Positions 1 to 64,000 of a stretch of DNA of 64,000 nt are shown piece by piece (the first letter of the stretch is position 1; the number at the start of each line of letters is the position of its first letter). This DNA comes from Malachius bipustulatus. Taxonomy: Eukaryota > Arthropoda > Insecta > Coleoptera > Melyridae. The notes below the pieces were generated by a model. The model did no database searches. It had not been told where the DNA came from and saw only the letters and a list, made by a program, of their open reading frames with translations. The stretch lies in contig OU342639.1 of NCBI GenBank assembly GCA_910589415.1, positions 4,348,268-4,412,267 of the forward strand. Direction: 5' to 3'. A program made the position numbers and the translations under genes.

Positions 1-1135
1 AAAACATTTTTTTTACATCCTCTATCTCGAAAAAGGTACCTTTACCGTTTGAGGATCCATGAATCACATATATCTTTCATTTTCCAACACATCTTTTGAA
101 ACATCCCATATATGTCCTGTATATAGGGTGCTTACCTGCAAAATTCTTAGGAGAATACAAGGGGGGGTCAAAATAAACCTAAGTCTGTTGTGAAAAAAAA
201 ACATTTCAGCTCCCTAGATTTAAAACTGTTACCAGAAACCGTGCTTCATACACACTTTTTTTTGTAAATTTGAAAATCCTGTAGAAATAGCGTGGCTTTA
301 TAGGAATTTTTTTTAATGAAAAATCAACTTCAACCCAAAGTTTAAAAGAGTAAAAAATTTATTTCACTAATGTTGAAAGATATAGCTACAGGGCGTTTTA
401 AAATTTTAGAGGAATAAACATCATGTAAAAAAAATTCGAATATCTCCGCCATTTTTTTTATTTGCTTCTTGCAAATTTTATTGCATTTACTCAAATTTCA
501 AATAATTTTCTTCCAATCTTGTTAACTTGGTTTAAAAGCCTTTTTTCTGTCTTGCTTATACAGGGGTTAAAAAAATAGTTGTTTTTTCTAAAATTGAAAA
601 GGCCGCCATTTTGAAACAGCTCAACCGATTTTACTCAAATTCAATAGGTACCAGACCACTTCTTGTCGATATCTTTATCCCCACAACAACTGCAGCCCCT
701 TTGATTGTAAATTGCGACCAGAAACCGTGCCTCATGGACCGGATTTTTGAAAGGACACCTGTAAAGTGTAATGCGAGTTTTTGATATTTTTTCAACGAAA
801 ATTTAAATGTCATTTTAAAGTTTTACATGGATCCAAAATTTCGTTCACTAATCTTGAAAGGTAAAGCTACAGGGGCGTTTTTTAAATCCAAAATTTCCGA
901 TGTTGGAGAAATATATCGTGGGCAGGTGAATTTTAGAAAACCCCTTTTTCGTGATCTGGAGGTCATGACCCGGTGGACATTTGATGAGTTTGGGTGATTT
1001 TTGGAAAGTGATGTCCTCGATAAAATTTAATAAAAAAAAATACACTAAAACCCGTCGATTTTTGGTTTTAAATTGTCAATTTTTTCGCAGCCCATACTCA
1101 TCAAGAATTTTTCTACCCCTCTGAAATTTTTGAGT
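1..1135. repeat. Diverged dispersed repeat, inverted relative to 26690-27290
   Basis: No gene is visible. Bases 440-1000 match 26790-27290 in reverse complement over several hundred bases; shared landmarks are GCGACCAGAAACC, CTCAAATTTCAAATAA and GGTAAAGCTACAGG. Two weaker internal copies (about 180-440 and 600-900) share the 'cagaaaccgtgc' and 'agctacaggg' blocks, so the unit was itself duplicated. There is no coding capacity. It is probably an old non-autonomous element of unknown class. Confidence 0.6.
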
Positions 1136-1231
1136 GTAAAGAATGTAGTCAATGTAATATATTAATCTAACTTCATTTGAAAGGTTTTAATTAAATTCTC
1201 TATCCAGGAGTCAGAAACTTTTTGGATTTCG

Positions 1232-1740
1232 ATTAATATTTAGGGTCTCTAATGGGGCATTTCCTGGATAGTACATTGTAGGGGGCAATTCGAACAGCAC
1301 AGAAAAGTAATAAAAAAAAACATTTCTCGTAAATTGACCGAGATATGAAGAGGTAAAGTTGAGGACTCAACTTCTTTAATATTGACAGTTTTAATCAAAA
1401 ATTTGTTTGCTTAAAATAAAACAGAGACTACGGCCTCTAGTCTTTCAAATGACAAAAAAATTGTTAAGAGCATGGTTAGTATTTATATGCAACTAAATTA
1501 ACTTTTCAAATTTTTTTTCATTGGTGGAATACCAGAAAACTGAAATTAATTTCTTGTATCTAAATTTAAACATTGCTTTAAAAAAATTCTTTATTAAAGA
1601 AGAACTGTCAATATTAAAGAAGTTGACTTCTCAAGAAATGTTTTTTTACTATTTTTCCCAATCTGCTAGAATTGCCCGCTACAAAGTACCTACTGTTGAG
1701 GAAATCCATCATTATTAAAGACTCGCCCTGGATAATATTT
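1232..1740. repeat. Foldback (inverted-repeat) element
   Basis: The arms 1232-1390 and 1600-1740 are diverged reverse complements. The best block is AACTTCTTTAATATTGACAG near 1370, mirrored near 1605; outer blocks include GGGGCAATTC versus GCGGGCAATTC and CATTTCCTGGAT versus GGATTTCCTC. About 210 bp of AT-rich spacer separates them. No transposase is present. It looks like an old MITE or foldback element; ends and target duplication were not resolved. Confidence 0.6.
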
Positions 1741-2291
1741 TATTTATTAATTTAATTTTTTTACTGAACTACTTACCTTGAAGTTCATATTGGATAATGA
1801 AAACTGATTGTATTTGTATTTCAATATACGATTCATGAGAAACTTCAGCTTTGAAACGGAATTGTCATTTCTTATCAAGTGAAAAATGTTTTTTTTTTCT
1901 AAACTTGACCACTCTTAATTTATGCATAATAAAATATAATTAAATTTGCACTTGAATTTTGTGATAATTCCTACAGTTTGATAATTAAAACTGTCCGATT
2001 TTTATAAGAAGGCGATAGGTAAGGCGTGAATTGCGCATCTTGCGAGCTTTGTTCACAGCCACTAAGCATTTACGTGTTCGATGAACGGCGGAGATACTCT
2101 TATCAGCATTATCTGGTTGGTTGTTTTTGTAACGTGGGCACCGACTACCATTGTTGTTATTGGACGGCAAATATTTATTTCATCCCAACCCTGTGCAAGC
2201 TGATGGGAGACCCAGTTCACCTGGTGGGAATGGAGTTACGAGTTTTGCTGATCAGCATAGTAAACTCAAGAATTCTGTGAAGGATACTGTT

Positions 2292-2511
2292 TTAAAATTT
2301 ATGTTTTCAACCCTTACTTTGTAGAATCTCTGCATACTTATTGATGATGAATAAAACACTAATTATTTATAAAATTCTACCGTATATTGATGGATAATAG
2401 AAACGTTACACGTGTTTCACTACTTTTCATGTAGCATCTTCAGACGTATGTAAATAAAATTATTGATATAGTACAATTTTATAAAACATTAGTGTTTTAC
2501 TCATCATCAAT
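2292..2511. mobile_element. 220-bp insert in ORF1 of element A, 12-bp target duplication
   Basis: AAGGATACTGTT occurs at 2280-2291 and again at 2512-2523. Removing 2292-2511 plus one copy rejoins the A ORF1 frame exactly (SVKDTV continues as GVKAG). The insert contains an inverted repeat (2337-2376 versus 2474-2513) and a hammerhead-like motif on the minus strand. The class is unknown; length, variable duplication size and motif recall short retroelements linked to Penelope-type elements, but this is inference. Confidence 0.7.
2400..2450 (-). ncRNA. Hammerhead ribozyme-like motif
   Basis: Read on the minus strand, the segment has ACGT, then CTGAAGA, then a stem-loop (GCTAC / GTAGT around ATGAAAA), then GAA, then ACACGTGT, an A, and ACGT. 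This is the order expected of a type I hammerhead: stem I, CUGANGA core, stem II, GAA core, minimal stem III, cleavage-site residue, stem I return strand. Stem III is only 2 bp with a 4-base loop and stem I is 4 bp, so activity is uncertain. Hammerheads with tiny stem III are known from Penelope-like elements and retrozymes. Confidence 0.4.
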
Positions 2512-3362
2512 AAGGATACTGTTGGTGTCAAGGCAGGTCGGGCGGGTTTGATGAAGCCTGAAACTAAGGTTGTGTCTCCAGTGGCATCTACTCAGTTGCT
2601 AATTAAGAGCGAGATGGGGGCCGGTGTAGCGAACTCTGTTCAGCAGATGGTTCGGAACAAGTCAGCTATTGTAAACCTTACAGAAGACCTAGAAATGAGT
2701 CAATCCGGTGGGAGCTTAGAAAATAAATCTGAGCTGACTCAGGAAGCAGACGGTTTCACAAAAGTGAAGCAACGCAGAAACCGAGCTCAATTAGATAAGT
2801 CGAGGCTCAACACAAAGTACGCAACTGGTGACAGCAAGAAGAGTTCTAAAATTTCTGGCGCTGGCTGTATGTGGGCCGAATATCTGGTGAGGATGGTGAC
2901 GGTGGAGGATATAAGGGAATACTTGCAGGATCTGAGCAGTGAGGTGGGCTTTGCGGATATAACAGTCAACAAATTGAACACACAGGGTAACAACTCCGCT
3001 TTTAGTATAGGCCTTCCAACTGACCAGCTTTACGAGAGGGTGTCTGATGTTCAATTCTGACCTAATGATGTAGCTCTCAGAGAGTTTAACTTACAAAGGA
3101 CTTTTTTTCAGCAGAGAAGGCAGCAGACGCAAAGTTAATTCGTGGTCATCCTGCTGGTGTCATTCATCATAATCTGCAGTCGATCGGGAACTCTGTCAAT
3201 GAATTAAATTTTGTGTTACAGCAGCATCCAGAATTCTTATTCATAACAGAACACTGGAAATCCCAAAGCCAGCTGGAGAATTATGGAGTAGAGAATTTCT
3301 GTCTTGTCTCTAGTGTATGCCGTGAAGCAGGTAAACATGGTGGGAGTGCTGTGTATATATTA

Positions 3363-4726
3363 TGTAACGTCTCTCCTTTTTTTTTGGAGAGGACGTCTTA
3401 ATTATTTGGTTAATTTGGTAATTAACCTTCAGACGGGATATTTGGGTGGATTTACACAAATGATACACAATATCAAAACATAAAACGTAAATTTATTATC
3501 TTCTTAAAATGTAGTAAATGAAAAATTATTATGCTCAAGCTTATCGTGAACGCCCGGTATATAACTTCCCGGCCCAGCATCCAGTAAAAAACGGTGCCCC
3601 GTCTACCGCTTGCCGGTAATGCTGGTTCTGTGGCAGTAGGTCTAGGAGGACGAGTTTTTGCGATCTTATCGATTAACTGGAAAATAAAATGTTAGCTATG
3701 GCAATGAGACGACAATGGATTAAATGATTTTACTATTATTTTTATCGCGTCGATAAAAGAATGAGAAACAAACAGAATAAAACTGTTGATTAATATTATT
3801 TACATGAAATTTGGGACAATCTGAATTTATAAAGAATTCCCTTTCTATTTACATGAGCAATTGGTTTAATAAATTAGCTCGGGGGAAAACTTCACATGAA
3901 ATGACCGAGGGTTTTCTTATTAAATGACTGAATAGGCGTCTTCTATTACGTAGCGGTCAATTCTCGCTCGCAATCGAAGGTTGGCCTTCTACGTGTCTGG
4001 CTAACTCGTCGAGTCAATACTTCGGCACGTTAGGAAGCCACAGGGGATGATACGCTTACTCAGAACAATAATTGGACCAGGGACACGAATCAATTCTTCG
4101 CGTCACCTCTGGGTCCATGTTCGAGATTCTGATAAGCTTTAGGGGGTGATGAAAGAGTATCCATTCTACTTTCTCGCGTTATCCCAACTTGACTTCTGGT
4201 CAATACCCAGGCTTCGCATTGGGGAGGTTAAGGCGTGAGCTTGGAAGAATCAATTCTTCCTCTTCGCTCTAGGAGAAGTCCCGATCAGTACTCGGGGCCT
4301 CCGGGAAAGGGGGTTGAGCTATAGATGGCGGACCGGCTATCCTAGATCAGTTCTCTAGGAAGGCCAGCTACCATCTGCTACTGTTCCATCAATTTCCGCC
4401 CCTTTATATAGGTACCGGACGTAAACAACAACAACTTCTTATCTTGTTTGCCTCTCGGCTTCGCATTTATCTGCTTGAATTTAATATTTTAATATTTCTC
4501 GCTGAATTGTGTCTTGTTTTCCGTTCCTTCTTAGAGGCACTTTCTGTAAACAACAACAGATTGTTTAACAGACATAAAAAACATCCCTTATCTTGTTGTC
4601 GCCGATTTACCTGCTTGGATTTTAATATTTTAGTGCTTGAATAATTCCTAATTGATTTCTTCCCGCCTTTCGTGGGAATAATATTTTATTTATATGAAGG
4701 CGTCGCGACGTAACTGTAACGTCACA
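3363..4726 (-). mobile_element. Solo LTR, about 1.36 kb, inserted in element A
   Basis: The ends are TGTAACGTC and GACGTTACAGTT's complement (GTAACGTCACA), that is TG...CA in the minus reading, flanked on both sides by ATTA (3359-3362 and 4727-4730). On the minus strand there is a TATA-like CTATATAAAGG near 4402 and an AATAAA-type region near 3490. It shares terminal sequence (TGTGACGTTAC start, GACGTTACA end) and layout with the LTR at 30578-32002, which lies in the opposite orientation. No internal retroviral-type genes remain, so it is a solo LTR left by recombination. The 4-bp duplication fits Gypsy-like elements. Confidence 0.8.
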
Positions 4727-6418
4727 ATTAGGAATGACGCGCAGGGTCATTAAAAGAATAATTTAACTCATCTGTCCCTGTTGGGTGAATGTGAATGCTC
4801 AGCAGCACTTTGCAATGTACATAGCAGGATCCCAGTTTGTGGTTTTGTCAGTATACAGACCAACATCTTTTTGCAAAAAATGGAAGAGATCCTTTCAGCT
4901 TTAAGTGGTGCTGTCAGTGAAAATACAGCGGTACTTATCGTTGGCGATTTCAATATAGAACTTCTTGAAGAAAATAAAGATGGTTTGGATTTAGTTTCGC
5001 TATTTCAGTCATTTAATTTATTTCAAACGATTTGAACATACGATTAGACAATAGTTTGTGCTATGCCTTGTTTTTACACGCCATGATATCGGATCACACG
5101 GCCCAAAAACTCAGTTTCTATGTTGAAAACAGTGATGGTTGCGTTTCACAATATAAGAGAATTTTCAGAGATTACAATAAAAGTAAATTTATACATGAGC
5201 TTTCTTTGCTTGATTGGGAGTGTATGCATTCAGTCTTCAGATGTTAACCAACAATGGAACCTGTTCATGAAGTATTTCCTTATGACTTTTTAATGATTCT
5301 TTTCCACTCCGCAAAATTGGGCAGAGTAATAAAGCAAAAAGCAAACAAGCGAAATGCCAATGATCCAGTCATAGTGGCGTGCAGAAAGAGGAAAAAGTGT
5401 AGATGCTAGATTCACGCAGGTTTACAATGACACTAAAAAACAGTATAATATTTTGCTGGTTAACAACAGGTGTTTGCACTTTCAAAGTAGATTGATGGCA
5501 TCAGACAATAAGTCTAAATGTGCCTGGAATATTATAAATGAGATTGAAGGTAATAAAACATCACATAGAGATATACCTATACAGGGTGAAGCAAAAGCTG
5601 TGGCGGATGGTTTCAATGATTTTTTGATTTCTAATGTTTCAAACCAGGTGTTGAATTTGCAGACACTTCCATTTGATGCTAGTATGCCTTGTAATGACAC
5701 ATCTATGTTTGTGAAACCGACTAGTTCTCAAGAGGTGGTTAACATAGCAAACGCTCTTAAGAACAAAATGTCTAGTGGCATTGATGAGATTCCGACAGGG
5801 ATCTTAAAACTGTCTATCCCCATAGTCGCAGAAATCATATGGTACATAATCAATAACTCCTTACAGTACGGGATATTTCCTGACACGCTCAAGATAGCAC
5901 AGATTATGCCATTATATAAAAAGGGGGACAGTTCATCAATGGAAAGCTACAGGCAAGATATGGTATAAGAGGAGTAGCACTGCGGTGGGTGAGATCTTAC
6001 CTTCTGGATAGAAAGCAAGCTGTTCTGATATTTAAAGATGGGACTAGGACTTTATCTAGTTTACAAGCTCTGGAAATGGGAGTTCCCCAAGGCAGTCTGA
6101 TGGGTCCTGTGCTCTTCATCTTGTATGTTAATGATTTATGTGAAGCTGCCTCTGTGGACGGTGTGACTATGAAAAGTTACGCTGATGACACAAGCTTGTT
6201 AATTGGGGGTGATACGTTGCTAAATACACTAAAGAGGGCTGGTGATGCAGTAGATAAAACTAGCAGTTATTTTAGAAACTCTAGACTCATTTTGGATAAA
6301 GAGAAAACAGTTTTGGTGATATTTAGAACAAAACAGTCTACGATTAGAGCACCAGAAAAGCTCACCGTCAATGGATTCACTTATACTGTTTCAAGCAATA
6401 CGAAGTTTTTGTGGTTAT
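4727..6418 (+). mobile_element. Non-LTR retrotransposon A, segment 2 (endonuclease end and reverse transcriptase, decayed)
   Basis: The endonuclease continues with VLIVGDFNIELL (about 4930) and ISDHTAQ (about 5085). The linker and RT follow: MSSGIDEIPTGILK, FPDTLKIAQIMPLYKKGDSSS (5770-5950), then a deletion, then SYLLDRKQ, GVPQGSLMGPVLFILYVNDL and YADDTSLL (5990-6210). The palm ends with KFLW at 6418, where element D begins. Frames shift at about 4790, 5035, 5250-5450 and 5968, and part of the fingers is missing, so this copy is dead. The last part of the protein is found again near 21650. Confidence 0.8.
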
Positions 6419-8856
6419 AAGCGTAATGATCGCATATAAAGCAAATTTTAGTCCCAAGGTGTCTAGAAGCAAAATTTGGGTGACAATCATTCTATGAACT
6501 ATATTTAATCATGATCTTGGAGTGTACCACCTTTTTTAAGAATCTAAACATCGTATATATTTCAGAAGTTTTTAATATTAGCTAAAACATTCAGTAGTTG
6601 TCATTTCGGTAATTGTCCCAGAGCCATGTTGTATAATAATCTAGACATCCAAAAACTCATTATCTGTATCTTTTGTAAATTTTAGTAGTTGTTACATATT
6701 TAGTATATACCGATCTTCAAAATATATAATCACAATGTAAAATAACACTATATCTTAACATACATACTTACGATTATTTTTCAACAGTCCCACAAATTCA
6801 AAGTCATTTCGGTAACATTTTCTATTCATAAGTCCCCCAATGTTAGAACAACCTTGGCTAGTCAGTGCGCATGTGAGTTAACTGAGTTGAAACATAGTGG
6901 TGACAGAAGCAACAGGTAAGTGTTCATAAATATTACCAGTTTTTTTCAAAAAATTTATCAATAGCATAAAAGTAATGAGTACCTTTACCCTGTGTCATTA
7001 GGGTAATGCAAAAAACTAGGGTGCATAATTTTTTTTTGGTAATTTAAGTAACAATATTGTGTTCAATGCTACCATAGTATAATAACCTCAAAATATAATC
7101 AAGATAGTGAATATGCATTTCAAGGACTGAATATTGTAAAGGATATTAAATAGTCATTTCGGTAATTTAGGAGTTACTGGAATGATTTATCATTACCGAA
7201 ATGACACATAGTCTATATTTATTATATATTATTGTTGGTGTTTCGTTTTATTAATGAAATTTGATATTCAGATAAATGGACAAGCATTCTGACACAGTTG
7301 GTACACCTCGTACAATTAAGAAAAAGTTAAAAAATGAAGAACGTAGAAGAGAGCAAGAGTGCAAAAACATAGAGCAAATCTGACTGCAGAGCAACTAGAT
7401 GAAAAAAGAAGGAAAGATCGCGAAAGATATCAGCAAAAGAAGCAGCAAGGATTGATAAAGTCAATTTCTGAATGTTCGAAAAAAGAAAAAAAAATCCAAG
7501 AGAAAACTGTGGAAGGATGCTACCGCTAGGTATAGAGAAAAATTGAAAATCCAGCAATGTGAAGCCAGATTCATGGAAACTGCTACGTCACCACAATCTG
7601 ATGGAGAGAATTTTGAAAGGAGAACTCTAACACCAGAATTAATAAGAATGAAAACTCCGTCAACAAAAGAGTTATCGGGGAAAAGGAAAGTAAAAAAGGA
7701 TAGAGCAAAAGCTCATCGGAGGTTACGGAATGCTGAAACTAAAATAAAGTCATTGACAAAAAGTGTGGAAAAATACAGAAAAAAGTTATATAGATTAAAC
7801 AAGAAAAATCTTGCACATAAAGACTCACCGAAAACCAAAGTTGAACACTTGCATGAGCGTTACGGAAAATGTAAGGAAAAAATTACTTTTTAGTGAAACA
7901 ATAAAAGCAGAACTGCTTCAGAATTCTCAAAATGCTGAAGATTCAAGAGATAAACAGATAATAGCCAATTAAAGCAAAAGAAATTATATCCTACCGAATT
8001 CATAAAAAGCAGAGAGACAATCTGAAACTCAAGCAATATGAGAGAAAATGTAGAAACGAGAGAAAAACTATAGCCGTTCAAAAACAAATTCAGACTTTTC
8101 TGGAAAGGAATGATAATTCCAAAATGTGTCCCAGCAAGAAGGATTTTATTAGGAAAGGCAAAATTACAAAGCAGAAAAGACTTTTACAAGAATCTTTGTA
8201 TAATTTGCGTAGGAAATTTATTGAAGATAATAAGCACTTTAAAATTTCTTATCGTACATTTCGCCGCCACAAGCCATTCTGGATAGTCTCTCCTAAGAGT
8301 AGTGACAGAGAAACTTGTGCGTGCATCAAGCATTCCAATATAAATCTTATAGTTAAGAAACTATTTGGACATCAATTGTTAAATACTCATAATGTTAATG
8401 AATTAGTTGATTCCTTGGTTTGCAATTCCGGTGGTAAGAACTGTATGTTTGGATTATGTTTTTCTTGTAAAAATAATAAATGTAAGATTCTCTTGACCAA
8501 GTGCACGACCTAAGTAAAATGATTACTTACCAGCAATGGGAAAGTGTAGCAGAAAAACGAACAATTAAAAATGAAATAAAAATGATCAAAAGAACTGTGA
8601 AGCTAGAAAGGCAATGTACCATATTAAATCTGTTTCAAAAATTAAATATTCAATTAATATCATTTAAAAAACATTAGCTTCATAATGAACCACCAAATGA
8701 AACAGATTCAAGAAAAGAAAAAGTCCCTTACTTCTGAAGAAATTATCATTCAAATTGACTTTTCTGAAAATTATGTAGCTAAATATTCCACTGAAATACA
8801 AGCAGTTCATTTTGGTGTTTCAAAGAGGCAGATTTCTTTGCATACAAGGCTATATT
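6419..8856 (+). mobile_element. DNA transposon-like element D, segment 1 (5' part and N-terminal half of transposase-like gene)
   Basis: After about 850 bp without coding capacity (6419-7275), a broken gene starts at ATG 7276 and runs in several frames to 8856. Seen in order: a lysine/arginine-rich coiled-coil N-terminus (7276-7890), a central block with RKFIEDN, FRRHKPFWIVSPKSSDRETC and CIKHSNI followed by a cysteine cluster (8124-8510), then IQIDFSENYVAKYS and HFGVSKRQISLHT (8745-8845). The D-F-S-E-N-Y site looks like the first acidic residue of a DDE nuclease fold. I recognise this as a gene family repeated in many invertebrate genomes but cannot name its superfamily. Element B interrupts it at 8856; the frame resumes at 18995. 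Confidence 0.65.
6598..7205. repeat. Left subterminal motif cluster of element D (GTCATTTCGGTAATG type)
   Basis: The motif GTCATTTCGGTAA occurs near 6600, 6800 and 7150 in plus and near 7190 in minus, with a weaker relative near 6980. The same motif is clustered at 21405-21485, close to the other end of element D. Repeats near both ends of one element suggest transposase binding sites. Confidence 0.6.
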
Positions 8857-9897
8857 CATCATCATGTCGCCGAGTAGTGCAGACGTGCATTTTAGGTGCT
8901 CAGTTTGTAAGGTTGATTTTGATGATAGTGAAGGTTATTTATGTTGTGCTGGCTTGTGTGATTTTAAAAGCCACTTCAAGTGTTCTAAAATAAAGACTCA
9001 CGAAATTAAATCATTGGAAAATGTGAGGATAAAGTGGTTTTGTGATAATTGCAGCTATTGCAGTGCAAGTTTACTGGACATGCTGCTATCTATGAAGAAT
9101 GCGATTATTGGTATTCAAGATAAACTTATTAATATGGATGGCAACTTTGCAAAATTTGGAGGTGCTATTGATCATTTGAACCGAGGTGTGGATGAATTAA
9201 GGGTAATTTCGCAGTTGGATAAAACTAAAAATTCATCGTGTACGAGTATACCTGTAGTCGATAAACGCCACGCAGATAAGGCGCCGATAATAAACAGCTT
9301 TGAAACCAAAACAGAAGCAAAAAATAATAATGTCAACATTCCAGCAACTAATACTAGTGATGGGAAAGGCAAAAGTAATGATGGTAAAATAACAATCTCA
9401 GGTTGCATCGGCTGTGAAATTCGCCACAAACAACTCTAAATCAGAGCAGTCAAATAAATCTGAGGAAAGTAACTGGACAAATGTTAAAAATTTTAAAAAT
9501 AAAAGAACCAAAAAGGCAACTAACAATGTAACGGTTATTGGAAACACAAAAATAAACAATAATAATTTAAAAGGGGTTCCAAGAAAAGGTCATATTCATG
9601 TATATAGACTCCAACCCAATACTACTGTCGAAGACTTAATGAATTTTCTGAAACCAAACTATCCCGAAGCAGAATGTGCGAATCTTAAATCAAAACATCC
9701 AGAAAGTTACTCTTCTTTCAGAGTTTCGGTTGATTATGACAACCTCACCAAAATAATGGATCCAAATGCATGGCCTAGTGGAGTTCATGTGTTTACACCA
9801 GTTTAATGGATAAAGGTTTAGAAAACACAATCAGCATCGTGCATCAAAATGTTCAATCGCTGAGTAACAAACTACTTGAATATGAAGTGTTTTTAAG
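8857..9897 (+). mobile_element. Non-LTR retrotransposon B, segment 1 (ORF1 and first codons of ORF2)
   Basis: Element B is inserted in D between copies of TATATT (8851-8856 and 18989-18994). ORF1 begins at ATG 8864: the N-terminus has a cysteine-rich zinc-binding region (CSVC, CCAGLC, CSKI, CDNC) of PHD-like type, then a basic linker. A frameshift near 9415-9435 leads into the second half (9414-9806) with HIHVYRLQPNTTVEDLMNFL, related to ORF1 of A and E. ORF2 starts right after, with VHQNVQSLSNKLLEYEVFL, and is cut at 9897 by element C. The frame is regained at 16147. Confidence 0.8.
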
Positions 9898-10067
9898 GAT
9901 TCGCATGTTGACCACGGTGAAGTCAACACGCTAGCAATTTCGGAATTTTCGTAAGTGAGAAAATTAAACTTGGTGGTATACTAACACTATCCTTGTGTAA
10001 CCTTTTATCTCTCTAGTTAGGTAAGTCAACTTAAAAATATATTTTTTGATTGCTTATCCGGGTAAAA

Positions 10068-11705
10068 TGGGAGAAAACGGAGATGTGGAAGATCGAACCA
10101 AGAAAAAAATTATTGCAAAGTATAGACCTGACAGCTTATCTCCATTTGAAGTATTTATGGAGACAAAAAAAGACGGTAATCTACATATCGGAAAGTACAG
10201 TCGTCTCTCGATGGCAAGAGAGCTTCGAGATAAACGTCCTTCTAATAGGTGATGCGCCGCAGGAACTTTCCAAATTTTAAGTAAATTTTAACAAGATGGC
10301 TGATCTATGACAGTAAATTGAGCAGGAAAAAAACAATAACTTAATTAAATACACGTCAGTGTCAAAGATTTCATTTCATGCAGATTCAATTCTAACTGAT
10401 TTTCTGCGTATTCAGCGTTTCTGTAACTCATCTTAAAATCGGTTAGAATTGAATCTGCATGAAATAAAATCTTTGACACTATTTGACGTGTATTTAATTA
10501 AGTTATTGTTTTGTTTCCTGCTCAATTTACTGTCAAAGGTCAGCCATCTTGTTAAAATTTACTTAAAATGTGGAAAGTTCCTGCGACGCATCACCTATTA
10601 GAAGGACGTTTATCTCGATAACGGTTCGCTCTATCGAAATAAATAAAGAGACATTTTTATGTAAAAAATGTCAAATAAAAAGAAAATTAACCTTAAAAAA
10701 CTGTAAAATTATTATTTTTATTGTTTTCTTTCAAGTGAATGAGGGGGTTATGCCCAAAATAATACAAAATAACACCAAAAATTATCAAAATCGGTCAAGA
10801 AATAAAAAAGTTATTGCAAAAAATTGATTTTCAACCCTCAACTTCAACAGCTAATATCTTTGTAGGGGTGTCTCTGAGGAATTAATTTTATAGATATTTT
10901 TTCATTTATTTTTACGAAATTTACCCAAATCCGGGAGATTGCCCACATATTATGGGACACCCTGTATAAAATCACCTATTGAGATATTGGACATAAAACG
11001 ACTTAACAGACGAACAATCACAGACAGAAAAGATGAAAACGGGAAAAAAATCATCAAATACGAACCAACAACATCGGTATTATTTACATTCCATGGGACA
11101 ACATTACCAAGACACATCAACATTTATAATTTACCAGTCAGAATTAACCCATACATAGCCCCAGTCACGCAATGTTTTTCCTGCCTACTCTACGGCCACA
11201 CAAGTCGACAGTGTAGGGGGAAAAAAGTGCCAAAAATGTGCCGAGATACATGCAGATGAGTATCAGTGCGAAATAATAAAATGTTTTTTCTGTAAGAGCG
11301 ACAAACACAAATCAACTAGCAAAACATGCCCATATGAAAACATATCGTACTTTGAGGCATCAACAAAAATAACCAAAACATACCTCCTGAAACCACAGTT
11401 CAGACTACACCCGTCTGACTTCCCAGCTCTACCTGTCAACAAACCGCCTATTCCTCGCCAATCCCCATCAACTATCATAAAATGCAAACGAACAAGAAGC
11501 ACATTATCACCACCGAAGAAAAAAAGAGAACAAATGCAGGGGGGATATGATGTATCTTTACACCGGTCCTGCCTGGACACCCCAGATGGACGTGAAAGAG
11601 ATAACACAAACCCAAAAATATCAACAACAGAAAAATTTCCAACTCAATCTAAGGAAATGGAACTGAAAATAACAACTCATAAAACAAGCGAACACACTAT
11701 TTAAT
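10068..11705 (+). pseudogene. Gag-like ORF1 of element C, interrupted and frameshifted
   Basis: The N-terminal part starts at ATG 10068 (MGENGDVED) and includes AKYRPDSLSPFEVFMETKK and IGKYSRLSMARELRDKRPSN. A MITE (10249-10964) follows. Deleting it with one TA rejoins the frame as SNIKSPIEIL. The second part has a GTTLPRHINIYNLPVRI block and three zinc knuckles, CFSC...C, CQKC...C and CFFC...C (11170-11330), with a frameshift near 11220, then a basic Pro-rich tail. RNA-binding nucleocapsid-like function is known for this family. Confidence 0.75.
10249..10964. mobile_element. Palindromic MITE inserted in ORF1 of element C
   Basis: The right end is GGGACACCCTG followed by TA, as in the other MITEs here. 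The left junction is deduced from exact frame closure of the host gag ORF with a TA duplication. The first 370 bp form a long hairpin (10225-10405 versus 10435-10619, arms near 185 bp). The left arm overlaps host gag codons by 24 bp, so an inverted copy of host sequence lies inside the insert. The last 345 bp (10620-10964) have no mirror on the left, so the left terminal repeat appears lost. Confidence 0.6.
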
Positions 11706-11829
11706 CAATTTGAAGAAATATTCCAACAGCAACAATCACTCTCTCAGCAATAAAATGAAAATGTAATAACAGATTGTAGTAAATCACAAATCTCTGACAG
11801 TGAACTATCATCATATTGATTTCTAGACA

Positions 11830-14659
11830 ATGCACCTAAAAATTATACAATGGAAATTCGAAGTGTAAATGCAAATAAACATAATTTAATAATGCTGATG
11901 AGGGATTATAACCCTGACGTAGTAATTTTAAACGAAACGTGGCTAAAAGCCAATCATTCCTTCAAAGCATACAACTTTGAAATTATAAGAGCAGACGGAG
12001 AAGACGGATACGGGGGAGTAGCAATACTCGTCAGAGACAATATAAAATTTACCACAATCAACTCCAATACAACATCTCCAAGCAATAAATGCCAGTATAT
12101 AACAGTCAAAATAAACAACCTCAATATTATGGGAGTCTATTGTCCACCGCAAGAGAAAATCCCCAGTAATTTTTGGAAAAATACAACAGACAATCTAACA
12201 GGAGACCTACTGATAATGGGAGACTTTAACGCTCATCATAGCTTGTGGGGCGGAGCTAGAGACAATTATTATCATGGAAGGTACTTAGCGGATACAATAC
12301 TAGAGGATAACATGGTAGTATTAAATGATGGAACAACAACTACACTACACAATCCGAATCACCACGGTGGCCCTTTGGATCTAACAATACTAAACTCACA
12401 CCTACCATTGAAATCAAAATGGGAAAGAATTGACGACTGTGGATTCAGTAATCACTATCCAACCATGGTAACCATGGACCAACCCCAGAAAATAACAAAC
12501 ACAATATACGCAACCAGAAGAAACTTCAAAAAAAGTCAATTGGGAGGAATTTGAGGAAACAGTTAATATAGCTTTTTCAAACACCGAAGAAGTTCAAGAA
12601 TACAACATGTTTTTTGAGAGAATAAATGACGCAGCAGAAAAATATATACCCAGATACAAACAAAGGAATTTCGATTGCCCTCGAAAAATAGCTGCTTGGT
12701 GGGATGACTCATGTCAAACTGCGTTAAATGAAAGAAGAAACCAATTGGAGAAATTTAAAGATAGACCCACACTAGAAAACTACCTAACTACAAAAAATAT
12801 ATTAGCTAAAACAAGAAGACTACTTAGGAACAAAAAAAAAAGAAAAATTCAAAGACTTTTGCAGCTCTCTAAAATAGAGAGACAGACATCTCGCAAGTCT
12901 GGAAAACAATTAGAAAATTCTCAAGCAATAATACTCGGTCATTCAAGAACCTATTACCGGAGGAAAATATAGCAAAAGAAATACTAAACAGAATCTGCAG
13001 CTGTAACATAGACCCGGAATTCGAACTGGCAACAGCAGAAGATCGATTCCCCCCGATACAAATAAGTGAAATAAAAAAATTTATTAAAACAAAAAAAGAC
13101 ACAGCAACAGGAACGGATGAAATCTCCTACTCAATAATGAAGCACTTACCGAACAACGCCATGTCCACCCTATGTAAAATATACAACTCCTGCAGTACGC
13201 ACCAAACTATCCCAGAACCATGGAAAGAATACCTCGTCATACCGATTTTGAAACCTAATAAACAGCAGAATAATCCAGACCATTACAGACCCATAGTACT
13301 ATCATCTTGCCTACTCAAAACTCTAGAATTTATCATTAAAAATAGAATTGAATGGACTCTAGAAAACTCAGAAACATTCAACAAATATCAAACAGGTTTC
13401 CGGAAAGGTATGAGCATCTACGATAACACCACACTTCTAACATCCTCAATACAACTCGCATTCTCCAGGAAAGAAACTGTCTTAGGCTGTTTTATAGACC
13501 TTAAAGCAGCATACGATAACGTCAATCTATCTATACTACACAAATATATTAGAGAACTTAAAATTTCACCAAAATACGCTAACCTAATTTACAATATCTC
13601 AACTTACAGAAAAATCTACATCAAAGACAAAGACAACCAAATACGTGGACCGCAAATAGCCAACAAAGGCCTAGCACAGGGATCCCCATTAAGTCCACTA
13701 CTATTTAATATATACCTCAGAAACATATTTCAAATCATCCCAGATAAAGTAACACTGCTATCATATGCAGATGATCTAGTAATTTTTACACAAGGACAAG
13801 ACATTTCCGACATGTTCTGACACCAGACAAATCAATACGGCACTAGACCTAATAGATACCTGGTTCGCTGAACATGATCTCACAATATCACCGACAAAAA
13901 CAGAATACGTATGGTTCAGGAAGGGAAAATCAAAAATTCCAGACCCTAAAATTAAAATAGGGCTTACCCTGACGAAGTTGACCCAGACCCGTTGAAATAT
14001 CTAGAAAATCAAATGTACGATACTTAGGCATTACCCTCAACGAATCCCTTAACTGGAAACCTCACGTTAACAATATGATCAAAAAAGCTAATCAGGGTAT
14101 TAACATAATTAGGACACTATCAGGAGTTGGGTGGGGCTCTGACCCAAAGATCCTGATGTTGATATATTATACCATGGCGAGATCACATTTAGACTTTGGA
14201 AGCATTCTGCTTAACCGCACACAAAAATCCCTCGAAAATAAAATGAACTCCACACAATACAAAGCCCTCAGAGCCATCACAGGATTAATGAAATCAACAC
14301 CGACAAATGTTATTCTAGCGGAAAGCGGAGAACTACCCCTCCAGGAAAGACGCAAATGGCTGGTACTCAAATTTTACAGCAAAATAATCAGATATAAAAA
14401 ACACCCTTCTAATACCAATCATAAGATCCATACACATAGAAGTCACCTCAGGAAACAAATACTGGAACAACAAAAAAAGCCCCTATCTGGTAGACACCTT
14501 GCCAATAATTGTAGAATATGAAAGCAACTTTAAAAGGGCCAACCTGCTACCTTGCTTCGAGACAGATTACAAATATCAGGTAACTGAAATAGATATCGTT
14601 AACTTAAGACTTGACAAAAATGACCCAAACGTTGACAGCGAATTCATGCGACAAATCGA

Positions 14660-14702
<43 letters not shown>

Positions 14703-15650
14703 CTTTATTAGCAATGCTATCTACAATAATACAATACAATTTTACAGCTTCACCTATCCCCTACAATACACAGTAACCTAATATACACTGACGCATCCAA
14801 AATTAATGAAAGGTCGGGATTGGGGATATACAGCACAGAATTAAACACCTCATTTTCCGCAAGACTGCCTAATCATTTGCAAATATGCACTGCCGAAACA
14901 ATGGCAATATTCAAAGGTATAGGTATTGCAATGTGTAAAAATTCAAAGAAAAACCTAATCTTAACTGATTCACTCAGTGCCATCAAAAAGCTTGATAATT
15001 GCGGACTTAATACAAGAGACGACTGTATTTCCTTAACGACAAAACGATTACTACTTCACGCCAAAGACAAAGGTTTCATATTTAAAATATGTTGGTTCCC
15101 AGGTTACTCAAGAATCATAGGAAACGAAATGGCAGACAAGTTAGCCAATACTGGAAGAATTCTGACCGTTCCCCTAAACATCAAACCAGACATAAATGAA
15201 ATATATCCTGAATTTAGAAAGATTGTCCTCAAAAACTGGGAAAATGAATGGAAACAGCAATTCAGAGAAAAAGGTAAATGGTACAAGTCCATCCAAGAGA
15301 TCTTCCCCAAAAAACCATGGTTCGCAACATGTAAAGTGAAAAATAGAAGACACATCACCACAATAATCCGTCTAAGATCAGGTCATTGCCTAAGCGAAGC
15401 CCACCTGCATAAGATAGGCATATTAGAATCCATATTAGAATCCATATTGCGAATGTGGAGGGTATGGAAGTATCACACATCAATTACTGGAATGGTCCGA
15501 TAAACAAAATAGCAAACTACGACTTATACTTTGACTTTGGTAACAATGGCCTTGCACTACCTACAAATCTGCAATCAATACTACGACAAATGAACAGTAA
15601 ATGTCAAAAAATCATCCTTAATTTCATAGACTACAACAAAATCAAGGTTT
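11830..15650 (+). pseudogene. ORF2 of element C: APE endonuclease, reverse transcriptase, RNase H
   Basis: The endonuclease (11850-12554) shows NETWLK, GGVAILVRDN, GDFNAHHSLWGG and SNHYPT. The RT (about 13060-13820) shows FIDLKAAYDNV, GLAQGSPLSPLLFNIYL and YADDLVIF. Its thumb/connection region continues 14075-14711. RNase H (about 14785-15200) shows YTDAS, ETMAIF, LTDSLSA and GNEMADKLA. Breaks occur near 12545, 12970, 13820, 14000 and 14700; the last lies at an AAT microsatellite. The 3' UTR runs to the (GAA)n tail. Confidence 0.85.
14668..14702 (+). repeat. (AAT)n microsatellite inside element C
   Basis: About 11-12 uninterrupted AAT units lie between the RT connection region and the RNase H domain. 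The array breaks ORF2 and encodes only asparagine in one frame, so it arose after the copy died or contributed to its death. Confidence 0.9.
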
Positions 15651-16146
15651 AAACTGGGAAACTAAACTCGATCATGTCTACGATGTGCTGAATACAACCA
15701 TTTTATACATAAACGACAGTTAAAGTCAAATATGAACATACTATAAATAATTAAGACTGTGATTAAATAATCTATTGTCCACCTTTTGTTTACAGATCCC
15801 ATCTTTATATTTCATAAGGGCTCTCAATCCTGAGGCAACTTTCGGGAATGTCCAAGTCGCTCAGTTGTTGCCCCTGAGCGTGAAGGGTCTTTTCCTGTGT
15901 TTGTGCTATCTGTCCCTACTAACAATAACCATCAAGTACCCACCAGTGGAAGATTAGGACACAAGTAAAAGTAAAGTAACATAACGTGAATATACTACAC
16001 TCAACTCATTCAGGGGATGAGACATCTCAGACACCCTTAGCTAGGTACCCTGATGATTTCAAAAAAATCAAACACAGAATGGGCTGGTCAAATAGCTTTT
16101 AAGTAAGCTAAAGACCAAAAAGATTAAAGAAGAAGAAGAAGAAGAC

Positions 16147-18988
16147 GTGTTTTTAAGTGAAATAAATTGTGACATATTTTGTGCATCAGAACATTGGTTA
16201 ACACATGACACCGTTGTAATTATGAGCATAGATGGTTACGACATAGTGGATTCATTTTGTAGAAATGATCACACTCACGGTGGAGTGGCAATTTTTGTAA
16301 GTAATACCAATGACTTTTTATCAGAAAATCTCACAAAAATCAAAGAACTATCAGTAGAGTTTCATTTTGAGTGTGTAGCTGTAAAATTCTCGCGATCATC
16401 GTTTAAGATTGTTGTATTGTGTATATATAGAAGCACGGCAGGCAACATTGACATATTCTTACAAAAATTAGAATCTGCTTTGGAACTTGTAAGTGAAATG
16501 AAAGAATGTCAGATAGTTATATGCGGGGACTTTAATATAAATTTTATTTGTCAGGATACTAGACCTCAAAAATATCTTATGGATCTGCTATGCTCCTTTC
16601 GATATTCTATAACAATAAGAACACCTACGCGCGGAAATAACTGTTTGGATAATATTTGTATTTCAGGTGATATTGCAGATTTTAAAAGCAAGGTCATTGT
16701 AAATGGTTTTTCAGATCATGCTGCCCAGCAGATAATACTGACGTATAAAAAGCCCGATTATTCTGAAAATAGGGTTCCATATAGGCAATTAAACAAGGAA
16801 CAAAACATCAATAATTGCAGAAATCTTATGAATGACATAGTCTGGGATGACATGTTTTTATCTAAAAATATAGATGAAAAGTTGTTAACAATTACTGAAA
16901 ATATATCTCATAATTTTGAGATTTCATTTCCAAAGAAAATATACAAAGGTAACAAAAAAAAAAATCTAAAAATCAGACTGGTTCACAGTGGAGCTTAGGG
17001 TTGCTTCTCAGCGTTTAAGAGACCTTTATGTTATGTCACTGGGAGGGAACATATTCATAAAGCAGCAATATAGGAGACAGAAGATTGCTTATAATAATCA
17101 ATTAAGTAGACATAAAAGATCGTACACCGAGAAACTAATAGCTGACTCCAGCAACAAAAATAAGACTATTTGGAATATCATTGGTAACAGAGATAGCAAA
17201 AAAACTAATAATTTATCATTGCGGATAGAAAATCATCTTGTTTCGAATCCTCAAGAATGTGCAAACATATTGAATCAATACTTTAACTCAGTATCTAGCA
17301 ATGTAACACCGTCCCCAAACGACAACTACAACAATAATAATTCTCTACTGAAGAACACTTGTAATGGTTTGTTTTTCAGTCCTGTCTTGGAAGTTGAGAT
17401 AATCAACATTATTAATGGCCTGAAAAATACTACTTCAAGCGGTAATGATAATTTGAGTCAAAAAATCCTCAAGTATATTGCGGATATCATAGCAGCTCCC
17501 TTAGCATCGTTAATAAATGACTCAATAAGTCAGGGATTTTTTCCAAATTCTCTCAAAATTTCAAAAATTATTCCACTGCATAAAAAAGGAGGTAAACATG
17601 ACTTAATGAATTATAGGTCGATTTCGCTGTCAAGTGCTATTTCAAAGGATATTGAAAAAGTAATTGCTGAAAGATTGATACTCTTCCTGGACAGATTTGG
17701 TTTATTAAACAAAAATCAGTTTGATTTTAGAAAAAATAGGTCCACTACTTTGGCAATATTACAGTTCCTTAATACATTGTATGATGCATTGGACAAGGGA
17801 GATAATTGTGTGGGTATTTTCTTAGATTTGAGTAAGGCATTTGATATGGTCGATCATCAGATTCTTTTGTCAAAACTGTTCAATATTGGAGTTAGGGGTA
17901 TAACGCTCCAATGGTTTCGCAGCTACCTAACTTCTAGGCAGCATTATGTAGTTATTGATAATATACAGTCAGGATTACTACCATTAAGGGCGGGAGTTCC
18001 GCAAGGTTCAGTTTTAGGCCCTCTCTTGTACTTGATATATATCAATGATTTTACTTTTGAAAATACAGTATTATTTGCCGACGATACATCTGTATTATTA
18101 CATTCGTCAGACTCAGAAAAGCTTACAGTGTTAGGAGAAAAGTTTCTGGAGAAATCCTGCAATTATTTCGAGGTAAATAAATTGATTATAAATTGAGAAA
18201 AGACTGTCTTTATCGAATTTTGTAACTCATATAGATCCAGGAATGACTCGGGCTATACTTTGAATCTAAGTGGATCTCCTATCAAGCAAGTGACTCACAC
18301 AAAATTTCTTGGTCTTGAAATTGACTCTAATCTGAATTGGCGGTATCATATTGCATCATTCGCTAAAAAACTTGCTACTTGCTGCTATGTAATAAAAAAA
18401 CTAAGAAGTAATGTTGATGTTCGGGTCTTACGTCAGTATTATTTTGCACAGGTACATTCACTATTGACATACGGAATTGTTGCCTGGGGGTCATCAAGTG
18501 AAATTAGTAGAATATTTATAATGCAGAAAAGGATTATCAGAACCATGATGGGCGTAAATCGAACAGCAAGTTGTTGAAATTTATTCAGAAATTTAAAGAT
18601 ACTCACTACACCATCAATTTATATCTTAAACTTACTCCTGTATGTTGTTAAGAATCGAAATGAGTTTGGCAGTATTAAGGGTAAAGTATACAACACCCGG
18701 AATGACTACATTCTTGAGGTTGGGATTCACAGCACATCTTTGTATGAAAAAGGTCCTCGTCATATGGCTGTGCGATTCTTCAATAAACTACCAATGGAAA
18801 TTAGATCTATGTATGATAATTATAGAGATTTCAAAATGGCTGTTGAAAGACTACTGGTAGATAGGGCATGCTATACTTTTAGTGAATTTTGAAACTACCT
18901 ATCTAATTATCTATTATTGTGCATTGACTTAAACCAATATGTATGCAGTTATGTACATCTATGGTCGAATAAAGGTTATTATTATTAT
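16147..18988 (+). mobile_element. Non-LTR retrotransposon B, segment 2 (endonuclease, reverse transcriptase, 3' end)
   Basis: ORF2 of B resumes after C: endonuclease 16147-16990 with SEHWL, HGGVAIFV, GDFNINF and SDHAAQQ; a one-base shift near 16985; RT 16988-18196 with LKKGG-type finger residues, FLDLSKAFDMVDH, GVPQGSVLGPLLYLIYINDF and FADDTSVLL. A TGA at 18194 sits just before the conserved EKT of the palm; thumb sequence continues at 18200-18577 (TKFLGLEIDSNLNW) and shifted to 18890. There is no RNase H. The element ends with AATAAAGG and a short (TTA)n tail at 18970-18993. It is CR1/Jockey-like and only lightly damaged. Confidence 0.85.
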
Positions 18989-19504
18989 TATATTATTTCT
19001 TTGATGAAGAAGCAGGTACTGTAAAATATCAATGCTTTTGTACAGTTAGCGACAACCTAGACCATCAAGCCGTGGCTATCTGGGCCCACTTGGAGCCTGT
19101 TCTCGTAGAAATCAAAAGTATCAAAAAATTAGAACATTACATTTTTTCTCTGATGGGCCAAGCTCACAATATAAGAATAGGCTCAATTTGTTTTTACTTA
19201 TAAAGAAGATACCATTATTCTTTAAAAACGTGGATAGTATAACCTGGAATTACAGCTAAAGTGGCCATGGCAAAGGGCCAATGGATGGCGTTGGAAGAAC
19301 ACTCAAAAGGAAAGCAGATTCTATGGTTCTCCGAGGCAAAGACATTAGATCTGCCAGTGAATTTATTAGAAACTTACGACAAAGTTCTATTCAGTTGTGG
19401 GAAGTGTTTGATGAGGACATAAAAAAAGAAAAAAATAACTTACCAAAAATGCTTGCTCCAGTTACCGCCATCATATCAATGCATCAAGTATCATGGAATA
19501 AATA
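18989..19504 (+). mobile_element. Element D, segment 2 (middle/C-terminal transposase-like part)
   Basis: The D reading frame resumes directly after B: ...RLY joins YFFDEEAGTVKYQCFCTVSDN, then HQAVAIWAHLEPVL, a frameshift-damaged stretch around 19140-19240, and MDGVGRTLKRKADSMVLRGKDI (19281-19345) up to SWNK near 19500. Here a TA-flanked MITE (19505-20481) interrupts. The HGKG/DGVGRTLKRKAD block is a conserved signature of this invertebrate gene family. Confidence 0.65.
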
Positions 19505-20481
19505 CAGGGTGAACCATGTATCCTTCTCTATATTGCTATCTCCTGAACACTAAGAGATACAGGGTCGGTTAAATTAGAGAAAAGATGCGCAGTTTTGTGG
19601 TTATCTCGAATTCGTCAAAACATGCAAGATATCTGTGACCGTTCCTGAAATATCCTGAAAAAACTGAAAAATCGAGATTTCTTATTTCCCTCATATCTTT
19701 TTTATTATTGGAGATTAATAAATAATTTTTTGTAGGCTTACATAAGCCGTTAAGAGCTATCCATCTGACATTTCAAAAATTTTCAAGGCCTACTAGATCC
19801 AAGAGTTTTCAGTCAACTTTAGTTTTTCTTATGGCCGCCATAGTATTTTTTTATGTCGTTCGATATGAAAAAAATGATGGAGAGCAAAAATTAATAAACT
19901 TCAAAAAAAAATTTTTTTTTATTTTTATTCTTCTTTTTTCAAAGAAAAACCTAAAAAAAAATCGTCGAAAAACGTCAACATTTGTAAAATACGCCGAAAT
20001 AGTGCTTGCCTTATGGTTTTTTAATTTATCTATGAAATTCGGTCTAAAAATGTGTCTTTTTTGTAAAGAATAAAGAAGAATAAAAAAAATTTTAATTTAT
20101 TTTTTGAAGTTTAACATTTTTTAGTTTTTATGATTTTTTTTATATCGAATAACATAAAAAAACAATATGGAAGCTATAAGAAAAACGAAAGTTGACTATG
20201 AAAATTCTGGGATCTAGTCGGCTTTGAAAATTTTTGAAATGTCAGATGGGCCCACAAAAAATTATTCATTAATCTCCAATAATAAAAAAGATATGACAAA
20301 GATAAGAAATCTCGATTTTTCAGTTTTTTCAGGATATTTCAGGAACGGTCACAGATATCTTGTATGTCTCGACGGAATCAAGATGGCCACAAAATTGCGC
20401 TTCTTTGGACTTGTTTAACCGAACCTGTATCTGTTAGCGTTAGGAGATAGCAATATAGAGAAGGATACATGGTGCACCCTG
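19505..20481. mobile_element. Palindromic MITE, 977 bp, in element D
   Basis: TA-flanked ends CAGGGTGAACCATG and its mirror TGGTGCACCCTG. The arms are near-complete reverse complements over more than 400 bp. About 50 bp inside the left end there is a second terminal-like start (TACAGGGTCGGTTAAATTAG) that matches the MITE at 42051-44281, so this element carries an extra outer layer. No coding sequence. Confidence 0.85.
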
Positions 20482-21640
20482 TATAGTAAAGAAAAACTGC
20501 ATTTGAGGCAACTGAGCTGTTTCACTTGCAGTTATGGAAAAGAATGCCATTATTTTCCAATGAAACCATATGTGCTACCTCAATAATTTACTGTGGGATC
20601 CTTTTTATTGTAGTCAACTGTTATTATTGTTAATGCTTTTAATAAGTCATCATTTTTGGTACTACTTAGCTCTCATTTAGATATTGGTTCTGTTTCTTCA
20701 CCAGCTAGGGTATCTTCCCCAATCGGTGATATAACTCTACCAAAATGAAGAATTCTTAAAAAAAAATCAGCAAATATGTTGTCAGGCTTGTGTTATATAT
20801 GTTCATTTTCTTTGAATGCCGGTAATCCTGGCTTAAAATGTTAAAATTGAAAACAGACATTTCATCCAAGGTGCATAATAAAAAAATTTACGTAACTAAT
20901 AAAGACGATTATTTTCTATGCAAATCGTGTATCAATAAAAAATTGAATGCTTGACCTGAAGTTATCATAATTTGTGTTAGCTAATACATATTTTTTAGTT
21001 ACCATTTATCTTTGTCATGTTCATGTTTTTAGACTTAGATTTTGAGAAATGGATTAGGCTTAGGTAGGTGCCTAGTTTGTGAGTTCTTCGAGAGCACTAG
21101 TTATTAATTATTTTCTATTTCATATGAGTTTAATAGAATTTAGTTTTTGTTTTGTTACTTCATGTTTGTTAGGTTTAAACTATTATTGAATGTATGTAAT
21201 TATGTTAATTTGAAGAATTCAATACTAATTTTGTTAAAAAAAACTTTTCATGAATATATAGGTTATTTCTCTTAAAATTGTTTTATGTCTGGGAGAAACT
21301 TCTACTGATGGTTTAATATTCAATTCTAACCCAAACATTCCCATATCTTAATTCATATTCGCCAAATCTTTTCCAACTAGACAGTGATTTTGTTAATTGA
21401 AATGTAATTTCGGTAATGCAAAAGTCATTTCAGTAATGCCTGAAAATCATTAACCGAAATGACTTGCATTACCAAAATGACTTTGAAAAAAAACGTCTTT
21501 TGTAATTGAAGTCTACAAGTTTTTTCGCAGCCACTCAAGTTATTGAACTATGAAACGTGTTTGAATAAGACTTATACTCAATTCAGCATGTTACACAATA
21601 AGAGTTTTATCAAAGTATGTCAATTTTTCAATTTTGAAGA
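20482..21640 (+). mobile_element. Element D, segment 3 (end of gene and right-end region)
   Basis: LRQLSCFTCSYG (about 20505-20545) continues the transposase-like protein to a stop near 20582. The remaining kilobase is AT-rich with no gene. The motif cluster at 21405-21485 mirrors the left cluster. The right boundary with element A is placed near 21640 because A coding sequence (ANFESVVRYSLIVYGGS) starts just after it; exact ends and duplication were not found. Confidence 0.55.
21405..21485. repeat. Right subterminal motif cluster of element D
   Basis: Four copies of the ATTTCGGTAATG/CATTACCGAAAT motif within 80 bp, two per strand, arranged as an imperfect palindrome around a 9-bp centre. 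It is the denser counterpart of the left cluster. Confidence 0.65.
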
Positions 21641-22350
21641 TGGTATAGCATGCTAATTTTGAGTCAGTGGTTCGTTACAGTCTTATTGTTTATGGAGGCA
21701 GCAGAGACATAAACATGATTTTTCTTGCACAGAAAAGAGTTATGAGAGTCATGCTAGGGCTGGGTTACATTGATTCATGCAGGGGTAGATTTAGAGAATA
21801 TGGATTGTTAACTGCGGCAGGTTTATACATTCATGAATGCCTGATGTTTTTTTGTAAGAACAGGCAGTATTTTTTGGACAGCACAGGGCAAACAGTGTTT
21901 TTGATAACACTAGAGGGTTAAATTGTGTACTTCCGATACATAGACTAACATTGACGGAAAAATGAGCTTATTACAGTTGTTTGAAATTTTATAATGCATT
22001 GCCTGATGACATAAAAAGGTACCGTAGCAAACCAGAATTTAAAGCGAGAATTCATCGTTTAATATTGTATATAGAACCGTATGATGTGGGTGAATTCTTG
22101 AATTTTGACTTAGCTGATTCACTACTATTTCATTAAGCTAGTTGTTTATTTTGTGATTTTTATTTTTATTTTGTAATCTAGCGATTAATTGGGGTTTTTA
22201 ATTAGTCAGTAAGTCGGGGTGCTTATTTTTCATTACCTACTTTTTTTGTTTTTTGACCAATTGCCTCTTTAAGATGGGTGCATTTTATGTATGCATTATC
22301 ATGTATTCTGTATTCTGTCTTCTTGTGGTTAATAAAGATATTCTGTTCTA
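21641..22350 (+). mobile_element. Non-LTR retrotransposon A, segment 3 (end of ORF2 and 3' tail)
   Basis: ESVVRYSLIVYGGSRDINM, QKRVMRVMLGLGYIDSCRG and AAGLYIHECLMF (21655-21850) form the C-terminal domain of a CR1-type ORF2, matching the same regions of B and E. A frameshift follows near 21900. The element ends with AATAAAGATATTCTG and a short TTCTA-type tail (about 22330-22358). It is convergent with the 3' end of the condensin gene, whose stop codon is about 90 bp away. Confidence 0.75.
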
Positions 22351-22444
22351 TTCTATTCATATTCAATAACATATAATTTTGAAACATAAGAATTGTAAAA
22401 GGGCAATTTTGCCCATATATGATTACATAAATAAACAACCCTAA

Positions 22445-25228
22445 CTAAAACCCGCGTCTGGCTTGATGAACCAGTAAGTCCGGCAACACAGCGTCGACCT
22501 TCCCAAGTTCAGCATTGAGCGACTCGGCTTCCAACAATATGACGAGTAACTGTCCATTCATGTCATTCTCCATTAGCCAGAGCATCGAGAAAAGATGCTC
22601 GCCCAACACCTGTTCCTGTTCTTGGGGCGATGCTTGACCAGGCTCCCACGTTGACCAAGGTTTTTTGCCATGAATCTGCTCTTTGGCTTCAGCAATCGCT
22701 TGATCAACCATCTGTTTGGTTTCATCAGCCGTCTTTTTGCCTTGAACAATCAGCTCTCTGACTTGATCAGTCTGTTCTCGGATACGATCCATCAGCTCTT
22801 TAGCTTGATCAGTTGGCTCCTTGGTTGGACCAGGCTGCTGTTTGGCCTGATAAGCCTGCACGTCCTGATAAAGACCGACGACCTCCTCGACTTTAGCCTT
22901 GAGCGACTCCAATTCAGACCTCATCTTGTTAACCTGCTCGTAATTCTCAAAATGAAAGGCTACGGCCTCCGGCAAAAGACGCTCGTTCACCACCTGTTCC
23001 ACGTCTTGAGGTAGTGCTCGGTCAGCCTGCTGTTCCGCTCGACGACTTCGACGAGCCTGCTTTTTGGCTCGATCATGCTTTTGTTTCTTTAGATAAGCAT
23101 GCAGTTTCTTTACAGCGTCACCCTTCCCATCGCATGGATCAGTCTGTGATTCTGATTCGGCCTTCTTTGCTAGCTTCCAACGTTGCAAATGATCAGCCCC
23201 ATAACAGAAGTATCTCGGTGTTTCTGTGTCAACCTTCCCATCCCATGGATCAGTCTGTGATTCTGATTCGGCCTTCTTTGCTAGCTTCCATAGCTGCCAA
23301 TGATCATCATCATAACAGTAGTCTGTGTAACAGTAGTCTATCGGTGTTTCTGTGTCAACCTTCCCTTCGAATGGAACAGTCACCTGTTCGGTTTGAGGTA
23401 TCTCCTGTTGAGCTTGATCCGTCTGCTCTTCCGCTTGAGCAATTTGCTGTTTCCCTTGATGTGTCTGCTGTTTGGCTCGACCGAAGACTCTACGATGCTT
23501 CTCATGGACTCGACCATGCTGCTGTTTGGCTCGATCTCCTGGCTTCTTTTTAGCTTTGCCAAGCTGCTGTTTGTCTTGAAGCTGCAACTCAGCGACGGCC
23601 TCCTCGACTTTAGCCTTGAGCGACTCCTTATGTTCGAGCATGTGCAGCAATTTAGAATTGTCGTCTTTCAACAACATGCTGGTTATCTTACCGGCTAGGT
23701 CAGGATACATTTGCTGGATCAACGGGTAAAGACGGTCGACCACCATCCATTTCTGGTCATGAAGTGGTGCTTGATTATGCTGCTGTTTATCCTGACCAAC
23801 CTGATGTTTAACTTGAACGGTCTGCTCTTTGTCTCCAACGGTTTGTTGTTTGGCCTGATCGGCCATTTCTTTAACTTGAACGGTCTGCTCTTTGTTTCCA
23901 ACGGTTTGTTGCTTGGCCTGATCGGCCATTTGTTTAACTTGAACGGTCTGCTTTTTGTCTCCAACGGTTTGTCGTTTGGCCTGATCAGCCTTTTGTTTAA
24001 CTTGAACGGTCTGCTCTTTGTCTCCAACGGTTTGTCGTTTGGCCTGATCAGCCTTTTGTTTAACTTGAACGGTCTGCTTTTTGTCTCCAACGGTTTGTCG
24101 TTTGGCCTGATCAGCATTTTGTTTAACTTGAACGGTCTGCTTTTTGTCTCCAACGATTTGTCGTTTGGCCTGATCAGCATTTTGTTTAACTTGAACGGTC
24201 TGCTTTTTGTCTCCAACGGTTTGTCGTTTGGCCTGATCAGCATTTTGTTTAACTTGAACGGTCTGCTCTTTGTCTCCAACGGTTTGTTGCTTGGCCTGAT
24301 CGGCCATTTGTTTAACTTGAACGGTCTGCTCTTTGTCTCCAACGGTTTGTTGCTTGGCCTGATCGGCCATTCGTTTAACTTGAACGGTCTGCTCTTTGTC
24401 TCCAACGGTTTGTTGCTTGGCCTGATCGGTCATTTGTTTAACTTGAACGGTCTGCTCTTTGTCTCCAACGGTTTGTTGCTTGGCCTGATCGGCCATTTGT
24501 TTAACTTGAACGGTCTGCTCTTTGTCTCCAACGGTTTGTTGCTTGGCCTGATCGGCCATTTGTTTAACTTGAACGGTCTGCTCTTTGTCTCCAACGGTTT
24601 GTTGCTTGGCCTGATCGGCCATTTGTTTAACTTGAACGGTCTGCTCTTTGTCTCCAACGGTTAGTTGCTTGGCCTGGTCGGCCATTTGTTTAACTTGAAT
24701 GGTCTGCTCTTTGTCTCCAACGGTTTGTTGTTTGGCCTGATCGGCCATTTCTTTAACTTGAACGGTCTGCTCTTTGTCTCCAACGGTTTGTTGCTTGGCC
24801 TGATCGGCCATTTGTTTAACTTGAACTGTCTGCTCTTTGTCTCCAACGGTTTGTTTGGCCTGATCGGCCCTTTGTTCAACTTGAACGGTCTGCTCTTTGT
24901 CTCCAACGGTTTGTTGCTTGGCCTGATCGGCCTTTTGTTCAACTTGAACGGTCTGCTCTTTGTCTCCAACGGTTTGTTGCTTGGCCTGATCGGCCTTTTG
25001 TTTAACTTGAACGGTCTGCTCTTGGTCTCCAACGGTTTGTCGTTTGGCTTGATCAGCCTTTTGTCTGGCTTGACCACGCCGTTGTTTGCCTTTAGGAGGC
25101 TGTTGTTTGACTTTAACAGTCTCCTGATTGATTGAACACTCTTCACTAGCTGGACAACGTTTTGAAGGATCTTGACTAACCTTTTTTAATACACTTTGTA
25201 TTTGGTTTTCTAATTCCAAAACAATTGG
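22445..25228 (-). CDS. NCAPD2: CAP-D2 last exon: end of conserved body plus giant repetitive tail (927 residues)
   Basis: The acceptor TTTCAG opens phase 0 with [16 protein letters not shown], which continues the conserved helix of exon 13 (compare ..IIDEFEQKL in vertebrates). There is no ATG near the start of the open frame, as expected for an internal-start exon. After about 45 residues comes an array of about 20 units of 21 residues ([19 protein letters not shown]), then a Q/K-rich spacer, a duplicated module with TETP and ESESQTDP, three copies of a 55-residue [12 protein letters not shown] module, and a TAG stop. The tail is hydrophilic and nearly neutral. Typical CAP-D2 proteins are about 1400 residues with a short basic tail; here the total must exceed 2122. 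Function of the tail is unknown. Confidence 0.85.
22448..23760 (-). repeat. Three diverged copies of a 55-residue helical module in the CAP-D2 tail
   Basis: Copies lie at about 23570-23760 ([12 protein letters not shown] ... [14 protein letters not shown]), 22840-23015 ([11 protein letters not shown] ... [17 protein letters not shown]) and 22450-22630 ([11 protein letters not shown] ... [17 protein letters not shown]). Copies 1 and 2 share 28 identical bases over the SLKAKVEE codons. They are separated by Q/K/A-rich degenerate relatives of the 21-residue unit, so the tail grew by duplication at several scales. Confidence 0.75.
23115..23370 (-). repeat. Duplicated TETP / ESESQTDP module in the CAP-D2 tail
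   Basis: Two adjacent copies each encode GKVDTETP, a tyrosine/cysteine-rich stretch (CYxxDH or similar), then [16 protein letters not shown] block of over 40 bp is nearly identical between them. They hold the only TP dipeptides in the tail, minimal proline-directed kinase sites. Condensin tails are known mitotic kinase targets in other species; a similar role here is inference only. Confidence 0.85.
23815..25075 (-). repeat. 63-bp coding tandem repeat (about 20 units) in the CAP-D2 tail
   Basis: Each unit is 63 bp, encoding 21 residues; units differ at only a few bases. Variable sites include K/E/Q before MADQAK, M/N/K/R before ADQAK, Q/R after AK, and KE versus KK. One unit is 60 bp (a lost glutamine codon near 24855). 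Neighbouring units share variants (three NADQAKRQ units in a row), which indicates recent unequal exchange. All six frames stay open over long stretches because the unit is a multiple of three and lacks stops. Confidence 0.95.
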
Positions 25229-25344
25229 CTGAAACAGATTTATTCATTTGAATCAAACAGAGCAATTAAAAATATTGGTCCGAACAGATATCTGTAAATT
25301 TATAAACTAACCTTTCATTAAGAAATAATTGCAGACTCGCAAGT

Positions 25345-25515
25345 TTTTTTTTAAGAGAGAACATCGGTTTTAATCAAGTAGATAAGACAAAGTTGTTTCG
25401 CTCCGGTAATTTTTTGACTTCCAGAACTAGCTCATTCTATCCAAACACATTTTTACTAAATAAACAGTTAAAAATCTTCTTGCGCATCAATCGCATAGTG
25501 TATTTTTATGCGACT
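25345..25515 (-). repeat. SINE-like fragment without tRNA head
   Basis: Read on minus it has GAATGAGCTAGTTCT, AAAATTACCGGAGCGA and TTGTCTTATCTAC, a diverged version of the body of the SINEs at 27430-27690 and 32930-33110. The edge 25470-25515 also matches 27878-27925 in reverse complement (CATAAAAATACACTAT). No tRNA-like part is left. Confidence 0.5.
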
Positions 25516-25651
25516 CAATTTTTAATATTTTTATCTGTTTTTTAAAATAACTTTCTGAAATTTTTCATGGTTATATCATAATATTAGCGTAGTTGTTTAA
25601 ACTGAAAATTTTAGTTAAATTCCTTTCAAAACGGGCTACAAAATGAAAATA

Positions 25652-26645
25652 CAGTGTCTACGAAAGTTGGAGTCATATGGAAAACTTTTTTATTATCCAT
25701 TTTAGCAAGAAAAGTTATTCTCCATAAAAAGTTGTGCCTGATCTGAAACCTAAAATGCAACGGTCTGACATAAAATTTTTGCAGTCATATACGATGTATG
25801 TCCAAAAATATTAATTTTGCCATAGAGTAAACTACCTTTGTTTTTGACAATATTAAAAATTGCTACTTAAAAAATTGATCGGAATTTTAAACAACATACA
25901 ATTATACAATTACACCAATTCTCCTAAAAACTGATTTTCTTTACTTTTTCTAAAAACTAATCCCTAAAATGACAATGAAAATGCGACTATAGCTTATGAT
26001 ATGATTATAACGCTCGGTTGCAGAATGTTTCTTAAGGCTGCCTTAAAGCAAATTGGGCTTTGTTACTATGACAACATTTAATAAATAAATGTGGTCACTA
26101 GCTACTATTATACTCAAGCCTAACGTATCTTATCAACTGTTTGAACGTGAATGTCAAAGCCTGTAGGATTTTTGTAACAACAATTTTAATCTTTTAATCA
26201 CGAGTTAATAACACGGCCATTCCTAATGTTTTAAAAAATTCCAACAGGTTTTGACATTCACGTTCACACAGTTGATAAGATAAGTAGTTAGGCTTGAGTA
26301 TAGCTAATGACCACGTTTATTTATTAAATGTTGTCATAGTAACAAAGCCCAATTTACAAATAGGGATTAGTTTAGGAAAAAGTGAGGAAAATCGGTTTTT
26401 AAGAAAATTGATGTAATTGCATATTTGAAGTTGTTTCCAGTTTTGATCACCTTTTTCAAGTATAGTGCCGAAAGTACTTTACTCTTTGGCAACAAAATTC
26501 ATATTTTTGGACATACCTCGTATACGACTGTAAAAATTTAATGTCTGACTATTTCATTTCAGGTTTCAGACCAAGCAAAACTTTTTTCCCAAAAATAGAT
26601 AATAAAAAAGTTTTCTATACAACTCCAACTTACGTAGACACATTG
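25652..26645. mobile_element. Palindromic MITE, about 1 kb, in last CAP-D2 intron
   Basis: TA-flanked left end CAGTGTCTACGAAAGTTGG mirrors the right end CAACTTACGTAGACACATTG. Arms of about 480 bp are diverged reverse complements, including TATTTTTGGACATAC and TGACATTCACGTTCA blocks; the centre is near 26200. No ORF. Transcribed as part of the CAP-D2 pre-mRNA it could form a long hairpin. Confidence 0.8.
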
Positions 26646-26689
26646 AATAAATTTAGCAATTTTGCCCCTTTAACTATGGCTAACTAATT

Positions 26690-27290
26690 AAAAAAATCAG
26701 TTCTTTTATACTGCCTTCAAATTCTAAAAAAATTACAAAGGCGTGTTGAAAATCGTAAATTTGAAATTTTAGAGAAATAACAATCATATTTCGATTTTAA
26801 GAATGCTCCTGTAGCTTTATCTTTCCAGATTAGTGAAGGAGATTTTGCACTCTTGTAAAACTATTGAAGAAATTTGAATTGTAAAACTATTGAAGAAATT
26901 TGAATTTTCGTTAAAATTTTTTTCCAAAAGTTTCGTTACTCCTATAGGCTGGCTATTCAAAATTCCAAAAATCCGGTCCTTGGGGCTAGGTTTCTGGTCG
27001 CAGTTTTCAATGTTTCTGGTCGCAGTTTTCCCTAGGAGACTGAAATTTTTATGGGAATAAAATATCTACAAGGAGTGGTTTGGTATTGCACTTGAGCCAA
27101 ATCGGCCTGGCCGTTTCAAAATTGCGACCATTTGAATTTTTTGATAAATGGCTATTTTTTGAATCCCTGTATGAGCAAGATATAGAAAAAGCACTTCGAA
27201 ATCAAATCAACACGATTGGAATAAATTTATTTGAAATTTGAGTTAATGCAATAAAATTTGCATTATTTCCATTAATAAGTCAAATGTGCA
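26690..27290 (-). repeat. Dispersed repeat, inverted copy of 440-1000
   Basis: Reverse-complement match to the left edge of the window with several shared blocks (GCGACCAGAAAC, CTGTAGCTTTACC-like, CAATCTTGTT-like). A 20-bp internal tandem duplication (TGTAAAACTATTGAAGAAAT type) lies at 26855-26905 and another at 26995-27030. No coding capacity. Confidence 0.6.
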
Positions 27291-27429
27291 TTAATAAGCG
27301 TGGGTAGGAACAGGGTAAAAATGACTAAATTTCTATAGCCGTTTATGAGCACACTTTTAAAGATATTGAATTGAGATTTCCACAGTTTAAACAACTACGC
27401 TAATATCATGTTTTTTATTTTTTATTTTT

Positions 27430-27690
27430 ATAAAAGAGGGAGCATCGGTCTCAACTGTGTAGGTAAGACATAGTCGCTCCACTCTGGTAATTTGGCTTCG
27501 AGAACGAACTCATACAGCCACAGACAATCTTTATTAAATATTAGCCTTTAAAACCTTCGATCGCTTGTTTTACTTTTCACAGACATTCGAAAATGAATTT
27601 GAAAAGTAATGTAACCCAGCTGAGTCTCGAACCCGCGATCTTTGGCTCCGTAACCTAGCGGAGTTAACCACTCCATCATGCCAGTCGATT
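27430..27690 (-). mobile_element. tRNA-derived SINE (minus orientation)
   Basis: On minus the head (27690-27600) reads GGCATGATGGAGTGGTTAAC, a damaged A-box region, and CGCGGGTTCGAGAC, a B box. The body has GTCTGTGGCTGTATGAG, CTCGAAGCCAAATTACCAGAG and ATGTCTTACCTAC, then an A-rich end near 27420. The body is shared with 32930-33110, whose tRNA head is different. Confidence 0.7.
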
Positions 27691-27954
27691 AATATCGTTA
27701 TCTTACTTTTATCAACAGTAACAAAACAATGAAAATTCACAAATTAAAAAATATGTAAAAAATATAAATATTCCCACATATTCACTTTGCCTGCTCAGGA
27801 AGCACCTTTAATGACTTAATGTCCATTGGTTAGACGTTTTTGTTTTTTTTTATTCTCCAGAGAGATTTCATAGTTGAATCGCATAAAAATACACTATTTA
27901 TTCGATTGATGCGCAAGAAGGCTTTTTGTTTGGTTTGGCAACCTTGTCGATGGA

Positions 27955-28260
27955 TGGGTGAAGTTGAGGAAGGGGGGAGACAGAGGGTAGACGTCGTCGA
28001 GCGAGAACGAAGCAAAGAGCGAAAGTTCCAAGACTGTAATTGTAACTGTGTCTGTTCTTAACACATAATGCTCTCGCAGGAGTTAATGAATTGAAAAGAT
28101 GAGAAGAACAGAAGAGAAGACGTTAACGAGGTTAGTTGAGTGATTTAATTAACTGACGTAACGAGAAGAAGAAGACGACAATAATGAAATTTATTGGAGA
28201 AGAAGAAGGCGAAACATAGAGAAGACAAGAAGAAAGAAAAGACTAGATTAGCTGAAGTAA
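27955..28260 (+). other. Purine-rich tract in CAP-D2 intron
   Basis: About 300 bp of the plus strand is strongly GA-rich (many GAAGA, AGAAGAAG and GAGAAG runs), so the CAP-D2 sense strand is pyrimidine-rich here. No ORF or repeat homology was recognised. The flanks (27691-27954 and 28261-28640) show nothing further apart from a small SINE-like match at 27878-27925. Confidence 0.4.
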
Positions 28261-28649
28261 TTAATAGAGCTGCAGCGTAGTTTGCGATCATCAAAACAAG
28301 TATGTATTCGATTCTCTATTCAGCTGTTTTTTCAGATTCAAAATTGGTTGGGAAATAACCAAGACAAGGTTCATTAAGGTGGTCTTTTTATCTGAACTTT
28401 CTCTGGATGACTTTTGCTGTCAAAATTTATCAATATTGAGTCATAGTTTTTAACAGGCAGGTGATAGTCATTATTATAATAATTCAAGTCCAAACAATTT
28501 ATTTAATAATTTTGATTATGGGGAAATTTTAAAAAGATAAAACAGGATCCAAAGCACTTCATCATGAACCTTATTGATGGCTATGACCTGCTAATTAAAG
28601 CCTGCTAAGGTAATTTTGAAGATGGCCGCACTTCCGCAAATACTGGAAA

Positions 28650-28800
28650 TTGACACCTACTTCGTTATTTTAAAGGGAACACTTTGTAAATTATTATATA
28701 TTTTTTTTAATGTCTGAGGAAAGCGAATACAAGTAGTTTTCACCATTGGAATTTAGATTGAGTGGTTTATAGGTTATAAACAAGTGAAAATCAAAATTTT
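28650..28800. repeat. Partial MITE fragment related to 36056-36923 and 56625-57474
   Basis: GTTATAAACAAGTGAAAATC and neighbouring 'tctgagg' and 'ccaactt' blocks match the inner arms of those two palindromic MITEs. Only one arm is present and no terminal repeat was found. Confidence 0.55.
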
Positions 28801-28851
28801 CCAACTTCAGTTGAACTTAATAATCTTTTAAGAATGTTGTTAAATTTTTAC

Positions 28852-29122
28852 CTCCATATCTGTTTTGGCAGTTTGATTTTCGCTGCAAGCTTTTAAAATT
28901 TGCTGGAAATTGTTGTGCACATCCGGGACGTCCAAAAACGGTTTATAGTTGTCGAAATTATCCAACAGCTTATTCAACGCCTTCTTATTGTATTTAATTA
29001 GCGACAGGCAGTACGAAATATTGGCACAAAGATGGTGGTACTTTGATTCACAGAATTTTTCACAAAAACAGTCCACTAGATTCTCCATGTGTTTTATTTT
29101 TTCTATTAAATAAAACAGGAAC
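28852..29122 (-). CDS. NCAPD2: CAP-D2 exon 13 of window (end of conserved body)
   Basis: Residues 1105-1195: FLFYLIEKIKHMENLVDCFC, YHHLCANISYCLSLIKYNKK, LNKLLDNFDNYKPFLD, FQQILKACSENQTAKTDME. It matches the last conserved helices of CAP-D2 (A.CVSQLPL...LRKMLDNFD). Ends in phase 0 at GAG/GTAAAA; without splicing a stop follows four codons later. The next acceptor in phase is at 25229. Confidence 0.93.
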
Positions 29123-29181
29123 CTGCAATATATTTATTGTAAGTTACCCACTTCTTAAACATCACATTATTAATGACACTA

Positions 29182-29640
29182 CAGTAGAGTCTCGGTTATC
29201 CGAGGTAATGTGTATACATATAATATCCACACTGTGAACCGTATATAACGAATAAATTCATTTTCTCAGTTGATATTTTTGTAGAATGTAGAAAAGTAAA
29301 ACAAAACAGGTCGATTTTCGATTATTAAATTACACATAGTTTTTCTTATTCTATGGGTTTGAAGCTTACTCATAGGGGTTAAAGCGAAAGGTAATTTTTT
29401 TTCACTTTTCACTTTAACCCCCTCAATCAAATGACCCTTACCAACCTTAAATTTTCAAATGGGAAAGGTAGGCTTGTGACATTTTTTTAAAAGGTTAGAA
29501 TATAGTCACGATGAAGAGAAAATGAATATACTCATTACATATAGTTCACACTGTACAACAAGGTAAAGAGAATGATGACGAAATAGATCGAATAATCCTG
29601 AACGCAGAAAATCACATTTCGGATAACCGAGACTCTACTG
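29182..29640. mobile_element. pogo/Tigger-like MITE
   Basis: TA-flanked terminal inverted repeats CAGTAGAGTCTCGGTTATCC and the exact mirror GGATAACCGAGACTCTACTG. The sequence resembles known pogo-type ends. Internal sequence (459 bp in all) has no transposase but shows weaker inner mirror symmetry (ATTTTCTC, GTTCACA blocks). Inserted in the intron between exons 13 and 12. Confidence 0.88.
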
Positions 29641-29651
29641 TACGTACTTAC

Positions 29652-29942
29652 TTCATGATCGTCTTCAGATCTTCTTCTTTCATGTCTCCTGATTCAGCGA
29701 GATCGGACCAGACATCCGGCAGTATATTGTACACTAGGTTGCTATCCCTTTCCGCGAGTTGTAAAAAAAGATTTTTACTAAGACTCCTCAACTGGCTATC
29801 CTCGGACACGATGCAACGAACCAAAGCCGAAATGCGACTGCACACGTGTGTCATGTCGCGCACCCATATCGAGTCTTCCATGATCAGGCGACTCAAGGAA
29901 CTAAATGCACACCTTCTTACCTTCATGTTCTGGTCCTTCAAC
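29652..29942 (-). CDS. NCAPD2: CAP-D2 exon 12 of window
   Basis: Residues 1008-1104: DQNMKVRRCAFSSLSRLIM, SQLRSLSKNLFLQLAERDSN, LVYNILPDVWSDLAESG, DLKTIMK. The block matches the FF.EL..KGN.IYNLLPDI region that defines the family. Phase 2 in and phase 2 out, acceptor TTTCAG, donor GTAAGT. Confidence 0.95.
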
Positions 29943-30121
29943 CTGAAAATTACAAATCACAAAATAAGTTTTCTGAAACACTGATTTCATGTTCAACTGA
30001 ATGTGGTTAGTATGCAAAATTTACCAGTACCAATGTACATGTACAGTGTGTGAGTTTCTAAAGCAGAAAAATTCTAGAGTGGGAAAAACATTCTAGAGAA
30101 GTCTAAAGGCGACATTCAGCC

Positions 30122-30322
30122 AGATACGGCGCTGCATGACGGACCTGCCGTAGCAGCGGGATGCTTCTCACCGAAATTTTGTTTACCATTGCTCCTAATG
30201 GGAGTCCATCGTTTTGTGGCACCGGACTCTGTGGAAGCATTCTCATTAGGTGCAATGGTAAACAAAATTTTGACGTGACACATCCTGCTGCTCCGACGGG
30301 TCCATCATGCAGTGCCGTATCG
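30122..30322. repeat. GC-richer hairpin repeat
   Basis: Arms 30123-30200 and 30244-30321 are reverse complements with some mismatches (GATACGGCGCTGCATGA mirrored as TCATGCAGTGCCGTATC; GTTTACCATTG as CAATGGTAAAC). The 43-bp loop differs. It is unlike the AT-rich MITEs around it; no target duplication was identified. Confidence 0.7.
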
Positions 30323-30324
30323 GG

Positions 30325-30450
30325 AGGCGCATGCAGCACCTGGGGCATCTTTCCACAATGTGCAGATGCATTTCTAACCACAGGGTTAATAGGGCTGTAG
30401 CCCAGGAGGGCTACAGCCTTTTGAGGGCGGAAGTTTTCATCAACATTTTC
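30325..30450 (+). repeat. Dispersed repeat shared with 38868-38985
   Basis: Both copies contain TTTCTAACCACAGGGTTAAT and AGGGCTGTAGCCCAGG, followed by an imperfect inverted CTACAGCC/CAGCC block. Same orientation, about 8.5 kb apart, both in CAP-D2 introns. Possibly a fragment of a longer element; class not recognised. Confidence 0.6.
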
Positions 30451-30577
30451 TTACTTGTGTTTTTACAAAATTTTCTCAAGGGATGACCCCCGAACTCTCC
30501 GTCCTTATACCCGAGGAATACCCCCCGTACCAACCAAACTCCTCGGTTGGACTCTAATGCCAACATATCTTTGACAT

Positions 30578-32002
30578 TGTGACGTTACGTCGAGCGTCAC
30601 GACGCCGCAACGTCGAATCACACAATTGATTTAATAAATTAATTAATTAAATTAATTAAATTAATTTTTAAATACAAAATTCGATTCTTTTATATTTTAT
30701 AAAATGTCTCATATTAATATTCAAAAAGACGGTAGTAACCGATAAGAAACCGAAGCCAAGCCAACTGAAGAGATAAGACGGCATTGTTTACGGTCGGAAA
30801 CTAGCGTCACTGGTAAAATTTGTAATATTTTGATTCAAATAAAGGAATGTTGTTATTGTCATGAAGAAGCAACAGGCAAAAAAAGGGACGCGCCCGATAA
30901 CACGGCGTTGTTTACGCGAAAACCGGCTATATAAGCAGCGGACGAAGAATGAATCGTGGAGAGCGAATACAGACGTCTTAGGAAGTTGACCTTCGATATT
31001 CTGCTAGCTCTCCGAATCCTCCGAAAGGAACGAAGTGTTGGAAAGTTGCTCCTCCACTTATGTACTTTTAATCCAATCCCGAATCTCGCACGTTGCGCGA
31101 AATTCATCCAAGTTCACGCTGGAGCTAGGAAGTTGACCTTCCTCCAGGTGGCTCACCAGAGCGCGCCCTCCGGGCTATCGAACGCAAATCAGTGGTAGCA
31201 TGTTGCCCTGCCCTGATTTAATTGTTCCGGAGCGGTGTCAATTCTTTTCCCTAGACGCTAGAATGTTGCTCTAGCGCCAAGTCACCGATCGAGATCTTCT
31301 ACGTAAGTTGCACATGGAAGATCTAGTCGGCTAGACGTAAATTTAATCTTCTGTATATCCTATAATTGAAAGTTGATCAATTATGCGGTAGCAGAGATTT
31401 GATTCCCATGTAGTTTATTCGATTTGTAAATAATTTCATTTTTAATAAAGATAATAAATTTTAAGTCATTAAAACGCCATAGATGAGCGTTACTATTTCA
31501 ATCAGAAATTATTATATTAAATTTACCACAAAATAAAATCAAACTCATTTTTATTTCATTTTCAAATTCTTGCCGCCTTGATAAAATACCAGTTTTTATT
31601 CAAGAATCACGGCATCGAGAAATCTTCTGTTGGTAAAAACCCTTATCTGAATCGACACCAACCGAGGTGTTATTATATCTCTCTCGCTCCCGTGCTGCAG
31701 ACGCTCCACGGGTAGGTGCATTTAATCTTGTATTTTTGTGTGTTTTTGTAGCAATCTGACGGCATCAGGCGACCAGCTGGAGCGATGATCTTGACCCAGA
31801 CACCCCTTGCGATAGGTGAACTCGACGCCAGCCAAAAAACCAAGAATATATAATCGATTCACGATGTTTTGATTTATTAATTTAAATAAATAAATTGATT
31901 TCGTTTTAGCACATTGTTGTGATTCTTTTCATGTATGTGTCTGTCCTCCCAACTGTCTGAAGGCAAATAAAAGTAACATTCCTTAAAAAAAAGGACGTTA
32001 CA
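30578..32002 (+). mobile_element. Solo LTR, about 1.43 kb, sister of the 3363-4726 LTR
   Basis: Starts TGTGACGTTACGTCG and ends AAGGACGTTACA, with ACAT on both sides (30574-30577 and 32003-32006). A TATA box (GCTATATAAGCAG) lies near 30928 and an AATAAAGATAATAAA signal near 31443, giving a plausible U3-R-U5 order. The R region repeats a GGAAGTTG/GAAGTTGCTC-type phrase several times. No internal region. Inserted in the intron between exons 12 and 11, antisense to CAP-D2. Confidence 0.8.
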
Positions 32003-32006
32003 ACAT

Positions 32007-32657
32007 AATTCACTGAAAAGCGCAGCAGAATTTACCTAATTTAATGAATGCACATTTCTATTAAGAAATTGATGTTTACCCTCCCTAAGGTAAACATTTC
32101 TTCTTAAGAGAGGAGAGGAGACGGTAATCTTTGTATCGGCACGCAGGCGGCAAGTAGACTAGGCCCGGCCCTGGTGGAATGTCACCCTAACAATCTTCCT
32201 TGGTTTAGGAATAATAATTTTATAAAAACTCGTAACTTACATTTACTATATTACTGAAAAAAGCAACCATAAATTATACCGCGGTTAGTGTTGACTCAAA
32301 AAAAAGTGTCAAAAGCGAGTAATTAACTTGCCTTCAAGCAATGAAAGGATTGCAATGTGAAAAATGCATTCAAAAAATAAAAAATGAACGTGAATAGTTG
32401 TCTGTTGTGAGGTTATGAAAACAAATATGTATAAGCTGTATCAATTGTCAGCCGTTTGCAGCCTTCAAATAGCTAGCACTGGATTAACAACCGAATGTTG
32501 TGAACTACGAGTAGTGAAAACAGTGATGTTTCAAAAACAACAGTAACTTTTTTATAAATAATTTGCTACCAGAAAAAAAAACTATATTAAAAGCGGTACA
32601 CACTCATTGATAAAACCATTGTTGTTATGAACAATATTCAATTTACATTATTCTTAC
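32007..32657. other. Intron sequence without recognised features
   Basis: About 650 bp of AT-rich intron between the solo LTR and exon 11. A short phrase near 32140 (GCACGCAGGCGGCAAGT) resembles one near 38745. I see no gene, no clear inverted repeat and no element ends. Confidence 0.5.
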
Positions 32658-32825
32658 CTATTAATCATTGCATCCATCCACGGATCTACGATATGAGGAT
32701 ATCTTTGCAGCAAATCTATTCGACGTATTATTGTAATTTTAACAAGAGGGAACTTCGATTCCTCCAGAAGTGTGAGAAGTACTTTCAGATGATCATCACA
32801 AAATTCACTTGATATCATCATGTAC
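32658..32825 (-). CDS. NCAPD2: CAP-D2 exon 11 of window
   Basis: Residues 952-1007: FCDDHLKVLLTLLEESKFPL, RRIDLLQRYPHIVDPWMDAM. The FCD..L..L...LE.S..P and FP.LVDPW motifs are characteristic of the CAP-D2 C-terminal HEAT domain. Phase 2 in and phase 2 out, donor GTAAGA. Confidence 0.93.
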
Positions 32826-32929
32826 CTATAAAGTAATCTCATTTAATAACATAACCTATTTCCTCTCAGAAGAAGCAGAACCAATGATGCGATAACATCA
32901 TGCAGTCACATATTATGAAAACAAAATTG

Positions 32930-33115
32930 ACATTAGGCGAGCGGACGGTAGCTCGACGGGTTAGAGTGCAGACTACTAAGCCGTTGGAGACTGCCACTGT
33001 CTGGGTTCGAATCCCAGTCTTGCCATTTGTAATAAAAATGTGTCTGTGGCTGAATGAGCTATTTCTCGAAGCCAAATTACCAGAGTGGTAATATCTTTTA
33101 GTTCGATGCTTTTTT
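32930..33115 (+). mobile_element. tRNA-derived SINE (plus orientation)
   Basis: The head reads GGCGAGCGGACGGTAGCTCG with an A-box (TAGCTCGACGGG) and B box (GGTTCGAATCCC), ending TTGCCA, as in a tRNA gene with a damaged acceptor and anticodon arm. The body GTGTCTGTGGCTGAATGAG, CTCGAAGCCAAATTACCAGAG matches the SINE at 27430-27690. It ends in a T-rich stretch near 33110. It lies 30 bp from CAP-D2 exon 10. Confidence 0.75.
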
Positions 33116-33144
33116 TTTAATTGACAATAATAATTATTACTTAC

Positions 33145-33341
33145 TGAAGTAGTGATACAACTGCATTATCCTGAATAACCTCTTCGTTGTACCGATTCGG
33201 TCGCTGACAGATGTTGACAACAATGCGAGCGAGTTTACTCAGGCCACCCGAACCGGTCACTGTGTCCTTTTCCAATATGTTAAGGATGAACTCAGCGTCT
33301 TCATCTTCGACCAGGGCACCTTTTATTTCGAACTCTTCGTT
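33145..33341 (-). CDS. NCAPD2: CAP-D2 exon 10 of window
   Basis: Residues 887-951: NEEFEIKGALVEDEDAEFIL, GGLSKLARIVVNICQRPNRY. This is the conserved acidic-to-HEAT transition of CAP-D2 (compare E.GLVGA..DD.EAE in vertebrates). Acceptor TATCCAG, donor GTAAGT, phase 0 in and phase 2 out. Confidence 0.92.
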
Positions 33342-33406
33342 CTGGATAAATTATAAAGTTCATTATTAGAAAATTATTAAGACACGAGTAATAAATTCAG
33401 ACATAC

Positions 33407-33703
33407 CGATGTCTGAATTGGTAAAGATTCCCCACTTATGCTTGATCCTTCACTTGCAGAGTGACGATATTTCTTGATGATTGGCTTATTATCGCGTTTG
33501 ATTTTTCTTCTCTTCAAATCTCTGTAGTCTTCATGTCCTAAAACTTTCGTCTGCCACAGAGATATTGCACGAAGCAACACACAAATCCTGGTCAAAACAA
33601 ACATCTGAACTTCCCGTTCTCCATTCTCTGTGACATAAGCAGCCACTGCCGCTATTACCGTCGTCATTATTTCTTCACATAGTTTTTCAGGTTTTGAACT
33701 TGT
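33407..33703 (-). CDS. NCAPD2: CAP-D2 exon 9 of window
   Basis: Residues 788-886: KPEKLCEEIMTTVIAAVAAY, QMFVLTRICVLLRAISLWQ, then a basic, serine-rich linker (DLKRRKIKRDN, YRHSASEGSSISGES). In other species this position also holds a variable basic linker before the EEELG..GA block. Acceptor CTCAAG, donor GTATGT, 99 codons, phase 0. Confidence 0.9.
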
Positions 33704-33756
33704 CTTGAGGGAAAAAAGCAACAGAGAATTCACATTAAAAAAGTATCGCCCATATA

Positions 33757-34110
33757 CCGAGTGTAACATAAGTACTGCGAAAGATTTCAGGGGGTGATTC
33801 CTGAGATCATTTCAAGAAAAAAAGTTGATATGAACATGGGTCGGAAAATGATTAAAAGTTGGGGTAATTTTTACCCCACACCCCTCAGATTTAACCCACC
33901 CTTGGTGAAAATTTCAAAGTGATCTACAGTCTATCTTATTACTCTCATTAGGCATAAAAACATTGATGGATGGGTAAATTTCGGCATCTTATGTTGAACG
34001 GTTTCGGCGATAATAAATAAAAACCTTCGTCAGGGTCCCAACTTTAAGGGGCTATCTTTCGATCAATCGCAAGGGCCTGAAATCTTTCGCAGTATTTATG
34101 TTACACCTGG
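33757..34110. mobile_element. MITE, 354 bp, TA-flanked
   Basis: Left end CCGAGTGTAACATAAGTACT, right end TATTTATGTTACACCTGG, with inner match TGCGAAAGATTTCAGG / CCTGAAATCTTTCGCA. Flanking TA on both sides. No ORF. It has an internal near-palindrome GGGGTAATTTTTACCCC (about 33862). Confidence 0.85.
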
Positions 34111-34299
34111 TATAACAGAATTCTTCAGGAAAATATTAATATTAGGTATTAAAATATTATGAACATTTATATGAACACTCTTAACCTCAATGATGACTCC
34201 CAGGTTGTAAATGTGAATGCGGGATTATATTTAATTATAGTAATTATTAAATACAAGACAACAAGCATAAAAACCGGCAACACTAAGCAGAGCAGGGAG

Positions 34300-35560
34300 T
34301 TGAAGAACTTGATCTCCCAACTTTCTACAATGACCTAAACAATGAATCGTGGGTGGAGATTGAAAAAATGGCAGACCTTATGAGCACCCTGCACCTAATT
34401 GAACTCGTAAAAAAGGCATTCAGAAGTTATAAGAGAACTAAAAAAAATCCAGCTGAGAAATTATGCATTAGCGGCCATCTATTTCAGACACACAAGTTCA
34501 TTTTTGAGACACTGTATCCTGGAAATGGACCAACTATCCTCATACTACTGGAATCAACAAAGGCTTTGCGATGTGCTACCGGGCAAATTACAACACGTTG
34601 GTGCTGGTGAAAAATGGCCCTGCGGGTTTGAAACTTACCTTCAAAATGAATGTGGGATAATGAAAACAGTACTGAACAGTGTTCCACACGGAAGCATTCT
34701 GGGCCCTCTGCTGTTCATGACTTATGCTGATGACACACAAACTTATACAAGTTGCAAATTAAACTAAAATAAGGAATTGACGGAAAACTTTAATAGACAG
34801 TGTCAGCCAAAAAGTTTGCACCATATTAAAAAAATAAAATTTCCATCTTTTTTGAAAATTTTTTGTCATAACTTTGTGCTTTTCAAAGGAATTTTTTCTG
34901 GCCACCTCATAAAAAAAATTATTTCATAATGTAACGTTACATTAGTGTGATATCTAACGAATTTTGGTCAAATTTCCAGCAAAACACTTTTGGTTTTCGA
35001 AATATCATGTTTTTTGTAATTTTGAAGTTTAGAAATAAACGACATTTACTATGGAACTAAACTTCCCACCAGGGATCTCAGTGTACTCAAATTTAATCTT
35101 TCGGAAAGCACAAACATGTGACAAAAAAAAATTCAAAATAGTTGCAAAACAAAAAATTTTCCCATATGATCCGAACTTTTTGGCAGGCGCTAAAGATATG
35201 AAAAACTTTGCACGTAACTGCTTGAAGGTCGACCCCGGCTGTTGTTTTTGGTCACATACAGTGCTCGACGACGACAATTTTATGAACAGTCATAGATTAC
35301 TTTATCGATCCTGGATAAACACCGATCCTGGATAACACCAACACCACAATGGAAAAAAGTGAAAGTGCAAAGAACCTGGGGGTATTTTTCGATAGTAGCC
35401 TGGCATTTAGTGCTCATCGAAACCTAAATGCCTTTACCACCTAAAAGATATTTGATATAAAAACACGAAATTACAACTCGTTGAGAAAATCTGGTACTCA
35501 ATTTGGATGCTAGAAGAGACCTGCACTACCATTGTCAAACGCATAAAATCGTTTTACCGA
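34300..35560 (+). mobile_element. Degraded non-LTR reverse transcriptase fragment, split by a MITE
   Basis: Recognisable pieces are NSVPHGSILGPLLF and YADDTQTYTSCKL (34680-34765), then after a MITE SAKNLGVFFDSSLAFSAH (35355-35410). They are the RT catalytic region and thumb of a CR1/Jockey-type element, out of frame with each other. Earlier sequence (34330-34610) is too decayed to assign. Confidence 0.65.
34796..35190. mobile_element. MITE inside the degraded RT fragment
   Basis: Imperfect inverted arms: CAGCCAAAAAGTTTGCACCA mirrors a right end reading ...GAACTTTTTGGCAGGCGC; inner blocks TTTGTGCTTTTCAAAG and CGGAAAGCACAAACA also mirror. TA is present at both edges. No ORF. Confidence 0.65.
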
Positions 35561-35698
35561 AACAACCATTTTTCGAAGTTCCTGTCACAATGTAAACAAA
35601 CACAGACACACACACACATCAGATGAACTCTCCATACCAAAACACAATGCAGAAAAATTATTATTACTATTATTAAAGAAATATTGCCATAAACCTAC

Positions 35699-35938
35699 CC
35701 TGTAAATCAAATCAATTGCAGATACTATTACTTTTGAAAAATGCATTTTTGACACAAAAAATTCTTCCGCGAGGAAACGCAGCAAGTTCGTAAAAATTGG
35801 ATCCTTGTTCACAATCTTGAATGCGAGACTTTTCATGCCCACTTTTCGGATCCCCGCAACTTGAAGGAAATCGAAACACGCGGACATGAACAAAGCGTCC
35901 TCTACTGCCCTTTGTGAAAATGCTTCGTCTGCCACAAC
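35699..35938 (-). CDS. NCAPD2: CAP-D2 exon 8 of window
   Basis: Residues 708-787: VADEAFSQRAVEDALFMSAC, PIFTNLLRFLAEEFF, VIVSAIDLIYR. Acceptor TTTTTTTCAG, donor GTAGGT, exactly 80 codons, phase 0 on both sides. Upstream intron is 9.2 kb (35939-45102), nearly all MITEs and retrotransposon pieces. Confidence 0.88.
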
Positions 35939-36055
35939 CTGAAAAAAAAACACATTTACACAAACCGAAAAATTTATTCATTTATTTCATATATTTATTT
36001 ATTTACTGTCAACAGGCACAACCCTTTCTTTATTCATTGAGGAATATATTATATA

Positions 36056-36923
36056 CAGGGTGTCCCAGCTTATTCGAAGCGGTCCTGTAGGCCAAACGAT
36101 GGGACTTTTTCAAAAAACTTTTTGAAAATTCAAGTACAGAATCACAATGGCCATAATTTAAAATTATTGTGGAGTATACAGGGTGTCCCATATGACAGTG
36201 GCATATCAAAGTTATGTTTTTTTAAATGGAATGCTCCTATGTTATTGCATTTTTAGATTGTCTGAGAAGAGAAAATAAGATTGGCTTTCACAGTTGGTGT
36301 TTAAATTCAGAAGTTTTTGAGTTATAAACAAGTGAAAATCGTCATTTTTGAAGTTCAATGCCCTGTACAACGAAAACGGCTAAAGATAGAGAAAAATGGC
36401 TTACATGTCCATATTTTACTTTTTCATGTACTATCCTATGATGTAGATGAAATGTTTATACAGGGTGATAAAAAATTTGAAAAAATCTGAGATTACTCCA
36501 CGCGTCGCCAAAAGAAAAAATCAAAGAAAGTACAAATGTTTCTATACCATAGGATAGTACATAAAAAGTTAAAATAGGGACATGTAAGCCGTTTTTCTCT
36601 ACCTTGAACCGTTTTCGTTGTGCAGGGCCTTGAACTCGAAAAATGACGATTTTCACTTGTTTATAACTCTAAAACTTCTGAATTTAAACACCTACTGTAA
36701 AAGCCAATCTTATTTTCTTTTTTCAGACAATCTAAAAATGCAATAACATAGGAGCTTTCCATTTAAAAAAACATAACTTTGATATGTCACTGTCATATGG
36801 GACACTCCAAAATAATTTTAAATTATGGCCATTGTGATTCTGTACTTGAATTTTCAAAAAGTTTTTCGAAAAAGTCCATCGTTTGGCTTACAGAGACCGC
36901 TTCGAATAAGCTGGGACACCCTG
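36056..36923. mobile_element. Palindromic MITE, 868 bp
   Basis: TA-flanked CAGGGTGTCCCAGCTTATTC and exact mirror. Arms of about 400 bp match nearly throughout. About 120 bp inside, the left arm has an inner terminal-like CAGGGTGTCCCATATGAC; the right arm mirrors TGTCCCATATGAC but lacks CAGGG, so one arm has a 9-bp indel. Its inner part is related to the MITE at 56625-57474. Confidence 0.9.
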
Positions 36924-36990
36924 TATATATTTATATAACACTGATGTTAGTAATGGGTTATAGGTCAATGAGAAGTAAGACTCTTTTCTC

Positions 36991-37035
36991 TGGCCAAGCT
37001 TTCGGAAATATTTTATTCCTTCTTCAGGGCAACTA
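36991..37035 (-). ncRNA. Hammerhead-like motif, left arm of palindrome
   Basis: Minus strand: GCC, CTGAAGA, a GGAA...TTCC stem-loop, GAA, AGCT, T, GGC. The core residues and order fit a hammerhead with a vestigial stem III (palindromic AGCT), which could act only as a dimer. One mismatch in stem II compared with the right-arm copy. Confidence 0.4.
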
Positions 37036-37496
37036 CAAGATCAAAAAACTACAGTTATAATAATATGTTACATCACTATTTTACAAGTAAGTACTTACGA
37101 AATTTGAGGTTAACTCTTATAGTTCTTAAGTAAATTGAATTAAAATGAATGAGACTACACATTGTTAGACTAATAAAAACACTTTTAAAACTAACTACAC
37201 ATTTACAGGTCAATTAAAATTACATATCTTAACAATTAAATTAGCTACTAGAAACGAGTCCCCGAGATCGAGATCTAGTAGCTAATTTAATTGTTAAGAT
37301 ATGTAATTTTAATTGACCTGTAAAAGTGTAGTTAGTTTTAAAAGTGTTTTTATTAGTCTAACAATGTGTAGTTCTCATTCATTTTAATTCAATTTACTTA
37401 AGAACTATAAGAGTTAACCTCAAATTTCGTAAGTACTTACTTGTAAAATAGTGATGTAACATATTATTATAACAACTGTAGTTTTTTGATCTTGTA

Positions 37497-37543
37497 GTTG
37501 CCCTGAAGAAGGAATAAAATAATTCCGAAAGCTTGGCCAGAGA
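37497..37543 (+). ncRNA. Hammerhead-like motif, right arm of palindrome
   Basis: Plus strand: GTTGCC, CTGAAGA, stem II GGAAT/ATTCC around AAAATA, GAA, AGCT, T, GGCC. Stem II is fully paired here. Stem III is reduced to AGCT, which would favour an intermolecular dimer. Activity is not shown. Confidence 0.45.
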
Positions 37544-37686
37544 AAAGAGTCTTACTTCTCATTGACCTATAACCCATTACTAACATCAGTGTTGTGTTCT
37601 AGCGAAGGTCATTACTTCCCAAAGGGTGTATATTTATATATATATCTTTAAAGAAGTAACACTGTTACTACGTGATTGACGTGTCT

Positions 37687-37730
37687 AAATTGTAACGGGA
37701 TAAACAGAACTGTTTATCCCGTTACAATTT
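37687..37730. repeat. Perfect 21-bp-arm hairpin
   Basis: The arm AAATTGTAACGGGATAAACA (plus G) is followed by a 2-base AA loop and its exact complement. No mismatch in 42 bases, in contrast with the diverged palindromes nearby; it is flanked by AT dinucleotide runs (37630-37650 and 37731-37742). Confidence 0.9.
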
Positions 37731-37749
37731 ATATATATATATGTATATA

Positions 37750-38591
37750 CAGGGTGTCTCTAAAAGGTACCACCAACGTTCTACCACAGATTCCCGAGGA
37801 AAAAATATGCCGATTTAACCGAACTTATCCATGTCCAAAGTTGTACCCTTTTCAAGATACAGCCCTTAAAAGGGGGTCAACTAAATACTCATTTTCCAGA
37901 ATAAGTCAAAAATGGTTTAAACGAGAAACTTCAAAATTTCACCACCTACTACCTACTATTGTTAAGACCAATTACTGAACTTTTTGCGCCCTTATAAAAA
38001 TTTTGTATCTTGCATGGTTTCCCCGTCATTAATTTTCAATGATACACCCACAATGCTGAAAACGTATTTGAAAAATGTAATTTTTACTTAAAATTAATTA
38101 AATTTTATTTCACAAAAATGACTTTAAATATCAGGATAAATCTTATCGGTTGTTTGATTCTGCTTATCATTGTACGCAATCTAATTTGAATATTTGCAAG
38201 ATACAAAATTTTTATAGGGGCGCAAAAAGTTCAGTAATACTTCAACCTTTAGATAAAAAATACAAAATTAATCAGTGGCGTGCGGATAAAAAAGTTCTGG
38301 GGTCAAACGTGAGACGCGACATCAAAAATAGGAACACCCTGTACGTCAATGTTTGTAAGACTACGTCAGTTTATTGGTCTTAACAATAGTAGTAGGTGGT
38401 GAAATTTTGAAGTTTCTCGTTTAAACCATTTTTGACTTATTCTGGAAAATGAGTATTTAGTTGACCCCCTTTTAAGGGCTGTATCTTGAAAAGGGTACAA
38501 CTTTGGACATGGATAAGTTCGGTTAAATCGGCATATTTTTTCCTCGGGAATCTGTGGTAGAACGTTGGTGGTACCTTTTAGAGACACCCTG
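37750..38591. mobile_element. Palindromic MITE, 842 bp
   Basis: TA-flanked CAGGGTGTCTCTAAAAGGTA and exact mirror. The outer 230 bp of each arm are nearly identical (GTACCCTTTTCAAGATACAG and mirror); the middle is less symmetric but includes CAAGATACAAAATTTTTATA mirrored. No transposase. Confidence 0.9.
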
Positions 38592-38595
38592 TATA

Positions 38596-38616
38596 TGTGT
38601 GTGTGTGTGTGTGTGT
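38596..38616 (+). repeat. (TG)n microsatellite
   Basis: About ten TG units directly abutting the right end of the MITE at 37750-38591. Confidence 0.9.
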
Positions 38617-38867
38617 AACTACGAAGGCGTAGAAGCCCCACACCAGTTTTATTTTTTTAAATTCCGAGTTAAAACTCGGAATTCAGAGTTCAAACTAAGA
38701 ATTCTGAGTAGGGTTGGGCCTAGCAAATGTGCCATGCGTGCCCGCACGCAGGCGGAAAGTTCATAGGGACGGCGGGCGGAAGCAAAAATACAATCATAAT
38801 TCATAGCAATAATAAAAAAAAATCAAAATATCATGAATTAGTTATTGTATAGCCGAGTAAGCGGGGT

Positions 38868-38985
38868 GGAGCGTGAAGCATCCTGGGCATTTTTCCACAA
38901 TATACAGATAAGAGCCTTTCTAACCACAGGGTTAATAGGGCTGTAGCCCAGGGGCTCAGCCTTTCGGAGCGCAATGTTTTATTGA
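38868..38985 (+). repeat. Dispersed repeat, second copy of 30325-30450
   Basis: Shares TTTCTAACCACAGGGTTAAT and AGGGCTGTAGCCCAGG with the copy at 30 kb. Sequence to the right (38986-39553) is AT-rich then mixed; I see no gene or element ends there. Just upstream (38655-38705) there is a small mirror-like cluster of ACTCGGAATTC phrases. Confidence 0.55.
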
Positions 38986-39553
38986 AGTAATTTTGCTTCT
39001 TATTCTTATTCTGTTATTATTTTTTTGTTATTTTATTAGTCATTTAGTTATTAGTTTTCACATCCGAGTAAATTTTTAATTAGTGGAAAATTGTGTGACT
39101 TTGAACATTCAAAATAATTTCGCCTGCAGCGCATTTTCTTTGGAGTCTTACAAACATTACCTTTATAGTATTAAGTTCAGAATCCATACTGCACTAACTT
39201 TGTAATCCATCAATAGTCACTGGCTTGTTCCCGGCGTTACATCCTATGTATTTTCTTATGAAAAAGGGTGCATTATTTTCAGTCACCCTTGGACACCGAA
39301 TATCTTAGGACAACTCTGGCCTGTATGGACAACCGCGGAACGCCGAACCCGATTCACTTGTTTTATAATAAAAGTAGGTAACGAAGGCTTTGGCCTTATC
39401 GAGACCAGATGTTGGCTCTGGATCTAACGTAACTCCATTCAACTCTAAGGGTGTTTCACCAGCAGACCGACAAAGCTTAAGGGTAGGTGTAGTTTTCAAG
39501 GCGATTCAGGATCTCGTTTTGAAATTTTTCCGAGGCCCTTCGTTTCGATGTTA

Positions 39554-39710
39554 CAGGGTGATTCATGCATTTTACTGAAATGATGAGCAGTATCTTTTGA
39601 TATGCTCTAACAATGACACTTAATACCTCGTATTTTTCGCTGATTCGAAAACTGCAGGGTCGTACCTAATTTTTCAGGTCTCTATCGATTTTGTCAAAAA
39701 ATTCACCCTG
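39554..39710. mobile_element. Short MITE, 157 bp
   Basis: TA-flanked CAGGGTGATT and AATTCACCCTG ends. Only the terminal 10-11 bp are mirrored, unlike the long palindromes. The following 39711-40318 shows no recognisable gene or repeat. Confidence 0.65.
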
Positions 39711-40318
39711 TATGCATTTTCTTCAAAGTTTAGTACCATTTTCTAAAACTACATGAAAAATGCTACAATTGCGGTAAAAAAAACTTGGCACCATTTAATG
39801 AATCGAGAAGAAAATAAAAATTATGCACTACGGGAGGGGAAAGGGACAACAGTGCTCGTGTCCATGTCAATGGCACTGCAACAGAGTACCTAGTACTTAC
39901 TCAACAAGAGTTCGAGAAAAACCACGGTCCAATGTGCACCTGTACGAGAACCGAGCGAACCCCCGTCGCATCCTGCATCGCGACGGTATGGCCGCGATAG
40001 CGGAATAAAAGCTCTTAGCTGGCTACATGGGATGTTATGGGTGCATAATTCTTATCCTATAAGTTATACCCTATAAATTGCTCCCCAAATTAGTTCCACT
40101 GGTCCTTTGAATCTTCTAAACTAATTAACTTAAAAAACGCATGACTTATTATGCAAATAGAATAAATGAGTTCTTGAAAGTATAGTCCAAATCTAAATAA
40201 TCAGCTGTTCTCTTTTATTTACACATACACAGCCACCACTAATGCCACAAATCACTTTATGTCTTCCACTTCCAATAATTACAACTGACTGACTAGAGTG
40301 CCGACAGCTCTTATTATA

Positions 40319-40957
40319 CCGGGTGTCCCAACACTAGTGTCCACCCCCTAAATCGAGCTTAATTTTAAAGATAAAAAATTGAAACTTTGAGGATTTGTCT
40401 ACTTGATATAGGACCACGGAATGGCATAATCAGTTTAATTAAAAAAAATTTAGTTCGGGCGCCAGCGATAAAAAACTGTAAGATGGTGGTAAATTGTCGA
40501 AAAAAAAAATTGATTTTTTTTCAATACATACGTAGAAATCGATTATTAAAATCAATATCGCTTGAAAGAAATGTGAAAAAACTAATTATAAGGCTTTAAT
40601 AAAATAAAATATAATTATAACGCAATGACAGGTAGACAATATAATCTGAACAATATAATCAATATAATCTGAAAACGGTAGGTGCAATAAGTTTTATGAC
40701 AAAGTAAATAAGGCCCAAATAAATAGAAGGACGGGTCTTGCTGGGCTAGCCGGCACAATGAACCTGCACTGAACAGTGTCGTAGTATGGACTCATGAAAA
40801 AGGTGATTAATAAAAATATATTAAAAATGTTTTTTAATGAAACTAATTATGCCATTCCGTGGTCCTATATCAAGTACACAAATCCTCAAAGTTTCAATTT
40901 TTTATCTTTAAAATTAAGCTCGATTTAGGGGGTGGACACTAGTGTTGGGACACCCGG
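40319..40957. mobile_element. Palindromic MITE, 639 bp
   Basis: TA-flanked CCGGGTGTCCCAACACTAGT and exact mirror. Arms of about 130 bp match nearly perfectly (ATATAGGACCACGGAATGGC mirrored near 40850); the centre is AT-rich. No ORF. Confidence 0.9.
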
Positions 40958-41004
40958 TATACCCGTTGGCCGAAGGTCTACAAATGTCTGATAGTTCTAG
41001 GCAA

Positions 41005-41435
41005 TCTCGAACATGCGTAAAACGCAGAACCATTCTGGTATTTAGTAGACTCTCTTGCACTGGCCTGGCGTTGTGTCACTCCTGTCATGTCAGCTGAGAA
41101 CCGTCTCGAATTGAATTGCCGAGTAATCACAACAATAATTGTAGAAGGTAAAGATAAACAAAAACAAATACGAATTACGAATCCAGAATACTTCGCTAAT
41201 GCTCCCTTGTTATAATATTATAACGACAAATAACCCACCTTCGCGAACAATTGCAGATACGTATTTGTTTACTTCCTCATTTTTTATGATAGCTCACTCA
41301 GCCAGACATGGAAATGACACTTTCGCGACAATTCTAGTTATATGACAGGCATGACACATTTACGGCCAATGTGACCAGTTCTACTAAATACCAGAATGGT
41401 TCCGCATTTTCCGAGAGCGTGTCTACTGACACGCC
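41005..41435. repeat. Foldback element with diverged arms
   Basis: Arms 41012-41112 and 41330-41435 share GAACCATTCTGGTATTTAGT and mirror, TGTCAT/ATGACA blocks and AATTGTCGCGA-like sequence. Spacer is about 215 bp. Ends not resolved. Confidence 0.65.
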
Positions 41436-42050
41436 GGAGGCTTCGACGGCGCGCCATGGAACTATATAAGAACCACAGTGGCCGGAGACGAGTCAGTAGT
41501 AACTTGGATGTGAATGTGAAAGCTGAAGTATCACAGAGAAAGGAAGACACAGAGTAGTCAGTAGTAGTATTTAGTGACAGTGAAGTGTGAAGTAGAAAAC
41601 AGAGTGAAGTATACTGCCGTGTTAACCGTAAACGCCGTAAGTGACAATTTTCTCATTTTCGGCTTATTGGATGTTCTGATGGGACTTTCTATTCTCTATC
41701 TATTACCATAAGCGAAAACGCCGTATCTCCATCCTAACAGCTATAAATCGCTAATTTAGTTCGCCGTATTTGCAGGTTTCATCAGTTCTCTAGAGCATTT
41801 TACCGTATGTTCATTTTATTAGGGAAGTTTGCCGTATCTGTAAGCATAATATGCAGATACGGCATAAATGTTAAATAAATTTAATACGTATATGAGTAAT
41901 CCTGATCGAAAATGCCGTATCTAGAAAATAACCAAGTAAGATACGTAGTTTGTTTTATTTATTTCAAAGAATAATAATAAAAGTAATAATAATACAATAA
42001 TAATTGTTTTACCGAAAGTACTTAGGTACTTTAATAACGTTAGAAAAATA

Positions 42051-44281
42051 CATAATAATAAAATTGTGTGTGCATCTACCATAAGTGCTCGGAAACAGTA
42101 AAAGATACAGGGTGGGTTAAATTAGAGAAAAGTTGCACAATTTTATGCTTATTAAGAATCTGAAAGAAAATTTATGGATACTTCTCCGGCGTTGCTGAAA
42201 TATCCTGAAAAAACTTGAAAATGGAGATTTCTTATTTCAATCATATCTTTTTTATTATTGAAAAGAAATTGAAATATTTTTGTAGGTTTACTTTAAAAAG
42301 GCATCATCTGCCATTTCCAAATTTTTCAAGGACTACTAGATCCCAGAATTTTCATTGTCAACTTTTGGTTTTCTTATGGCCGCCATGTTGTTTTTCATGC
42401 CTTCGCTATTAAAAAAATCTAAGAAATAAAATAAATAATCTATCACATTCAAAAAAAAAAAATTCTTCCAAATTTTTGTTCTTCTTTTGTCGGAAAAATA
42501 ACCTTTGTTTAACCGAATGGTTTAACCGAAACCTAAAAAAACCCATAAGGCAAGCAATATCAAGTCGCAACGTCATAATTGACGTTATTCGGTGAAATTT
42601 ATTTATTTATTTATTTATTTATTCAAGCCAACAGGGTAAAACCCCATACAAAAATAATAAACTATTATACATATTAGAAAGATAGCAAATGTACAAATAT
42701 TACAACCTCATGAATTACTCATCTATATTTCAACAATATTTTTGACATATTTTTAATAGAGTGGAGTGAACTGGTACTTGGCTCAAACCACCGTGCATTA
42801 TCATTACATATTCTCGATAATCTATCTAGTATAGTCTCATACTGGCCTGGTCTTATTGTATCTACGAGGAATATTTGGTTATTATGACGCAATGTTCTTG
42901 GCGGAACATAAAATTTCAGATTACCTAAAAGTTCAGGAACATCCAGAGAATTTGATAATAATTTGTAAACGAAAACAATATCGGCTCTGTTCATAGCAGA
43001 TTCGAAAGTAGCTAACGAAAATTTGAGATAGAGTCGACTAAGATCATGGTCAAAAAAAGAAACAAAAATACCAATTTTGGAAGCTGCAAACCTCAAAAAT
43101 CTTCTATTTAGAGATTCAATTTTACCTTTCAGTCCAATTTCATTCCTTCTCCAGACAACCGATGCATACATAACTTTTGGAAAAATGAAGGAAAAATATA
43201 ACGATCTAAAAGTAGATATATTCCCAAAAGAAGATGAAAACCTCTTGATAAAATATACCCCCCTAGTAACCGAAAGGTGAATATGGTTAATATGTTGTTT
43301 AAAAGAAAGTTTAGAATCGAAAATGACTCCAAGATCTCTGACGGACTCGCTGAAAGATACAACATTATCATCCAAAAAATACGGGAGTAAACTCAATTTA
43401 CTAGATCGACCAAAGCGGATGTGATGGCATTTTTTTATGTTGATGACCAATCCATTCAGCCTGCTCCACTCTTGAAAGAGTAATAAATCACCTTGAAGCA
43501 AATCCATATCATCATATCCACGAACAGCTCTGAAGAGTTTAGCATCATCAGCAAAGAGTAATATCTCGCAATTTTTTAGATTTCCTACTAAATCATTTAT
43601 AAAAATAGCAAATAGCAATGGTCCCAAATGAAGTCCTTGTCCAACACCAGAAAAAACTGAAAAAACATTAGAGTAACAATTTCCTATTTTGACGACCTGC
43701 TTTCTATCCGTCAAATACGATTCCAGCCATTTCAACAAACTACCGTTAATGCCATATGCATAAAGTTTCTTAAGTAACAACTGGGTGTTGACAACATCGA
43801 ATGCTCTAGATAAGTCCGTATAAATTGCACGGAAATTATTTTCTTTTTTTGCGAATAAAGAATAAAATTTTTAAGAATTTTTTTTTAATTTGATAGATTG
43901 TTTCCTTGAATTTTTCAATAGCGAATAACACGAAAAAACAATATGGCGGCTATAAGAAAAACAAAAGTTGACTATGAAAACTCTGCGATCTAGCAGTCCT
44001 TGAAAATTTTGAAAATGACAGATGATAGCTTTTGATGACTTATGTGAACCTACAAAAATATTTTAATTTCTTTTCGATGATAAAAAAGATATGATTGAAA
44101 TAATAAATCCCCATTTTTAAGTTTTTGCAGGATATTTCAGCGACGCCCGAAGTTTCCATACATTTTCTTCCAGATTCTTAGTAAGCATAAAATTGTGCAA
44201 CTTTTCTCTAATTTAACCCACCCTGTATCTTTTACCGTTTCCGAGATCCCAATGGTGAGCATCGAATTGTTAACCATCCTG
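42051..44281. mobile_element. Palindromic MITE with an inserted retrotransposon fragment
   Basis: Right end GGTTAACCATCCTG before TA; left end decayed (GCATCTACC, CTCGGAAACAGTAAAAGATA mirror). Inside lies a TACAGGGTGGGTTAAATTAG / CTAATTTAACCCACCCTGTA mirror shared with the MITE at 19505-20481. Arms are split by the RT fragment 42597-43850. Confidence 0.75.
42597..43850 (-). mobile_element. 5'-truncated non-LTR retrotransposon fragment with open RT frame
   Basis: Minus-strand frame open from about 43845 to 42719 (355-375 codons): TDLSRAFDVVNTQ, SYLTDRKQVV, FADDAKLF, VRDLGVIFDSKLSF and the C-terminal LYFSFIFPKVMYASVVWR region. The usual PQGS motif is altered (GVGQGLHLGPLLF) and YADD is FADD, so it may be inactive. 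The 3' end is a (TTTA)n run at 42597-42625. 5' truncation is typical of target-primed retrotransposition. Confidence 0.8.
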
Positions 44282-45102
44282 TATACGGCAAAAGCTCCTA
44301 GTATGTATAAGATATTTTTAACTGAAAAAACGGTAAGTTCATTTACGGCTAATCTATCTATTTTTCCTTTGAATATATTGCCGTAAGTGATTTTTTGAAA
44401 AAAACTGCAGTTTTTTAGAAAAAAGAATACGACTAAATAAAATTAGGCATGTAAATAATAACTTATGGAAAATCAGGATTCTCAAAGATAACAATTGTGA
44501 ACGGCAGATGGCAAAAGACAAAAACGTAAATATCTCAAAACTACTAAAATGTAGATACGGCGTTTAGGGTTAACACGGCAGTATAGACAAGTGGTGTAAT
44601 ATCTGTGTGGAAATAAGAGGACATATTTGGATTTAAAGCTTATAAGTTTATAAATAAGTTGTACTTGTGTTGGAGAATAAAGACATTTGCAGACTTTAGT
44701 GGCGATTTTATAATTGTGAGATCCGTAACAATATTATTAAAAAAATAAACTAGAAAAAGTAGATGTCATTGACAATTCTTTGAAATGGATCGAGTTTTAT
44801 CTTAGAGACAGAAAATTAATGGTAAAAATAAAAAATTACCAATTTTTTTTTGAAGTTTTATCATGAGTTAAGAATGAAAAATAATTCAAGTGAAATTTAC
44901 GAAGCCCCTGCCATTTTGAAATGTTTCAATCACAAAAAATCATTTAAAAAAAACCTCTGTTGCAGTTCGAGTAACTCGGGAGACTTTTCAATTTTTGCAT
45001 TTTGCTCGTTACGGGCCTTTGCTTATCATTTAATCAAACTGCAACACAGAGATGTGAAAATGACACAAAAAAAAACCTCTCGTTTTTCAAGTGAAAACTT
45101 AC

Positions 45103-45355
45103 CTTAATATTTGTACCAATAATTGCTCCGCTACCCAAAGCAGCCATCCGCAGCAGAATCAGGGCAGATCGAGAAACTGACTGTGTTACCGGTACTTTCT
45201 GGGAAAAATACTGCCACAGCTTGTCGATCATAACATCTCTTAGTGTCCCCATGGCTGTCCATTCTGCTATCAACGCTTGGAGATCACCAATGTTAGCTTC
45301 TGGTACTTTGTTTAGTAATGCAATTAAGCGATTGACTACTGTGGCCGCATGCTCC
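45103..45355 (-). CDS. NCAPD2: CAP-D2 exon 7 of window
   Basis: Residues 623-707: EEHAATVVNRLIALLNKVPE, AEWTAMGTLRDVMIDKLWQY, SALILLRMAALGSGAIIG. The last block matches the LLGMMARG-type HEAT helix. Acceptor TTCCAG, donor GTAAGT, phase 2 in and phase 0 out. The intron upstream (45356-49714) holds a pogo-like element split by two other transposons. Confidence 0.9.
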
Positions 45356-45707
45356 CTGGAATAGAATCAAATTATTGCAGTTTTTCAACAAGTACTTAGG
45401 TACAGTACTCTCGGGAATGGACATACAGTGAAAACCGATTATAACAACATCGTTTAGTAAAACGTTCTGGATATAACAACCAAATGTTGAAGTTCCATTT
45501 TATTTTAATCTCATAAAATCGCCTTACATAGAAACCGTTTAGTACGACATCGCTTATTGCGACGTATCGGTAGTAGCGACGTAGTGATCTTGGATTTTTC
45601 ACGGAATCGTGTCGGTTATAACGACCGACGGATGTTTATGCTGTAAAATCTGAATTGATTTACTCTATCCCTAAAATCTAAAAACATGATAAAAAATTAA
45701 AATTGTA

Positions 45708-48244
45708 CAGGGTGTCCCAATTTGCTTGATTTTGGCTGTTTCGGCCATTTTCAGGCCAGATAGAGAAAAAGTAACTCAAGTGTCTAGAGCTCGATTTTCG
45801 TGAAACGCGAAAATGTGAAAACAGCATCGAGATATCTCTAACCGTTTCCGAGATATCGGCCAATTTTGACATTTGACAGATTTTGAAAAAGTGTCATAAC
45901 TTTTTTATTCGTGATTATTTTTTCATGCAATAAAAACTTTCCACAGGCACTTTTAAAATCAGAATGCAATGCATTAATCAAGAAAATTTTATCCCCCTTG
46001 GATTTTGAGATAATACGACATACTTTCTTATTTTAAATGTAAATCATAGTTGGCTTTGACTTCAAAAAATCACAAAAAAATCAAGCTTCATAAAAAATAT
46101 ACGGTCGGGGTACTTTATAACATCATCTGAGAAAAAAAATCAATATTTAAACTAATTTCTAGTTGGCTGTGAAAATAGGTGTCAAAAATTAATTTGACAA
46201 AAGGTTGTCTCCTTCAGTTAATTATAATATTTATTTAAAATGCTAAATTAAAAGAAAATATTAATTTTTAAATATTATAATTTACCGACAATAATAATAA
46301 TTATTACTATCATAATACTCAACAGGGTTCGTGCAAAATATTTTTTGCATTACATATGTGTAAAGTACCCACCTAGCTTTTATTACAAACTTATATTACA
46401 AAAACCATACGTGTAACAGTTCCAAATCTAGGAAACTATAAATAATGTTCAAACAGACCACCATTTTTATCTAGACAAACTTGGCATCTTCTTTTAATTG
46501 ATTTCTCAGCATTTAATAACTGCAGAGGAGTTATATTGTTTATTGCCTCTACGACTCTTTGCTCTAAGTTTTCTAAGCTCTCTACTGGTGTTTGAAATAT
46601 TTTACTTTTCAAGAAGCCCCAAATAAAGAAATCTAATGGACTGAGATCAGGTGACCTTGCAGGCCAGAGCACGGGTCCTCGATTTTCTATCCATTTGTGT
46701 CCAAACATGTTGTTTAATTTGTTTGTTATGGCTAAAGCGTTGTGCGCTGGCGCTCCATCTTGCTGGAAAAAGATTGTATTCAGATTTGCAAGAGGTATAT
46801 TTTCAAGGAAAGGCTCAACTATTTCTTCTAAAATATGAAGATATCCTCGTGCATTTAAGTTCTCGTGATAAATAAACGGCCCTAATATCCTTTGCCCTTG
46901 AACTTCGAGCCAAACGTTAAAGCCGAATCTTCCTTGCATATTTCTATCTTGACGGATGTGTTCATTGTGATCTGACCAATGATGTCGATTATGTCTATTG
47001 AAAATGCCACTAACTACTACTTGTTATCCTGGCTTCATCAGTCCAGATGACATGGCGCGCAAAATTTTCATTCGCGTTGCATTGTCCGATAAACCAATTG
47101 CAAAAAACTCTTCTACGATCAGGATCACCAGGAAACAACTGATGAGTTAACCTAACTTTGTATGGCTTATATTTATTTTGTTTTAAAATTCGCTGACTTT
47201 GGCTTCGACTGACACCTGTAATCTGAGCGATTTCCCTAGTGGAAATCTCAGGATTTTCTAAAACTGTTCCAATTACATTTGCAGCTGTATTGTCTCTTTC
47301 CCGAATTCGGTATTGCTTCTCTCGTGGCTTTATAAAAGATCAATGACTTATCAAATTATTTTCTAATCGTGTGAAGATTTGTGCACTGGGTTGCTGGCGC
47401 TCAGGATACCGTTCAAAGTATAAGTCGCCCGCAGCTCCAGAGTTTCGTCCAGATTCAATATAACACACCAGTATTTGATATTTTTCATAATGTTGGAACA
47501 TTATTTCAAAAATAGCAGCCCTAACCACTAAGAATAGAACAAGATTCAAACGAAATATTGCAGACTAATCAATTAATACTAGTAACTGTCAAACTGAATT
47601 GCTAACCTCAGTTTGCCAAACAATTAATCATGCACAGCCCACTAACTAAACGCTGTGTAAAATATTTCTATATTTTTGTCTAGTTACTAATTATTATTGT
47701 ATTTCGGTTATGAACTGTAAATAATTAATAATGTTCTTTAGGGAGACAAACTTTTGTCAAATTAATCTTTGACACCTATTTACACAGCCAACTAGAAATT
47801 AGTTTAAATATTGATTTCTTTTCAGATGATGTTATAAAGCACCCCGACCGTATATTTTTTATGAAGCTTGATTTTTTTGTGATTTTTTGAAGTCAAAGCC
47901 AACTATGATTTACATTTAAAATAAGAAAGTATGTCGTATTATCTCAAAATCCAAGGGGGATAAAATTTTCTTGATTAATGCATTGCATTCTGATTTTAAA
48001 AGTGCCTGTGGAAAGTTTTTATTGCATGAAAAAATAATCACGAATAAAAAAGTTATGACACTTTTTCAAAATCTGTCAAATGTCAAAATTGGCCGATATC
48101 TCGGAAACGGTTAGAGATATCTCGATGCTGTTTTCACATTTTCGCGTTTCACGAAAATCGAGCTCTAGACACTTAAGTTACTTTTTCTCTATCTGGCCTG
48201 AAAATGGCCGAAACAGCCAAAATCAAGCAAATTGGGACACACTG
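45708..48244 (-). mobile_element. Tc1/mariner-type transposon with 500-bp inverted repeats
   Basis: TA-flanked ends CAGGGTGTCCCAATTTGC / GCAAATTGGGACACACTG. The inverted repeats run about 45708-46212 and 47741-48244, nearly identical throughout. Between them is one minus-strand transposase pseudogene. The long repeats and CAGGGTG ends link this autonomous-type element with the many palindromic MITEs in the window. Confidence 0.85.
46436..47620 (-). pseudogene. Transposase of the 45708-48244 element, broken
   Basis: N-terminal part (47549-47340): YEKYQILVCYIESGRNSGAA, YFERYPERQQPSAQIFTRLE, a helix-turn-helix of the kind found on many insect Tc1/mariner-type transposases. Middle (47340-47030): ISTREIAQITGVSRSQSQRI, RVFCNWFIGQ, VIWTDEARI. 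C-terminal part (46939-46436): FFQQDGAPAHNA and WPARSPDLSPLDFFIWGFLK, the second and third catalytic sites, then VVEAINNI. Stops or shifts occur near 47340 and 47030. The element cannot now make full-length protein. Confidence 0.8.
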
Positions 48245-48434
48245 TACATACCTACCTGTATCCTAAAAAATTAATAAATTTTTTGCAGATAAATATTTGA
48301 AATTGTGATGCCTTTATTGAAGTATTATTTATTTAAACCTCTTAATTCTTTGAATTTACATACATAATATCAAGTGGTATGTGGTATCACTTGGAAAAAA
48401 TGTATTTGATTGCCTATAACGACTATCGGCTATA

Positions 48435-49619
48435 CAGGGTGTCTGGGAAAATGTGGGAAAACTCTCGGAATCAGATAGAACTTAAAAAAAAGATGCCAAG
48501 TTCCCATAACTTTTTTTCCTAGCGGCCCTCCCTACGGAGATACGGCCTCCTAACCACTGGAAATCAATTTTTCTTGAATAACTTTTAAACTACTTGATTA
48601 AAATTAATGAAAATTTTAAATATCAAACAGTAGTAAGGACCTCTTAAAATACTGCCCCTAAAACATAAATTAGCTTGTTCAGTTTAGCAGGGACGGACTA
48701 GGTTGTACATTTTAATGCTTAAATTTTTAACACCCTGCATGATAAGGAGTAAAAAAAAAACAAATTTGGATACCTTGAACATTAAGCTACAGAAAAGGTA
48801 CTCTTGTTCCTTGTCGATAAAATGGACCGTTTTAAATAATAAAAGAATGACAGCCAATATTATAAAGGCTCATTAGGCTAACGGGCAGATTTCTGTGACC
48901 ATTTTTGAAGCTAATATCGACGTCAAATGACTTTGATTAACATTTTTGTGATTACTTTCATGTCAAGAATAGATAAACTCAAAAAATTTCCACTTAGACT
49001 CGATACCTTCTTCAGAAATGGCCACAGAAATCTGCCCGTTAACTGCTTAATGAGCCTTTATAATACCCGCTGTTAATGTTTCATTTCTATTACATGTACT
49101 AGAACTACGATTGTTGAACCCACTTATGAAATTTTTTATTGATTATGAAATAAAACATTAATTCTTTTATTATTTTTTTTTCTCGAAAACGGTTAATTTT
49201 ATCGACAAGGAACAAGAGTACCTTTTCTGTAGCTTAATGTTAAAGGTATCCAATTTGTTTTTTTTTTACACCTCATCATGCAGGGTGTTAAAAATTTAAG
49301 CATTAAAAAGTACAACCTAGTCCGCCCCTGGTAAACTAAACAAGTTAATTTATGTTTTAGGGGCAGTATTTTAATTAAATTTTTAATTAAAAAATTAAAA
49401 AAATTTAAACAGTCTTTATTACTGTTTAATATATCAAATGTTCATTAAATTTAATCAAGTAGTTTAAAAGTTATTCAAGAAAACTTGATTTCCAGTGGTT
49501 AGGAGGCCGTATCTCCGTAGGGAGGGCCGCTAGGAAAAAAAGTTATGGGAACTTGGCATCTTTTTTTTTAATGTTTTATCTGATTCCAAGAGACTTCCCA
49601 CATTTTCCCGGACACCCTG
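48435..49619. mobile_element. Palindromic MITE, 1185 bp
   Basis: TA-flanked CAGGGTGTCTGGGAAAATGT and mirror CCCGGACACCCTG. Arms near 450-550 bp match closely (GGAGATACGGCCTCCTAACC and mirror; GGAACAAGAGTACCTTTTCT and mirror). No ORF. Confidence 0.9.
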
Positions 49620-49714
49620 TATAACGACAGCATATTGATGGTCCCCTCAATGTCATTACATCCGGTTTTCACTGTATTTTTTTTTAAACTTTCTGCAAAT
49701 AAACTGAAACTTAC

Positions 49715-49814
49715 TCCACGATGCTTTTGTCTGTATTTAGCAATATCGTTTTAAGGACTTCTATTAAGACACATTTTCTTTCCTGATCTGGTTTTTTGAG
49801 TAACTTGAGCATTG
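49715..49814 (-). CDS. NCAPD2: CAP-D2 exon 6 of window
   Basis: Residues 590-622: AMLKLLKKPDQERKCVLIEVLKTILLN. Acceptor TTTTAG, donor GTAAGT, phase 1 in and phase 2 out. It continues directly the helix begun at the end of exon 5. Confidence 0.85.
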
Positions 49815-49869
49815 CTAAAAGATAAAACATTAATTAATTAGAAAAAGAAAAAAGTAACACAGAGTTTAC

Positions 49870-50177
49870 CTAATATTCCATCATAGACATTCCGAACATT
49901 AAATCTGTAAGCGAAAACAAAAAACTCAATGGCTTCTGTCAGATCGGACATCTCTGTTGTGTTTAGCAGTTCAACCATGGGTTTAACGGCGCTCTCAGTT
50001 AAATCAACAAATGTAACGAAGTCCCGATAAGGAGTAATGCCTTCTTTTATAGCTTGAAGCCCTCTGAAAATGTCCGTACTGACTACCTCAGAGTCCAAGG
50101 GGGTATTCAAACCAATGAAAATATCACCCATTACAGCTAAAAATAAATCAACTTCCTTCGCCTCCTTCATTTCATCT
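49870..50177 (-). CDS. NCAPD2: CAP-D2 exon 5 of window
   Basis: Residues 487-589: DLFLAVMGDIFIGLN, ESAVKPMVELLNTTEMSDL, EAIEFFVFAYRFNVRNVYDG. The block EAIEFFVFAYRF aligns with the strongly conserved EVIEFFVM..QFG segment of vertebrate CAP-D2. Phase 2 in, phase 1 out (GTAAAC donor). Confidence 0.9.
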
Positions 50178-50242
50178 CTGAGAAACACACATTGATTATC
50201 AAAATTAAGCAAAAAAACTAAGAATATGTTCGGTTTACTTAC

Positions 50243-50384
50243 TTTATCTTTCTGAATGTCTCAAATTTGCCGAAATATGTTCGGCATAACCGAAACGCTT
50301 CTAAGCACTCGCCTTGTATCATGTATTCACGTATCAAATTGTATACTTCTTCTCGAGGTATTTCAGTGTCTGCTGGATCAGGAT
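50243..50384 (-). CDS. NCAPD2: CAP-D2 exon 4 of window
   Basis: Residues 440-486 (PADTEIPREEVYNLIREYM, GECLEAFRLCRTYFGKFE). Acceptor CTATAG, donor GTAAGT, phase 1 in and phase 2 out. It is too short to stand out alone, but phase and position fit between exons 3 and 5 and it resembles the helix pair before the conserved LFLAVMG block. Confidence 0.85.
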
Positions 50385-50445
50385 CTATAGATGACGTTAT
50401 TAATTAATTAATTTTGTAATTAATATTAGAGCCCGGTCACCATAC

Positions 50446-50620
50446 CTTTCTCTAATTCTTTTTCGATGCTGGGCTTCAGGGTGCCCAGTGTTACCATCAG
50501 GTTCCACATAATTTCAATTTCATTCCTTTTAAACTTTTTACTGTGACTGATGTGATCAAGTATTTCGTTTAATAAGGATTGCAGCCTACTGATTTCACGT
50601 TGTGCCTCTTCAGGACGAAG
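50446..50620 (-). CDS. NCAPD2: CAP-D2 exon 3 of window
   Basis: Residues 382-439, starting LRPEEAQREISRLQSLL, phase 0 in and phase 1 out (GTATGG donor). It follows a 12.2-kb intron that contains two piggyBac-type elements and their cargo. The charged helix matches the linker that follows the NPYG/NPF block in other CAP-D2 proteins. Confidence 0.85.
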
Positions 50621-50879
50621 CTGGAAAATAAAGATTTGAAACATCCCTTGGATTTCAATTTTTATACTTCGATACAGGTCAAAAGATCACGACACATTTC
50701 AAACATAAAAGTTCATACGAAGGTAGTTCATAAATTATTCCAGCTACAACGGTCGGTAAAATTGATGTTGTCACTCTTTACCCTGTAGAATTGCTTGATC
50801 ATTGTTGAATAAAACACTTCTGTCAAATTCTACTATTAAAATTTATTTCATAAACGTTTGTCTCCATCAATGGGCAATA

Positions 50880-51240
50880 ATGTCATCAACTGTCGATAGC
50901 AACGTACATACAGCGTCAACATAAAGGTGTACTCATCATATGGGAAACATTTTTCCTTCTGGTCAAGGAAAATTTTTACTTTGCTATTATAAATAGCAGT
51001 TTGTACTATAAGATGAAGACAAATGACACACACAGACACACCAGTTGTCACGTGTTTTTTATAACTGTCAAATTTTACATTTTTTTGCAAAAAATTACAA
51101 AATATGGTCCTATTATAGTTTTTTAAAGTTTTATAAAATGCCACAGGAAAAAGTTTTTCATAAAAAAAACCAATCAATTTCCTTTCTAGACAGGAAAGAC
51201 ACTTTTTAGTTTTTGTTGAGAAAATCTTATTCGGGACTTT
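50880..51240 (-). repeat. Left arm of a long inverted pair (partner 60235-60545)
   Basis: Reverse complement matches 60235-60545: TTTATAAAACTTTAAAA, TTGCAAAAAAATGTAAAATT, ACAGTTATAA and TTCCCATATGAT with matching order. The two arms bracket the 8.4-kb piggyBac-type element, about 280-295 bp from either of its ends, so the pair is probably an older foldback element that received it. Confidence 0.6.
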
Positions 51241-51547
51241 ACAATAATTATAGTAATACAATTATACCATTATAGCAGGAGTTAATACTAATCAGTTTCA
51301 CTTGTTTGAGTGTTGTGATTTACCTACAAGTTATTGTGGCAGCTGGAGAAGTCATGTGTAAAGTTTGAGCGGATCACTTTATTGGATTTCAATAAATTCT
51401 AATTTAGTAAAATAAAGTACCTGAGCATTTTTTTTACAATTTTTTTAATTTCACCCATATTTCTCACTCATAAACTCACTAGTTCATAGATCCTTTGCCG
51501 TGTTAATATTCTTTAATAATTATTAACACATTCACTGCCGGGACCGC

Positions 51548-51610
51548 CCCAGAGGCGGTCACCTGACTTCTCTAAAAACTCCGCGACCGCCCGAGAGGCG
51601 TTCATGTATA
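51548..51610. repeat. Left subterminal GACCGCCnnAGGCG motifs
   Basis: Two copies (GGACCGCCCCAGAGGCGGTC and CGACCGCCCGAGAGGCGTTC) 44 bp apart, each a near-palindrome. Related copies occur at the right end near 59627, 59660, 59705 and 59808. Confidence 0.7.
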
Positions 51611-51837
51611 CCTTCAATAGAACGTTGGATAATTTCATGAGGACAGTTTGGATCGGTTCGTTCTATTAAGAGGAGGTTTTAGTAAAGTCTAAACTACCAC
51701 ATGTTGAGTTTGGTTTCTTGTTACAGGTGTCGGGGCATATTGTAGAGGACTTGTATTGAAAAAAATTGCCCATTATGTATTTTTGTTGTTTATATTATAC
51801 AATTGATCAATTATACAATTGATCAATTGATCCCAAG

Positions 51838-52944
51838 ATGGTGGGTGGAGATGTTGTTTGTGTTGACGTTCCTAAAGTTATTTGCAAATTTTGTAAAAGA
51901 AACGCTGTTAAAAACACTGTAGTGTGTGGAATCTGTGGTGGCGTCCTACACAAGTACTGTGGTGAAAAGAAAGGACTCGAAATAGTGGACAATGTGACGA
52001 AATGTTGTGAAACAACAATTGAAGAAGACAGTGACTCCATTTCTGTTTACGAAGATAACAGATATAAAAACGACGCTGAGGTGATCAAACACTTGACTAT
52101 GGAGGTTAATTACCTGAAACAAATTGTGAAAGCGAAAGAGGAAATTATTATAGACAAAGGTATTATCATAGCCCATAAGGAGAAAATTATAAATTTACTA
52201 CAATTACAAAATCATCAGTTATCTAGTGGAATAAATATGACCATGCCGTCCACTGCCCCATCTGTACCCAATGTGATAAGTCAAAGCAAATGTGATCAAC
52301 AGAAAGTAAAACAGTCCTCTTTACTTCTAAATTGTCCAGCAAATCCGACAACGAGTAAAATACAAAAAGAAGGAGAACTGATTGAAACGGAAAGTGCAGA
52401 TGCCTATAACCAACGCTCATCAGATAGCAGTACCTGTCATGGCTTGGTTTCGTTGCCCGCTTCACTGATAACGACGAGATCAGCTGGGAGCAAAAGTAAA
52501 CATAAACAAGATAACGATGGGTCTCGGATGACGAAGAATGGCCACAATCGGCAGTTCCCAAAGATAGCTCAGATCGATGACAAAAGTGAAATTTCCGTTG
52601 AACTCGATAATTTAAATACCAGAAGTGGTTATAAGCGAGCAATAATAGTTGGAAATGCTGCTCACACAGATAAACTAAAAATTGCTCAAAAACTAGCATT
52701 TCTGCACGTATACAGGCTGCACCCACAAACTGAGGAAGCAGACGTTATTGAATATCTGAAAGGTTCATTCCCCGAGGTCAGATGCGATAGACTACAGTCC
52801 AGAAATTCGGAATTTTATTCCTCTTTTAAAGTGACAGTTTACTCACACAACTTACAGAGAGCCCTAGATTCAACTATATGGCCTGAAGGTGCTCATATTA
52901 AACGTTTTTTTCAGCAGAGAAAGAGTGGCACGCCAACAAGCTAA
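51838..52944 (+). CDS. ORF1 protein of non-LTR retrotransposon E (intact frame, 368 residues)
   Basis: ATG start, no interruptions. N-terminus has a zinc-binding cysteine cluster (CKFCKR, CGICGG, HKYCGEKKG, CCE), then a predicted coiled coil (residues about 75-135, VNYLKQIVKAKEEIIIDKG), a Ser/Thr-rich linker, and a C-terminal region (HVYRLHPQTEEADVIEYL, RNSEFYSSFKVTV, WPEGAHIKRFFQQR) shared with ORF1 of A and B. In such elements ORF1 binds the element RNA. Its intact frame suggests E inserted recently. No ATG-linked promoter was identified. Confidence 0.8.
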   Translation: MVGGDVVCVDVPKVICKFCKRNAVKNTVVCGICGGVLHKYCGEKKGLEIVDNVTKCCETTIEEDSDSISVYEDNRYKNDAEVIKHLTMEVNYLKQIVKAKEEIIIDKGIIIAHKEKIINLLQLQNHQLSSGINMTMPSTAPSVPNVISQSKCDQQKVKQSSLLLNCPANPTTSKIQKEGELIETESADAYNQRSSDSSTCHGLVSLPASLITTRSAGSKSKHKQDNDGSRMTKNGHNRQFPKIAQIDDKSEISVELDNLNTRSGYKRAIIVGNAAHTDKLKIAQKLAFLHVYRLHPQTEEADVIEYLKGSFPEVRCDRLQSRNSEFYSSFKVTVYSHNLQRALDSTIWPEGAHIKRFFQQRKSGTPTS

Positions 52945-54065
52945 AAATCGACTTAATTCAATTGAATGCTCAGTGTATGAGGTATAAATTCCTGGAGCTT
53001 GAAGCATTTTTAAGTGTCAACAGCGAGTCGAATGTTTTGAGCATTTGTGAAACTTGGTTGAGTAGAGAAGAAGTTGAGGGATATAACCTGGATGGATGGA
53101 AGCTTGCTTCTTATTACAGTAGAATTGACCACATACACGGTGGTATTGCGCTATTTGTGCGTGATCTGGACTTTATTCCTGTGCCAGAGTTGGATGGTTT
53201 CTGCGAAGAATTGACTTGTGAGGTGGCAGCCATAAAACTCACTAAATGTAATGTTTATATTCTGTTATGTTATCGCTCACCTTCTGGAAGTCTGGATAAG
53301 TTTATGGATATTTTGGAGACTATGTTGAGTAGCCTCGGCCCGTCTGCTAACATTGTTCTGGCTGGTGATTTTAATGTAAATTTCATATCTAATGATCTTA
53401 GTTCTAATGTGTTGTGCAATTTTTTAGCTACGTATGGACTAACTATTACAAATAAACAACCTACCAGGGGGTGGAGCTGTCTCGACAATATTTTCGTGAA
53501 TTTCAGTTATGAAAATTTGTTTTGCAGGGTGAGTCCTATTGAGTTCTCCGATCATGATCAAGCAGTTATCTTGTCTACTAACGTAGACGTTGAAACAGGT
53601 AGAGATTCCGCGCGTAATGATTGCGAGTTTAGATGCAGACCAATTACCGACAGAGGCCTGCATTCCTTTCGTGAAATGTTGGCGCGTACGTCGTGGGCTT
53701 TTCTGGGACAGGACGATGTGAGTATTGAAAATAATTTTAACTCGTTTATTGGGTCTCTGACTGACTCGTTTAAGGCGGCTTTTCCTGAGAGATTATGCAG
53801 GTCGTCAGCGAGGGATGCAGGAGTGGTTTGGTTCAATGACGAACTAAAGAAATTCCGCGACAAATTAATTCTGTATAATTCCTTGCACAACACAACTAGA
53901 AATGAACAACTTAAGGTTTTGAGAAATAAAGCTAGGAGTGACTATCGTCTTATGTTAAAGTCAGCTAAAATCAACGCTTTCAGTAATGTAATGTTAAACT
54001 CTAAGAATGTCTCAGTGACAATGTGGAAGTTTTTAAAACTCTGCGCGCAGTACTGTAAAGAATAG
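52945..54065 (+). pseudogene. ORF2 of element E, endonuclease part, interrupted
   Basis: Open frame from directly after the ORF1 stop (KIDLIQLNAQCMRYKFLELE) with no ATG near its start, so translation would need reinitiation or shifting. Endonuclease motifs: ICETWLS, HIHGGIALFV, CYRSPSGS, LAGDFNVNF, RGWSCLDNIF, FSDHDQAVIL. It ends at a stop at 54063 where an inserted segment begins. The RT continues near 57650. Confidence 0.8.
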
Positions 54066-54115
54066 TATACCATCTATACTGAAGTTTCAGAATAGTAGGC
54101 ACTAAGTTCTTAGAA
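54064..54115 (-). repeat. Inverted copy of 57596-57647 at the break in element E
   Basis: TATACTGAAGTTTCAGAATA and GTAGGCACTAAGTTCT are the reverse complement of the sequence just before the RT part of E (GAACTTAGTGCCTAC, TATTCTGAAACTTCAGTATA). The RT-side copy keeps the E frame, so the copy here is the secondary one. The following 54116-54477 shows no gene. Confidence 0.75.
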
Positions 54116-55184
54116 ATATTACGGACTTAAAGTAAACACATTGTTGCCAGCTTTTAATTCTTGGTGTTTTATCATTTTGTATTTTTATCATTCACATGCA
54201 GGTAAATGGTTGTAGGATAAAAAATACTGTGTTTTATTTGTTGAGTAATTTTTCTGCTATAATAATTTCACAACATCGATATTTAATAGCAAAAGATGTA
54301 GAATTTCAATGAGGTTCGGTCCCTTAAAATATAATATATGGCAACATTACAGCAGTGTCAACAAGTACAAAGGATAAGCAGGTCCAACTTGCAGTAAGGT
54401 AAAGTAAGATGGATATATATCGAGCATGCTGCCAGTCCGTCCAAGGCAGCTCCGTATTCAGTGGCGTATCGTTCATGCTATTTTCGTGAGGGGCTGCAAT
54501 ATAACATTTATCGCTCCTTTAAATCCTTAATATTTTATTTTTATGTTTATATTTGCTGAATTATTGAAGCATCACAAAAATTAAAAAACGCATGAAAATG
54601 AATGAAAAAGAATTCGCGGCAGTGGAATAACCTGAACAAAAAGAAAAGTTGTTTGTTTTGGGCTGTTATTGGATGTCGATCGGGACTTGTATATTTTTCT
54701 CTTTCTGTTTTCTGGTTGTCAGAAAAGAAAAATTAATATTACCGGGGGAAGAAGATTCTCGACTCTCGGGAACAACAAAATTTTGAATATTTCATATTGT
54801 TCATAGACAATCTGTGAAGTAATTAAGAAATACAAGCTATAAAAAATCAATATCTTACTAATTTGTTAATAATTAGTTATTAGTTAATTATTTGGTAAAA
54901 TAATAATACAATAATGATTCCTGTTTTGGGAATGAACTGAGTTCCAGGATACAGAAAAAGTTTAACTATAAGAAATTTACGGAATTACCATCCCGGAAAA
55001 ACCCATACCCGGTCGACAATAAAGTGCATAATTAGTGGGGATAGCTTGGTTGCTTTAAGGGTCGCTCATCAGATTTCCTGTCTGAATCTTATTTCTCAGT
55101 TCTCACTGTGGTGTAAACGGGAAAGAAGCAAGCTTCTTTGAGTGCCGAAGTGAAATACTGTTTAAATTTAAAGTTGTGAGCAAT

Positions 55185-56558
55185 ATGGAAGGCGAGAGCA
55201 GCCAAAGTAAACGTCGTCGTACGAATTTATCTACAGGAGAAAAAACTATTATATACAACGTGTATTGTGGACTCCGTGAAAGGAATCAAAGTATGTTGGT
55301 AAACGATGTAGTTGCTTTGTGTAGTGATTTAACCAAAGTGTCAACTAGGAGTGTACACCGAATCTTGAAAACTTTCAAAGAGTCCAAAGGCGGAACAGAA
55401 AAGGTAGCTGAAAATATTGAAACAAGGGGGAGAAAACGCATTGACATTGATGATGACATAAAATACGCCGTTCGGAGAAAATTTCATTCGTTCTTTTTCC
55501 GAAATGAAATTCCAACATTAAAAGCAATCGCTGCCGAAATCAATTCGGATGACGCAATGCCGAAAATATCGCGACGTGTCTTATTGCGGACATTAAGACA
55601 AATGAACATAAGGCATATGAAAAGGCAGAGAAAAAGTCTTCTTATAGAAAGAGAAGAAATAATTTTGTGGCGGAGAAATTATTTACAAAAAATTCGAGAG
55701 TATCGTCGTGAAGGGAAGAAAATATATTTCTTAGACGAAACTTGGCTGAATCAAGGTCATACTGTTTCGAAAATTTGGCAAGATTTGGAAATAACAAGCC
55801 GTCGACAAGCTTTTTTTGAAGGTTTTTCCACAGGACTAAAAGCGCCAGCGGGCAAGGGGCGGAGGCTCATAATAACTCACATAGGTAGTGATTCGGGTTT
55901 TTTGGAAAACGGATTGCTACTTTTCGAATCGAAGAAAACTAGTGACTACCATGAGGAAATGGATGCGGAAAAATTCGAAAGCTGGTTTTTAAAAATTTTA
56001 CCAAGCCTTGAGCCAAATTCGGTCGTGGTAATGGACAATGCTTCCTACCATAGTCGACGATTGGAGCCATCGCCAACAACTGCATGGCGAAAAGGTGACA
56101 TCATTAACTGGCTGGCTCAAAGAAATATACCATTTGATGACAACATGTTAAAAGTGCAACTATTAAACATCGCAAGGGCACAAATACCTCATTTTAAGAG
56201 ATATGCTGTCGACGAATTGGCTCGCGAGTGCAACATCATTGTACACCGCCTCCCTCCTTACCACTGTGAACTGAATCCTATAGAACTTATTTGGGCTCAA
56301 ATAAAAAACCAAGTGGCGAAACAAAACGTGACCTTCAAGATGGATGAAGTGAAACGCCTGCTAGCTACTGCAATAGGAGATGTGACGGCTGAAACATGGA
56401 GAAACTGCATCCGACATACTACAAAAGAAGAAGACAGAATGTGGGATCTAGACACAATAGTTGATGTTTCGGTTGAGCCATTAATTATCAACTTGAACGA
56501 TAACGGTGATCGGGATAGTTGTCCATCATCCGACGATTTTTCTTCTGACGATGACTAA
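55185..56558 (+). CDS. DDE transposase, IS630/Tc1-mariner group, DD82E spacing
   Basis: 457 residues from ATG 55185 (a GTG lies 9 bp upstream). N-terminus: helix-turn-helix region (STGEKTIIYNVYCGLRER, VSTRSVHRILKTFKE), a basic GRKR motif, then a second helix-turn-helix-like part. Catalytic core: YFLDETWLNQG (first D), VVVMDNASYHS (second D), YHCELNPIELIWAQIK (E). There are 82 residues between second D and E, with KGDIINWLAQRNIPF in the enlarged loop. This matches the DD82E signature described for the Sailor group. The C-terminus is acidic (SSDDFSSDDD). No stop or shift, so it may be functional; cut-and-paste transposition is the expected role. Confidence 0.85.
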   Translation: MEGESSQSKRRRTNLSTGEKTIIYNVYCGLRERNQSMLVNDVVALCSDLTKVSTRSVHRILKTFKESKGGTEKVAENIETRGRKRIDIDDDIKYAVRRKFHSFFFRNEIPTLKAIAAEINSDDAMPKISRRVLLRTLRQMNIRHMKRQRKSLLIEREEIILWRRNYLQKIREYRREGKKIYFLDETWLNQGHTVSKIWQDLEITSRRQAFFEGFSTGLKAPAGKGRRLIITHIGSDSGFLENGLLLFESKKTSDYHEEMDAEKFESWFLKILPSLEPNSVVVMDNASYHSRRLEPSPTTAWRKGDIINWLAQRNIPFDDNMLKVQLLNIARAQIPHFKRYAVDELARECNIIVHRLPPYHCELNPIELIWAQIKNQVAKQNVTFKMDEVKRLLATAIGDVTAETWRNCIRHTTKEEDRMWDLDTIVDVSVEPLIINLNDNGDRDSCPSSDDFSSDDD

Positions 56559-56624
56559 GGTACTATTTTTTTCCTATTTTCTTTGCTATTTTTATTTTTG
56601 CTATATGCTATATTATTTACTATA

Positions 56625-57474
56625 CAGGGTGATTCTTTTAAAGCGCCCATTACAAAAAGTACGACTTCTAGTTGATCTAGGAATCTGAAATTTAGAATTT
56701 AGGCAACATACATAATAACGAGTCGAAATGAAATATTACCAAGATGGCGGCACATTTAAAAATGGGGAAAGGAAGTGTCATCTTTGTTTTTTTAAATTGG
56801 ACACCCCATACATTATTGCATTTTCAGATTGTCTGAGAAAATGTGATAACAATGGTACTTATAGTTGCAGTTTAAATTGAGTCGGCTATGAGTTATAAAC
56901 AAGTGAAAATCACGATTTTCCAACTTTAAAGCCATTTCCAACAAAAATGGCTCAAGATATCTGAAAACGGTTTACATGTCCCTATCCTAACTTTTCTTCT
57001 AGTGTCCTACTGCATAGTTGAAATGTTTATACAGGGTGAACAAAAATATGATAATTTTCACCACCCTGTATAGACATTTCAACTCCATAATAGGATACCT
57101 CTTTAAAAGTTAAAATAGGGACATGTAATCCGTTTTCTGATATCTTGAGCCGTTTTTGTTGGAAATTGCTTCAAAGTTGAAAAATTGTGATTTTCACTTG
57201 TTTATAACTCATAGCCTACTCAATTTAAACTGCAACTATAAGTACCATTGTTATCACATTTTCTCAGACAATCTGAAAATGCAATAATGTATGGGGTGTC
57301 CAATTTAAAAAAAAACAAAGATGACACTTCCTTTCCCCATTTTTAAATGTGCCATCTTGGTAATATTTCATTTCGACTCGTTATTATGTATGTTGCCTAA
57401 ATTCCAAATTTCAGATTCCTAGATCAACTAGAAGTCGTACTTTTTGTAATGGGCGCTTTAAAAGAATCACCCTG
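56625..57474. mobile_element. Palindromic MITE, 850 bp, related to 36056-36923
   Basis: TA-flanked CAGGGTGATTCTTTTAAAGC and exact mirror. Arms of about 400 bp nearly identical; the centre holds another TACAGGGTG ... CACCCTGTA pair (about 57030-57071). Inner blocks GTTATAAACAAGTGAAAATC are shared with the MITE at 36 kb and a fragment at 28.7 kb. Confidence 0.9.
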
Positions 57475-57569
57475 TATGCTATATTATTTGGAAGTTTACA
57501 ATTATATTTCTCAATAAATTCATTATTGTCTGAACCTATTTTGATATTTTGCGTCCGCCACTGAATGCT

Positions 57570-59520
57570 CCAACTGAGCGCTTATACGTCACGACCACTT
57601 CCGAGAACTTAGTGCCTACTATTCTGAAACTTCAGTATACCTTACCTGCCAATGTATTCAATGATTACTTTATTTCTATTCCTAGGCAGCTGACACGATC
57701 CTTGCGTGATGATTGTGACCCTACTGCCGATATGGGGACTGAGTGTCCAGGTGTTTTTTCTTTTAGAAATGTAACACAGGGTGAAGTTGGTGAGGTGGTT
57801 CGTTTGCTTAAGAGTAGTAGCCTACGGTTTATCGTCATTTATTATTAAAAATAACATTGATGTTCTTCTTGCTCCTTTAACCGAGCTTATCAATACCTGT
57901 ATCAGTGGTAATTATTTTCCGGACAGTTGTAAGATTTCTAAGGTTATCCCACTGTATAAAAAAGGAAACAGACATGATGTCACAAACTACAGACCCATCT
58001 CTCTTATCCCTGTCATTGGCAAGATTATAGAGAAAATTTTATGTAATCAATTAACCTCATATTTCGAAGCTGTTGTCTACAGCCCCAGTCAGTTCGGCTT
58101 TAGAAGGGGTCGATCTACGGCTGATGCATTGGTGAGTTTTGTAAATTTTGCTCTGGAGTGTTTTGAATCGGGAAAGTATGCCTTTTCCTTATTTTTGGAT
58201 ATTTCAAAGGCTTTCGACTGTGTACCCCATGATAAGCTTCTTGAAAAGCTTGACAAATATGGTTGTGATGTGAACAGCCTGGCACTGCTCCGATCCTACC
58301 TGCGAAATAGATATCAATACGTTTGTGTCAATGGGGAATGCTCACGGAGGAGACTTTGCACGGTGGGAGTTCCACAGGGTTCAGTCATGGGGCCACTGTT
58401 GTTTCTTGTCTACATTAATGACCTCCCCTTACTGCTTCAAAAATACTTCACCTTATTGTTTGCTGACGATACAAGTATTTCGATTGCTCAAGATAAACTC
58501 AGTGATGCTCTTGAGCTCAGTGAAAGGGCTAGCACACTTGCCGAAAAATGGTTTCGAAACAACAAATTAAAGCTGAACAATGAGAAGTGACTACACAACA
58601 CCCAGCGTGAAGTTTCTGGGTGTTTATGTTGACAGGGCTCTTCGGTGGCATGACCACATTGATTATTTGTCGGCCAAACTCTATAGAATACTATATTTGT
58701 TCCGGAGTTTGGCGTCGAGTCTGAACGGCAGGGCATTAAAATGTGCCTATTCTTTTCTCTTTGAATCACAGCTTAATTATGGAATACTGGCCTGGGGAAA
58801 CTGCGCCAGAAATTTGATCGTTTTTCGTCTGCAGAGAAGGGTGATAAGACTGATGGAAGGCTTGCACCCTCGTGATGACTGTAGGCCAAATTTTGTGAGA
58901 TTACATATTCTTACGTTTCCCTCCTTATTCGTGTACAGAGCTTTAATTTATGCTTATAAAAATAGAGGGAGTTTTGTCAGAAATGCAGACATTCATGACC
59001 ATGATACGAGAGACAGGTATGCGTTCCGCGGTGACGCCTGTCGCTTGTCCTTGTCCCAGAGGGGTCCGTCGTATGTTGCGCTAAAACTTTTCAACAAATT
59101 GCCATCATATGTCTATGAACCAATATTACTCGATTTAAGAGAATAATTAGGGAATATCTTCTGGGGAACGCATTTTACTCTATCGATGAGTTTTTGAGTA
59201 GCAATGTTGACCGCGATAGCTTTGCCCTGTCTGGATATTAGTTTCTCCTTGTAACTCGAGAGCTATTTCTCGTGCAAATATTGGTGATTTTATGAATTTA
59301 ATTCATTACTTTGTTTATTGTAGTGTATCCATTTGTATTAATTTGTTGATTTTTACATGTATGTGCTCTTGTATTTTTGCTTGTATTTTCGTATATACTG
59401 TGATATTTTTGTGTTTTATAATGTGCAGTCCACTAATGTAGTTTGATATATTTGCTAATGACAAGTGTAAAAAAACTGTAGTTTTTAAAAGCACAATAAA
59501 CTTAAACTAAACTAAACTAA
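57570..59520 (+). mobile_element. Non-LTR retrotransposon E, reverse transcriptase and 3' end
   Basis: RT resumes with LPANVFNDYFIS (57640) and VRLLKSSS, one shift near 57825, then a long open frame to 58587: PLYKKGNRHDVTNYRPISL, FLDISKAFDCVPHDKLLEKL, GVPQGSVMGPLLFLVYINDL, FADDTSISIA, LAEKWFRNNKLKLNNEK. A shift at 58585 leads to VKFLGVYVDRALRWHDHIDY, LNYGILAWGNCARN and LQRRVIRLMEGLHPRDDCR (58600-59146). No RNase H. The 3' UTR ends AATAAACTTAAACTAAACTA, an ACTAA-type tail near 59500-59520. Fewer breaks than A or C; CR1/Jockey-like. Confidence 0.85.
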
Positions 59521-60234
59521 ACAATCAATGTTTAGCCTGTTTTTAGTTTTAAAATCTATAGTTTTAAAATACATTTTTGGCAAAAAATATTTCAAAACAT
59601 TAAAACAAACAAAAATATGATGCTGACCGCCCGAGTGGCATTGACCGGCACATGGCACAGAACGCCTATGCGAGTGCTATAATACAGGTGTGAGACGTCG
59701 CGAACGCCTCAGTCCATATATAGCATACACCGTGCAATATTTAAAAAAATTTTGAACAGAAATATCAGGCCGTATAATAAGCAAATTACTTGTCCTGTGC
59801 CGGCACCGCCCCTGGGGCGTTCTTACTTTTTTTGCAAAAAACGCTAAATTTCAACTTAGTTTAGTGTCTACTAGCTAAAACAAACATTACATTAGCAGGT
59901 TACAAGAAAAAAAAAGGCGGCACATTGTCAACCGTCACCAATATGCTCTTGCAGTGAATGTGTTAAGACAATATTTTATTGTTTCAAAAGTGCGCTGCAA
60001 AAGGTAAAATATTTTTCTCTCTGGCAAATAGAATATGTATTTATTTAATTTGGCGTATGTACACATATCTACAACTTTGCATCAAGTTTTCACCGATTAT
60101 AAGAGATTAGTGTTTCACTTTTGTTTTTTATTTTTACAAGGAAACGTTATTTAGAACAACAACGGGTCAAAAAAAAACCCCGCTGAAAAGATAAATTTTA
60201 TAAAAAGGAATAATTTTGTGCAAGTTTAGGAATT

Positions 60235-60545
60235 TTTGAGAACTCGGTGGTTAAACAAATTTTTGAAAAAAAAAAATTATTTACCACAGGCTTCAAAATT
60301 GGCACATGATATTATAAGAAACAAACTTTTACCTGTGACATTTTATAAAACTTTAAAATATTTTGATTTCTTGCAAAAAAATGTCAAATCTGACAGTTAC
60401 AAGACACATGACAGCTGGACTGCGTGTAATTTGTCATCATTGTTAAAGCACAAACTAGTAGTGAAATCAAAATTTTCCCTTTTTTCCTATATGGGAACAA
60501 AAAACAATTTTTCCCATATGATGCGTACCTACTTCATGTAAATGT
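60235..60545 (+). repeat. Right arm of the long inverted pair (partner 50880-51240)
   Basis: Same order of blocks as the left arm in reverse complement, with 20-30 percent differences by eye. Sequence from 60546 to 60884 has no recognised feature. Confidence 0.6.
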
Positions 60546-60888
60546 TAAAATTAAATCGATTCCAGCAAATTAATTCATCATTTCTTCACTTTCTTTCCTT
60601 CTAGTCACCGTAATCAATTCTTATTTAATCTAGTTAATAGTTACAGCTTTAATGTATGTTTCTATGTACGGTTGATAATAATTATTGCCATTAACTATTT
60701 ATTATATCAATGCTCGTTGATGAAGTCGGGCATGTTTATGAGACACCCATGCAGAAAGAGTTTAGCCCCATGAGAAGTTAAGGGATTTGAAATATTGTAC
60801 TCTTATCGACTCGCAAAAATTGAAAACGATTGAACGTTAAATTGAAAATTGAACAAAAAGGTTATCAAGTTGTGCTTTTTGTTTTTAA

Positions 60889-62226
60889 CACGTTGAGCAC
60901 AGCGAGGCATCACATTGATGCCTCACTGAATTGTTCATCGGGCCGGCGAGACATCTATGAGTGTCTCACGTGAAAAGGATTTCGGGACGGTGTGGCTCAG
61001 TCTGATGTCTCACTATAATGCTGTATGCATGGAATATGTAGGATAGCCGTCTATAGGAACAGTTTCTGCCAACCCGTCCTTGAATTTTTATTATACTACT
61101 CGATTTACTGATTTTAGAGAACAGCATGGGTGGTCTGTGTGAGATATAAGTGTTATAACGTACAATTTAGTGTTTGCGAGCAAAGGTTTGGTAGTTACAG
61201 TGCATACAAAAAATGATAGCGGAGAATTAACGGAAAAGAACCTCTTGGATTAGCCAATCTATAGCTTATAATGTGGCATCATGTTGATGCCTCGCCGTCT
61301 TAGTGAACAGAATTTTATGCTAAAGACGGCGAGGCATCAACGTGATGCCTCAAAAATGTTTTCAAAATTTTTGACAAAAAAAATGCTGTTTTCGAACAAA
61401 AAGCATACAGGATACTTCATACAGACTATACAGGGTGTTGATTTTCAAAGCGGGCCATAGGGGCTTAGCATTGCGAAAGTGGTTTTTGAGGATTCCTGCT
61501 CGCCGTTTAAACTGACAAAAATGGTTTTGGTATCAAAATGAAGATAAAATTATTGCACATAACGCTTGACATCAGAAATTAACTTAATTTCACGTTGTTT
61601 TCTAAAATTCTTCAGTAAAAATTCAAGTAATTGTTAATGTTTAATCATAAAATAGCATGCCTTGCCTAAACAATAATGACGTTTCTACGTTTTGACAATC
61701 CAATAATAAAACATTGGTCTATTAAAAAAATTCACGGCAAATAAATCGCGAACCCTCTTGTAACTGGCTACACTGTAGTAGGTTTTTCACCATAAAGACT
61801 CTTTCTTGGTTTGTATAACCCATTTTTAAATAGAACCAGACTTTATTATTACCTACTGACTTATAAAGTTTTATTATTGTATTGTCAAAACGTAAAAACG
61901 TCATTATTGTTTAGGCAAGGCATGCTATTTTGTGATTAAACATTAACAATTACTTGAATTTTTACAGAAGAATTTTAGAAAACAACGTGAAATTAAATTA
62001 ATTTCTGATGTCAAGCGTTATGCGCAATAATTTTACCTTCATTTTGATACCAAAACTATTTCTGTCAGTTTAAACGGCGAGCAGGAATCCTCAAAAACCA
62101 CTTTCGCAATGATAATCCCCTATGGCCCGCTTTGAAAATCAACACCCTGTATATATCTGAAAATGCCCAAATTCAACCCCCGTCTAGTGGACCTCCATTT
62201 TTTCCACTACACCCGTGCTCAACGTG
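60889..62226. mobile_element. piggyBac-type MITE, TTAA-flanked, with nested palindromic MITE
   Basis: TTAA at 60885-60888 and 62227-62230; terminal repeats CACGTTGAGCAC and GTGCTCAACGTG are exact. Own sequence is about 620 bp without ORF, with a set of GAGGCATCAnnnTGATGCCTC palindromes (60903-60925, 61273-61296, 61329-61352). The TTAA duplication and CACNTTNA-type end resemble the 51537-59962 element. Confidence 0.8.
61431..62149. mobile_element. Palindromic MITE, 719 bp, inside the piggyBac-type element
   Basis: TA-flanked CAGGGTGTTGATTTTCAAAG and exact mirror. Arms of about 320 bp nearly identical (AGGCAAGGCATGCTATTTT mirrored). No ORF. Confidence 0.9.
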
Positions 62227-62230
62227 TTAA

Positions 62231-62795
62231 GTACCCTTTTCGTTGACATTTATAACAAGAGGCAGCAATCTCTACTCTGTTTTATGAAAACAATTTATTT
62301 AAAGGAGCTCGCAGCTTTACCGCGGAGGCAAGTTAATTAACACAAAAATGCTGAAAGTTTTTGAAAAGATTTTTATCAAAAACCGGCCTCACAATTTCGA
62401 CCCAGATCTAAAAGGGACGGTGGAATCGGGAAGATCACGATAACATTTTTTGGAGACAATATAGACCACTATCCACAAGCTCTCAAAAGTTAAAAAAAAA
62501 ACAGAAAAATTGAGCCATCAGATTTTGATTAGATCTCACCCCGTTTCCCTCTCATCCCGAAAACTATTATTTATTCTGTTAGTTGACGGAAACACTTGCA
62601 GAAATTCACTTTTCTGACAAACTGTATATGAGTTGAATGAGCCAGAAAAGACAAGGAATTAATTAAATTAAATGATAATAATTCATGAACTTCTCTCGTA
62701 TCATGTAAGACAAGTTTTTGCATCAACACTAAAAACAGGACACATAAATATTAAGCCCATTCAAGAGTATGGATAAAATTAAAATTACTACTTAC
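62231..62795. other. Intron sequence before CAP-D2 exon 2
   Basis: About 560 bp of AT-rich intron between the second piggyBac-type element and the exon 2 donor at 62795. No gene, repeat or inverted structure recognised. Confidence 0.5.
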
Positions 62796-63823
62796 ATTAA
62801 CGCCATAAGGGTTCTTAGATAAGATCCGTGTGATGCAATTTGCAGCAAATCGTCTGACATTAGGTTTTTTCTCCTGTAAATGTCGTATGGCTTCTTTTAG
62901 TATGATATGTTGGTGTTTAAGAGGAATCAACCCTTCTACCCCTTCTACGTGAATCGTTGCCAGCAACTGAAAACACTTTCCCCTTACCGGATCAGAAATG
63001 TCATTTAAATGTTCAATGAGGGTAACCAAAAGTTGATTGCGATATTCTTTTGAATGGTCATCTGAATGCTTTGCCAGCACTTTGGCTATAACTGTAAGAA
63101 CGGCATTTTTCAGAGGCACAGCATTGTGAGCGAGATATTTGCTCAGGTACAAAACTTCGGTGGACATTAAGTCCGGCATCAGCTCGGCCATTTCTGACAC
63201 AAATATCGAACAATACCATGCTCCATTACAATCTTGAAATTGTTCTTCTATTTGCCATTCAGTAGCTTCTTTCACCAAGTCATGCACGAGACTTTCCTTG
63301 CAATTTAAATTCTTCACCAACTGATGAACACCCTCTGATATACAAAGTGCCAAATGAACATTCGATTTAACCATTTTCACACTCATGCGAACAAAAACTG
63401 CTCCATGGTTGTAATTGTTTATTAAACGGGCAATCAGATTAAAAATTATCACTTTAAAATCTTTATCTGATTCAATAGACGGATTTAGGATGAAACTGTA
63501 GATTATTTCCGAGAGCAAATTGACAAACGTTTCTTCAACAACTGGAGGCTCCCAGAGTAAATTTATCGGTTTCTCTGCAATATTAGAAATCAGCTCGATA
63601 ATCGAGGTTTTGTTCATAAAAACAGTATCTTTCGATTTTGTTTTAGCTGGTAAAAGGCTCGCTCTGTTCGACAATGCACCGACTCTTTCTAAAAGAGTTA
63701 CAACTTGAACGTAGATGTACAGGAGCATTTTGATTAAATTAAGGTATTTCGATTTTAATTCATCGTTAAGACTATCCTTATCTTCCAGTGCGGATCCCAA
63801 AGCATCGTTGAAATTCCTCAAAG
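62796..63823 (-). CDS. NCAPD2: CAP-D2 exon 2 of window (large HEAT-repeat exon)
   Basis: Residues 39-381. Acceptor ATTGCAG, donor GTAAGT, phase 1 in and phase 0 out. Landmarks are LLWEPPVVEETFVNL, WYCSIFVSEMAELMPDLM, NAVLTVIAKVL, DISDPVRGKCFQLL and KKPNVRRFAANCITRIL, all HEAT-type helices aligning with the N-terminal half of vertebrate CAP-D2. No frameshifts. It is the best single piece of evidence for the gene identity. Confidence 0.95.
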
Positions 63824-63883
63824 CTGCAATATCACAAAATTACTAAACTCAAACAGGAACTTCTTTCAAGGCAATCTACTTAC

Positions 63884-64000
63884 CTGTATGTAGGTCAGCA
63901 AAGGCTCTTTTAATTATGTCGAACCTCAGACTTTCTTCATGATGTATCACAGAATAGTACACAGGGAACGCTTCGAATATAAATTCAAAGCTTTCTTTCT
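63884..64000 (-). CDS. NCAPD2: CAP-D2 exon 1 of window (5' partial)
   Basis: Encodes residues 1-38 of the visible protein, with KESFEFIFEAFPVYYSVIH and DIIKRAFADLHT. It corresponds to the N-terminal domain of CAP-D2 that bridges to the rest of the complex. It ends in phase 1 at a GTAAGT donor and is followed by a 60-bp intron. The start codon is beyond position 64000. Confidence 0.85.

Follow-up and report, generated by a model that had tools for sequence, protein, structure and literature searches.

The last exon of a CAP-D2 gene of Malachius bipustulatus (copy A) carries an open frame for a tail of repeats and MLLE-derived sequence, and we consider the gene a likely chimera in which a diverged CAP-D2 copy was fused to a duplicate of the end of a neighbouring poly(A)-binding protein (PABP) gene and the linker was expanded. 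The chimeric gene is most likely of fairly recent origin. A second tailed gene (copy B) lies in tandem with copy A, and a compact CAP-D2 gene is present elsewhere in the same genome; compared with the latter, the tailed copy A is judged not to be the housekeeping condensin subunit.

The last exon and the CAP-D2 body of copy A

The features on the CAP-D2 side of copy A in the window (the whole stretch of 64,000 nucleotides of contig OU342639.1 that was analysed) are as follows; a slash marks a splice border.

22445..25228, minus strand: last coding exon of CAP-D2 copy A, 927 codons and stop
25181..25228, minus strand: 16 codons with homology to the first codons of the compact gene's last exon (alignment)
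25175..25186, minus strand: candidate in-exon 5' splice site AAAAAG/GTTAGT following codon 16 (copy B: GTTTGT)
28852..29122, minus strand: penultimate CAP-D2 exon, donor GAG/gtaaaa
29652..29942, minus strand: CAP-D2 exon, Pfam Cnd1, E 1e-12
32660..50623, minus strand: nine more CAP-D2 exons, coordinates being approximate cores (32660-32842, 33144-33341, 33413-33709, 35699-35938, 45103-45357, 49714-49815, 49871-50176, 50242-50385, and 50447-50623)
62796..63839, minus strand: long CAP-D2 exon (core)

The frame of the last exon runs on the minus strand from 25228 to 22448 and is followed by a stop at 22447-22445 (ORF reading). The acceptor at 25228 reads aatctgtttcag/CCAATTGTT and joins, in phase 0, the donor at 28852, which reads ACAGATATGGAG/gtaaaa (GAG/gtaaaa in the exon table); both are good splice sites. 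A sequence-only reading had described a 927-residue exon joined in phase to the CAP-D2 body, and this was confirmed; the compact gene has the same phase-0 junction. Its statement that the first residues complete a conserved CAP-D2 helix also held: of 14 residues compared with the beginning of the compact gene's last exon, 10 are identical.

The body of copy A corresponds to condensin subunit 1. The joined exon translation, a query containing X spacers and ragged ends, scored 143.7 bits against PDB 6qj3, and the homology runs along the HEAT body. The exon after 29652-29942 gave a Cnd1 match below the Pfam cut-off (13.9 bits). Copy A extends past the window, with an exon core at 64016-63879 and a start-codon exon at position 75378 on the window scale. 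In copies A and B, the exon borders that were compared have candidate GT/AG sites; exon 32660-32842 of copy A has a weak acceptor, and some borders were not modelled exactly. The second coding exon was not located in either copy A or copy B.

No tRNA genes were found in the 64-kb window using ARAGORN. Two minus-strand frames in CAP-D2 introns, at 42722-43870 and 46439-47339, we take to resemble a LINE reverse transcriptase and a Tc-type transposase, respectively. The last intron of copy A contains nested inverted repeats with arms of up to 94 nt (25495-27897) and shares only 195 bp with the corresponding intron of copy B.

The repeat array and the MLLE domain of the tail

The tail of copy A is composed of the following features.

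23805..25064, minus strand: tandem array, 20 x 63 bp (95% matches, score 2149)
23591..23776, minus strand: MLLE domain 1, tail residues 485-546, recognisable as a PABP C-terminal domain
23117..23322, minus strand: 111-bp duplication (VDTETP...SESQTDP), 1.9 copies (repeat search)
22835..23017, minus strand: decayed MLLE piece 2, residues 738-798, without 12 domain residues
22448..22633, minus strand: decayed MLLE piece 3, residues 866-927, with the same 12-residue gap

The 63-bp unit corresponds to 21 residues, or three heptads, and its 20.0 copies occupy 1,260 of the 2,784 bases of the copy A exon. At 45% of the exon, the array does not bear out the earlier description of the tail as mostly tandem repeat. 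Nor does the tail appear to be a hydrophilic repeat alone, as had been described; it is better read as a PABP-derived module with one or more MLLE domains. When 98 residues of the array were modelled by themselves, from the single repetitive sequence, the prediction was one continuous helix with a best pLDDT of 93.9 (the five models gave 93.9, 89.7, 88.4, 75.7, and 32.3).

Variants in the array were examined in 38 units (14 from copy A and 24 from copy B), each of 21 residues and lying between two matched unit starts; units with N in the first position and others were excluded. No codon-position bias was found among the variants of these 38 units (14/19/22), and amino-acid constraint on the array was rejected on this ground. 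The 27 distinct variants comprised 9 synonymous and 18 nonsynonymous changes and no stop versus 1.8 stops expected, and the zero is not significant alone. Position counts do not mark coding here, because a stop-bearing relic array on contig C2 (43 units, 3 distinct stop variants, position counts 23/32/63) has a greater position-3 excess than copies A and B.

MLLE domain 1 (MLLE1) matched the Pfam MLLE family with an E value of 2e-24 (85.7 bits versus a cut-off of 27) and PABPC1 in the PDB with an E value of 2e-19. Its fold was modelled together with 14 further sequences, and the block pLDDT values were 84-90 over residues 21-80, with a mean of 74.4 when the loose ends are included. A Foldseek search with this model gave 47 matches, and the 24 PDB chains at E ≤ 0.001 (rmsd 0.6-1.9 Å) are titled as PABP, PABC, or MLLE structures. 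The copy A tail combines a Pfam score above the gathering score with a predicted MLLE fold. No RRM was found in it using Pfam, and it does not qualify as a poly(A)-binding protein.

MLLE domains bind PAM2 peptides via the KITGMLLE helix. When the 17 PAM2-contact residues named in PMC2854688 were tallied by hand on the alignment, the neighbouring PABP kept 17 of 17 and MLLE1 of copy A kept 10 of 17, which is short of the full PAM2-binding set. The changes include Gly563 to Val, Phe567 to Tyr, and Glu587 to Lys, where Gly563 belongs to the Phe pocket; the KITxMLL core is retained. Rrm4 MLLE copies with Ser or Arg at the Phe-pocket Gly are described as altered in PMC9249222. Since 7 of the 17 PAM2 contacts differ, including the Phe-pocket Gly, we expect MLLE1 to have kept the fold and changed the ligand.

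The MLLE1 core and the neighbouring PABP are identical at 160 of 183 bases (23 differ), and the proteins are 75% identical. The dS, dN, and dN/dS values of this core (61 codons) against PABP were 0.147 (5 synonymous differences), 0.135, and 0.92, respectively. With its flanks (92 codons), MLLE1 gave a dN/dS of 0.70 and a dS of 0.43, similar to the dS of 0.42-0.55 for the other MLLE pieces including flanks. The cores of pieces 2 and 3 of copy A and of the copy B MLLE, which share the 12-residue gap, gave dS values of 0.27-0.41. With some reserve, these cores look older than the MLLE1 core, in a comparison confined to the 61 codons of the latter.

Three CAP-D2 genes and the neighbouring PABP gene

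A search of the assembly (544 Mb, 52 contigs) with the tail as query gave 24 matches; 49 of 83 candidates were scored. Three CAP-D2 genes were found in the assembly: copy A, copy B, and the compact gene on contig C6. Copy B is placed in tandem, upstream of copy A, with a body exon at C17:4461285-4462325 and the tail at C17:4437644-4440445, and all 12 CAP-D2 exon queries matched both loci. Its tail is open for 934 codons, contains about 37 repeat units, and ends differently from that of copy A. The compact gene lies at about C6:23181109-23189445; its frame continues from the helix directly into its own tail and stop, within a 96-codon last exon that is basic and acidic and carries neither the repeat nor an MLLE. 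The modelled exon borders agree among the three genes, and the last exon starts CAG/CCAATTGTT in phase 0 in all three.

Against the condensin structure PDB 6qj3, the C6 gene scored 204 bits and copy B 124 bits. The C6 gene is taken as the canonical CAP-D2 because its score is the highest of the three. The protein identities of copies A and B to the C6 gene are 58% and 57%, respectively, and A and B are paralogues. The basic and acidic C-terminal tail present in the C6 gene is replaced in both, so that copy A lacks it. The repeats had been assigned to the condensin subunit, and one part of this assignment stands: they lie within a CAP-D2 reading frame, as indicated by the homologous start, the same place of the acceptor, the same layout in copy B, and the lack of an early Met. 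The other part, that the housekeeping subunit carries them, does not stand, since the genome also holds an ordinary-ended CAP-D2 and the tailed genes are two fast-diverging duplicates.

Blocks of strong protein divergence between copies A and B (exons 49871-50176, 50242-50385, and 35699-35938) adjoin an exon that is identical in protein (29654-29941), a pattern that suggests patchy gene conversion or local fast evolution. At C6:2282021-2282523, two fragments with a stop in each match the long CAP-D2 exon with 53-54% identity and are probably a CAP-D2 pseudogene remnant.

An apparently complete PABP gene in three exon blocks (C17:4475233-4491394) is located on the same strand, upstream of copy B; its first exon was identified against the PABP consensus. 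The stop codon is at C17:4475230-4475232, and the first coding exon of copy B lies about 5.4 kb further. Among the 120 matches listed, the closest to the last 372 residues of this PABP were from Henosepilachna, Tribolium, and one more (87% each). The copy B tail ends ...QAKEEAASQMKKE-stop and the PABP ends ...QAKQQAASQIKKE-stop. Over the last codons, the stop, and the first UTR bases, 58 of 64 bases match between the two, and the next 226 of 295 bases match in the 3' UTR. The 3' end of copy A gave short matches to PABP only, of 47 and 48 bp with 79-81% identity. By these alignments, the part behind the 16-codon helix is replaced by PABP-like sequence, consisting of a heptad array and then MLLE, and copy B additionally carries what reads as the PABP stop codon and 3' UTR.

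We propose that a segmental duplication, or the insertion of a copy of the PABP 3' end, put the PABP end in frame behind the CAP-D2 helix. The AHQAKQQ peptide around the last codons of PABP would have seeded the repeat, the linker would have expanded, and the whole fused gene would afterwards have been duplicated in tandem. The best ungapped match between the array and the last codons of PABP covers 16 of 21 bases (maximum of 15 in 500 shuffles), which is suggestive only of these codons as the seed. Copy A may later have obtained a fresher MLLE core from PABP, perhaps via gene conversion; with reserve, the sequences fit an old capture of the PABP end and a later renewal of the core in copy A.

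Related sequences occur at other loci. A third, frameshifted copy of the end of the copy B tail, with matching 3' UTR, is at C17:4433302-4433717. Two relic tail arrays with stops and a frame change are at C2:51183293-51186977, flanked by 577 and 743 bp of CAP-D2 intron 99% identical to the intron in the window; the surrounding 40 kb yielded no exon of the CAP-D2 body, and the locus reads as a recent copy of the intron and array. An intronless 606-residue frame at C14:16517397-16519214, which has an MLLE domain and in which PABP-type RRMs are recognisable by eye, is probably a PABP retrogene. At three places, repeated TDQAKQQ-like heptad units precede a decayed MLLE piece (RDLERVVNEHLLPEAL...), and some of this sequence contains stops.

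C4:7518268-7522184: heptad/MLLE-like module
C2:59496109-59497164: heptad/MLLE-like module
C17:2312605-2312787: heptad/MLLE-like module

We read these pieces on C4, C2, and C17 as further copies of this type of module at other genomic loci.

Alternative readings and comparison with known proteins

Copies A and B could be surplus CAP-D2 copies that are losing function, the open tail being a young leftover without a functional tailed protein, and we regard this as rather unlikely. The dN/dS value between the bodies of A and B was 0.81 for 12 exon cores and 0.87 for 10 cores (e49b and e33 left out), and because of these values, which are near 1 as expected of decaying duplicates, constraint after the A/B duplication is seen as weak. 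The values of A and B against the C6 gene were 0.32-0.33 and include older history. In the first 60 tail codons, A and B differ by 7 nonsynonymous and 0 synonymous changes. Loss of function would also fit the lower conservation of A and B relative to the C6 gene, the changed pocket of MLLE1, the truncation of the other MLLE pieces, the array without codon-position constraint, and the stops in the related array pieces on C2. However, the 242 differences between A and B in 1,155 aligned body codons include no stop versus 9.5 expected (P ~7e-5) under a simple neutral expectation that takes no account of gene conversion. Moreover, the exon borders of both copies have candidate GT/AG sites, and the tails are open for 927 and 934 codons despite different repeat numbers.

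It is much less probable that the repeat frame lies outside the CAP-D2 mRNA, either with an exon 14 of 16 codons that ends at AAAAAG/GTTAGT (25181) and is spliced to a site further downstream or with the frame as a separate gene. The in-exon donor has a score of 9.0 on a simple scale, and homology to the compact last exon stops at about codon 16, as a short exon 14 would have it. However, the donor GTTAGT of copy A is replaced by GTTTGT in copy B and in one of the C2 pieces, and by GTATTA in the second C2 piece, and the compact gene is read without a break from the helix to the stop of its own tail. A separate gene is opposed by the lack of a Met before tail residue 140 in copy A and residue 120 in copy B, and by the copy B frame, which ends at PABP's own stop. 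The intron preceding the last exon is 3,623 bp in A and 1,516 bp in B with just 43 + 152 bp in common, and this leaves little conserved sequence to accommodate a promoter or first exon of a separate gene. With the donor unconserved and no early Met, a separate gene or a skipped exon was judged unlikely. The three-exon joined protein gave only exon-by-exon matches (9) in the genome, and no processed copy of a fused mRNA was found by this search. An assembly artefact joining CAP-D2 to a PABP-derived repeat is hardly credible. Long near-identical repeats are hard to assemble, and the array length may be inexact, but the same junction is found at two loci that differ in divergence, repeat number, and 3' ends, without Ns, in an assembly of 544 Mb in 52 contigs.

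The reading that we prefer, a fusion of a diverged CAP-D2 copy with the end of PABP, was compared with known systems. Copy A resembles CAP-D2 (NCAPD2, Ycs4) in its body exons, Cnd1 match, and last-exon start, whereas the normal C-terminal tail of CAP-D2 is replaced by 911 residues derived from the repeat and MLLE. The last 113 residues of human CAP-D2 contain a domain that is responsible for chromosome targeting and for binding to histones H1 and H3 (PMC3155556), and deletion of the CAP-D2 tail had little effect in frog egg extract (PMC9797191 and PMC9433093). The MLLE/PABC domain of PABPC is similar to MLLE1 of copy A (75% protein identity), and copy B keeps the PABP stop and 3' UTR; in contrast, PABPC has RRM domains, which are absent from the fused part, and 7 of the 17 PAM2 contacts are changed in MLLE1. 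UBR5/EDD/HYD and the fungal Rrm4 (three MLLE domains) are, like copy A, non-PABP carriers of MLLE. According to PMC9249222, Rrm4 likewise mixes canonical and pocket-altered MLLE copies, and only UBR5 and Rrm4-type MLLE proteins besides PABPC1 were counted as described in 2022. UBR5 and Rrm4 are other host proteins, whereas in copy A the MLLE is fused to a HEAT subunit of condensin, in what looks like a recent event.

A homologue search with tail residues 470-927, under a length rule that placed full tailed CAP-D2 outside its reach, gave 462 proteins. In the 120 matches listed, RRM Pfam domains were present in all except Patiria miniata LOC119735791, and no condensin-named protein was found among these 120 of 462, most rows being nameless. 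The Patiria protein, a sea star database gene model, has a multiplied PABP C-terminal segment with six MLLE units behind another N-terminus and is an apparent further capture and multiplication of a PABP end; unlike copy A, it is without a helical array. Its N-terminus is presumably TRIM-like, judging by its Pfam list. The available parts of the sources on duplications of condensin I subunits in insects mention no tail exchange. Among the open-licence papers listed, we found none with both 'condensin' and 'MLLE' and no fusion of condensin to a PABP docking domain, in agreement with the earlier remark that no CAP-D2 with such a tail has been described.

In regards to function, the HEAT body of a tailed protein would still bind the condensin kleisin, and the basic tail, which is chromosome-targeting in human CAP-D2, would be gone from the tailed copies. 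A helical arm of about 420 residues, which would measure some 60 nm if it were straight, would present the MLLE fold. This fold would dock a peptide ligand, and with the Phe pocket altered the ligand is unlikely to be a canonical PAM2 peptide. The tailed copy would serve as an additional condensin I subunit, perhaps specific to certain tissues, and the compact gene would do the housekeeping. We infer the long helical arm, the entry of the body into condensin, and the tissue-limited expression from sequences and models. A more far-reaching proposal, which we hold to be doubtful, is a second, lineage-specific condensin I in which the CAP-D2 tail was traded for the helical arm and a re-specified MLLE; the MLLE would then tether condensin either to the mRNA/poly(A) machinery, through a peptide partner, or to a new target, and PABP would re-supply the domain by conversion.

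If the protein is made, a condensin subunit with a PABP docking domain appears to be a new combination of known parts. The fusion seems to have been caught fairly young, with the likely donor adjoining and the donated stop and 3' UTR readable in one copy, and the unfused CAP-D2 in the same genome serves as a control. The locus would be a clear case of a gene gaining a new end through fusion with a neighbour and repeat expansion. If expressed, it would offer a direct test of whether the exchange of the CAP-D2 tail gives condensin a new address.
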